Source of the DNA: Planctomycetia bacterium
GTDB lineage: Bacteria; Planctomycetota; Planctomycetia; Pirellulales; JALHLM01
Assembly (NCBI GenBank): GCA_034440135.1
Contig: JAWXBP010000082.1
Span: forward strand, 1-45,257
Direction of reading: 5' to 3'
DNA: 45,257 nt
The position numbers and the translations under genes are program-made. A model generated the notes under the pieces. It was not told the origin of the DNA. It worked only from the letters and a program-made list of their open reading frames with translations, and did no database searches. Positions 1 through 45,257 of this stretch are shown here, one piece after another. How positions within the stretch are numbered: the stretch's first letter is position 1; each line of letters opens with the position of its first letter.

Positions 1-162
1 ACTGCTGACCCAGCCACGCCACCTAGCCCGCACCACACTGCTCGCAGGAAAAGCCCACTCGTCGTAAGATCAAGCGAGACAAGCGACAGTGCCATTCGTC
101 TCTGGATCGATACACGCCGACTGCGGCGCATTCATGACGTTGGACCTCTTGGGAGACGATGT

Positions 163-2229
163 ATGCTGCGTCGGATCGCGTATGTGCTGGGCGGGCTCTT
201 CCTGTTGTTTCTGATTGCTGCCTGGATCGTCATTTTCGATCCCTTTCGCCCCGCCGACATTCGCGCGATGACGCAAATTCGCAGCGAGTTGCAAGCTTCT
301 GGCCGGCTTTCGTCGGATGAGAAACAGGCGCTATTCGGCCGTTGCGTGCAAGTTGCCGACAACCATCCCAACACCGTCGGCGGCGCGACTTGCCTGCTCT
401 TGGCGGCAACCCGACTATCCGATCAGGACAGAGATGGCGCGATGCAAGCACGGATCGGAAAATTCCTGGAGGAGGGCGATCTCGAACTGATCGACGCTGC
501 TTGTTATCGACATCTTGGGAACTTCCAGCAACTTGACGACCAAGCGCCGTTGCTGTTAAAGCGCCTCAAGGCACAGCCGGATCATCCCCAGGCGGCGGCG
601 CTGGCGGCTCGTGTGAGCCAAATGTCGTTGCCCGGCGAAGAGCAGTCCCCTTCGCCGACGTTTGTGGCCGCGGCCGACCTGATTCGCGATCACTTTGCGG
701 TCAGCCCGGACATCACGCCGTTTTGTGAAACGATGGCGATGACCGTTTGGAATCGCACGCCCTGGACTCAGGACTTCGAGTCGCATCTCGACGCCATCCT
801 GGAAAAGAACCAGGACCGCGCGGTGCGATGCACTGCACAGTTCGCCAAGGCGCAACTTGCCATGTCGGTCGGCGAGGAGCGTCAAGAGGAGGCCCTGTCG
901 CTGTTCGAGGAATTCCTCGCGGACTTCGACGGTAAAACGCCCTACGGCTATCTGTCGATCGAACAGAATTACCGCGACCTGGCCGAACGGCAACGGTCCG
1001 AGTTGCGGTTTCGCGCCACGGGGAAGCCTGCGCCGGACCTACACGGCGTCGATCTGAATGGCAACGAGATCCACCTAAAGGATTTTCAAGGCAAAGCGAC
1101 GCTCGTGGTCTTCTGGGGCACGTGGTGCTATCCCTGCATGCAATTGGTACCGCAGGAACGGGAACTGGTGTCGCGCTTCGCGAATCGCAAATTCGCGTTG
1201 GTCGGCGTGAACTGTGATGACGAGATTGAGCTGGCAACGGCCGCGGCGCAAGAGCATCAGATGACGTGGCCGTCAATTCAAAACCACTTGCCAAATGGTT
1301 CGCAGATTACGGAAGAGTGGCGAATCCTCGGCTATCCGACGCTCTATTTGATCGACCATCACGGGGTGATCCGCCGTCGCTGGATCGGCCCGCCGCCGAA
1401 CGAATTGCTCGATGCTGCCATCGAGTTGTTGGTCGACGCGGCGGACAACGCGTTGCCGCCCGATGAGATGGCGGCCGTCGCCAAGGAATTGGCCGCGATC
1501 GCCAAGAGCACGCCAACGCAAGCTAACGACGCTCGCCCTGACGGCGACAGCATTGCCAACGATCCGCGATTCTGCACATTCGATTTCCAAGACGCCAAGC
1601 TCGGCGCGAGCAAGTACGTCGTTTATCAACCATTGCAGGTCGAGTCGGGTGCAAAGTTTCCGGCAATCTTGTTCTTACACGGGGACGGCGCTCAAGGTTC
1701 CGACGGCAAGCGGCACCTGGGACAGGGATTGCCTGCCGCTCTGGCGTCCATGGATAACGAATTTCCGTTGATCGCCATTTTTCCTCAAGCACTCAATGGC
1801 GAGGACTGGCAGGCGGAACGCAGCGGCGGCCAGCGTGCGTTGCGTATTCTTGATCGCGTGCAGGAAGTATATCCGATCGACAAGGATCGTATCATTCTGT
1901 CCGGTTTCTCGATGGGGGGCGAAGGCACGTGGAGTCTGGGCGCTGCGCATCCCGAGCGTTGGGCCGCGATCGTGCCGATCGCGCACGGTTGGCAGCCTCA
2001 ACAAGCGGAAAAACTTGCGAAGCTCCCGTGTTGGGCGTTTCACAGCGCCGACGACGAGATGATCGCGGCCAGCCATTCGCGCGACATGTTGAGCGCGGTC
2101 CAAGCCAAGGAAGGCAAGCCGCTCTATACCGAGTTCTCGGGCTTAACCCATACTCAATCGGCACAGCAGGCGTACTTGCAGCCGGAGTTGATCGAGTGGA
2201 TGTTGTTGCAACGACGCGCTATGAAGTGA
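163..2229 (+). CDS. Membrane-anchored TlpA-like thioredoxin / alpha-beta hydrolase fusion
   Basis: 688 residues. An N-terminal membrane segment (about 7-25) precedes a helical region without recognised motifs (to about 280). A TlpA/ResA-type thioredoxin domain follows (about 285-425) with the redox pair C322-Y-P-C325 after a Trp. The C-terminal part (about 455-685) is an esterase/dienelactone-hydrolase-like alpha-beta hydrolase: a LHGDG oxyanion region, nucleophile motif GFSMGG (Ser near 583), an Asp in SADDE (about 630) and a His near 663. TlpA proteins reduce disulfides outside the cytoplasm, and the hydrolase probably acts on an ester there as well. The ATG follows GGGAGA at 7-base spacing. 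The gene converges on bipA. Domain calls are firm; substrate and biological role are unknown. Confidence 0.85.
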   Translation: MLRRIAYVLGGLFLLFLIAAWIVIFDPFRPADIRAMTQIRSELQASGRLSSDEKQALFGRCVQVADNHPNTVGGATCLLLAATRLSDQDRDGAMQARIGKFLEEGDLELIDAACYRHLGNFQQLDDQAPLLLKRLKAQPDHPQAAALAARVSQMSLPGEEQSPSPTFVAAADLIRDHFAVSPDITPFCETMAMTVWNRTPWTQDFESHLDAILEKNQDRAVRCTAQFAKAQLAMSVGEERQEEALSLFEEFLADFDGKTPYGYLSIEQNYRDLAERQRSELRFRATGKPAPDLHGVDLNGNEIHLKDFQGKATLVVFWGTWCYPCMQLVPQERELVSRFANRKFALVGVNCDDEIELATAAAQEHQMTWPSIQNHLPNGSQITEEWRILGYPTLYLIDHHGVIRRRWIGPPPNELLDAAIELLVDAADNALPPDEMAAVAKELAAIAKSTPTQANDARPDGDSIANDPRFCTFDFQDAKLGASKYVVYQPLQVESGAKFPAILFLHGDGAQGSDGKRHLGQGLPAALASMDNEFPLIAIFPQALNGEDWQAERSGGQRALRILDRVQEVYPIDKDRIILSGFSMGGEGTWSLGAAHPERWAAIVPIAHGWQPQQAEKLAKLPCWAFHSADDEMIAASHSRDMLSAVQAKEGKPLYTEFSGLTHTQSAQQAYLQPELIEWMLLQRRAMK

Positions 2230-2286
2230 GTTGATCGCCAAGCGTGTCAGGCAGGAGTCATGGGACTCAGCCCCGCGGATACCTTA

Positions 2287-2430
2287 CTGTTGTGCGCGGG
2301 TCTCCCGACCCCGCACGCGAGCCGACCGCAGGTCTCCCGTCGCTGGTAGTTGGTTCGCGCTCGCGCCGTGGCGCACTGGGAGACCTTCGGTCGAGCGGAT
2401 ATGCGGAGTCGGGAGACCCGCGCACAACAG
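2287..2430. repeat. 144-bp long-hairpin intergenic repeat (GGTCTCCC type)
   Basis: The outer arms 2287-2309 and 2408-2430 are perfect 23-base inverted repeats that continue inward with one mismatch to about 29 bases. A second inner pair, 2324-2338 with 2378-2392, matches at 14 of 15 bases. The core GGTCTCCC occurs in both outer and inner left arms, and its complement in both right arms. It fills the gap between two convergent genes, so it could act as a two-way transcription stop, although no T-tract follows. It resembles dispersed palindromic repeats of planctomycete genomes; this is recollection, not a search. Confidence 0.85.
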
Positions 2431-2453
2431 AGCTTGCAGCCCGCTCATCCCGC

Positions 2454-4280
<1,827 letters not shown>

Positions 4281-4399
4281 AACTTCCTGTAGCCAGGCCT
4301 CTGAATCCGAGATAATCCATCAATCCTACCCCGGTCCTGACCAACCGGATAGGCCACTTGCGATGAGGCCTTTGCGAGGGTTCGGCGAGCTCCGCCGGG

Positions 4400-5281
4400 C
4401 TATAAATCCTCTAAACGCTTTGGCCAAGCGTCTTTAAGTAGCCGGGAGAGCGAGCGGTCCGCGAGGACCTGGCCGCCGGACTGGCAACCAGGGCAGTAAT
4501 TCGTTTCATTCTCGGCGTAGCGGATGCGTTGCACGGGCGCGCCGCAGACGGGGCAGGGCTTCCCAAACCGGCCGTGGACGGCCATTTCCGGTCGAAAGGC
4601 GGTGACGTGTTCTGGGAACTGGCCTCCCGTCTCGATCCGCAGTCGCGCGATCCATTCCTGCAAGACTTCGCCGATCGCTGCGTGTAAGCGATCGATTTGG
4701 TCGCCCGACAGTTTCTGGGACAAAAGAAACGGGCTGAGCCGGGCCCGATGGAGAATTTCGTCGGAATAGGCGTTCCCGATGCCGCTGAAGATCGCGGGAT
4801 CGGTCAAGGCACGTTTGAGCGTGTGGTTCTTGGCCTGCAACCGGGCGGCGAATTCGTCGCGCGTGGCGGTCAGCACTTCGAGTCCGCCAGGGTCATGGCG
4901 TGCAACGGCCGCTTCGCCTTGCTCCAGGTGCAACGACGCCCTACGTTTGGCGCCGGCCTCGGTGAGCAACAAGGTGCCGGTGGGAAAGTCGAAGGCGGCG
5001 AGTTGGAACTTGCCGGAGAGTTTGGCGCCGGGCGGTTTCCAATGCAGTCTGCCGGCGATCATCAGGTGCAGGACGATCCACAGTTCTTCGTCGAACCCGA
5101 TGGCAATTCGCTTGCCGATCCGGCGTATCGCCCGCACCTGGCGGCTGTGGAAGGATTCGGGGGGCGGTTCGAAAGTCCGCAGCAAAAAGGGTGAGTGGAG
5201 TCGCAAGCGTTCCAGTGGTTCGCCGACGATGCGCTGCTCGAGCGCTTCAATGTAGACGACGATGTCCGGCAGCTCGGGCAT
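4400..5281 (-). CDS. mutM: Formamidopyrimidine-DNA glycosylase (Fpg/MutM)
   Basis: 293 residues. Removes oxidised purines such as 8-oxoguanine from DNA and nicks the abasic site. The start is set by the obligatory MPELPD N-terminus, where Pro2 is the catalytic nucleophile after Met removal and Glu3 is catalytic; a longer upstream reading would bury Pro2. Lys57 matches the conserved beta-elimination lysine. The GIGN motif of the helix-two-turn-helix is present, and the C-terminus carries a CxxC-x16-CxxC zinc finger. The ATG lies four bases after the stop of the upstream TPR gene and has no clear ribosome site of its own, so translation is probably coupled. Confidence 0.95.
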
Positions 5282-5285
5282 TGCG

Positions 5286-6170
5286 TTAGGGTTTCGCGGT
5301 CGTCTCGTCGGCCACTTCTTTTTCCAGCAGCCCAGCATGAATGCGGGCCACGTGCCACATGTAGCCAGACTTTTCGTGAGCTGGGATCGAAGCGGCTTTC
5401 AAATGTTCCAGGGCTTTGCCCGGTTGGTCTTCGGTGACGTAATAAAGCCCTAGGTACAGGTTCGCATAGAAGTTGCGGGTGCGACTTTCCTCTTCGGTTT
5501 TGCCCACATCTTGCGCGGCGCGGACTACGTCTTCGACCGTGGTTTCCGCTTTGAAGAGCGCGTAAACCTTCATCAAGGGGACGCGGCGATCCAACTTTGT
5601 GGCGGGAATTTCCTGCCTCGCCTGGTCCTTGCCGACCAGCTTGATATTGCAGAGATAGTGCCAGACGGCGTTCTCGACGTCGGAGCCGTCCAAGGTTTGG
5701 TAGGCGGCGAATTGATCGCGTCCGGCCTCGTACTTGCCGGCGTAATACAGGGAAATGCCCCGTTGCCAATGTTCCGCCGCACTCTTGGGCCGCAGTTCGA
5801 TCGACTTGTCGAAATCCTCCAGCGAACCGGTGAAGTCTCCCGCCATGAAGCGGAAGCTTCCCCGGGAGTCATAGGCGGCGACCCATTTGGGCGCCATTTT
5901 GACGACCTGGTCGGCGTCGCTGATCGCGCCGGCGTAGTCATGCGTGGCCGCCAGCACGCGCGCACGGAAGGCGAGCAGTTCCGCGTTCTGTGGCGTAATG
6001 CCGAGGGCGTCGTCCGTAAGCCGTAACGCAGTGGTCGTTTCCCCGGCGTCGAGGGCCTTTTCGGCGGACGCCATCAGTTGAAGTACGCGGCTGTTTTCCT
6101 GCGCCCTAGCGAACGAGGGGAACAAGATGAGCAGAAATCCCAGGCACGGCAACCAGACGGAGCGAGTCAT
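5286..6170 (-). CDS. Secreted TPR-repeat protein
   Basis: 294 residues. A signal peptide (about 1-22, ending in an ARA cleavage-like site) is followed by tandem tetratricopeptide helices over roughly residues 30-140 and a second helical region to the end. The ATG was chosen because it begins directly at the signal peptide; upstream codons in this frame read as non-coding. TPR proteins are protein-binding scaffolds and the partner here is unknown. It overlaps nothing but lies four bases ahead of fpg, and it is divergent from mcsA. A TAGAAT hexamer on this strand at 6220-6215 is a possible -10 box. Organisation resembles NlpI-like periplasmic TPR proteins, but no specific family is claimed. Confidence 0.8.
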
Positions 6171-6355
6171 GAGCGAATTCGGCGATGAGTGAGTAAAAAA
6201 TCTAGGTTCCTGGAATTCTATCTCCGGCGCTCGGCGAGTGCCATCATTGGATCCTGGACCTGTTAACGCAACAAGCAGCGAAGCAACATCGCCTCGGGCG
6301 CGTATCCCTTGGGATCGCTTGGATTTAGGACGCTGTCCCGCGTCGTGCTCAATCC

Positions 6356-6383
6356 TTGACACCCCCCGCGCCATTGCTAGAAT
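6356..6383 (+). promoter_or_regulatory. Sigma-70-type promoter for mcsA
   Basis: TTGACA at 6356-6361 and TAGAAT at 6378-6383 are separated by 16 bases, and a TG one base upstream of the -10 makes it an extended -10. Transcription would begin near 6390, leaving about 60 bases of leader before mcsA. Confidence 0.75.
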
Positions 6384-6449
6384 CCCACTGGCGAAGCGAG
6401 GAAATCAGGCGCGCAGTCTTGCGCTTTCACCGATCGGTCGGAGGCGGCG

Positions 6450-6968
6450 ATGAAGTGTCAGCGTTGCGAAAAACCGGCCACCTTCCATATCACGGAGTTG
6501 GCCAGCGGCCAGCACCAGGAACTGCACCTCTGCGAGGCTTGCGCGCGCGAGTATCTCACGCAAACCGAGGCGGAGCCGCAACCCGCGTCGGGACTGTCCA
6601 ATCTGTTTTCGCAACAATTGGAAGTCGGCAAGACGGCGGAAGAGTTGGCCAAGCTCGATCAACGGGCGTGCCCGGTGTGCGGAATCACGTTTTACGAATT
6701 CCGCAGTAAGGGCCGGCTTGGCTGTCCGCATGACTACGTGTTCTTCGCTAAGGAACTGGAGCCGCTGTTGCTGAACGTGCACGGCGAAACGGAACACACG
6801 GGCCGTCGTCCGCAGAAGCTGCAAGGCGGCACCGATCGTCAAACTGATTTAATTCGCCTCCGGCGCGAGATGTCGGAAGCCGTGCGGCGCGAGGAATACG
6901 AAAAGGCGTCGCACCTTCGCGACGAGATTCGTCGCATCGAGGGCAAGGCGGCGGCGACGGAAGGATAA
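6450..6968 (+). CDS. mcsA: McsA-like zinc-binding UVR-domain protein
   Basis: 172 residues. In Bacillus, McsA is the activator and adaptor of the protein-arginine kinase McsB. Three CxxC pairs are visible: C3/C6, C28/C31 and C74/C77. The fourth pair is changed to C92-P-H-D95, so one metal-type Cys is Asp. The C-terminus (about 130-168) is a UvrB/UvrC (UVR) coiled helix typical of McsA and ClpC partners. The ATG follows GGAGG at 5-base spacing. It is followed 68 bases later by mcsB, which supports the assignment. No clpC or ctsR gene is present in the window. Confidence 0.88.
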   Translation: MKCQRCEKPATFHITELASGQHQELHLCEACAREYLTQTEAEPQPASGLSNLFSQQLEVGKTAEELAKLDQRACPVCGITFYEFRSKGRLGCPHDYVFFAKELEPLLLNVHGETEHTGRRPQKLQGGTDRQTDLIRLRREMSEAVRREEYEKASHLRDEIRRIEGKAAATEG

Positions 6969-7036
6969 GTCGAAGTAGCTCACGGGGCAGGCACTGACCG
7001 TGGCGAGCAATCGCCGGCGGTTTACCAAACTGGAAT

Positions 7037-8122
7037 ATGTTCGTGGAACTGGAAGATCTGGCTAAGTCGAGCGGCGAATGGCTGCGGGGCGAAGGTCCCG
7101 AGTCCGATATCGTCATCAGCAGCCGGGTGCGCCTCGCGCGTAACCTGGCTGAATTTCCGTTTGTGACGAAAGCCACGACGGCCGATCGCGCTGAAATTGA
7201 ACGCACGTTGCGCAACCACGTGTTGGGCATGCAAAAGTCGGGCGAGTTGCTGTACCTAAGCGTCGATCAGATGGCGGGCCTGGATCGCCAGTTTCTGGTC
7301 GAGCGGCATCTGATTAGCCGCGAACACGCCGAGGCCGAAGGCGCCCGCGGCGTGGCGATCGACGTGCGCGAGCAAGTCAGTCTGATGATCAACGAAGAAG
7401 ATCATTTGCGGATTCAGGTGTTGCACAGCGGGCTGAGCTTGCAGGCGGCGTGGGATCAGATTCGCCAGGTCGATGATGTCATCGAAAGCGGCGTGACCTA
7501 CGCCTTCAGCGAGCAGTTTGGCTATTTGACCGCGTGCCCGACGAACGTCGGCACCGGCATGCGCGTGAGCGTGATGCTGCACTTGCCGGCGTTGGTGATC
7601 ACACGGCAACTCGAAAAGCTGTTCCGATCATTGCAGAAGATCAACCTCGCTGTGCGCGGCCTTTACGGCGAAGGTTCGCAGGCGATGGGAGATTTCTACC
7701 AGATCAGCAATCAGATCACGCTGGGGCGTTCGGAAGACGACTTAGTGAAGCAAGTCGGCGACGTCGTGCCGACGATCATCGACTACGAGCGCAAAGCCCG
7801 CGACTTCCTCGTCAAGGAAAGCCACGAGAACCTGCACGACCGCGTGAGCCGGGCCTACGGCATTCTGCGCACAGCGCAGACGATCAGTTCCGAAGAAACC
7901 ATGATGCTGCTATCCAGCGTGCGGATGGGCATCAACCTCGGCCTGATCCGCGACCTGGAAATCCCCACGGTCAACAAGCTCTTCATCTACACGCAACCGG
8001 CGCACCTGCAAAAGATCAGCGGCGCGGAGCTCAGCACAGCCGACCGCAACATCGAACGCGCCCGGTTTCTACGCCGGCATCTCAATCCGGCCGATGGGCA
8101 AGGGGCGGCGGAGAAGAATTAA
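7037..8122 (+). CDS. mcsB: Protein-arginine kinase McsB
   Basis: 361 residues, the typical length. McsB phosphorylates arginine residues and so marks proteins for ClpCP degradation; it belongs to the phosphagen-kinase fold. Visible signatures are the nucleotide-binding SSRVRLARN stretch (28-36), the acidic NEED loop (119-122) and the conserved CPTNVGTGMR segment with Cys167. The C-terminal stretch beginning DRNIERARF resembles the RDxxRA allosteric phosphoarginine site of Bacillus McsB. Downstream of mcsA in the same direction, likely one operon from the 6356 promoter. Confidence 0.95.
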   Translation: MFVELEDLAKSSGEWLRGEGPESDIVISSRVRLARNLAEFPFVTKATTADRAEIERTLRNHVLGMQKSGELLYLSVDQMAGLDRQFLVERHLISREHAEAEGARGVAIDVREQVSLMINEEDHLRIQVLHSGLSLQAAWDQIRQVDDVIESGVTYAFSEQFGYLTACPTNVGTGMRVSVMLHLPALVITRQLEKLFRSLQKINLAVRGLYGEGSQAMGDFYQISNQITLGRSEDDLVKQVGDVVPTIIDYERKARDFLVKESHENLHDRVSRAYGILRTAQTISSEETMMLLSSVRMGINLGLIRDLEIPTVNKLFIYTQPAHLQKISGAELSTADRNIERARFLRRHLNPADGQGAAEKN

Positions 8123-8161
8123 GCGGTTGCGATTTTGCCTCGCGGAAGAGGACACTCGGCT

Positions 8162-8468
8162 ATGTCAAGTCTAGCGTCTAAACCGAGACTTCGATTCCGC
8201 CTTCGGTCCTTACTGATCGTCGTGGGCGTTTGGGCCTTGTTGCTCTCTTGGATCGCGTACAGTTGGAGGCGGATCGGCGACCGCCGGGCGTTTCTGACAT
8301 GAACACCCGGCGGCGATGATGTACACACCAGACCGAAATCCCGCGAACGTGCCGGAACTACTCTGGGTGTTTGGCGAGCGCTCCACTCCCGCCTGGAACA
8401 AGAACTTCCTCAGCGAATCAGAATTGGCTGAAGCAGCGCGACTTTTTCCCGAGTCGAAGTTCCGTAAC
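8162..8468 (+). pseudogene. Frameshifted small planctomycete-type membrane protein gene
   Basis: From ATG 8162 a 46-residue reading has an Arg-rich start (RLRFRLRSLL) followed by one membrane helix and ends in TGA at 8300-8302. Reading on in the +1 frame from 8301 gives 55 more residues that look like protein (including LSESELAEAARLFPES) and end in TAA at 8466. Many planctomycete proteins begin with such an (R)FSLRTLL-like stretch plus helix and have a soluble tail containing xxLFPE; this is recollection of family style. A single +1 shift near 8298-8303 would give one protein of about 101 residues. A purine-rich AGAGGA precedes the ATG. It may be a decayed gene, a sequencing error or a genuine short peptide. 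Confidence 0.5.
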
Positions 8469-8516
8469 AGCCGCAACTTTTCGCGTTGACGCTGGCAATC
8501 TCGCCTCACGCGACGG

Positions 8517-9269
8517 CTATTTCGGTTCCGTGAAGGTCGCCTCGTCGACCTTGTCGAGCGCCTTGAACTCGGTCACCGTCTGTTTGATGATCCTTTGACC
8601 GTCGCGCGAAATCTCCACCAGCGACGATCGCTTGATGTCGCCAAAACTCTTGAACTCGCCGTAAGTAGTTTCCTGCTCGGCCTCTTCGCCCATGAAGCCG
8701 ATCACGTTCGCCACTTGCTTCACCGGCAAGCCCGACTCCCGGTCAATGTACAGCTTGAAGTCCTTCTTGTCGGGACCAGTGATCTTGAGGACGTCGGTCG
8801 TCTTATCGCCTACCTTCTCTTCGCCGGCCGATTCAAGCTGAAACGCCGCGTACTTCAACGGCAACAGCGCTACCGGCGTCCAGGAGAGGTAGAAATTCCG
8901 CTTTTCGTTCGCCAGGTCATTGGCGTCCAACTCCGAGGACATGCCGGCGAAATTCCGCCAGCCCTTGTCGCCGACGATGACCGTGACGGCCTTAAACGGA
9001 TTGCCGCCAAAATTCCCTTCGAATTCGGTTCGCAACTTGTCCGGTCCGGCCGTCGTGCCACTGGTGGTGAACTCGCTTTCGTTGCCGCCAAAGTTGAGCG
9101 TCCCCTCGGCTTTCCACGACGCCGCCTTCAACTTGGCGAGGTTTTCCGCCCCGCCGGCGGCCGCAATGGCCTTGTCCAGGATCGCCATCGCTTTGTCGTC
9201 GGCGCGTAACGGGGAATTCAGCACGGACGCCAACATCACAGCCAATAGGGGGAGCGCGGACCGTCGCAT
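8517..9269 (-). CDS. Secreted LolA-like protein of unknown function
   Basis: 250 residues with a clear signal peptide (1-23, cleavage after LRA). The mature part starts with a helix (AMAILDKAIAAAGG) then alternating beta strands, with paired statements such as KLYIDRESGLPVK and a C-terminal FKALDKVDEATF strand. This is the pattern of the LolA/LolB half-barrel and related secreted DUF proteins of planctomycetes that hold hydrophobic ligands. No catalytic residues were recognised. The start is fixed by the signal peptide. It stands alone, with a promoter-like pair 86-114 bases upstream. Confidence 0.7.
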   Translation of the reverse strand: MRRSALPLLAVMLASVLNSPLRADDKAMAILDKAIAAAGGAENLAKLKAASWKAEGTLNFGGNESEFTTSGTTAGPDKLRTEFEGNFGGNPFKAVTVIVGDKGWRNFAGMSSELDANDLANEKRNFYLSWTPVALLPLKYAAFQLESAGEEKVGDKTTDVLKITGPDKKDFKLYIDRESGLPVKQVANVIGFMGEEAEQETTYGEFKSFGDIKRSSLVEISRDGQRIIKQTVTEFKALDKVDEATFTEPK

Positions 9270-9354
9270 CGATGTACCTCTGGTAAGAAAACTCGCGAGC
9301 TTGCGCCGCCCTCAGCGAGGGAACAACCGCCAGCCCGCCCTGGAAGTCCTTCGC

Positions 9355-9383
9355 AGTCTACCGGCGCGAAGACCGAAGTCAAA
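9355..9383 (-). promoter_or_regulatory. Sigma-70-like promoter for the LolA-like gene
   Basis: On the minus strand TTGACT (9383-9378) and TAGACT (9360-9355) are spaced by 17 bases, 86 bases ahead of the start codon at 9269. A second TTGACA at 9394-9389 lacks a good partner. Confidence 0.45.
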
Positions 9384-9511
9384 CTAATTGTCAATCGTTC
9401 GGAGTGCGGCCGGTGGGATCATCCGCGTCGCGAACAACTGCCGGCCCAACGGCCTCAACTGACCGGACCGCAACGAGGATGGGGAATGCGGCGAAGTCGA
9501 AGAGGTCGCGG

Positions 9512-9913
9512 CTACGAACTAAGCCAGTCTTCTATGCGCAAGTTCGGTATCCGCTCGAAGTCGGCCGTATTGTGCGTGACAAGAGTTAAGTCGTGTGCTA
9601 GGGCGACGGCCGCGATCATCAAATCGAATTGTGGTGCGGTAAGCCCTCTTCGCGCAAGCCGGCCACAGTGATAGCCGTAGACCTCAGCGGCTTGTGCGTC
9701 AAAGGCAAGCACGCGTATCTCCGATCGCAAATCGTCGATCAAGCGCAGCAACCTCTGTGGGTCGGCTCGCTGATATGCTCCTGCGGAAAGTTCCGCGAGC
9801 GTGACCGTCGAAATGGCGATATTTTCCATGCCGTACTGGAAGAAGCGATGCGAAAGCGCGGCCGGCCGACGCATCACCGCAGAGCAAATATCCGTGTCGA
9901 GTAGAAATTTCAT
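9512..9913 (-). CDS. vapC: VapC-family PIN-domain toxin
   Basis: 133 residues. PIN-domain ribonuclease of a type II toxin-antitoxin pair; VapC enzymes cut tRNA or rRNA with Mg2+ bound by acidic residues. Visible: Asp7 in LLDTDI, Glu in LAELSAG (about 42), Asp in QFDLMIAA (about 95) and the THNTADF motif (about 112-118). The start is the ATG at 9913, which overlaps the antitoxin stop as ATGA, so the two are translationally coupled; the upstream extension in this frame is not coding. Homologous to the short VapC subgroup with the LLDTDxxS start. Confidence 0.92.
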
Positions 9914-10149
9914 TTTTCTTGTGACGCCTGACGGTAGATACCTTTGCGCGCCAGATAGATTTCTTCCATGATTTGATCCCACTCCGGATCGTCAGCTAGG
10001 GCGCCGGCCACGCGCATAATCCCCTCGCGTGTCGGCTTTGGCCGGGGGCTAGATACGATCACGTCGACGACTTCGCCGTCCGCCATCCCGAGATCGGACT
10101 CCAATTCCACCGTCCGCCCATGCACCACCCCGCGTAATTTCTTCATCAT
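9910..10149 (-). CDS. vapB: DUF104/VapB-like antitoxin
   Basis: 79 residues. The N-terminus [14 protein letters not shown] resembles the DUF104 / AbrB-like DNA-binding antitoxin fold, and the C-terminal part with [15 protein letters not shown] is the usual toxin-clamping helix of this group. Start: ATG at 10149 (or the adjacent ATG at 10146) behind GGAGGG. It ends in a 4-base overlap with the PIN toxin. Such antitoxins usually repress their own promoter; see the inverted repeat at 10153-10187. Confidence 0.88.
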
Positions 10150-10152
10150 GCC

Positions 10153-10191
10153 ATAGCCCTCCGCGAGTTGAACGTCTCCAGGGCTATTATA
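10153..10191 (-). promoter_or_regulatory. vapBC -10 box and candidate operator
   Basis: On the minus strand a perfect TATAAT lies at 10191-10186, 37 bases ahead of vapB. The inverted repeat ATAGCCCT (10153-10160) / AGGGCTAT (10180-10187) spans from the -10 box to the ribosome site, as expected for autorepression. The -35 is weak: TTGCCT at 10216-10211 with a 19-base spacer. Confidence 0.5.
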
Positions 10192-10322
10192 CCTCTCGGC
10201 GGGGCGCTTCAGGCAAGACGGCTTGCCATGCTTCGCTTCCATCCAGCCAGCCGGATAGCCCTCCCCGGCGTGGCGTTCATCCTGCATACTGCTACCTTTC
10301 CCGAACGAAAGGATGCCCCCCG

Positions 10323-12041
10323 GTGCGTTGGTCTCAGACGTTGATCCCGACCCTCAAGGAATTGCCCGAGGGGGCCGAAATCCCCAGCCATGTGTTGATG
10401 CTCCGCGCCGGCTTGATTGGCCAGGTGATGGCGGGCGCGTATACCTATTTGCCGCTCGGGCTGCGGGCGCTCAAGAAAGCGGAGCGGATTGTGCGCGAGG
10501 AGATGGACCGCGCCGGGGCCGTCGAGTTGCTGATGTCGGCGCTCACGCCGATTCAACTCTGGGAACGCACCGGTCGCGTGGCCGCGTTCGGCAACGTGCT
10601 GATCAACTTCAAGCTCAACCGCGCTGGCCGGCAAGTGCATGTCGCGCTCGGGCCGACGCACGAAGAGGTCGTCACCGATCTCGTGGCCAAACACGTCTCC
10701 AGCTATCGGCAACTGCCGCTCACGCTGTATCAGATTCAAACCAAGTTCCGCAACGAGGAACGCCCGCGGTTCGGCATTCTGCGGACCAGCGAGTTCCTGA
10801 TGAAGGACGCCTATAGCTTCGACACCTCGGTCGAGGGGCTCAACGCTAGCTACGACAAGATGTACGCGGCATATTGCCGGATCTTCGAGCGCTGCGGCTT
10901 GCAGTATCTGCCGGTTGAGGCCGAGAGCGGACCCATCGGCGGCGACGCCAGCCACGAGTTCATGGTCGTCGCCGACAACGGCGAAGATCGCGTCGTCCAT
11001 TGTGCTTCGTGCGGATACGCCGCCAACTTGGAACGGGCGGACACCGGCGATCGCACCGTGAAAGCCGAGCCGGGCGATTTGAAGCCGCTCACGAAACTCG
11101 ATACGCCCGGCACGACCAGCATCGAGCAAGTCAGCAAGCTCTTGAAATGCAAGCCGCGGCAGATGATCAAGACGATGATCTACGAAGCCGACGGGCAACC
11201 CGTCGCGGTGTTGCTGCGCGGCGACCATGAGGCGAACGAAGGGAAAATTCGCCGGGCACTCGGCGCGAAATCGGTCGAACTTGCCACGCCGGAGGTGATT
11301 CAACGCGTGACCGGCGCTCCGGTTGGATTCGCCGGGCCAGTAGGCTTGGAGATTCCACGCTGGGCCGACCACGATGTCGCCGCGCTGCGCAATGCGGTCG
11401 TCGGCGGCAATGAGCAGGACAAGCACTACGTCGGCGCGAATCTGACGCGCGACTACACCGTCGATCACTTTGCGGACTTGCGCAACGCGGACGCCGACGA
11501 TCCCTGCCCGAAGTGTGCCGGCAAGCTGGCTTTGCGCCATGCGATCGAAGTCGGGCACGTGTTCAAGCTCGGCACGAAATACAGTGATGCCCTCGAAGCG
11601 CGGTTCTCCGACGAGAAGGAACAGCTTCGCACGATCATCATGGGGTGCTACGGCATCGGCGTGAACCGCATCATCGCCGCGCTGATCGAAACGCAGCACG
11701 ACGCCGATGGCATTATCTGGCCGATGGCGCTCGCGCCGTACGAAGTGCTGATCTGCCCGATCAAGGCCTCCGACCCCGAAGTGATGAAAGTCGCCGAGCA
11801 ACTGCACGATGAACTTCTTGCCCAGGGCGTCGACGTGTTGCTGGACGATCGCGATCAGCGCCCGGGTGTGAAGTTCAAAGACGGCGATCTGGTCGGCATT
11901 CCGCTGCGTGTTGTAATTGGCGATCGCGGCCTCAAGGACGGGCAACTCGAATTAAAATGGCGCACGAAAAAAGAAGCCGAAATGCTCCCCCTCGCCGGCG
12001 CAGTCGAAAAGATCGCCTCGTTGGTCGCCGCCGCAAAGTAG
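10323..12041 (+). CDS. proS: Prolyl-tRNA synthetase, bacterial type
   Basis: 572 residues. Class II aminoacyl-tRNA synthetase charging tRNA-Pro. The order is the catalytic N-terminal part with motif 2 ([10 protein letters not shown], about 141-150), the YbaK-like editing insertion (about 225-385) that identifies the bacterial type, motif 3 (GCYGIGVNR, about 441-449) and the anticodon-binding domain from about 470. The start is GTG 10323, behind AAAGGA with 9-base spacing; an ATG at 10313 is in another frame. The gene is divergent from vapBC. A strong hairpin follows 33 bases after the stop. Confidence 0.97.
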
Positions 12042-12073
12042 CGCCGACAAGGCGAAGCCGGCAATTCGCCGAG

Positions 12074-12134
12074 GCATAGTCTCCTTTCGCTCCGCGAAAG
12101 GCCGGGCCTTTCGCGGAGCGAAAGGAGACTATGC
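12074..12134. repeat. Perfect 29-bp-arm palindrome with self-complementary arms
   Basis: Arms 12074-12102 and 12106-12134 are perfectly complementary around a 3-base loop. Each arm contains its own 7-base hairpin (CTTTCGC / GCGAAAG), so the element can form one long hairpin or two small ones plus a stem (cruciform). It lies after proS and could stop transcription, though there is no T-tract. It looks like a mobile or dispersed REP-type palindrome. Confidence 0.85.
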
Positions 12135-12213
12135 TGCAATACTATCGACGCCATTCTTGACCTCCCCGTGATCCCCTCCGTGCCTCCGTGACTCCGTGGT
12201 GAGCCAAATCTCG

Positions 12214-13458
12214 ATGGATCGAAAACTTGGCCTCTTCGCCGGCTACGGCGTTGAGTTGGAATACATGATCGTCGACGCCGAGTCGCTCGACGTGCGACCG
12301 ATCGCCGATCAATTGCTGGCCGCGCAGGCAGGCGAGATCGTCTCGGACGTCGAACTCGGCCCGGTCGCCTGGTCGAACGAGTTGGTCCTGCACGTCATTG
12401 AGCTCAAGACGAACGGGCCGGCGGAATCGCTCGCGGGGTTGGCGGCGCAGTTTCAGGCGTCGGTCCGCAAGATCAACGAACATCTCGCCTCGTTCGGCGC
12501 GCGGTTGATGCCCTCGGCGATGCATCCCTGGATGAACCCCGCGACAGAGACGCGACTCTGGCCGCACGATTACAACGCGGTGTACGAAGCGTTTGATCGG
12601 ATATTCGGCTGCCCGGGCCACGGCTGGTCGAACTTGCAAAGCGTGCATGTGAACCTGCCGTTCGCCAATGACGAGGAGTTCGGGCGATTGCACGCGGCGA
12701 TTCGCGTGTTGCTGCCGATTCTGCCGGCGCTTTCGGCCAGCTCTCCGATCGTCGAATGCCGCAACAGCGGGTTTCTGGATTATCGCCTGGAGGCCTATCG
12801 CACGAACGCGGCCAAGATTCCGTCGATTTCCGGCGCGGTAGTGCCCGAGCCGGCGTTCACCGAGGCCGAGTACGATCGCCAGATTTTTCAGCGCATCTAC
12901 GCCGACATCGCACCGCACGATCCAGAGGGAATTCTACGCGACGAGTTTCTGAATGCGCGCGGGGCGATCGCGCGATTCTCGCGTGGCGCGATCGAAATCC
13001 GCGTGTTGGATATCGCCGAATGCCCGGCCGCTGATTTGGCGGTCGTGAAACTGATCGTCGCCGTGCTCAAGGCATTGGTAGACGAGCGTTGGTCGTCGCA
13101 GGCCGAGCAGCAGGCCGTCGCGACCGCGCCACTTGCCGAATTGCTGCGGAGCGTCGCGCAAGCAGGAGATCAGGCTCGGATCGCGATGCCGGGTTATGCC
13201 CCATTGTTCGGGTTGCCGGAGCAGGAAGGACTGACGGCTGGCGAAGTTTGGCACGCATTGGCGGAGCGCACGAATGTCCGCGAACAGCTCGATGCGCCGG
13301 TGCGTGAGGCGCTGGAGACGATCCTCAATGGGGGCCCCTTGGCGCGGCGCATCTTGCGAGCAACGGGTGAAACTCCGTCGCGCGGCCGACTCGCGGACGT
13401 GTATGGCCGACTGTGCGACAACCTAGCGACCGGTGAGATGTTCGATGGCGATGTTTGA
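12214..13458 (+). CDS. GCS2-family carboxylate-amine ligase (YbdK-like)
   Basis: 414 residues from ATG 12214; GTG codons at 12196 and 12199 are alternatives, and GGTGAG lies 11 bases before the ATG. The family (glutamate-cysteine ligase type 2) joins a carboxylate to an amine with ATP. Visible are the start GVELEYMIVD with the metal-binding ExE, VIELKTNGP, a WSNLQSVHVNLPF active-site strand and the RGAIEIRVLDIAE segment. The substrate is unknown; YbdK has only weak gamma-glutamylcysteine activity. The stop overlaps the next gene, an N-formylglutamate amidohydrolase-like gene, so the two are likely coupled in one pathway of amide formation and cleavage. Confidence 0.88.
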   Translation: MDRKLGLFAGYGVELEYMIVDAESLDVRPIADQLLAAQAGEIVSDVELGPVAWSNELVLHVIELKTNGPAESLAGLAAQFQASVRKINEHLASFGARLMPSAMHPWMNPATETRLWPHDYNAVYEAFDRIFGCPGHGWSNLQSVHVNLPFANDEEFGRLHAAIRVLLPILPALSASSPIVECRNSGFLDYRLEAYRTNAAKIPSISGAVVPEPAFTEAEYDRQIFQRIYADIAPHDPEGILRDEFLNARGAIARFSRGAIEIRVLDIAECPAADLAVVKLIVAVLKALVDERWSSQAEQQAVATAPLAELLRSVAQAGDQARIAMPGYAPLFGLPEQEGLTAGEVWHALAERTNVREQLDAPVREALETILNGGPLARRILRATGETPSRGRLADVYGRLCDNLATGEMFDGDV

Positions 13459-14152
13459 TTCCGTGGTCGTCACCTGCGAGCACGGCGGGAACGAGGTTCC
13501 GAAGGAGTTCGCCGCGCTGTTCGCCGGGCACGAGGAGTTGCTAAGCACGCATCGTGGCTATGATCCCGGCGCGCTGGAATTGGCGCGCCGCTTCGCGAAA
13601 GTCGGCAACTGGCCGCTGCACTTCTCGACGACGACTCGACTGCTCTGCGATTTGAATCGCACGTTCCGCAAGGAAGGGCATTTATCGGAGATCACGGAAT
13701 CGCTTGACGAGGGCACGGTCGACGCGTTGGTCTGGGCTTATTTCGAGCCCTATCGCACGGCGGTGGAAAAGGAGATCCGTGACCTGGTGCATGACGAGCG
13801 GCGGGTGCTGCACTTATCGGTGCATAGTTTCACGCCGGTGCTCGATGGCGAAGTGCGCAACGCGGATATCGGCTTGCTGTATGATCCGAAGTCGCCGACG
13901 GAAGTCGCGTTTTGCGACGCCTGGCATGCGGCGCTCAACGCCGCGCGGCCGGATCTCGCGGTGCGGCGGAACTATCCGTACCTCGGTACGACCGACGGAT
14001 TCACGACCACGCTGCGAACGATCCACGAGCCAGAACAATACGCCGGCGTCGAACTCGAAGTAAATCAACGTTGGCCGCTCGAAGCGGACAACGCCTGGCA
14101 AGAACTTCAGGCTGTCCTCGTCGCCACTTTCCAATTGGCCCTCAACTCCTGA
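13445..14152 (+). CDS. N-formylglutamate amidohydrolase-like (FGase) protein
   Basis: 235 residues. The FGase family hydrolyses formyl-glutamate or related amides with a metal. The conserved features are CEHGGNEVP near the start, DLNRTF (about 66-71) and the VHSFTP strand (about 130). The start ATG at 13445 follows GGTGAG at 7-base spacing; ATG 13451 and GTG 13433 are alternatives. It overlaps the end of the GCS2-type ligase by 14 bases. The pairing suggests a small peptide or amide pathway rather than histidine degradation, because no hut genes are present. Confidence 0.85.
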   Translation: MAMFDSVVVTCEHGGNEVPKEFAALFAGHEELLSTHRGYDPGALELARRFAKVGNWPLHFSTTTRLLCDLNRTFRKEGHLSEITESLDEGTVDALVWAYFEPYRTAVEKEIRDLVHDERRVLHLSVHSFTPVLDGEVRNADIGLLYDPKSPTEVAFCDAWHAALNAARPDLAVRRNYPYLGTTDGFTTTLRTIHEPEQYAGVELEVNQRWPLEADNAWQELQAVLVATFQLALNS

Positions 14153-14188
14153 TTATCTCCTCTGCTCCTCTACTCCTCCCTCCCTCCC

Positions 14189-15076
14189 TCACTTCGCCTT
14201 CTTCGGTTTCGCCGCCGTCTTCGCTTCCGTCGGCAGCAGTTCCTCATTGAAGCGCGTGGTGTAGTGCATGCTGCTGGCGTCGCCCTGGAAACCGACGATG
14301 TTTTTGTCGATGTCGGTTTGTTGCCAGACCAGGCGGCCGGCGGCGATATCGAAGCGGACGGTGCCGGACGTGTCGCGCTGAATGAGTTGCGCATCAATCG
14401 CCGGATCGCTGTTCGGCGTGAGCCATTGTGTTTCCACGCGAATGGTTGCCAGGTTGTTCGCCACCGATTCGAGCGTGTAGAGCTGCTGCGCCTTGATGCG
14501 CTTCATGCCGCCGTCTTTGGCAGCGACGTCGATCTCGAACGGCTGCCTCCAGGTTCCTCCGACGGTGACGGCCTGTTCCGGCAAGAGCATCGCCATTTGG
14601 CCTTTCTCGGCGTTGGGCTGCGATTGCTTTTCCTCGCGCTTGATGACTTCCCCGCGAGCGTCGAGCGTGGCCACGGTGAGCGGCACTCCGACTGCTTTCG
14701 CGACGTCGCCGAAGCCCGGCGGTGATGACTTGTCGGTGCGGCTATCGAAGCGCTCTTCTTCGCGGTCGCTCATTTGCTGGCGCATGTCGACATAGTCAAC
14801 CGAATGCACGAAGGAGAACTTGCCGTCGGGTTGGACGGCGGTGATTTTCCACCGCTTCGTGGAAATGCTGGTCGTGTCGGCGGTCTGCGTGCTGCCGGAA
14901 ACCGTGGTTCGCACCCGGGCGCGATGCTCGACCTTCCAGACGAGGTTCTCGCCTACCTGGAACTTGTAGCGCAAGGTGTAGGCCTCGCCGGCGCCTGGCT
15001 CAGCCGATGAGGCAGCATTTGCCCAAGCCAGACTCGTCGCCAGCGCAACCCAAATCATCCAAGGGGCACGGCCCAT
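14189..15076 (-). CDS. Secreted protein of unknown function (possibly DUF6263)
   Basis: 295 residues with a signal peptide (1-25, MGRAPWMIWVAL...SSA). The mature protein is beta-rich with a repeated pattern of long strands, the segment LPEQAVTVGGTW (about 185) and a Lys/Ala-rich tail (AKTAAKPKKAK). It resembles DUF6263 proteins of planctomycetes by recollection; no enzyme motif is visible. The ATG directly begins the signal peptide and follows AAAGGA; the long upstream open stretch in this frame is non-coding in composition. It has a good promoter of its own. Confidence 0.7.
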   Translation of the reverse strand: MGRAPWMIWVALATSLAWANAASSAEPGAGEAYTLRYKFQVGENLVWKVEHRARVRTTVSGSTQTADTTSISTKRWKITAVQPDGKFSFVHSVDYVDMRQQMSDREEERFDSRTDKSSPPGFGDVAKAVGVPLTVATLDARGEVIKREEKQSQPNAEKGQMAMLLPEQAVTVGGTWRQPFEIDVAAKDGGMKRIKAQQLYTLESVANNLATIRVETQWLTPNSDPAIDAQLIQRDTSGTVRFDIAAGRLVWQQTDIDKNIVGFQGDASSMHYTTRFNEELLPTEAKTAAKPKKAK

Positions 15077-15115
15077 AAGCGCATCCTTTCGCCAGAAGTC
15101 CGGATTTCGGCGGGG

Positions 15116-15144
15116 AATATAGCTCGGCCGGCGACGGGGGTCAA
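15116..15144 (-). promoter_or_regulatory. Sigma-70-type promoter for the secreted protein gene
   Basis: On the minus strand TTGACC (15144-15139), a 17-base spacer and TATATT (15121-15116). The predicted start is near 15109, about 33 bases before the ATG at 15076. Confidence 0.65.
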
Positions 15145-15301
15145 CGCAAGCTGGGGCGTTCGCGGCGTGGGCCTCGCAATTCCGAACCCTCCCGAAGGCT
15201 AATAACCGCCGTTGGCCCCGTCGCTGGAAATGCCGTTTACGCGTCCGCCCTATCCGGCTGGGACGCCGGCGGCGCGAACCGCGTCCCACAATAGGAGGCG
15301 T

Positions 15302-16504
15302 TTAGAATCGCAAGATGAAGTCCGCGTAGAAGCGGTCTTCGAGAATGTCGTCGCGTTGCGTCAGCGGGAACTCCCAGCCGGCGCCGATTTCGACGTTGCG
15401 GTAGGGCTTCAGCTTGCTGCCGACGCAGCAGGAGACGATATCGTTGCCGGCCACATTCGTGCTACCGAGGTTCATCAGGTCCAGGCCTTCAAAACCGTCC
15501 GTGCCGAGGTCGCCGTTGCCGCTGCGGAGCCAATGAAACCAATTGAATTCCACCAGGCCGTACACCATGTTGGTGAACTGGTAGTCGAAGTGATTCGACC
15601 AGTACGCCATTTGGCTGCGATCGGTGTGGTTCGTCGGGATGCGGACGCCGGCGCCGGAAATCCAGTGCGTGCGGCAGCCAAATTGCTTTCCGCCGGTCAG
15701 GAAGAAGTGGAATTCGCCGTCGCCGCCCCCTTGGAAGACTTCGTGGCGGCCCATGTCGATCTCGTACACCATCCCCGTCGACAGCAGGAACTTGCGTTCC
15801 GGGTTGCGGAACACGGTGTACTTCAACCCCGCAGCCACGTCGGCCCAGCCCTCGACATGTCCGGTTCCCGGCGAATCGAGCTCGATATAGCCGTCCTTGG
15901 TGGCGATGAGCGACAAACGATCGGTCAATCGCGCGCGGAGCTGCATGGCGTAGTAGTTAACGTCGCCGCCACGCAACACCGGGGCGCTGTCCGGAATGAT
16001 ATGATGGGCGTAGATCAACCGCGCTTCCGACAACTGCCGCGGGTCTTCGAAGAACAGCGGATTGCTGATTGGGCTGATGAAATCGTTGAAGCAGTAGTCC
16101 GTGCGGGAAACCAAGCCCAACAGCTTTTCGCTCGCGCAGCCGCAACCGTCCCAGCAGCCTGGCGGGCAACATGCCGTGTACGACAGCAGCGGCGAGCAGC
16201 AGTCCCCGCAGCCGCAACACGAGTCGCACGATCCGCAGTTGCTCCCCTCGGATGCGTATTCCGATGAGATCGCTTCCGTGTCAATGTCCGGCGCCGGCTC
16301 CGCGGTTTGCTCGTCCGATGCGACCGTGTGCCCGTCCTGGCCCTCCAACGGATAAAGCGATGCCGACACTGGTTGTGCCGAGAGGCATGCCGCGATCAAA
16401 CAGAGGCCGTAAATTCGCCTAGCTTGCTTTCGGAGCGGTCCGGAGGTTTGACTAAACTGGGCGACGTGGCTCAATTCAGTAAGACAGCGAAGGTGCGGAA
16501 TCAA
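15302..16504 (-). CDS. Cys-rich outer-membrane-type beta protein
   Basis: 400 residues from a TTG at 16504; another TTG at 16474 is possible and no strong ribosome site decides between them. A hydrophobic signal stretch lies at about 31-48 (ending VSA). Residues 90-123 hold 12 cysteines in CxxC/CC patterns, a style seen in planctomycete surface proteins. From about 165 the sequence alternates aromatic beta strands with Gly/Asp turns and ends in a Phe (ILRF), as in outer-membrane barrels. Function is unknown; a barrel whose Cys-rich segment is disulfide-linked or metal-binding is an inference. Confidence 0.7.
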   Translation of the reverse strand: MIPHLRCLTELSHVAQFSQTSGPLRKQARRIYGLCLIAACLSAQPVSASLYPLEGQDGHTVASDEQTAEPAPDIDTEAISSEYASEGSNCGSCDSCCGCGDCCSPLLSYTACCPPGCWDGCGCASEKLLGLVSRTDYCFNDFISPISNPLFFEDPRQLSEARLIYAHHIIPDSAPVLRGGDVNYYAMQLRARLTDRLSLIATKDGYIELDSPGTGHVEGWADVAAGLKYTVFRNPERKFLLSTGMVYEIDMGRHEVFQGGGDGEFHFFLTGGKQFGCRTHWISGAGVRIPTNHTDRSQMAYWSNHFDYQFTNMVYGLVEFNWFHWLRSGNGDLGTDGFEGLDLMNLGSTNVAGNDIVSCCVGSKLKPYRNVEIGAGWEFPLTQRDDILEDRFYADFILRF

Positions 16505-16810
16505 CTCTGCTTTCGGTCAAAACACGGCCATCGCACCACTTGCGGTTGCCCACGGCTCACCCGATTGCCCAGTCCGCAAATTGCGCTTTCACGAAACGGA
16601 CGAGTCGAAATCCAGACCTCGAAAAGTGCTCAATCCTAGTGATGAATGGGATCACAAGGGTCTTGCCTGGCGTGCGGTCGCCTGATCGAACACCAACTGT
16701 TCAGAGCGGAGCTCTTGTGAGCGGTTTCTCCCCCAAACCGGCAGGGTGCGGTAGAATTCTGTCAGTCTGCCTAACGTGATTTTTTGAGCGCACCTGATCC
16801 CCGCGACGCC
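16505..16810. other. Intergenic region before the GGDEF gene
   Basis: About 300 bases between two divergent genes. It contains a TAGAAT hexamer at 16752-16757 on the plus strand, a possible -10 for the GGDEF gene, without a recognisable -35. No protein-like reading or RNA fold was seen. Confidence 0.4.
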
Positions 16811-17761
16811 ATGACGACGCCCCTGCCGGACGCACAACCCGAAGACGCGCTTGCACCGGACGAGTTTCTTCCGGTGCGCGCGACGACGGTAGTGCCCGGG
16901 TCGCCCATGGATGACTGCCTGCGGGCCGCCTTTGAATTCAGTGCGTCGCCAATGTTGGTGGTACGCGCAGCGGATGGGCATGTCTTGACGACAAATGTCC
17001 GCCTGCGGGAGTGGATGGCAACCGCCTCGCCGCGCGCTTCCTGCCACGCGATCGAAGAATTCCTGACGAACGAATCATGGCTCGAACTGCGACGGCTCCC
17101 GACCGACCTGACTGGGCTCCCGCGCACGACTTCCGTACGGTTACGTTCGTCCGATCAAGGAATTCCTGAAATAGCCGTGTCCGTGCATCGTCATGGCGAG
17201 CCCGGCGATGAAGCGTTGCTGATCGTATTTCCGGCGACCTTCGATGTGATCGTGCCGCCGCCAGCCAACGATGTCGATCCGTTGACTGGCCTGACAAATC
17301 GCAATGAATTCGATCGACGGCTCAAGCTGGCCATCGAACGCGTTCAGCGCGAGGGCCGCCCGCACTTTGCGCTGCTGTTCATCGATCTCGACGCGTTTAA
17401 GCCGGTCAACGATCAATTCGGCCACGCCGTGGGGGACCGCGTGTTGGCCGCTGTCGCTCGACGACTGGCGGCCGGCGTGCGACCGGGTGACGTGCTCTCG
17501 CGCCGCGGCGGTGATGAGTTCACCGTCCTCGTGGATTCGATCGACGAGGCCGGCGAGGCCCGGCGCATTGCCGAACGACTTTGGTCGCGCGCGATGGAGC
17601 CGTTCGAGGTCGACGGCCATTTCCTGCATGTCGGCGCCAGCATCGGATTTGTGCTGGGAGATGGTACGATCGACAACCCCGCGGCCATGATCGAAGCGGC
17701 GGATCGGGCGATGTACGCCGCGAAGCGCGCCGGACGGCCGATGGTTCACTCCGTCAAGTAG
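16811..17761 (+). CDS. GGDEF diguanylate cyclase with N-terminal PAS-like domain
   Basis: 316 residues from ATG 16811; a TTG at 16784 would add nine. The N-terminal part (about 35-140) looks like a PAS-type sensor. The C-terminal GGDEF domain starts at DPLTGLTNR and has an intact GGDEF active site (233-237), with the inhibitory I-site RPGD at 224-227, five residues before it, so c-di-GMP feedback is likely. It would make c-di-GMP from GTP in the cytoplasm. The next gene, a UDP-glucuronate decarboxylase, starts 16 bases after the stop. That suggests c-di-GMP control near polysaccharide precursor synthesis. Confidence 0.92.
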
Positions 17762-17777
17762 AGGATTTCGCAGCAAT

Positions 17778-18731
17778 ATGCCTCCTGCTTCGCGACGCGT
17801 GTTGGTGACCGGCGGCGCCGGCTTTCTCGGGTCGCATCTTTGCGACCGCTTGATCGCCGACGGTCACGAGGTGCTGTGCCTCGACAACTTCTTTACCGGC
17901 TGCAAAGAAAACGTCGTCCACTTGCTGGGGAATCCTCGCTTCGAGTTGATTCGGCACGACGTCGTGGAGCCGATCTTGCTCGAAGTCGAATGGGTCTTCA
18001 ATCTCGCATGCCCGGCGTCACCCATTCACTATCAACACAACCCCATCAAGACGATCAAGACCTCGGTCGTCGGTGCGATCAACATGCTGGGCCTGGCCAA
18101 ACGGGTCGGCGCACGCATCTTGCAAGCCAGCACCAGCGAGGTCTACGGCGACCCCGAGATGCATCCGCAGCACGAATCGTATTGGGGACGTGTGAATCCG
18201 ATCGGCATCCGCGCCTGTTACGACGAGGGGAAACGCTGCGCCGAGGCGTTGTTCATGGACTACCACCGCAGCAATCGCGTCGACACGCGCATCGCGAGGA
18301 TCTTCAACACGTATGGTCCGCGGATGGCGTTCGACGACGGCCGCGTGGTGAGCAACTTCATCCGCCAGGCGCTGTTGGGAGAACCGCTCACCATCTACGG
18401 CGACGGCAGCCAGACGCGATCGTTCTGCTACGTCGACGACCTAGTAGACGGGCTCGTCAAGTTGATGGACTATGATGGCGGCGACTGCCACGAACCGCAC
18501 AACTTGGGAAATCCCGTCGAATTCACGATGCTGCAACTCGCGGAAATGGTGCGAGACCGCATTCAACCGGGCCTGGCGATTGAGCGTCGGCAGCTGCCGC
18601 AAGACGATCCCAAACAACGTCGCCCCGACATCGGCCGCGCCGAACAGCATCTCGGCTGGCATCCAAGCATCGGTTTGGAAGCAGGCATCACAGCGACGAT
18701 CGCCGAATTTCGACAACGCGTACCTAAGTAA
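17778..18731 (+). CDS. UDP-glucuronate decarboxylase (UDP-xylose synthase)
   Basis: 317 residues, the usual length of bacterial UXS. An NAD-dependent extended SDR that converts UDP-glucuronate to UDP-xylose in the cytoplasm. The Rossmann motif TGGAGFLGS (11-19), the T119-S-E121 active-site segment (ASTSEVYGD) and the Tyr148-x3-Lys152 pair (YDEGK) are present, and the [13 protein letters not shown] and [10 protein letters not shown] stretches are typical of UXS. It follows the GGDEF gene closely and precedes a phosphohexomutase. Confidence 0.93.
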
Positions 18732-18783
18732 CGTCATCTTCGCCAACCTGCTCATCTTGAACTGAACTCGCGAGTGCCATCAC

Positions 18784-20142
18784 GTGTCCCTGACGAAACT
18801 GACTGCCGAACCGATTATCAGCGTATCCGGATTGCGGGGCGTCATCGGCGAATCACTCGACGGCGATGTGGCGGCCCGGTTCACCGCGGCGTACTTGACG
18901 ACGCTCCCGGACGGGCCCATTGTCGTGACGCGCGACGGCCGCGCGAGCGGTCCCATGTTGGCGGCGGCGATCGAGCAAATGCTGATCCGCCACGGACGCG
19001 TCTGCCTGCAAGCGGACGTGGCCGCCACGCCGACCACGGGCGTCCTAGTGCGTGAGCTCAAGGCGGCCGGCGGCATACAGATTTCCGCCAGCCACAATCC
19101 GCCGCAGTACAACGGGATCAAGCTCTTCTCCGGCGCGGGTCAGGTGATCTCCGCGCAGGATGGCAAGCAAGTCATCGACCAATACCGCGCTCATGCCGCG
19201 CCGGCGATCGCCTCCACGCCGGGCAAAGTGGAGCGCGTTGCCGATCCACATGCCAAGCATCTGGAACTGGTGCTGGACATTGTGGATGTGGCGGCGATTC
19301 GCGCACGGAAGTTCAAAGTGCTGCTCGACGCGAATCACGGGGCCGGCGCCGCCCTCGGCAAGCGATTGCTGGAAGCACTGGGCTGCGACGTGACCGTGCT
19401 GGGAGCGACACCGGACGGACAGTTTGCGCACTTGCCGGAACCGATCGCCGAAAACCTGGCGGGCGTGTTGAAGCACGTGACCGAAATCGGCGCCGACGTC
19501 GGCTTCTGCCAGGACCCCGACGCCGATCGGCTGGCGATCATCGATCGGGACGGTCGCTATCTTGGCGAGGAATACACGCTGGCCCTCTGCGTCGACCATT
19601 GGCTGCGATCCCATCCGGGCCCGGTAGTGACGAACTGTTCCACGAGCCGCATGACAGAGGATCTGGCCAAGAAGTATGGCGTTCCGGCGTTTCGTTCGCC
19701 GGTCGGCGAGGCCAACGTGACCGCAGTGATGAAAGCCCAAGGCGCGGTCATCGGCGGCGAGGGGAGCGGCGGCGCCATTCATCCCCAAGTCGGTTACGTC
19801 CGCGACAGCTTCGTCGGAATGGCGCTTGTCTTGGACGCAATGGCAGCGCGCGAACAATCTGTAGGTGAACTTGCGGACGCCTTGCCGCGCTACGCGATCG
19901 CCAAGACCAAGATGACAATGTCGGCGGACCAATTGCCGACGGCCTTCGCCAAACTTAAGAGCCATTTCAGCGAAGCCAAGGCCGACGAGATGGACGGCCT
20001 CCGATTGGATTTCCCCACCAAATGGCTCCTAGTCCGCGGCAGCAACACAGAACCCATCGTCCGCGCGGTGGCGGAAGCGCCCACGGAACCGGAAGCACAA
20101 GAACTCTGCGCTACGGCGCTCGAAGTACTGCGCCAGTCGTAG
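18784..20142 (+). CDS. glmM: Phosphoglucosamine / phosphomannose mutase
   Basis: 452 residues. Alpha-D-phosphohexomutase moving phosphate between C6 and C1 of glucosamine or mannose/glucose. The phospho-serine loop reads SASHNPPQYNG (Ser103), the Mg-binding loop DPDADR lies near 244-249, the sugar-binding loop is GEGSGG, and the phosphate-binding loop is RGSNTEP near the C-terminus. Start GTG at 18784. Close GlmM and ManB relatives share these motifs, so the substrate is not certain; the glmM name is provisional. The stop codon lies inside the left arm of the repeat at 20138-20218. Confidence 0.85.
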   Translation: MSLTKLTAEPIISVSGLRGVIGESLDGDVAARFTAAYLTTLPDGPIVVTRDGRASGPMLAAAIEQMLIRHGRVCLQADVAATPTTGVLVRELKAAGGIQISASHNPPQYNGIKLFSGAGQVISAQDGKQVIDQYRAHAAPAIASTPGKVERVADPHAKHLELVLDIVDVAAIRARKFKVLLDANHGAGAALGKRLLEALGCDVTVLGATPDGQFAHLPEPIAENLAGVLKHVTEIGADVGFCQDPDADRLAIIDRDGRYLGEEYTLALCVDHWLRSHPGPVVTNCSTSRMTEDLAKKYGVPAFRSPVGEANVTAVMKAQGAVIGGEGSGGAIHPQVGYVRDSFVGMALVLDAMAAREQSVGELADALPRYAIAKTKMTMSADQLPTAFAKLKSHFSEAKADEMDGLRLDFPTKWLLVRGSNTEPIVRAVAEAPTEPEAQELCATALEVLRQS

Positions 20143-20218
20143 GTCAGGCTTTCCAGCCTAACTTGCTTAGCAAACGACGTCGACGGCAGCCCCAGTCAGG
20201 CTGAAAGCCTGACCTACG
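20138..20218. repeat. Palindromic repeat overlapping the phosphohexomutase stop codon
   Basis: Left arm 20138-20162 and right arm 20195-20218 are inverted copies (one insertion, one mismatch). Each arm has a small hairpin: AGGCT/AGCCT on the left and CAGGCT/AGCCTG on the right. The TAG stop at 20140-20142 lies inside the left arm. Same architecture as the 12074-12134 element; between convergent genes. Confidence 0.8.
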
Positions 20219-20223
20219 GCGAG

Positions 20224-20802
20224 TCACTTCCACCGCGGCACCGGTTTGATCACCTTCGCCGGCACGCCGGCCGCCAGCATGCCGGCCGGGATATCCCGGA
20301 TCACCACCGACCCCGCCGCGATCACCGCACCAGCGCCGATCGTGACGCCCTTCAGCACCGTCACGTTGCAGCCGATCCAGACGTGGTCTTCGATCACGAT
20401 CGGCGCGGAGTTCGGCTCGAAGGTTTCGCCATCGAAGCTCATGTGGTGCAGATCGCAATCCAGGATCGTGCAGTTCCAGGAGATGGCACAATCCTTGCCG
20501 ATCGAAATGCTCTTGTGCGCCATGATCCGCGTCTCGTCCCAGACTCGCGTATGATCGCCGATCGTCAGCGGCACGATCTCGCCGGCTTCGTGGCTCACCG
20601 CTTCGATATAGACATTGCGGCTCAACTTCGTGAGATGGCCCAGCTCAATCCTCCCGCCACGGCATTGGCACCGCACCTTGGGATGCACAACCGGCCAACC
20701 AGGACTGCACCCGCGCAACCGCCACCAAGCGCCGCGCGCAAGGCCGAGCACGGCCGCTATTTGCTTACCTGGATGGTACTGAAAAAACTGCTGCCACTTC
20801 AT
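20224..20802 (-). CDS. Left-handed beta-helix O-acyltransferase
   Basis: 192 residues. Hexapeptide-repeat acyltransferase of the WcaF/maltose-acetyltransferase type, with repeats such as IGDHTRV, IGKDCAI, IGCNVTV and IGAGAVIAAGSVV and a C-terminal GVPAKVIK typical of the family. Probably acetylates or acylates a sugar hydroxyl from acyl-CoA. Last gene of the ten-gene minus-strand run, after a 183-base gap that holds a palindromic repeat. The start ATG 20802 has no strong ribosome site. Acceptor not identified. Confidence 0.85.
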   Translation of the reverse strand: MKWQQFFQYHPGKQIAAVLGLARGAWWRLRGCSPGWPVVHPKVRCQCRGGRIELGHLTKLSRNVYIEAVSHEAGEIVPLTIGDHTRVWDETRIMAHKSISIGKDCAISWNCTILDCDLHHMSFDGETFEPNSAPIVIEDHVWIGCNVTVLKGVTIGAGAVIAAGSVVIRDIPAGMLAAGVPAKVIKPVPRWK

Positions 20803-20820
20803 ATAGGAAATCGGATTTGG

Positions 20821-20977
20821 AACCGCGAAAGACGCAAAAGTACGCGAAAAGGAGAATTGGAAATGTTATGTCCACGGAAGAACACGAAAGCAGTTGAGCT
20901 TGATATTCCGTATCTTTCCGCGCATTCCGTGGACTGCTTCATCTCCCTTTTCGCGATCTTTCGCGTTTTTCGCGGTT
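20821..20977. repeat. Nested inverted repeat, AACCGCGAAA type
   Basis: Outer arms 20821-20853 and 20944-20977 are complementary at about 29 of 33 bases. Inner arms 20870-20879 and 20925-20934 pair perfectly over 10 bases (GTCCACGGAA). The arms repeat the word CGCGAAA several times. It fills the gap between two acyltransferase genes. Confidence 0.75.
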
Positions 20978-20985
20978 ACTTTGGT

Positions 20986-21627
20986 TTACGCGGTGAACAG
21001 GCGTTTGTGTTGGCCGGGGACGCCGAAGACGAGCGTGTGCGGCTGCGTGTTTTGGCTGACCAGTGAGTTGGCGCTGATCTTCGAATGATGTCCCACGCGG
21101 CGGGACGGCGTGACCGTGGAGTGCGTGCCCATGAAGACTTCTTCCTCGATCACGGCGAACCCGTTCAACGTGGCGTAGGGACAGAGCACGCTGTAGGCGC
21201 CGACGTGCGCGTCGTGCCCGCAGGAGGCATAGAAGTTTAGCATGGCGAAATCGTCCACGCGGACGCTGTCGCTGACCGTCACAAACGGGCAGATCACCAC
21301 GCCAGTCCCGAGTTTCGCGGTATTGCAGACAATCGCCGTGGGATGAACCAGCCGCTCGAATTGCGCGCCTTTCGCCACGAGGGCGTCGATCAACCGGCGC
21401 TTGACGTCGATTAAGCCGATCGCGAACAGCAAGCGATCGTTGGCCTGCGGGACGTAATCCATCGGGTCGCCGATGATCGACGCCTTGATCTCAAAGCCGT
21501 CGAGGTCCGTCGGCTTGGCCGACAGAAAGCCCTTGATGCGATACTGTTCCGCGGCAAAACAATCCCGCGCCCAGTGATACATCTCGCGGCCAAACCCGCC
21601 GGCTCCGACAATGACAAGATCTAGCAC
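20986..21627 (-). CDS. NeuD/PglD-like sugar acyltransferase
   Basis: 213 residues, GTG start (21627) behind AGGTG. The N-terminal Rossmann-like half starts VIVGAGGFGREM, and the C-terminal half is a left-handed beta helix with a GHDAHVGAY active-site histidine segment and the ending VFGVPGQ. This is the NeuD/PglD architecture, which N- or O-acetylates nucleotide or sialic-type sugars. Unlike the gene at 23864 it has no carrier-protein tail. Same strand and run as the neighbouring polysaccharide genes. Confidence 0.85.
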   Translation of the reverse strand: MLDLVIVGAGGFGREMYHWARDCFAAEQYRIKGFLSAKPTDLDGFEIKASIIGDPMDYVPQANDRLLFAIGLIDVKRRLIDALVAKGAQFERLVHPTAIVCNTAKLGTGVVICPFVTVSDSVRVDDFAMLNFYASCGHDAHVGAYSVLCPYATLNGFAVIEEEVFMGTHSTVTPSRRVGHHSKISANSLVSQNTQPHTLVFGVPGQHKRLFTA

Positions 21628-21660
21628 GAGGCACCTGGGAATGAGCGTTGATACTATCTT

Positions 21661-21795
21661 AACCGCGGAGAGGCCGAGACGCGGAGGAAGGAGTGGAGTT
21701 TGAAGTTTTCAGTGTTCAGTTTTCAGTATTTGATCGCGGCGCTCATTGCGATTCATCTTCTCTCTCCTGCTCCGCGTCTCAGCGCCTCTGCGGTT
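21661..21795. repeat. Inverted repeat enclosing a CAGTTTT-type heptamer block
   Basis: Arms 21661-21690 and 21764-21795 are imperfect inverted copies starting AACCGC on both ends and sharing GAGACGCGGAG. Between them, 21699-21733 holds a TTTGAAGTTTTCAG-like stretch that recurs at 27192-27219 apart from seven extra bases. Confidence 0.7.
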
Positions 21796-21809
21796 CAAAC
21801 GGAAATACG

Positions 21810-22538
21810 TCACACCGTCGAACCGCCGTCGATCGTGATGACCTGACCGGTGATGAACGCCGCTCCCGGAGAGAGCAGGAACTCGACGCAGGGGACGATG
21901 TCCGCGGGTTTGCCGAGTCGGCCAAGTGGCGTGCGTCGAATGATCTGGTTGCGTTGATGGTCATTGAGGCCGTGCGACATTTCGGTTTCGAGGTAGCCCG
22001 GTGCGATGGCGTTGACGCGGATGTTCTTGGGGCCGAGTTCCCGAGCGAGTCCCAGCGTCATGCCGATCTGTCCGGCTTTCGTCGCGGCGTAGGCGGACAG
22101 TCCGGAGAAGCCGCGTTTGGCGATGATCGAACTGATGTTGATGATCGAACCCGCGCCGGCCAGCAACATGATGCGCGAACATTCTCGCGCCAAGAGCAAC
22201 GACGCGCGGAGGTTGATGTCGAGCATCTGGTCGATGCGATCGTCGCTCATCGTGGCCAGCACGCCGTCGTGCGCCAGGCCGGCATTGTTCACCAGGGCGT
22301 CGATGCGGCCGTACTTCTCATGCACGGCCGTAACGAACGTCCGCATCGCGTTGGAGTCCGTCGCGTCGACTTCGCGATAGAACAACCGCTCCTGGTCGAT
22401 CGCCTGCAATTCGTCGATCGTCGCGGTCCGTTTGCGGCTGAACGTGGCGACGATATCGCCCAGCGCATGAAAGCGCCGTACAAAGGCTTCGCCCAGGCCG
22501 CGGCTTCCGCCTGAGATGATGATTACGCGTGGCGACAA
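21810..22538 (-). CDS. FabG-like SDR oxidoreductase
   Basis: 242 residues. Classical short-chain dehydrogenase, similar to 3-oxoacyl-ACP reductase. NAD(P)-binding motif SGGSRGLGE (9-17), NNAG (84-87), catalytic Ser136/137, Tyr150 and Lys154 (YAATK). The start is TTG at 22538, supported by a strong GGGGAGGAG located inside the end of the preceding AMP-ligase gene. The TTG lies three bases after the ligase stop. In context it most likely reduces a keto group on an acyl chain bound to the fused carrier protein two genes upstream, or on a sugar; the first is inferred from the ligase and carrier neighbours. Confidence 0.88.
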   Translation of the reverse strand: MSPRVIIISGGSRGLGEAFVRRFHALGDIVATFSRKRTATIDELQAIDQERLFYREVDATDSNAMRTFVTAVHEKYGRIDALVNNAGLAHDGVLATMSDDRIDQMLDINLRASLLLARECSRIMLLAGAGSIINISSIIAKRGFSGLSAYAATKAGQIGMTLGLARELGPKNIRVNAIAPGYLETEMSHGLNDHQRNQIIRRTPLGRLGKPADIVPCVEFLLSPGAAFITGQVITIDGGSTV

Positions 22539-22541
22539 GAT

Positions 22542-23867
22542 TCAAGCTCCTCCCCGGGCAATTTTTCCGGCGTCATTCACGGCTAGCCTCTCGACAAACC
22601 GCAATTGCGCTGGCACTTGATATTTCACTAACTCGCGGCGGCAGGCGGCGAGCACCGCGTCGCGCAGACCTTCGGCGGGCGGCTGCGCGGCAGGCTCGAT
22701 TTCCGCGCCGACCAATTGACCGACGATCGAACTCGGCACCGGATGCACGCGGACTTCGCGCACGCCGGGCACCGCGCGGATGACGCGTTCCACGTCGGCC
22801 GGAAACACCTTCGCGCCGCCGACGTTAATGCACTCCGTACGCCGTCCGACAAAATACACGCGATCGCCGTCCTGACGGACCATGTCGCCGGTAGCGAACC
22901 ACGGCTCGCGCGCGGCGCCTGCTTCTCCGAGATATTCTTTCATCGCCCGTTCGGAGGCGATCCACAATTCCCCGTCGTCGGCGATTTTCAACCGCGTCGG
23001 CAACGAAGGATCGTCAAGGAACGACGCCGGGAAACCGGCGCGGCCGTCATTGACGACAAAGCAGGTTCCCATTTCGGTGGAAGCATAGATGTGACTGATT
23101 CGCGCCTGTGGAAAGGCAGCTCGCAAGCGATCCAACACGCCCTGATCGACCGCTTCGCCGCCGAGCGTGATCTGCGTGAGCGCGCAACTGGCCAATTCTT
23201 CCGAAGTGGCCGCGCCTAACAACATGCGCCAGAACGTCGGGGTGCCGGAGGCAAATTCGACGCGGTCGTCGCGCAGGGAGCGCAAGACGTCTTGCGGATC
23301 GCGCGACGCCGGCGCACATAGGGTTCCGGCCGTGGCGATTGATTGCAGCATCACTTGCAAGCCCGCGAATCGCGCCAGGTCGTACGCCAGCAGCCACCGG
23401 CGACCCATATTCTGCGCACGGCGACTTACTGCCGCACTGAGACTTTGCCAACTATGCACGGCCGGTTTCGGCGGTCCACTGGTGCCGGAGGTGAACAACA
23501 CCACGCTGCCAGGCTCGCCAGCTTGTGCGGGTTCGCTCGTTTGTTCAAGGCTCTTCGAGAGTTCATCGCCGACGATCTCGGCTAAGCCGCATTGCGCTCG
23601 CAATGCATCGACCGCGGCGGGCGACAGGCTCGAAGGAAGCAGGAACGCGGCTGCGCCGATGCGATCGAGCGCCACCAGTAGCGCGATTTGTCGCTCGGCG
23701 CGACGGCAAGCGATGCCGACTCGCTGTCCATGCCATTGCGAGCGGACGGAGGCAATCTGATCGGCTGCCGCGGTCAACTCCGCGTAAGTCCACGCGCCGC
23801 CGGACCAACGAACGGCCGTGGAGTCCGCATGTTCGCGCCGGGCGTCGTCGACAAGATGGCTGATCAT
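22542..23867 (-). CDS. AMP-forming acyl ligase (acyl-CoA/ACP synthetase family)
   Basis: 441 residues from ATG 23867, which overlaps the stop of the NeuD-carrier gene as ATGA; the longer open frame upstream is just the opposite reading of that gene. ANL-superfamily motifs are present: P-loop FTSGTSGPPK (125-134), YASTEMGT (261-268), TGD (326-328), GRRTECINVGG (341-351) and the C-terminal catalytic Lys435 in NDAGKI. At 441 residues it is shorter than most acyl-CoA synthetases, with a trimmed N-terminal subdomain. It adenylates a carboxylic acid and probably transfers it to the adjacent acyl carrier domain; the substrate is unknown. Confidence 0.9.
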   Translation of the reverse strand: MISHLVDDARREHADSTAVRWSGGAWTYAELTAAADQIASVRSQWHGQRVGIACRRAERQIALLVALDRIGAAAFLLPSSLSPAAVDALRAQCGLAEIVGDELSKSLEQTSEPAQAGEPGSVVLFTSGTSGPPKPAVHSWQSLSAAVSRRAQNMGRRWLLAYDLARFAGLQVMLQSIATAGTLCAPASRDPQDVLRSLRDDRVEFASGTPTFWRMLLGAATSEELASCALTQITLGGEAVDQGVLDRLRAAFPQARISHIYASTEMGTCFVVNDGRAGFPASFLDDPSLPTRLKIADDGELWIASERAMKEYLGEAGAAREPWFATGDMVRQDGDRVYFVGRRTECINVGGAKVFPADVERVIRAVPGVREVRVHPVPSSIVGQLVGAEIEPAAQPPAEGLRDAVLAACRRELVKYQVPAQLRFVERLAVNDAGKIARGGA

Positions 23868-24775
23868 TTGGCCACGTCCCGCAAGGACTCTTCGTAAACG
23901 GCGACTAACTCGCCAAAGCTGCGTACGGCGCCGCGGCCGGAACGGAACGGATCGAGCCCGACGCGTTGTTCCAGCGAGACCGTCATTACGGCCAGGTCCA
24001 GGGAATCGAGGCCGATGTTTCCCATCAATTGATCGGCGCTGGCAAAGACGCGCACGTCGCGGCCGGAGTCGCGGAGAATCGTGTTGATCACGTCGGCCAC
24101 GGTGTCTTGCACAGAGCTTTTCGCTGTAGCTGCCGCGGTGCTCGCGGGCGCGCTTTCGACGGGGAAATAGCGCTCGCGGCGCTGAATCTTCGCTGGCACG
24201 CCATAGGCGACGACCTCGTCCGGCAATTCCTCCACAACCGTCGCGCCTGCGCCGACCATCGTCCAAGCGCCGAGCGACAGCCCTTGAATGACGCACGCAT
24301 TGACGCCGATCCACGTACCCTCGCCAATGCGGACCGCGCCCCCCAAGCTGGCGCCGGGGCAAATCTGCACGAAGTCCCGAAGTTCGCAGTCGTGGTCGAT
24401 GCTGGCGTTTGTGTTCACGATCACGCCTTGGCCGATGCGCGCTCCCGGATTGATGACCGCGCCGGCCATCACCACCGTTCCAGCGCCGAGGTGTACGCCC
24501 GCGGCCACCACCGCGCGGGGATGCACCAGGCTCTTCATTCGCCAGCCTTGCTGCGCGAAGCGTTCCGTCGCCGACTTGCGCGTCTGTGGATTGCCGATGG
24601 CGACGATCAACTCGCCCGCCGCGCGGTTTAGAGCTTCCGCTGCGGTGAAGACCGGCAACCCGGCGAACTCCGGCGCGCCGACTTCACTTTCAATGAAGCC
24701 TTCGACCGTGGCGCCAGTCCCCCGCGCGATATCCAGCACTACCTTGGCGTGTCCCGCAGCACCGAAGATGAACAT
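23864..24775 (-). CDS. NeuD-type acyltransferase fused to acyl carrier protein
   Basis: 303 residues. Residues 1-200 form a NeuD/PglD protein: Rossmann start FGAAGHAKVV, hexapeptide repeats from about 90, putative catalytic His128 (SIDHDC) and the ending GVPAKI. A low-complexity linker (about 207-221, Ala/Ser/Thr) leads to an acyl carrier domain (222-303) with the phosphopantetheine Ser258 in GLDSLDLAVM and the usual LEQRVGLDPF helix. The protein could hold its own acyl donor instead of using acyl-CoA. It overlaps the AMP-ligase gene by four bases, which supports loading by that ligase. I do not know of a characterised NeuD of this layout. Confidence 0.9.
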   Translation of the reverse strand: MFIFGAAGHAKVVLDIARGTGATVEGFIESEVGAPEFAGLPVFTAAEALNRAAGELIVAIGNPQTRKSATERFAQQGWRMKSLVHPRAVVAAGVHLGAGTVVMAGAVINPGARIGQGVIVNTNASIDHDCELRDFVQICPGASLGGAVRIGEGTWIGVNACVIQGLSLGAWTMVGAGATVVEELPDEVVAYGVPAKIQRRERYFPVESAPASTAAATAKSSVQDTVADVINTILRDSGRDVRVFASADQLMGNIGLDSLDLAVMTVSLEQRVGLDPFRSGRGAVRSFGELVAVYEESLRDVAK

Positions 24776-24868
24776 CTCGAACTTTCCTATCGACGACTCA
24801 AGACCAGAAAAACGTTAGCCGAGGTCTGTGACCTCGGCCGGATCATCCACAACCGCGCCCCATCCAGT

Positions 24869-25534
24869 TTAGTCCACAATCTCCCGCACCAATTCGAACG
24901 CTTCCGCCGCGTGGGCGTGGATGGTCGATCCCCGTAAATGTGCCAATGCCTTCAGGCATTCCAGCGATCTGGGACTGGGCGGTTGCTTGAGTTGGCTCGC
25001 ATAACAGGCCATGGCGTCGAGCTTGCGTTGCAACTGGCGTTCGATGTTCACGAACACGGTGGGAAAGAACATTGCCCCGTCGATCGGTGGCGTCCATTCG
25101 GTTTCCGACAGCGTCTCGTAACAGAGTATCTTGCGCACCGGGCAATTCGCTAGCGGGCGCGCGGCCACCAGGCCGGCATGGTAGACATGTCCGTGATCGG
25201 CATGGATATCGCCGTGATGCGGCAAGTACAGCACCGAAGGCTGCAGCTCATGAAACACTCGCGACAGCGCGTCTGCCAACTCATGCCGGGGCACGGTGTC
25301 GAGCCGCGGCGCAGGGAAGTCGAGAAACCGCACCCCCGCGACTCCCAGCACGCGATGCGCTTCGGCGAGTTCCGCTCGACCGCGCGCCACCAACTCCGCG
25401 GGAAACAACTCCGGAATCCCACGCGTGGCGATGACGACGTGTACTTCCGCCCCTTCATCGGCGTGCCGGGCCATGACCCCGCCGCAGCCGAGCACTTCGT
25501 CATCCATATGGGGCGCCACGACGACGACTCGCAT
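24869..25534 (-). CDS. PIG-L family zinc deacetylase
   Basis: 221 residues. LmbE/PIG-L N-acetylglucosaminyl deacetylases hydrolyse N-acyl groups on sugars with zinc. The metal motif AHMDDE (about 8-13) and the HHGDIHADH stretch with catalytic His residues are present, as is a late His (HAHAAEAF). The start is ATG 25534; its A is shared with the preceding TGA stop (TGATG), so translation is coupled to the formyltransferase-like gene. A GTG at 25537 is possible. Likely sets free an amine that another enzyme of the run then acylates or formylates. Confidence 0.92.
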   Translation of the reverse strand: MRVVVVAPHMDDEVLGCGGVMARHADEGAEVHVVIATRGIPELFPAELVARGRAELAEAHRVLGVAGVRFLDFPAPRLDTVPRHELADALSRVFHELQPSVLYLPHHGDIHADHGHVYHAGLVAARPLANCPVRKILCYETLSETEWTPPIDGAMFFPTVFVNIERQLQRKLDAMACYASQLKQPPSPRSLECLKALAHLRGSTIHAHAAEAFELVREIVD

Positions 25535-26562
25535 CACGATGGCGCTCCGGCCGGGTGCAACTGGGCTTCCAACAGCGCGACTCGCTCCCGCAGCGATTCG
25601 ACTTCATGGTGCAGACGGACGACTTCATCCTCCAGATCGACGCCGAGCTTCACGCCGACGCTCAACCGCGCCGCTGGCGCATCGGCCGGCCATTCCACTA
25701 CAGTGAGCCAGAGCAATCCATCGCCGCATTGAACGAGCGCGCCACGTTCGGCATCAACGTCCAGAATTCTCCCCGGCACGCCGCGGAACGGCGTCGTGCG
25801 ATCGACTTCCGCGCGCCAAAGGATGAGTTTTCGCCGGCGGACAAAAGTGTAAGCGCCGGGATGCGGCCGAGACGCGGCGCGAATCAAGGCGTGAATGCGT
25901 TCCGCTGAGTCGCGCCAATCGATCAGGCCGTCTTCCGGACCGCGTTTGCCGTGATAGCTCGCAAGTGCATCGTCTTGAGGCCCCGGGTTCCATTCGCCAT
26001 TTAATAAACTTGGCAGCCAGCGATCCAGGGCGCGATCCAAGGCGTCTTCGGTTTTCGTGACGACATCTTCGGCGTAGTCCGCCGACGTGACATCGAAGGG
26101 CTCTTGGACGAGGATCGGTCCGGAATCCGCGCCGTCGTCCATCAGGAAGAACGTCGCGGCGCCGGGCGTGCCGTCGAGCGTCAACCAGGCGATGGGCGCC
26201 CGGCCGCGTCCCTTGGGTAAATGTGTTGGATGAAAGCCCACGCAACCGCGCGTTGGGACAGCCAAGAGCTCTGGCTTCACAAGTTGTGACAACCCTACGA
26301 CGAACAACAAATCCGGCTGCCAAGCGCGGACCTGCTCGATAATTTCCGGGGCGTTGATGTTGCGGAAGGTCGAGCAAGGTACATTGGCCTTCGCCGCCTC
26401 GTCCGCTAATCGCGCGAATCCGCTCACTTGAGGAGCGATTTCGTCCGTCAATTCCAATACGCCCACGACCGCAGCGCCATGGCGCAACAGGGCTTCGAGC
26501 GTGCGGCGCGAACTGCCGACGCTGCCTGCCAGCACGATTCTTGGCGAAGCGGCCTGATTCAA
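25534..26562 (-). CDS. Formyltransferase-like protein (methionyl-tRNA/sugar type) with atypical active site
   Basis: 342 residues, TTG start (26562) overlapping the previous stop as TTGA. The N-terminal half (about 5-200) is the Fmt/ArnA-type formyltransferase fold with LPKGRGRAP and DDGADSGP, whose Asp matches the catalytic Asp. The usual Asn-x-His is replaced by Gly-Phe-His (GFHPT). A C-terminal Fmt_C-like barrel (about 215-300) and a terminal coiled coil (about 310-337) follow. Sugar N-formyltransferases of O-antigen pathways have this architecture, and the neighbours suggest an amino-sugar substrate. The Asn loss may reduce or change activity. Confidence 0.82.
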   Translation of the reverse strand: MNQAASPRIVLAGSVGSSRRTLEALLRHGAAVVGVLELTDEIAPQVSGFARLADEAAKANVPCSTFRNINAPEIIEQVRAWQPDLLFVVGLSQLVKPELLAVPTRGCVGFHPTHLPKGRGRAPIAWLTLDGTPGAATFFLMDDGADSGPILVQEPFDVTSADYAEDVVTKTEDALDRALDRWLPSLLNGEWNPGPQDDALASYHGKRGPEDGLIDWRDSAERIHALIRAASRPHPGAYTFVRRRKLILWRAEVDRTTPFRGVPGRILDVDAERGALVQCGDGLLWLTVVEWPADAPAARLSVGVKLGVDLEDEVVRLHHEVESLRERVALLEAQLHPAGAPS

Positions 26563-27161
26563 GTTCCAACCCCGTTTGGTTTCGACAGCCGTTGTAGGAA
26601 GCGTTCTTCGCCGCGAAGGATGACGCCGATGGTTCTGAGGAGAATCGCCACATCGAGTGCCAGCGATACGCGTTCGACGTAGTCGACATCCCAGTCCCAG
26701 CGCTCCGGCCAGGAGAGATAGGTATTGCCATTCACTTGCGCCAGCCCGGTCAGTCCTGGCCGCACCAGCAACCTGCGGCGGCTATGTTCGTCATATTCCT
26801 CGATCTGTCGCGGCAACGCCGGCCGCGGCCCCACGATCGACATCTCGCCTGATAAGACATTAATCAGCTGGGGCAACTCATCGATCTTGAAACGTCGCAG
26901 CCAGTAACCCACGCGGGTCACCTCGGCGTCACGACCGTAAATCTCTTTGTCCGGCACACGCGGCCAATCGGTCATCGTGCGAAACTTGTACGCCCGAAAG
27001 GTGCTTCCGTTCCGTCCCAGCCGATCCTGCAAGAACAGGATCGATCCCCGCGAATCCAAGCGCACCAGCAACGCCACGATTGCCAACAACGGCGCGCTCA
27101 GCAGCAAGATCGGCAAGGAGATCGCAAGGTCGAGGGCGCGTTTTCCGATCGTGGAATACAT
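26559..27161 (-). CDS. PglC-like phosphoglycosyl transferase
   Basis: 200 residues. Small monotopic sugar-phosphate transferase: one membrane-embedded N-terminal helix (about 10-33), then the catalytic core with YKFRTM, the Asp94-Glu95 dyad in KIDELPQL and LSGEMSIVGPRP (104-114). It moves sugar-1-phosphate from a nucleotide sugar onto undecaprenyl phosphate, the first membrane step of glycan assembly. Length is that of PglC/WecA-independent small enzymes rather than WcaJ. Overlaps the formyltransferase gene by four bases. Confidence 0.95.
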   Translation of the reverse strand: MYSTIGKRALDLAISLPILLLSAPLLAIVALLVRLDSRGSILFLQDRLGRNGSTFRAYKFRTMTDWPRVPDKEIYGRDAEVTRVGYWLRRFKIDELPQLINVLSGEMSIVGPRPALPRQIEEYDEHSRRRLLVRPGLTGLAQVNGNTYLSWPERWDWDVDYVERVSLALDVAILLRTIGVILRGEERFLQRLSKPNGVGT

Positions 27162-27163
27162 TT

Positions 27164-27346
27164 GGGAGTTTGAAGTGTTCCGATGCGAGGAGTTTGAAGT
27201 GTTCAGTTTTCAGTATTTGAGTACATCGATTCTTCTGAAAGCGACATTCCGAACGCGTGCAGCTTTCTACGTGGGCGCCGAGTCCAAGCACTGAAAACTG
27301 AAAACTGAAAACTGAAAACTCCTCCGCCGAACACTTCAAACTGAAG
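27164..27346. repeat. Inverted repeat with (ACTGAAA)n heptamer tract
   Basis: 27290-27320 is four copies of ACTGAAA plus ACT. The left side (27164-27219) carries complementary TTTGAAGTGTTC and CAGTTTT copies, and the right side ends with the matching inverse (27331-27346). It separates the SDR and phosphoglycosyl transferase genes. Related to the block at 21699-21733. Confidence 0.8.
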
Positions 27347-27347
27347 A

Positions 27348-28967
27348 TCAAGCCGACGTCCGCTCCCGCTCCCCGGAAATTTCGTTGATCAGCTCCTTCG
27401 CCCAGTTGCTCTTGCTGAAGTTGCTGGCGCCCCCTTCTTTGAGGAACTTGACGTTGCTGTACCGGGCTTCGGTGTAGTTCTCGACATCGCCGTTCGAGAT
27501 CGCTTCCAGCACCTGCTGGATGCCCATCGCCACGGTCCATTGCGGCTCGAAGCCGAGCTGCTTGCGAATCTTCGCAAAGCTGACGCGATAATTCCGCTTA
27601 TCGGTGTCGTCGGAGTTGATCAGTAACTCCGCGGCCAGGACCTGTTCGTGAACCATCTTGTCGATGTCGGTGATCGTGTAGTTCTGCTCGTCCGAGCCGA
27701 CGTTGTAGATTTGGCTGCCCACTACGTCGAGTGGGGCGTCGAGAACCTTTGCCACGGCCAGCGCGGCGTCGTCGACATGCACGAACGGGCGCCATTGATC
27801 GCCGCCAAAGACGGTAATCTGGCCGTCCATCTTGGCCTTGGCCGTCAGCAGGTTCACCACCAGGTCGAACCGCGTTCGGCCGGAGAGGCCGTAAATCGTG
27901 GCGAAACGCACGATCGACGGGCGGAAATCGTCATTCGCCATGCCGAGCAGCACTTTTTCGGATGCCAGCTTGGTGTGGCCGTACAGCGAGATGGGGCGCA
28001 CCACGGAACGCTCGTCGAGCGTTTCGTCCGTGGCCCCGTAGACGGAACAAGTGCTGGCAAAGATGAAACGTCCCACGCCGGCGCTTTTGGCCAACTCGGC
28101 GATCATCCGCGTCGCGGACAGATTGACGTCAATCGTCAAGTCTTCGTCCAGGCTGCACGCAGGATCGCCGACGATGGCGCCTAAATGCACCACGGCGTCG
28201 ACGTCCTGCATCGCTTCGACAACTTTTTCCACATGGCGGAAGTCGCCGTGAATGATCTCCAACTTCGGGTGATCGAGCAACGCCGCGATCGGTTCTTCGC
28301 CAAACAGAAGTTGGTCCAGCAGGCGAACTTGATAGCCTTTGTTGAGCAACTTGGGGAGCAACGCCGAACCGATGTAGCCGGCGCCGCCAATCACCAGAAT
28401 CCGCTTTTCGCCGCGACGAGCCCGCAACTCGGCGTCTTGTTCCGGCTGAACATAGCGTTTCCACGCAGAACTCCACAATCGGGCGGCGATCATAAACACG
28501 ATCGTCAGCACCCAGGCCATGACATATGCCCCGCGCGACGTCAGTCGCATTTCGCCGAACAGGAACGGGACCATGAACCCGTAGATCAGATAGCTCAGAC
28601 TGACCGCTTGGGCGATGATCGCTGCCTTGTAGCGGCTCTGGTAGGCGCGGCCGTAGGTATAGAAGCCGCTCAAGTAGAACACGGCCAGGCAGATCAGCGT
28701 GATCGCCCAGCCGTTGCTGGCGAAGTCGCCGATCAACTCGGAGAAGCGGCTGTCGGCCAGGGGCGATGCGTCGCGCTTTTGGAACAACGTGGCGACCACA
28801 AAGCGCAGCGTGAGCGCCGTAAGCAGCGCCAAATGAATCAGCGCGGCGTCGGCCGCCATGCGGAGAATCGTGCCCGCTGAAAACTTGAACCTCGAAGGTA
28901 ACACGCGTTGTCGCTCCCGGTTGTGGACTTTCTCGCTTCGTTGCGATCGGCGCTGCCCTTCCGCCAC
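27348..28967 (-). CDS. Membrane-anchored SDR (NAD-dependent epimerase/dehydratase)
   Basis: 539 residues, GTG start. Four membrane helices (about 32-170) of the kind found at the N-terminus of CapD/PglF or WbaP proteins precede an extended SDR (about 187-510) with IGGAGYIGS and the SLYGHTK motif (Tyr-x3-Lys) with a preceding ASTCSVYG. In CapD/PglF a first Rossmann domain sits between the membrane part and the SDR; here the SDR follows directly. The tyrosine is present, whereas PglF-type 4,6-dehydratases usually have Met, so an epimerase is as likely as a dehydratase. Acts at the membrane on a nucleotide sugar. Confidence 0.85.
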   Translation of the reverse strand: MAEGQRRSQRSEKVHNRERQRVLPSRFKFSAGTILRMAADAALIHLALLTALTLRFVVATLFQKRDASPLADSRFSELIGDFASNGWAITLICLAVFYLSGFYTYGRAYQSRYKAAIIAQAVSLSYLIYGFMVPFLFGEMRLTSRGAYVMAWVLTIVFMIAARLWSSAWKRYVQPEQDAELRARRGEKRILVIGGAGYIGSALLPKLLNKGYQVRLLDQLLFGEEPIAALLDHPKLEIIHGDFRHVEKVVEAMQDVDAVVHLGAIVGDPACSLDEDLTIDVNLSATRMIAELAKSAGVGRFIFASTCSVYGATDETLDERSVVRPISLYGHTKLASEKVLLGMANDDFRPSIVRFATIYGLSGRTRFDLVVNLLTAKAKMDGQITVFGGDQWRPFVHVDDAALAVAKVLDAPLDVVGSQIYNVGSDEQNYTITDIDKMVHEQVLAAELLINSDDTDKRNYRVSFAKIRKQLGFEPQWTVAMGIQQVLEAISNGDVENYTEARYSNVKFLKEGGASNFSKSNWAKELINEISGERERTSA

Positions 28968-29008
28968 CGCGACGATTTTGGCCGCCTACTTCAACTTCAA
29001 TTTCATTT

Positions 29009-30211
29009 TCATTCCACCAACGCCCGGCCCACTGCCGCGGCGTGTTCATGGATCTGTTGGATGGCCCGGCAAATGCCGATCACCACGTCGTCATCCATTC
29101 TGGACCAGATCGGCAGGCTCAAACTCACGTCTGCCAGCCAGTTTGTATTGTGCAAAGTTTCGGCGGAAGGAGCAAATCGCCGGTAAGCGCTTTGCTGATG
29201 CACCGGCGGCACCCAGTATTGCCGATTGTCGACGTTGTCGTGTTTGAGCGCTTTCGCCAGTTGGGGGGCGGTAAGGCCAAACTCCTGCGGGTTCACTGTA
29301 ATCGAGAAGTCTTTGTACGAGCAGCGATCACCGGGAAGAATGGTCTGGTAGCCCAGGCCCGGCACCGTTGCCAATTCGCGTTTGAACAATGCCACCAGCT
29401 CCTGCCGACGCTGCACCCCTTCCTCCAGCAACGTCAAACTACGCAGACCAACCAGAGCGTGCATTTCGCTCATCCGGGCGTTCAGCCCCGGGAACCGCGT
29501 GTCGTAGACCGGCACCATGCCATATTCACGTCCCACGCGCACATGCTCGGCCAGGTCGTCGTGATTCGTGGTGACAATGCCGCCTTCGCCGGCGATCAGC
29601 AGTTTGGTCGGGCTGAGGCTGAAACATTGAGCGTCCCCTTGTCCGCCGACCGGCTTGCCCTGATAAAGCGAGCCAAAGCCGTGCGCGGCGTCGTAGACGA
29701 CTTTCAGGTTATGCCGCTTGGCGACTGCTTCCAGCCGGTCGCAATCGACCGGATTGCCGAAATTATGTACGGCGACGATGCCGGTCGTCGCGGGCGTGAT
29801 CGCGGCTTCGACCGCCTCGGGGTCAATGCACTGAGTGTCCGGCAACACGTCCACGAACACGGGCCGGCAGTTGTTCCAGATGAGCGCGTTGACTGTGGCC
29901 ATGAAGGTGAAGCTGGGGACGATCACGTCGCCTTTCAGCCCCAGGCCTTGGTAGGAGAGCATCAGCGCGCTGGAACCGCTGGAGACCGCGAGCGCGTGTT
30001 TGCAACCGAGATGCTTCGCGACGGCTTCCTCGAAGGCCCGGAGATACTTGCCGCGGGTCAGCATCCGCGTTTGGAACATGTCTTCGAAGTCGGGCGCCAA
30101 TTCCGCAAAGCTGGGGAGCGCCGGCCGCACGATCGGAACCAGTTCCGGAAACAGCGGCGCGCCCCCCAAAATGGCCGGAAGCGTCGCGGGGGCCGACGTG
30201 GGCTGACTCAT
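29009..30211 (-). CDS. DegT/DnrJ/EryC1/StrS sugar aminotransferase
   Basis: 400 residues from ATG 30211, chosen because GCGGAG lies 9 bases upstream; an ATG at 30220 sits directly on that site. PLP-dependent enzyme that adds an amino group to a keto-sugar nucleotide. The PLP lysine is Lys203 (SLSPTKLL), the Asp binding the pyridine is Asp174 (VVYDAAH), and the GEGG and RMSEMHA stretches are typical. First gene of the minus-strand sugar run, 41 bases ahead of the membrane SDR. PglE and other aminosugar enzymes belong to this family. Confidence 0.93.
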   Translation of the reverse strand: MSQPTSAPATLPAILGGAPLFPELVPIVRPALPSFAELAPDFEDMFQTRMLTRGKYLRAFEEAVAKHLGCKHALAVSSGSSALMLSYQGLGLKGDVIVPSFTFMATVNALIWNNCRPVFVDVLPDTQCIDPEAVEAAITPATTGIVAVHNFGNPVDCDRLEAVAKRHNLKVVYDAAHGFGSLYQGKPVGGQGDAQCFSLSPTKLLIAGEGGIVTTNHDDLAEHVRVGREYGMVPVYDTRFPGLNARMSEMHALVGLRSLTLLEEGVQRRQELVALFKRELATVPGLGYQTILPGDRCSYKDFSITVNPQEFGLTAPQLAKALKHDNVDNRQYWVPPVHQQSAYRRFAPSAETLHNTNWLADVSLSLPIWSRMDDDVVIGICRAIQQIHEHAAAVGRALVE

Positions 30212-30767
30212 GCGTAACATCTCCGCGGTGGTTTCAAGGAAGTGACGCGTTACGTGGGACCAATCGTCCCCAACGGTGATTTTGCCAGGATATCCACGAA
30301 CTTTCGAGCCGTGTGCTGCCGGCGATGGTTCGATTGCAACCTTCGTGCCACCGTCCACAGGGCAGCACTTCGGCCGCAGGCAAATCCCTATGTGATGGAC
30401 ATTTGCGGTGGCCCGGCATGCTCGCGCTCACGTTCGATCGAGCACGAGGAGGTGGTAAAATCTCCCCAGCGCTGTGGATTCCCTGCCGCGTGCCCGGCGC
30501 GCAGCCCCTCCGGCGATTCCAGATTTACTACGCCTGGTGAGCGCAAATAGTTTGACAAGATTATTACTCGTCCGCCAATCCAATTCGATCGTCGCCGCGT
30601 ATCGATTCTGCGGGCGAGCGGCGCTTGTTCTGCCGGTTTCGCTCGCTAAATGATTGTGGCGGCGGAGTGGCCTCGGTTAGACTGAAAACTGGCTGGCTCA
30701 CGGGCGGAACCGGCTCATCAGCGGCTCTTCTGATTCTCGTCGACGGCTCGCAATAAGGGGCGATTGC
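30212..30767. other. Divergent intergenic region between sugar run and exosortase region
   Basis: 556 bases, the shared upstream of two opposite transcription units. It holds a TTGACA at 30552-30557 without a good -10 and a TAAAAT at 30456-30461 with a weak -35 (TTCGAT, 17-base spacer). No convincing gene, RNA or repeat was recognised. Confidence 0.4.
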
Positions 30768-31352
30768 GTGAGTGTTCCATTAGTGCCGAGGCAAGCGAAA
30801 TCGCACGCGGCGGAGTCGCCGCCCGCCCGTAAGCGACAGATTTCCCGGCGGGAATTGCTGGGTATCGCCGGCGCGGTCGTGGCGTCGATGGTGCTATTCC
30901 AGATCTTTCGCTGGGTCAGCGGCGGCACGGACGTAGCGCCCACGGGTTTGCCGGAGATCTCTTCCCGGGAATTGGACGCGGCCGCCGCCAAATGGAAGGC
31001 CTTGGGCCCGAAAGACTATGACCTCGAGATGACCGTGGTCAGCAACGCAAATAAGTCCGACTACCTCCTCGAAGTGCGAAATGGCGAAGGTAAGCGCCTA
31101 GTCCGGAACGAGATCGAAAGCACTCGGGCGGACGAGTTGGCGCAGTGGACGATTGAAGGCCAAATGGCGCAGATTGCCGCGTATATCGAACGCGACACTT
31201 CCGTGGCGGCCCGGAACGCTGGACAGCAGATGATCAACGTCGGCAAACTCGACCCGGACCTCGGCTATCCGCTCGAATACTCGCGGCAAGGGACCGGCGA
31301 CCAAACCAAGTTTCACATCACGGTCACCAAATTCCAACCGATCGAACCGTAG
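30768..31352 (+). CDS. Membrane-anchored DUF6174-like protein
   Basis: 194 residues from GTG 30768 behind AAGGGG with 7-base spacing. The first 30 residues are basic and end in a twin-arginine-like RRELLG followed by one hydrophobic helix (about 32-47), so it is anchored or exported. The remainder, with WKALGPKDYDLEM, LEVRNGEG and DLGYPLEYSR, follows the pattern of DUF6174 proteins as I recall it. No catalytic residues are known. It lies ahead of the exosortase gene but 231 bases away. Confidence 0.65.
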   Translation: MSVPLVPRQAKSHAAESPPARKRQISRRELLGIAGAVVASMVLFQIFRWVSGGTDVAPTGLPEISSRELDAAAAKWKALGPKDYDLEMTVVSNANKSDYLLEVRNGEGKRLVRNEIESTRADELAQWTIEGQMAQIAAYIERDTSVAARNAGQQMINVGKLDPDLGYPLEYSRQGTGDQTKFHITVTKFQPIEP

Positions 31353-31419
31353 CGGGTTGCGCCAAAGTCAGGATCCGATCAACCCTTCCGTTCGACGCAG
31401 CGCCTGCGCCGTTAAGGCG

Positions 31420-31466
31420 GTTCCAGGCTGGAACTGTTTGACAGATTTTTTGTACGCGCGTATCGT
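31420..31466 (+). promoter_or_regulatory. Exosortase promoter with adjacent palindrome
   Basis: TTGACA (31438-31443), a 17-base spacer and TATCGT (31461-31466) form a sigma-70-like promoter about 115 bases before the exosortase ATG. The palindrome GTTCCA-GGC-TGGAAC (31420-31434) ends 3 bases before the -35 and could be a regulator site. Confidence 0.5.
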
Positions 31467-31583
31467 GAGACTCATGGCCTGAGGCTCATTCGGATCCATG
31501 GATCGGCACACGGTGAAGCGTGGCTCGCCGTTCCTCGCTATTCAGCGTCGGCATTCCTTCCCCACTAACAGTGATTCGCCTCC

Positions 31584-32540
31584 ATGAATAAACCCGCGAC
31601 CGCTGCCGTGGCGCCTGCGACCGCCCAGCGCAGCATCACCGATCCGGATCAAATCTTGCCGTTTTCCATGCTGATCGGCCTCAGCGTGCTGCTGCTGATT
31701 GGCTTCGGCAAGACGATTTTCGACCTGTCGGACTATTGGTCCGATCCCCAGTACTCGCACGGCTATTTGGTGCCCTTATTTTCCCTGGTCTGGTTCTACC
31801 TGCGCTGGGAACCGATTGGCGACGTGCCCACTTGGGAACGCTGGTCGGGCGCCGCGCTCCTGGCGTTCGGGCTGGGGACCTGGCTGTTCGCCTCCTATCT
31901 CGGCGTTCCCTACATCGAGATGGTGGCGTTTTTGCCCTGCATCATTGGCGTCTTCCTGCTCGTGGGGGGCGTGAAGATTTTGCGTTGGGCCGGGCCAGGA
32001 CTGGGCATGATGATTTTCATGTACCCGCTGCCCGGCTTTCTGAACCGGGCGTTGCTGGTTCCTATGAACAAGTTCGCCACGATCGCCAGCACTTTCTGCG
32101 TGCAGACGTTGGGCATCGCTTCGTACCGCACCGGCAATACCATCAAGTTGCTCGGCCAGGACCTGAACGTCGTCGACGCTTGCAGCGGCCTCCGCATGGC
32201 CACGATCTTCCTGGCCATGGCGGTCGGCGTGGCGCTGTTGATCGAGCGGCCGATGTGGATGCGCCTGTTGGTTGTCGCCAGCGCGCTGCCGATCGCCATC
32301 ATCACCAACATGATCCGCATCGTGGTGACCGCCATCCTCTACAGCTTCGACTTGGGAGACTCCGCCCAGGCCGTGTTCCACGATCTGGCCGGCTACATCA
32401 TGCCAATCATTGCCCTCGGGTTTTTGTTCCTGTTCCTGCAAATCCTCGACAACCTGTTTATCACCGTGGAAACCGCGAAACCCAAGCTGGGCGCCGTGGG
32501 CCTGAAGCCGGCCATGAAGTTGAAAGGCTCAGGGGCGTAG
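31584..32540 (+). CDS. Exosortase (planctomycete XrtU-like)
   Basis: 318 residues, about eight membrane helices. Exosortases are transpeptidase-like proteins that cut proteins carrying a C-terminal PEP-CTERM-type tail and help attach them to the cell surface. The three catalytic residues are visible: Cys200 (VVDACSGLRM), Arg245 (NMIRIVVTA) and His266 (FHDLAGY), as expected for the family. Downstream genes (a Wzc-like copolymerase and an EpsI/DUF3485 protein) are the usual exosortase neighbours. No target protein with a PEP-type tail was recognised in the window. Confidence 0.92.
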   Translation: MNKPATAAVAPATAQRSITDPDQILPFSMLIGLSVLLLIGFGKTIFDLSDYWSDPQYSHGYLVPLFSLVWFYLRWEPIGDVPTWERWSGAALLAFGLGTWLFASYLGVPYIEMVAFLPCIIGVFLLVGGVKILRWAGPGLGMMIFMYPLPGFLNRALLVPMNKFATIASTFCVQTLGIASYRTGNTIKLLGQDLNVVDACSGLRMATIFLAMAVGVALLIERPMWMRLLVVASALPIAIITNMIRIVVTAILYSFDLGDSAQAVFHDLAGYIMPIIALGFLFLFLQILDNLFITVETAKPKLGAVGLKPAMKLKGSGA

Positions 32541-32672
32541 CGGATGTTGATGAACCACCACCGGGACGTTGCGTAGAATCAACATTCGGAATAGTACGGC
32601 CGGTGCCACGAAGGCGAAGAAACGATAGACGCGAGAGGACTTACGGCATTTTTCGGTACTTAGGCGTTGGCC

Positions 32673-32688
32673 TGGCATGTCGGTTGCG
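32673..32688 (+). promoter_or_regulatory. Sigma-54-like site before the Wzc-like gene
   Basis: TGGCATG (32673-32679), four bases, TTGCG (32684-32688), with the required GG-N10-GC spacing. The site is about 90 bases before the gene start. PrsK/PrsR sigma-54 control is known for some exosortase loci. The match is short enough to occur by chance. Confidence 0.42.
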
Positions 32689-32778
32689 AACGACCTGTCG
32701 ACGGGCCGAAACCTCGAGAACCGATCGTTCGGCGATTGAACCGCTCATCGAACTGCTCACTTTTGGGAGACTCGACAG

Positions 32779-35040
32779 GTGCTACCTCCGCAATCCAGCG
32801 ACGCTCCAGGGACTAGCGTAGTGCCCTCGAAATCCGCGGACGGCGCCGGAAATGGCGCCGGCACGCTTGTGCCCATCGGGCCGATGTATCCCATGCCCAG
32901 CCATTTGGCCTGGCCGGGCGCCGCGCCGGTGCGGCCGTCGTTTTTGACGTCTGGCCCCGACCCAATCACGTTGTTGCACGCCCTGCGGCGTCGCTGGTTG
33001 CCGGCCCTCGCGTGCGGCCTCGTCGCTTCCTTGGCCGTGGCGGCGCTGGCCTGGTTCTTGATTCCGGCCGATTACGAAGTCCAGGCCCTGTTCGAGGTGC
33101 AGCAGCAGGACAAAGGGGACATCATGGATGGTGCCAGCGGCCGCGGCAGCCGTGACGAGCACGACCTGTTCAAGAAATCGCAGCTGACCCTGGTGAAGAG
33201 CCCGCTGGTGCTCCAGGCGGCGCTGCGGCGCGAAGAAATCGCGCAGTTGCCGAGCATCAAAGCGAATCGCAACGATCAGGTGCGGTTTCTCAACGACGAG
33301 ATCATGGTGGACTACCCGGGCGGCGGCGACATTTTACGCATCCGCATGAAGGGCGAGAACGCCGACGAATTGGTCAAGTTGGTCGACGCCGTGAAGGACG
33401 CCTACACCAAGGAAGTCTTGGACAAGGAACGGCAGTTCAAGCAAAGCAAGCGCGATACGCTGCAACGAGAACTCTCGACGACGACCACCAAGCTCGCTCA
33501 GAAGTCTAAAGAAGAACTCAACCTCAGCCGAGACTTGAAGGCCGCTAGTTCCGACGCCGTGCAGTTTCAAATGCAGATCATGATGAACGAGTTGCAGGCC
33601 CTCCGCCGCGAGGAGCAGGACATGCAACGCGAAATCATCGGTTCCAGCCAGAAGATTGAAGAGCTCAAGGCCGTGAAGGAAAAAGCGGAAAACGCCGAGC
33701 CGAGCGCTTACGCCCTGCAACAGGTCTTAAAGAACAACCCAAGTTTCCAGTCGCTGCAGATGTCGATGCAATCCGTGGACGAGTCGATCCGGCAAACAAT
33801 GTCGGTGATTCCCGACCCCAATAGCCCGCGGGTGCAAGGTTTGACGAAGCAAAAGGCGGACATCGAAGCCCAAATGGACGAGTTGCGTCATGACGCCGCT
33901 GAGGAGGCCCAGGAGTTCATGATCGGCACGTCCAAGGGCGCGCTGGAGATCGACCAGCGAAATGCCGAATCCAGTTTGAAATCGCTGCAAGCGCAGCTTG
34001 CCTCGCTCCAAGCGGAAGGCAAGAAGATGTCCGAAGACCTCAATCTCTTGGGCGGTAACTCCGCCGACTTGATGGGTATCAAGCAGGAGGTGGAAACGCT
34101 CCGTATGCAATGGCAGGAGATGGACAATCAGCTCCGCATGATGACCTTGGAGCTCTCCGGCGACAATTCCCGCGTGAAATTGGTCATGTCCGCCCAGAAG
34201 CCCGAGGGGAACGAGTGGATCTTCAAGTACTTCCTCACCGGACTCTGCTCGGTGGGCGCGTTCGGACTGACGATGTTCGCCATCACGTACGGGGAATTCC
34301 AAGCCCGCCGCATCAGCACCGCCACGCAAGTGGCCGACGGCTTGGGCATGAAGGTCGTGGGCGCGTTGCCTTGCCTGGCAGGCAACAATGACGTCATGTT
34401 GCCGACGATCCTGAATGAATCGATCGATCGCGTGCGGACCCTGCTGCTGCACGCCACGAGCATGGACGGCACCAAGATCGTGATGGTCACCAGCGCCGTC
34501 GATCAGGAAGGCAAGACCACGGTCGCCAGCCAATTGGCAGCCAGCCTTGCGCGTTGCGGACGCCGCACGTTGCTGGTCGACGCCGACATCCGTAGCCCGT
34601 CGCTGCACGAACTGTTCGACATGCCGGCCGAGCCGGGCTTGTGCGAAGTGCTCCGCGGCGAACTGGAACTCGACGATTCCATTCGCCCCACCCGTCTGCC
34701 CGGCCTCTGGCTGCTGCCGGGCGGCCGTTGCGACGGCGAAGCAGTGCAAGCCCTGGCCAAGGATGCCATCGGCGGCGTGCTCGATGGCCTGCGGCCGGAG
34801 TTCGACTTCATCGTGCTGGATTCGGCCCCGGTGTTGACCGTGGCGGACTCGCTCTCGATCGGACAGCATGTCGACGCCACGATCGTCTCGGTCCTCAAGG
34901 ACGTCAGCCAAGGCGCCAAGGTGTTCGACGCCGTCGAACGCCTGCGAGGCGTCGGCATCAACGTGATGGGCGCCGTGGTGAACGGTGAAGCACAAAAGAG
35001 CCACCGCCGCCTGATCGACATGCAGCCGGCCGCCGCTTGA
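32779..35040 (+). CDS. Wzc-like polysaccharide copolymerase with BY-kinase domain
   Basis: 753 residues, GTG start. A Pro/Gly-rich N-terminal segment (1-58), a first membrane helix (about 72-94), a Wzz-type outer region with long coiled coil (about 210-470) and a second membrane helix (about 475-500) precede a cytoplasmic ATPase. Its Walker A is DQEGKTT (575-581), Walker A' LLVDAD (599-604), Walker B IVLDS (about 678-682). Such proteins set chain length and export of exopolysaccharide, being switched by tyrosine phosphorylation. The C-terminus ends LIDMQPAAA without a tyrosine cluster, so classical tail autophosphorylation is unlikely. Typical exosortase-locus copolymerase. Confidence 0.9.
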   Translation: MLPPQSSDAPGTSVVPSKSADGAGNGAGTLVPIGPMYPMPSHLAWPGAAPVRPSFLTSGPDPITLLHALRRRWLPALACGLVASLAVAALAWFLIPADYEVQALFEVQQQDKGDIMDGASGRGSRDEHDLFKKSQLTLVKSPLVLQAALRREEIAQLPSIKANRNDQVRFLNDEIMVDYPGGGDILRIRMKGENADELVKLVDAVKDAYTKEVLDKERQFKQSKRDTLQRELSTTTTKLAQKSKEELNLSRDLKAASSDAVQFQMQIMMNELQALRREEQDMQREIIGSSQKIEELKAVKEKAENAEPSAYALQQVLKNNPSFQSLQMSMQSVDESIRQTMSVIPDPNSPRVQGLTKQKADIEAQMDELRHDAAEEAQEFMIGTSKGALEIDQRNAESSLKSLQAQLASLQAEGKKMSEDLNLLGGNSADLMGIKQEVETLRMQWQEMDNQLRMMTLELSGDNSRVKLVMSAQKPEGNEWIFKYFLTGLCSVGAFGLTMFAITYGEFQARRISTATQVADGLGMKVVGALPCLAGNNDVMLPTILNESIDRVRTLLLHATSMDGTKIVMVTSAVDQEGKTTVASQLAASLARCGRRTLLVDADIRSPSLHELFDMPAEPGLCEVLRGELELDDSIRPTRLPGLWLLPGGRCDGEAVQALAKDAIGGVLDGLRPEFDFIVLDSAPVLTVADSLSIGQHVDATIVSVLKDVSQGAKVFDAVERLRGVGINVMGAVVNGEAQKSHRRLIDMQPAAA

Positions 35041-35049
35041 TTGCTACTA

Positions 35050-35133
35050 GCCCCGATAGGGGCGACAGACAATAGCCAGGGGTGACAACCCCTGGAAATA
35101 GAGGCAAACCAGAATCCCAAGCCCCATCGGGGC
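35050..35133. repeat. Cluster of three short GC-rich hairpins
   Basis: Three small palindromes lie at 35050-35063 (GCCCC-GATA-GGGGC), 35076-35095 (CCAGGGGT/ACCCCTGG-like) and 35121-35133 (GCCCC-ATC-GGGGC). Together they resemble a dispersed planctomycete intergenic repeat that I recall in similar wording. It lies between the Wzc-like and EpsI-like genes. Confidence 0.75.
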
Positions 35134-35185
35134 GCCACTTTCGACAGCCGCGACCAGCCACCCCGGCCCCTCCCCGAGTCACAAC

Positions 35186-35911
35186 ATGAACAAGCAAACC
35201 GCGCTCTGGATTCCCGTGGGCGTCGCGGCGGTGATGGTGATCGCCTCGTCGATCGTGCAAGGCTACTGGACGAATCGCTTCGGCGCGAAATCCGACAGCC
35301 AGATCGTCAAGGAGTTCGCGCAAAACCTGGAACGCGTGCCCAAGGTGATCGGCGAGTGGGAAGCCGTCGACCACCCGATGAACGCCCAGGAGCAGGAGGT
35401 CGCCGGCATCGTCGGTTATGTTTCGCGCGAATACCGTAACCCGCGTACCGACGAATCGGTAACCGTGATGCTGGTGTGCGGCAATTTCCGCAACATCGCC
35501 AAGCACGAGCCGACGCAATGCTACGTGGCCGCCGGCTACAACCAGGAGAAGGAAGTCGAGCAATACGAAACGAAGACCAAAACGTCGGTGGCGAATTTCA
35601 ACACCACGGTCTTCAAACTGGAAGATGAGAAGAAGCTGGAGCGCCTGCGGATCTTTTGGAGTTGGAACTACGACGGCGACTGGGTCTCCCCGACCTACGC
35701 GCGTTGGAGCCTGCGGGGTTTGCCGGCCCTGTACAAGCTCTATATCATCAGCCAGGTGCGTCCCGGCGAAGATTTGGAAGGCAGTACGGCGTTCCGGTTC
35801 ATTCAAGACCTGATCCCGGAACTGGACAAGCGGCTGTTCGTAGCGCCGCCCGCGGAGGGAGCCAAGACGCCCGCAAAGCCAATCGCGGAAAAGCCCGCCG
35901 AAAAGGCGTAG
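35186..35911 (+). CDS. EpsI/DUF3485 exosortase-associated protein
   Basis: 241 residues. One N-terminal membrane helix (about 7-27) anchors a DUF3485 (EpsI) domain that includes QCYVAAGY and YDGDWVSPTYARW. The family is found beside, and sometimes fused to, exosortases; its function is not established. The end (about 220-241) is an Ala/Lys/Pro-rich tail. Probably in the same transcription unit as the Wzc-like gene. A good terminator follows. Confidence 0.88.
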   Translation: MNKQTALWIPVGVAAVMVIASSIVQGYWTNRFGAKSDSQIVKEFAQNLERVPKVIGEWEAVDHPMNAQEQEVAGIVGYVSREYRNPRTDESVTVMLVCGNFRNIAKHEPTQCYVAAGYNQEKEVEQYETKTKTSVANFNTTVFKLEDEKKLERLRIFWSWNYDGDWVSPTYARWSLRGLPALYKLYIISQVRPGEDLEGSTAFRFIQDLIPELDKRLFVAPPAEGAKTPAKPIAEKPAEKA

Positions 35912-35932
35912 GCCCATCAAAAATCGACTGTC

Positions 35933-36937
35933 TCAAGGGCGGCTGAGCCAAAGCTCATCGCCCTTTTTTTCTGCGCGGATCCCGCCGGGCAGCATGCGCG
36001 CGGCGACCTCGCCCGGCGTCTGGACAATCGCCGTCAGCACCCGCCATTCCGAAAAGCCCATGCTTTGTTCCGGCCATTGTTGTTGGCGCCAGAAAATGCG
36101 CAGCGTTTCGCTAATTATCAGCGCCGACACGCCGGCCAAGGCACCACAACGAACGACGACGAGCGACGCTTCCTGACGGGACGTCGCCTCGTCTGCCAAG
36201 CCGTGGGCAACTGCCAACAGGATCGTCTGCGCCTCGGTCGCCATCGCGGCAGTGCGGCAGATCGCAGGCACGACGTTGGGGCCGTAGTCCTGCTCCAGAA
36301 TCGGCAAGAGCCGACGCCGGAGCCGATTCCGCGTGAATTGTTGGTCGTCGTTGGTACGGTCCTCGCGCCACGGTTGTCCGATCCCGGCCAGGTATTCGCG
36401 GAGTTCCCGCCGCCTGAACTCCAACAGCGGCCGGACAAGCGAGACCGCCGGACCCAGCGACCGCGCACGGGACATGCCAGCCAGGCCCTGCAGGCCAGAG
36501 CCGCGCAAGAGTCGGTGCAGCACCGTCTCCGCCTGATCGTCGGCGGTGTGACCGACGGCCACGAAGCGAGCCCCGCGAGCTTCGGCCGTTCGACGTAGAA
36601 ATCGATAGCGTGCTCTGCGCGCCGCCGCCTCGATTCCCTCGCCACCGCGACGTTCACTCGGCACGTCGACCGCCCCGATCACCGCCTGGAGCGACAGTTC
36701 GTCGGCCAATCGCCGTACGAATTCGGCGTCAGCGACTCCGGCTTCGCCGCGCAGCCCGTGATCCAGATGGGCGACGCAAATCGCCTCGGATTGCGAGCCA
36801 GCCACGGCCTGCATTCCGCGCACCAGGGCTACACTGTCGGCGCCGCCGGAGACCGCGACGACGGCTCCGCACTCCCACCACTCGCTAGGGGGCCATGAAG
36901 CGCTAAGTCGATCAAGGAACGGAGGTTTTTCTGGCAT
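35933..36937 (-). CDS. tilS: tRNA(Ile)-lysidine synthase TilS
   Basis: 334 residues from ATG 36937 (an ATG at 36976 is possible). Makes lysidine at position 34 of tRNA-Ile2 so that it reads AUA. The PP-loop ATPase motif SGGADS (30-35) and the HLDHGLRGE segment identify it; GHTADDQAET is the conserved second motif. The C-terminal domain is short compared with the E. coli enzyme. It converges on the EpsI gene and its 3' end lies within the terminator hairpin. Upstream open frame beyond the ATG is not coding. Confidence 0.93.
   Translation of the reverse strand: MPEKPPFLDRLSASWPPSEWWECGAVVAVSGGADSVALVRGMQAVAGSQSEAICVAHLDHGLRGEAGVADAEFVRRLADELSLQAVIGAVDVPSERRGGEGIEAAARRARYRFLRRTAEARGARFVAVGHTADDQAETVLHRLLRGSGLQGLAGMSRARSLGPAVSLVRPLLEFRRRELREYLAGIGQPWREDRTNDDQQFTRNRLRRRLLPILEQDYGPNVVPAICRTAAMATEAQTILLAVAHGLADEATSRQEASLVVVRCGALAGVSALIISETLRIFWRQQQWPEQSMGFSEWRVLTAIVQTPGEVAARMLPGGIRAEKKGDELWLSRP
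35935..35970 (+). terminator. Rho-independent terminator after EpsI gene
   Basis: Stem AAGGGCG...CGCCCTT with an inner TGAGC/GCTCA pairing and a 4-base loop, then seven T residues ending at 35970. It lies 24 bases after the EpsI stop and inside the 3' end of the convergent tilS gene. Confidence 0.82.
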
Positions 36938-37688
36938 CGGGGTAAAGGATTGCGCTAACTGTGCACCGCCAAGCATCTTATCACGAAACAAACAGCCCCG
37001 GAGACGCTTGCGGCAACGGTCGGCACTGGTAAGATGGGGACAGAGATCATTTGACGTTCGTTTGCCAGCGTTTCGCGAAGCATGTGGCCGATAGTGGACG
37101 CCGCGGAGGCGAGGCGCGCGACACGGTGAATTGACTCTGATTCGGTTGGCGGAAAAATTGCATTTTTGCGCGGGAGTTGTTCCAGCGATGTATCTGCTCC
37201 TGGTCGTGCTAAAAGCCCTGTGCGAGCTGATCAACGACCTCAGACGCGTCCCTCAAATGGAACCGGTGCGTCTCCCTGCCGACGAGCGCGACAGCTCGAC
37301 GGAATCTGACTCACGGCGTACCGAACCCTCGCGATGCGGCTCGTATCTGGCGACACTTGTTCCCAGGCAAATTCCACGTCCCTTAGCTTTCCGCGGCGAG
37401 CGTGCGCGCTCGTTGCGTCCCGGCGAGGGGCGTCTGCGCTGGCGGCGCCGGTTCTGATTGTTTCGCTGACCGAATCGGCGTTTATTCTCGTTGTGATTCC
37501 CGCCCAAGTTGGGCGGTCGAATCGTTCGCGCGTCGCGCCCACTGGCGCCTGAGTTGCGCGCTTCTTGGCAGTCGATCCGTTTCAAGCGATCGGTTGAGTT
37601 TGGGCTGCGCCGCGCTCGCCACGAGTCGCGGCGGCCGTGGCGCGATGAAGCGCCCGGCGATACCCGCCACGCAAGGAGTAGCCGCACC
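36938..37688. other. 751-base gap upstream of RNase Y
   Basis: Between divergent tilS and rny. It holds a sigma-54-like match at 37146-37162 and a short open frame from ATG 37188 (89 codons) whose first 25 residues are hydrophobic but whose end is Arg/Pro-rich and unlike protein. A long rny leader is likely. No tRNA or known RNA family was recognised. Confidence 0.4.
37146..37162 (+). promoter_or_regulatory. Sigma-54-like site in the rny upstream gap
   Basis: TTGGC and TTGCA with the GG-N10-GC spacing (GG 37148-37149, GC 37160-37161). About 540 bases from rny; a chance match is quite possible. Confidence 0.25.
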
Positions 37689-39248
37689 GTGACCTCCCAG
37701 CAAGTTGTGATTATTCTCGTCACCGCCTTGGCGGCCGCCGGATTGAGCATCTTTATTCTGAAGATGATCGATCGCCTGCGCCTCAAGGACGCCGAGTCCC
37801 AGGCCCAGCAGTTGTTGGAGCGGACCGAACGGGAGATGGAGAATAGGCGCAAAGAGGCCGAACTGGCGCTCAAGGAACGCACCATCCAGCAATTGGCCGA
37901 GGTGGAACAGAAGCACGCCGCGGTCCGGCATGAACTTCACGAGCGCGAGCGAGCGCTCGACAAACGTCAGGACTCGCTCGACCAGCAGACCGACCAGGTG
38001 CGCAAGCAGGAAAAGATGGTCGAGGCGAACCAGCGACGTCTGAGCGAGAAAATGGACGAGGCGAATCGTCGGAACGAAGAACTCAGCAAGATGCTGGAGC
38101 TGGAACGCCAGACGCTGCACCAAATCAGCAGCCTGTCGCGTGAAGAGGCCACTTCCCGGCTGTTGGACGCGCTGGAGCGCGAACTGCAGCACGAGCAAGG
38201 CGCGCTCATTCAGCGATTCGAACGCCAGCTCCACGAGACCACGGAGAGTCGTTCCCGAGAATTGTTGATCTCCGCGATGCAGCGCTACGGGGCGTCGCAT
38301 ACCGCGGAGTCGACGACCAGCACGGTCGACATCCCGAACGACGATATGAAGGGACGCATCATCGGCCGCGAAGGACGCAATATCCGCGCCTTCGAAAAAG
38401 CTACGGGCGTCGACGTCATCATCGACGATACGCCGGGCGTCGTGATCGTCTCTGGCTTCGACACCGTGCGCCGCGAAGTCGCGCGGATTTCGCTCAACAA
38501 ACTAATCGCTGACGGCCGCATCCATCCTTCGCGGATCGAAGAAGTCGTGGCTGAAACCCAGAAGGAACTCGAACAACGCGTGCAGAAACTCGGCGAAGAG
38601 GCCGCGCAAGAAGCCGACGTGCAGGGGCTCAATCCCAAGTTGATTTACTTGCTGGGACGGCTGCATTTCCGTACCAGTTACACGCAAAACGTGCTGCGAC
38701 ATTCGATCGAGGTCTCTTTCCTCACCAGCATGCTGGCCGAGGAAATCGGCATGGACGGCCGGCTCGCCCGGCGGGCCGGCTTGTTGCACGATATCGGCAA
38801 GGCCGCCGATCACGAAGCGGAAGGCGGCCATCCGCGGATCGGCGCCGACTTGCTCAAGCGTTATGGCGAACGCCCCGAAGTGGTCCACGCCGCGCTCGGC
38901 CATCACGACGATTTGCGGATCGAGAATCCGTACACCGTGCTGGTCGCCGCGGCCGACGCGTGCAGCGCTTCACGCCCCGGCGCTCGTCGCGAAACGTTGG
39001 AGCGCTACATCAAACGGATGGAAGAACTGGAAAAGATCGCCACCAGCTTCGGTGGCGTCGCCCAGGCGTTCGCGATTCAAGCCGGGCGCGAGTTGCGCGT
39101 ACTGGTCCACGCCCATGAGACGACCGACGCGTCGGCCGCGAAGATCTGTCACGATATCGCCCGCGCGTTCGAGGAACAGTTAACCTATCCCGGCGAGATC
39201 AAGGTCACCGTGCTGCGGGAATCGCGTCACGTGGAAATTGCCAAGTAG
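37689..39248 (+). CDS. rny: Ribonuclease Y
   Basis: 519 residues, the usual length, from GTG 37689 behind AAGGAG with 10-base spacing; the frame is open 180 bases upstream but not coding there. Membrane-anchored endoribonuclease that starts mRNA decay. One N-terminal helix (about 6-25), a long coiled coil (about 25-190), a KH RNA-binding domain with [12 protein letters not shown] (about 217-228) and an HD domain with [12 protein letters not shown]. Followed 67 bases later by a YmdB-like gene, as in many bacteria. Confidence 0.96.
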
Positions 39249-39315
39249 TTTGCCCGCAGTGAACGTCCCAGCAACCCGGACTACCGCGCCGATCGCCGCC
39301 TGAGAATTTCGAGAC

Positions 39316-40149
39316 ATGCGCATCCTCCTCATCGGCGACATCGTGGGTAAACCGGGCCGGCAGATCGTGCAGCAGGCGCTGCGCGGATTGCGCGAAGAAC
39401 GCCATTTAGATCTGATCATCGCCAACGCCGAAAACGCGGCCGGCGGTTCCGGACTTACGCCGGCGATCTACCGGGAATTGCTCGCCGCGGGCGTCGATGC
39501 CATCACGCTCGGCGACCACATCTACCGCCGGAACGAAATCATCTCGGTACTCGAAAAAGAATCGAACATCGTCAAGCCGGCAAATTTTCCTTCCGACGCG
39601 CCGGGCCGCGAGTTCGCCGTGGTGACCACGAAAGACGGCGAACAAGTAGCGGTGCTGAGCCTGCTCGGTCGCGTGTTCATGCGGCCGGTCGATTGCCCCT
39701 TCAAAGCGGCCGATCGCGTATTGGCGGCCATTCCGGCCGAGGTGAAAATTCGGATCGTCGATTTTCACGCCGAAGCCACCAGCGACAAGCAACTGCTCGG
39801 GCGCTATCTCGACGGCCGCGTGAGCGCGGTACTGGGAACGCACACGCACGTCCCGACGGCCGATGAATGCGTCTTGCCTGGCGGCACCGCCTTCCAGTGC
39901 GATGTCGGGATGACCGGCCCGTACGACAGCGTGCTCGGCCGCCGGTATGACCGAGTAATCGAAACCACGATCACGTTCAATCCCACGCATTTCGAAGTCG
40001 CCCAAGGCGATCCGCGGATCTGCGGCGCACTGGTTGAAGTCGACCCTGCCACGGGACGCGCCACCTCCATCGAGCGCGTCTGCGTACGGCAGGCGGACGC
40101 GACCCGACTGGCGGCGCTCAATCAGCCGGCCCGCGTGCTGGAACTTTAG
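39316..40149 (+). CDS. ymdB: YmdB-like metallophosphoesterase
   Basis: 277 residues. The family (TIGR00282/YmdB) hydrolyses 2',3'-cyclic nucleotides with a dimetal site and is linked to RNase Y in Bacillus. Visible are GDIVG (Asp8), NAENAAGG, GDHIYR, FHAEATSDK and the GTHTHVPTAD metal motif. It follows rny with a 67-base gap, the same pairing as in Firmicutes. Its TAG stop overlaps the stop codon of the convergent BBP7 gene. Confidence 0.93.
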   Translation: MRILLIGDIVGKPGRQIVQQALRGLREERHLDLIIANAENAAGGSGLTPAIYRELLAAGVDAITLGDHIYRRNEIISVLEKESNIVKPANFPSDAPGREFAVVTTKDGEQVAVLSLLGRVFMRPVDCPFKAADRVLAAIPAEVKIRIVDFHAEATSDKQLLGRYLDGRVSAVLGTHTHVPTADECVLPGGTAFQCDVGMTGPYDSVLGRRYDRVIETTITFNPTHFEVAQGDPRICGALVEVDPATGRATSIERVCVRQADATRLAALNQPARVLEL

Positions 40150-41738
40150 AAGTGAAGTTCCAAACCAGCGTTCACGCCTTGGAGCCAATAGTTCGTCTCT
40201 TTGAACTCCATCTCCGGCTGGCCCGGGCCGAACAGCGTGCCGCCGACTTGCGTGGTGTTGACACGGAAATCGACCTGGTCGTCCGCTCGAACCACGTTGT
40301 TCCAGTAAATGAAGTTGTATCCCAAGAGCGCCGTCCAGCGGCAATTCAGCACATACCGGGCGTTGATATTGGCCTCCGGCACCACCGTGAACTTATCGCG
40401 CGAGAACTCACCGATATTCGTCGGTTGTGTCAATAAGCCGCCAGCCGTCGTGCTCGATCCGGCGCCCGGCACGGTGACCGTCGTGGAACCGTCGATGTTA
40501 ATGTCCTGCGCCATGTTGCCGAGTGCGCACTTGCCGAGGAACGAGATCGTCCAGCGGTTTTTCTTGAAGTCGACCTGCATGCCCAGGTCGACGCCGTGGA
40601 ACTCGTTGTTCGTGTCGATTTGATCGAACCCGGCGACCACAGTGCCGAGCGGTACGTTGCCGCCGACCGCGGTCGAGGTCAACATGTCGTCGATCCGTAG
40701 GTTGTCTTCGATCTTGGTGTAGCGATACCCGCCCAGGAAATCGACGTTGTGCTCGAACGAACGGGCCGCATTGGTGCGAAGCAAAATACCGGCGCCGGTC
40801 GTCTCAGTCTTGAAGTCGAAATCGAACTGCCCGTTCGCCACGTCCGGATGCGACAACAGTTGGGCAACATATTGCTGCACCGCTGGATCGGCGTTGAAGA
40901 ACGGCCGCGCCAAGATCGGGAACCCGCCTTGCGAGGCGTTGCTGTAGGAAAGTGTTTCTTCGCCGAGTGCGAAGACATATCCCTCGATCCCTTGGCAATG
41001 CCCGTGATCGAGCCAGTAACCCGCGGTGAATCGCACGCCGCCGCGCAAGTCTTCGTCGTAGCTGTCGTCGCCGAATAAGACTTGCGTGCCTGGGTCGCCA
41101 AGCAACCCCGCCCGCGCAGCTCCCGTTCCGGCGGGTGAAGTCGTGACGAGCGCCGGCAGGTCGATGCCCTTGCCCCACCAGCCGATGTATTCACCGCGCA
41201 CCCACCAGGGGAAATCGCGCTGCATTGGCAGGGAGGGTCCCGAGTCGTACATCGGCTCCTCGGCCATCATCTCCGACTCGTCCACCCAAGGGTTCTCCGA
41301 CGCGGTTTCGTCGTAGTATCCCGATGGCTGGACTTGCTCGTCGTAGTATTCCGCGGGCTCGGCAGCCGCATCTTCATAGTGCGCCGCCAACTCCCCTTCG
41401 TCGTAATGGTCGTCGATGGGTTCGCGCGCTTCGACGGCCCGCGCGATGCGTTGCGGCTGCGACGATTGCGATTGTCGCACGACTCCGGCGCCCTGGCCGC
41501 GGCCGCTCGGCAACGGCCGCACGCCGTCAGGCTGTGCGATGCTCGGCACCTTCACGCGGCGCTGTTTCACGGGAGATGCCGGCGCGGGCTCGGCCGTCTC
41601 TTCCTTGGCGACTTGTCCCCGCCCGCTCGGGAGTGGGCGCACGCCGCGCGGTTTGGCGGTCTGAGCGACCGCGTGCGAAGACGAAACCCCGACCGCGACG
41701 GCGCAGACCGCCGCCCAGGCAAATACCCGTCGATTCAT
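40146..41738 (-). CDS. BBP7-family outer-membrane beta-barrel protein
   Basis: 530 residues from ATG 41738 with a signal peptide (1-26, ending AVAQ). The segment to about 180 is Pro/Glu/Tyr-rich and disordered, with two copies of GVRPLPSGRGQ about 39 residues apart. From PWWVRGEYIGWWGKG (about 178) the sequence is a beta barrel ending in LELHF, with a C-terminal Phe. This is the BBP7 family known from planctomycetes. Function unknown; probably a porin-like surface protein. The stop codon overlaps that of the convergent ymdB. Confidence 0.88.
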   Translation of the reverse strand: MNRRVFAWAAVCAVAVGVSSSHAVAQTAKPRGVRPLPSGRGQVAKEETAEPAPASPVKQRRVKVPSIAQPDGVRPLPSGRGQGAGVVRQSQSSQPQRIARAVEAREPIDDHYDEGELAAHYEDAAAEPAEYYDEQVQPSGYYDETASENPWVDESEMMAEEPMYDSGPSLPMQRDFPWWVRGEYIGWWGKGIDLPALVTTSPAGTGAARAGLLGDPGTQVLFGDDSYDEDLRGGVRFTAGYWLDHGHCQGIEGYVFALGEETLSYSNASQGGFPILARPFFNADPAVQQYVAQLLSHPDVANGQFDFDFKTETTGAGILLRTNAARSFEHNVDFLGGYRYTKIEDNLRIDDMLTSTAVGGNVPLGTVVAGFDQIDTNNEFHGVDLGMQVDFKKNRWTISFLGKCALGNMAQDINIDGSTTVTVPGAGSSTTAGGLLTQPTNIGEFSRDKFTVVPEANINARYVLNCRWTALLGYNFIYWNNVVRADDQVDFRVNTTQVGGTLFGPGQPEMEFKETNYWLQGVNAGLELHF

Positions 41739-42161
41739 CGTTGCTCCCCCTCGGTGCCGCGACCGTGACCTCACGGCAGCTACGCGGCGTGTGTGTATTG
41801 CAGCACTTGAACAACACCCGTCCTACCCGGGACGCCGCGAGCCAATCTTCACGCGGGTGCGCCACGCCTGAATTCCAGACGTGCCGCACAAGTCCCTAAT
41901 TGAGTTTGTCGGATGTATCGCTGGGGGGAATTAAAACGAAACTGCGGATCATAACGGTTTTTCAGATCGCAACGGTGCTGCCGGCGGGAAAATGCGGAGG
42001 CTAGGTTGCCTGGTTTTGCACCGTCCGAATGCTAAAGCGGGCCGCTGGCCGAATCCATCCGCCCGCCCGGCGGCACGCCGGGTTGGTGTTATTGGCAGAT
42101 TCCTGCTGTTAGAATTGGGGCGATGGCGGCATTCCGCTCAAATTCAACGTGGAGTTACTCT
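41739..42161. other. Divergent intergenic region before the propeller gene
   Basis: About 420 bases between the BBP7 and propeller genes. A TAGAAT with upstream TG lies at 42110-42115 (plus strand), 46 bases before the propeller ATG, a possible extended -10 without a good -35. No gene, RNA or strong hairpin was seen. Confidence 0.4.
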
Positions 42162-43448
42162 ATGCGTTTGGCTGTCCCGGTATTCACGCTTTGCGGTCTG
42201 TTGTTGGCCGGTTCGGCCTCCACCGTTCGGTCGGCGACGCCCGCCGACGGTTGGCCGACCTTTCGTGGAGCGGAGCGGACAGCTGTGGCGCCGGATACGG
42301 GGCTGCTCACCGCATGGCCGGAAGCCGGACCGGCCTTGGTTTGGGAATCTGCCGGAGCGGGTCGCGGCTATGCCAGCCTGGCCATTGCCGGCGGGCGGAT
42401 CTACACGATGGGCGACGGCCCTTCGACCGCCGAAGACAAGGACGAGTACTTGCTCTGTTTCAATCTGGCGAACGGCCAGCAACTTTGGAAAACGAAAACC
42501 GGCGAAGCCTGGAATGAAGGCGATCCCTCGTGGCAGGGCTCGCGGAGCACACCGACGGTCGACGCGAATCGCATTTACGTACTGACCGCGCATGGCGTGC
42601 TGATCTGCGCGAACGACCGCGGCGACGAAGTCTGGCGCAAGGATTTGAAAGCCGAGTTCGGCGGCGACAAGGCCGACGGCTGGGGCTACAGCGAAGCGGT
42701 GCTGATCGACGGACATAAGCTCGTTTGCACCCCCGGCGCCGAAGCGAACACCATGGTCGCGCTCGACAAGTTGACCGGCGACGTGATCTGGTCGTGCTCC
42801 CGTCCGGAAGACCGCGGCGCCGGCCACGCGTCGATCGTGATTTCCGAGATCGGCGGCACGCGCGTTTACGTGCAAACCACGGGCAGCGGCGCGATGGGCG
42901 TCCGCGCTGAAGACGGCAAACTCCTCTGGACCTATGACATCGATCAAACCACGGCCGTGATTCCCACGCCGATCGTCCGCGGCGACCTCGTCTTCTTCGC
43001 CGCCGGCTACGGCCGCGGCGGCGCCCTACTGCGGCAAGTGGGCGATGTGGATGGTGCGGTCACGGTGGAGGAAATCTACGGGCTGAACAAAGAACTGGCC
43101 AACAAGCACGGCGGGATCGTGCTGGTGGGCGACTATCTCTACGGCGACTCGGACGACAAGGGCATTCCGTTTTGCGCGGAGCTGATGACCGGAAGCATCG
43201 TCTGGAAATCGCGCGGCACAGGGCGCAATTCGGCCAGCGTCGTCGCCGCGGACGGGCACATCTACGTGCGCTATGCCGACGGCACCATGACCTTGGTCCA
43301 AGCTTCGCCCGCCGCCTTCAAGGAAGTCGGCAGCTTCAAAGTTCCCGGGAGCGGACAGCGTCCCAGTTGGGCGCACCCGGTCATCTTCGACGGACGACTG
43401 TATCTGCGCGAAGACGACAAGCTGATGTGCTTTGAGTTGAAGCCGTAA
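42162..43448 (+). CDS. Secreted PQQ-type beta-propeller protein
   Basis: 428 residues from ATG 42162 behind GGAG with 7-base spacing; a signal peptide (about 1-24) ends VRSA. The rest has repeated propeller blades with the VWxxDLKAEF and TPxVxxxRIYV patterns of PQQ-binding-like proteins, for example at 120-165 and 205-245. Such planctomycete proteins are outer or periplasmic and mostly lack the catalytic residues of true quinoprotein dehydrogenases. No dehydrogenase residues are claimed. Stands alone. Confidence 0.88.
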   Translation: MRLAVPVFTLCGLLLAGSASTVRSATPADGWPTFRGAERTAVAPDTGLLTAWPEAGPALVWESAGAGRGYASLAIAGGRIYTMGDGPSTAEDKDEYLLCFNLANGQQLWKTKTGEAWNEGDPSWQGSRSTPTVDANRIYVLTAHGVLICANDRGDEVWRKDLKAEFGGDKADGWGYSEAVLIDGHKLVCTPGAEANTMVALDKLTGDVIWSCSRPEDRGAGHASIVISEIGGTRVYVQTTGSGAMGVRAEDGKLLWTYDIDQTTAVIPTPIVRGDLVFFAAGYGRGGALLRQVGDVDGAVTVEEIYGLNKELANKHGGIVLVGDYLYGDSDDKGIPFCAELMTGSIVWKSRGTGRNSASVVAADGHIYVRYADGTMTLVQASPAAFKEVGSFKVPGSGQRPSWAHPVIFDGRLYLREDDKLMCFELKP

Positions 43449-43589
43449 CCATCGCCGCCGAGTTGGGAGCGCTGGTCGATCCTCACTTAGGAAAAGGTGG
43501 GAATGCGCGCACTCTTGCGCCATTCCTGGACAATCGTTCTGCGCAGATTGCAACGGTCCTCGCCATGCGGAATTGTGGTTTCGCGAAGT

Positions 43590-43603
43590 GTGCCAATTGG
43601 CAC
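43590..43603. promoter_or_regulatory. 14-base perfect palindrome upstream of the chemoreceptor
   Basis: GTGCCAATTGGCAC is a perfect palindrome ending 108 bases ahead of the chemoreceptor start. Size and symmetry fit a dimeric repressor site; no regulator is identified. Confidence 0.35.
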
Positions 43604-43711
43604 CGGCCGTTTGAGGGATGACGTAGGGTACTCCCGGGGTAATTGACTGAGCCCCAAGCGTTCCTCCATTCCCCGCGGAAAGCGCCGACCGTGGCGCGGA
43701 GCTGAAACCAT

Positions 43712-45257
43712 GAAGATTCGCACCCGATTGATCATCGCCCTGCTGGTGCCGTTGATCGCCGCCATGACCTTTGGCACCGCCGGCGTCTGGAGCAGTTGGC
43801 GGCACTCGCAGGAGATGAATCGCATCGTCACCCTGGCCGAGTTGTCCACGCGGATCAGCTCCCTGGTCCATGAAACACAAAAGGAACGCGGCACGACGGC
43901 CGGGTTTCTCGGCAACAAGAGCGACGAATTCCGCGCGCGCTTGCAGACGCAACGCACCGCCACGGATGGACAGCTTAAGCAGTTGAACGGGTTCCTCGCG
44001 ACCATTTCCGCCGACGATTTCGGCGCCGAGTTCAGTGCCGAACTGACCAAGGCCCTAAAACCGCTCGACAAACTGACGGACGTGCGCAAACGCGTCTCCG
44101 CACTGGACATCCCCGCCCCCGAAGCGATTGGCTACTACACCGGCGCTAACACTAGTTTGTTAGACGTGATCGGCCGCGCGGCCACCGTAACGGGCGATGG
44201 TCCCATTGCCATTCGCATTGGCGCCTATACGAGCTTCTTGAAATCGAAAGAACGCGCGGGCATCGAACGCGCCGTGCTGTCCAACACCTTTGCTCAGGAC
44301 AGCTTTGGCCCCGGCATGTACGAAAAATTCCAACAACTCGTCGCCCTGCAAGACGCGTACCTGGCCGAGTTCGCCAATCACTCGTCCGCGCAGGATCGCG
44401 AGTTATTGAGCGAGAAACTGAAAGCGCCTTGCGTGGTCCACGTCGGTGAATTCCGCCAGAAGGCCATCGCCACACACGCCACAGGCGGCTTCGGCGTCAA
44501 AGCAACCGAGTGGTTCGATACCATCACCGCCAAAATCAATCTTTTGAAGGAAGTCGACGACGGACTTGCCTCACGGCTGCTCACGGAAGCCCGCGAGACG
44601 CGCGCGGCGTCCGATCGCCTGCTCTATTCGCTCGCCGGCGCCATGCTGGTGACCTTGGCCGTTTCCAGCGGCCTCGCCTACCGGTTGGCGCGATCGATCC
44701 TGCGGCGTGTTTCCATACTGCGCGACCGTTTGCGCGGCATCGCGGAAGGCGAAGCCGATCTCACGTTGCGGCTGGAATCGTCCCCCGACGAATTGGGCGA
44801 AGTCGCCAAGTGGTTTAACAAGTTCATGGATCGACTCGAACCGACGATCGGCCGCATCCTCACGGGTTCGGCGAAGGTCTGCGTGTCCGCAAACGAACTC
44901 ACCAGCACCGCGCGGGCGCTGGCCACCGGCGCTGAGGAATCGAAGCTCGGCGCGAGCTCCGTCGCTTCGGCCGTCGAGGAATTGTCGAGCAACATGAAGC
45001 ACATGGCTTCGTCGACCGAGCGCATGGCCGACGACATGAACATCATGGCGGAATCGGTCCGCCTCATGAACGGCTCGATCGCCGGCATTGCTGGTAGCTC
45101 GGTCGAGTCGGCTGGCGTCGTCGGCACCGCCGCGGAACTGGTGCAGCGGAGCAACGAACAGATCCGCGAATTCAGCACCGCCGCCGAGGCCATCGGCCAG
45201 GTGGTGAACGTCATTCAAGACATCGCCGAGCAAACCAACTTGCTCGCCCTGAACGCC
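43712..45257 (+). CDS. Methyl-accepting chemotaxis protein with NIT sensor (cut by window end)
   Basis: At least 515 residues from ATG 43712; the window ends before the stop codon. First membrane helix (about 7-29), a nitrate/nitrite-sensing (NIT-like) outer domain with ERGTTAGFL (58-66), second helix (about 305-325), HAMP (about 326-380), then the start of the signalling coiled coil. The sequence breaks off at the hairpin tip (AEQTNLLALNA), so the second half, with the methylation region, lies outside. It signals to CheA and CheW. The NIT label rests on the ERGxxAGFL pattern and the ligand is not certain. Confidence 0.88.

Follow-up and report, generated by a model that had tools for sequence, protein, structure and literature searches.

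A NeuD-acyl carrier protein fusion beside a MupS-type reductase in a Pirellulales polysaccharide operon: a gene set that probably attaches an unusual hydroxy-acid to a surface sugar

Why would a sugar N-acyltransferase of the NeuD type carry an acyl carrier protein (ACP) at its own C-terminus? The question is raised by a 45,257-nucleotide contig of a Planctomycetia bacterium from the order Pirellulales (JAWXBP010000082.1, here called the window), where a NeuD-ACP fusion is encoded beside an AMP-forming ligase and a short-chain reductase (SDR). The gene set probably puts an unusual hydroxy-acid onto a surface sugar, by our best reading an amino sugar of an exopolysaccharide. We give about even odds (a probability of roughly 0.5) that this cassette is a dedicated acyl supply for the N-acylation of a surface-polysaccharide amino sugar. 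The fusion and the link to mupirocin biosynthesis look new, and a literature search confined mostly to journals outside subscription found no published report of an ACP-fused or ACP-dependent NeuD.

All three cassette genes lie on the minus strand, at the positions given in the original prediction. The first (23864..24775) encodes a protein of 303 amino acids, in which a NeuD/PglD-type N-acyltransferase (residues 1-196) is joined by an Ala/Ser/Thr-rich linker (IQRRERYFPVESAPASTAAATAKSSV) to an acyl carrier domain (residues ~218-303). Residues 1-196 match the NeuD_NnaD family TIGR03570 with 221 bits, against a cut-off of 160.8. The Hexapep and PglD_N profiles match this half as well, and the catalytic His128 sits in the sequence DHDC.

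The acyl carrier domain (23867..24124, minus strand; GLDSLDLA...DPF) was assigned to a MacpD-like subfamily using a family profile, PF00550 and an AlphaFold model (AF2). Its predicted attachment residue, Ser258, lies in GLDSLDLAVM. A match to PF00550 had been proposed as a check on this C-terminus, and the result is mixed: the domain itself scores below the cut-off of 20.8 (19.0 bits in isolation, 15.7 in the whole protein), while 54 of 55 homologous ACPs do match (E<=0.01). Despite the low score we regard the domain as a true ACP, because its relatives match PF00550 and the attachment Ser is invariant in all 72 aligned ACPs. A profile of the ACP family matches MacpD, the partner ACP of mupirocin synthesis and the closest solved relative by sequence, at 5e-16, along with dozens of other solved ACPs. 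In the AF2 model (pLDDT 91) the Ser is found at the start of helix II, and the best Foldseek matches are nearly all ACPs, with probabilities near 1.00 and no E-value below 1e-3. Thus the predicted fusion of a carrier domain to a NeuD-type transferase is real, as judged from TIGR03570, the Ser258 motif, the ACP fold and the relatives. A weak PF00072 response regulator match to the C-terminus (17.5 bits, cut-off 30.2) was ruled out by fold and family. The genome encodes an AcpS-type phosphopantetheinyl transferase (PF01648), by which Ser258 is predicted to be loaded, and a separate FAS set, FabG-ACP-FabF.

The cassette belongs to a run of ten genes that all point the same way, on the minus strand. 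Upstream of it are a DegT/DnrJ/EryC1 sugar aminotransferase, probably the amino-sugar maker (29009..30358), an NAD-dependent epimerase/dehydratase with an N-terminal extension (27348..28967), a phosphoglycosyl transferase (Bac_transf, 26559..27161) of the kind that directly precedes the ACP in most relatives, an ArnA/Fmt-like formyltransferase that probably acts on a sugar (25534..26562) and a PIG-L family deacetylase that could free a sugar amine (24869..25537). Downstream are a second, divergent NeuD-type transferase (NeuD2, 20986..21627), which lies outside the stretch 21810-24775 that was first flagged, and, at the end of the run, a WcaF/WbbJ-like hexapeptide acyltransferase (20224..20802). 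No flagellin or pse gene was recognised among the ten genes, the DegT protein scoring under the PseC cut-off.

How widely is this arrangement conserved? Among 397 Pirellulales genomes we surveyed 70 loci with this type of ACP. The order ACP-ligase-reductase is kept in 52 of the 70, and in 33 of the 42 that have 7 kb or more of downstream sequence. The arrangement is not due to chance, because a congeneric metagenome-assembled genome has the same set of genes in unchanged order. Conservation of the gene set within a polysaccharide operon is consistent with the proposed transfer of a hydroxyacyl group to an amino sugar. Qingshengfaniella, Haematobacter and Azospirillum also have this triad, in polysaccharide or flagellin loci, and the flagellin loci of Azospirillum add a KAS III. 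The exceptions count against our best explanation: two loci (L065 and L068) have the ACP and SDR without the ligase, and three (L018, L066 and L067) have neither enzyme, these apparently being replaced in L018 and L066 by FkbH and a second ACP. With the ligase or reductase missing or apparently replaced in relatives, and ten genes in the run, the idea of a self-contained three-gene system was not borne out.

The fusion itself is rare. The count of genomes that the original prediction had called for found it in this genus and in one further locus, cut by a contig edge, within the Pirellulales survey. No plasmid record covers 80% of the fused protein, therefore no plasmid-borne fusion was found. 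A scan of GTDB with the ACP alignment, using poorly chosen patterns, gave the congeneric contig as its sole match. Outside the order, most of the matches inspected from a phylum-wide ACP search with three seeds proved to be FAS ACPs or unrelated loci, and a class-wide search with 46 sequences gave only FAS-level scores (~44-54 bits, against ~65-118 for cassette ACPs).

Which transferase uses the acyl-ACP? We consider it fairly probable that sugar N-acylation here depends on an acyl-ACP. The transferase need not be the fused domain (NeuD1), and at somewhat less than even odds NeuD1 is an ordinary acetyl-CoA N-acetyltransferase with a tethered ACP, whose acyl group is used by NeuD2 or another transferase. 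NeuD1 is PerB/PglD-like (135 bits to PerB), resembling ordinary acetyl-CoA enzymes, and in the tree it sits on the same side as NeuDs found near aminotransferases. NeuD2 is found downstream in 30 of the 42 Pirellulales loci with at least 7 kb of downstream sequence, 23 loci with enough downstream room having it without NeuD1. NeuD1 is beside or fused to the ACP in only seven loci, with NeuD2 present every time; therefore NeuD2 is at least as likely to be the transferase as NeuD1. One other genus has its ACP joined to a phosphoglycosyl transferase instead. Against this separation of roles, four other genomes have NeuD1 immediately before the ACP and a second lineage (L126) has the two fused, a pattern suggestive of a functional tie. 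The original assignment of the transfer step to the fused NeuD half is therefore not established, given the more constant NeuD2 and a PerB/PglD-like NeuD1.

What acyl group might be made? The ligase (22542..23867, minus strand; 441 amino acids) has the motifs expected of an AMP-forming enzyme, namely the P-loop, A5, A7 and A8, and it has the catalytic Lys within NDAGKIARG. Its ATG overlaps the TGA stop of the fusion gene as ATGA (AAATGATC), as had been noted. With a profile of the TmlQ clade it scores 197 bits, the top score among cassette ligases outside that clade, and control proteins from its own genome reach at most 108. Its identity to TmlQ is only ~30% and it falls outside the TmlQ subclade in the tree, which counts against our best explanation.

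The reductase gene (21810..22538, minus strand) begins, as predicted, three bases past the ligase stop, with a TTG start preceded by GGGGAGGAG. Its product has the Asn/Ser/Tyr/Lys catalytic set and an FSRK motif. It had been described as FabG-like, and this did not hold up. Among solved structures MupS comes closest, at 199 bits where the runner-up has 165; the identity is 45% to MupS and 35% to E. coli FabG, and the score with the FabG equivalog is 221 bits, below the 297.75 cut-off. In a tree that sampled E. coli FabG, the genome's own FAS FabG, other SDRs of this genome and few reference SDR families, the cassette SDRs form one group with MupS and TmlS (100/99), and E. coli FabG and 16 of the genome's own SDRs fall outside it; a FabG identity was rejected on this grouping. 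We assign the reductase to the MupS/TmlS type, and by analogy predict that it converts a CoA-acyl-ACP thioester to a hydroxyacyl-ACP.

This assignment also bears on a route along the lines of the original prediction, in which a 3-oxo acid is put on the carrier by the ligase, or acetoacetyl-ACP comes from FAS, a FabG-type SDR reduces it and the NeuD half transfers a 3-hydroxyacyl group such as 3-hydroxybutyryl. Such sugars exist, N-(3-hydroxybutanoyl) amino sugars occurring in several O-antigens and capsules (PMC8074265). The SDR does belong to the wider FabG-like superfamily, and the Azospirillum KAS III and the two relatives with ACP and SDR but no ligase fit as well. However, the SDR lies inside the MupS/TmlS group, outside the FabG sequences and below their cut-offs, and domain annotation of the run found no ketosynthase or PKS, so we consider this route somewhat unlikely. 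A role in making a lipid or polyketide starter, with the neighbouring genes a coincidence, is highly improbable: homologous cassettes are PKS-linked in Bradyrhizobium, Burkholderia and on pTML1, but the operon has no ketosynthase or PKS and most relatives' cassettes are flanked by sugar or polysaccharide genes.

Under our best reading, Ser258 would be phosphopantetheinylated by the genome's own transferase. The ligase would adenylate a short acid and attach it to the carrier. If the parallel with MupQ holds, malonyl- or succinyl-CoA could serve as that acid, and the product would be a CoA-acyl-ACP bis-thioester. Reduction by the MupS-type enzyme would then leave a short acyl-ACP, probably with an omega-hydroxy group (3-hydroxypropionyl or 4-hydroxybutyryl). 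Finally, a NeuD-type hexapeptide enzyme would move the acyl group to the amine of a nucleotide sugar, either made by DegT or released through PIG-L. For this step NeuD2 is the candidate that recurs more constantly; here the fused NeuD1 may transfer, or share the carrier, and the fusion would increase the local carrier concentration at its active site. That the acyl group is specifically an omega-hydroxyacyl from MupS-type chemistry is less likely than not.

In favour of this explanation are the real ACP domain, the intact ligase motifs, the MupS/TmlS-clade reductase, the conserved ACP-ligase-reductase order with a NeuD-type transferase usually present, and the amino-sugar and polysaccharide surroundings (DegT, PIG-L, formyltransferase and phosphoglycosyl transferase). 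A natural N-(4-hydroxybutanoyl) amino sugar is also known from Idiomarina, according to a title cited in PMC8707391. On the other side, the operon holds a formyltransferase and a WcaF-like enzyme besides its two NeuDs, which allows several donor-acceptor pairings. A stronger version, in which the NeuD domain carries its own donor, built as an omega-hydroxyacyl on the fused carrier via the CoA/ACP bis-thioester and passed to a nucleotide amino sugar either in cis or inside the trimer, we think unlikely. If true, Pirellulales exopolysaccharides would gain a hydroxypropanoyl or hydroxybutanoyl amide, and the protein would be, to our knowledge, the first member of the NeuD family to have its acyl donor covalently attached. 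The fusion ties a carrier to a sugar acyltransferase, so the pairing of donor and acceptor is open to direct test.

Several known systems share parts of this design. AasR and AcpR of sphingolipid synthesis are likewise a dedicated synthetase and a dedicated ACP feeding a later enzyme (PMC9386255); there the acyl group is long-chain, the enzyme is serine palmitoyltransferase and no sugar system is involved. The sugar N-acetyltransferases NeuD, PglD, PerB and VioB share fold, family profile and catalytic His with our fusion, but take acetyl-CoA as donor and lack an ACP at the C-terminus. The tetronate system of V. cholerae O1 relies on a reductase of the LuxC type, together with an iron alcohol dehydrogenase and a different hexapeptide enzyme. 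In contrast, no LuxC-type reductase or such dehydrogenase was found among the ten genes of our run. The likeness is in the ligase and carrier protein: in the wbeKLMNO (rfbKLMNO) genes, the WbeL/RfbL ligase and RfbK carrier supply a hydroxyacyl group for perosamine N-acylation (PMC3441752, PMC12208996).

ACP/ligase/reductase sets recur in exopolysaccharide and flagellin loci, and have so far been read as 'fatty acid synthesis'. The flagellin glycosylation islands of Aeromonas group II and Enterobacteriaceae have the same three functions (ACP, 3-oxoacyl-ACP reductase and AMP-synthetase) beside sugar genes, for which the sections drawn on here offer only a 'liposugar' guess (PMC7874193, PMC4875605). 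In those sections the islands differ by LuxC and LuxE genes and, in Aeromonas, pse genes, and a NeuD-ACP fusion is not mentioned.

Another close parallel is with antibiotic synthesis. In mupirocin, a 3-hydroxypropionate starter is built on MacpD from malonyl-CoA by MupQ, MupS and MacpD (PMC10098928). Our locus resembles MupQ-MupS-MacpD and TmlQ-TmlS-TacpD, the latter adjacent on pTML1, in its neighbouring ligase, SDR and ACP genes, its MupS/TmlS-clade SDR and an ACP nearest to MacpD in the PDB by sequence. In thiomarinol, TmlS, a ligase and an ACP make 4-hydroxybutyryl-ACP. Both antibiotic cassettes differ from ours in feeding a polyketide synthase, in the order ligase-SDR-ACP and in an ACP free of any sugar transferase, and our ligase is distant from that of thiomarinol, as described above. 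The MupS link nevertheless gives a chemical prediction, that of omega-hydroxyacyl amides from malonyl- or succinyl-CoA, and if this is true the same chemical cassette lies behind antibiotic starters and surface glycans.

The gene at 23864-24775 (-) encodes a 303-aa protein made up of a NeuD/PglD region (TIGR03570, 221 bits vs a cut-off of 160.8), then a linker rich in Ala, Ser and Thr, and at the C-terminus a domain that carries Ser258 within GLDSLDLAVM. The original prediction had placed this gene, the AMP-forming ligase gene (22542-23867, -) and the SDR reductase gene (21810-22538, -) correctly, and the ATGA overlap between the first two and the three-base gap between the last two are both exact. 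It had also tied the reading of the C-terminal domain as an acyl carrier to a PF00550 match, which the domain itself narrowly misses (19.0 bits, below the 20.8-bit cut-off) and its homologues restore. Despite this score we regard the domain as an ACP, because PF00550 is matched at E<=0.01 by 54 of 55 homologous ACPs, the attachment serine is unchanged in 72/72 family ACPs, a profile of the family retrieves the mupirocin carrier MacpD among solved structures (5e-16, plus dozens more solved ACPs), and a structure model of the domain (pLDDT 91) has an ACP fold with the serine where helix II begins. When the whole fused protein is modelled, the linker (189-217) has very low confidence, the ACP is well ordered and the NeuD part matches PerB and PglB. 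The NeuD-ACP observation is confirmed, and its interpretation as an acyl-sugar system is partly supported.

The three genes belong to an amino-sugar/exopolysaccharide operon of ten genes that all run in one direction, from 30358 to 20224, and encode, in order, a DegT aminotransferase, an NAD-epimerase with an N-terminal extension, a phosphoglycosyl transferase, a formyltransferase, a PIG-L deacetylase, NeuD-ACP, the ligase, the SDR, a separate NeuD-type transferase (NeuD2, 20986-21627, -) and a WcaF-like enzyme. Adjoining it on the opposite strand (31584-35911, +) are genes for the exosortase EpsH, a protein with a ParA-like ATPase domain and a DUF3485 protein; this is an exosortase-linked exopolysaccharide locus. 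The same genome has its own FAS cluster (FabG, ACP, FabF) and an AcpS-type transferase, therefore the ACP and reductase discussed here are extra, dedicated copies. An ATP:guanido phosphotransferase gene (McsB/arginine kinase-like) lies at 7037-8122.

What does the reductase resemble? Its best solved relative is MupS, the mupirocin reductase (199 bits, the next at 165), with 45% identity vs 35% to E. coli FabG, and 63 of the 67 SDRs from the cassette search are nearer to MupS than to any of the three FabGs compared. All cassette SDRs fall into one group with MupS and the thiomarinol reductase TmlS (100/99) in a tree that also holds 16 same-genome SDRs and E. coli FabG. The sequence case that they belong together is strong but not final, because the tree has some long control branches and samples few reference SDR families. 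The ligase is less clearly akin to the thiomarinol ligase TmlQ: it falls outside the TmlQ subclade, but no other cassette ligase from outside that clade scores as high against a TmlQ profile (197 bits, with controls from the same genome reaching 108 at most).

A search for the ACP over 397 Pirellulales genomes gave matches in 73; 72 neighbourhoods were inspected and two FAS-type loci excluded, leaving 70. The order is ACP-ligase-SDR in 52 of these and ligase-SDR-ACP in four, and a congeneric MAG has the same block of NeuD-ACP fusion, ligase, SDR and NeuD2. In a search across the class, the high-scoring ACP type turned up in Pirellulales alone. Four loci (L116, L119, L121 and L075) share the ligase-SDR-ACP order of the thiomarinol cluster, with SDRs that group near MupS, and are possibly PKS-type. 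One genome (L085, ~7.8-17 kb) carries two near-identical ACP-ligase-SDR cassettes ~6.7 kb apart, a tandem duplication or an assembly effect; in another (L117, 12775-14784) a single 669-aa ORF near the cassette fuses NeuD to a DegT aminotransferase.

We propose that the ligase and MupS-type reductase would assemble an acyl group on the carrier, short and probably omega-hydroxy, which a NeuD-type enzyme would then move to an amino sugar. Which NeuD? Of the 42 loci whose downstream sequence spans at least 7 kb, ACP-ligase-SDR is present in 33 and a NeuD2-type transferase, no more than 7 kb downstream, in 30; a NeuD1-type gene (the counterpart of the fused domain) lies immediately ahead of the ACP or is joined to it in seven, all with NeuD2, and 23 have NeuD2 without NeuD1 beside the ACP. 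NeuD2 is the more constant partner of this ACP type. It is divergent, scoring 60 bits with its closest solved relative; it clusters weakly with other NeuDs located after the SDR (55/91) and keeps the catalytic histidine in 38/38 cases. The fused NeuD1 has the look of an acetyl-CoA enzyme. That said, it may still use the carrier in two fusion lineages, as a second in-frame NeuD1-ACP fusion (L126, 1-651; the contig begins within the gene) suggests together with the first. An internal methionine ahead of the L126 ACP could permit restart. In locus L018 NeuD and ACP are encoded by two genes that share a reading frame, with only TAG and three bases between them, so losing that stop would fuse them.

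The gene most commonly ahead of the ACP encodes a phosphoglycosyl transferase, and in genus g346 (L095, 1590-3479; L099, 1480-2598) the same ACP type sits on the C-terminus of this enzyme, not NeuD. L018 (7498-9478) and L066 (6723 onward) are without ligase and SDR and have an FkbH-like HAD protein and a second ACP after NeuD2, which suggests an alternative acyl supply. FkbH proteins load glyceryl groups, perhaps here too; the acyl source may therefore be interchangeable.

The same triad occurs outside planctomycetes. Plasmids of Qingshengfaniella and Haematobacter carry acyltransferase-ACP-ligase-SDR adjoining sugar genes, Azospirillum has ACP-ligase-SDR-KAS III flanked by pseI and flagellin, and the Bradyrhizobium triad adjoins polyketide synthase genes, as the Burkholderia one probably does. 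In mupirocin work a bis-CoA/ACP thioester intermediate is reportedly involved, and the thiomarinol set is said to make 4-hydroxybutyryl. From malonyl-CoA, MupQ, MupS and MacpD build a MacpD-bound 3-hydroxypropionate starter (PMC10098928). In the literature, the flagellin islands of Aeromonas group II are described as encoding an ACP, a 3-oxoacyl-ACP reductase and an AMP-synthetase (PMC7874193), and islands of Enterobacteriaceae as encoding an ACP, a CaiC ligase and a FabG (PMC4875605). In V. cholerae O1 a ligase and carrier are thought to place a hydroxyacyl group on perosamine (PMC3441752, PMC12208996), and a title cited in PMC8707391 reports N-(4-hydroxybutanoyl) substitution of an amino sugar in Idiomarina. 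Beside these systems, the NeuD-ACP fusion appears to be new, as do NeuD2 as a regular partner of the cassette ACP and the apparent tie of polysaccharide ACP cassettes to MupQ/MupS/MacpD chemistry.
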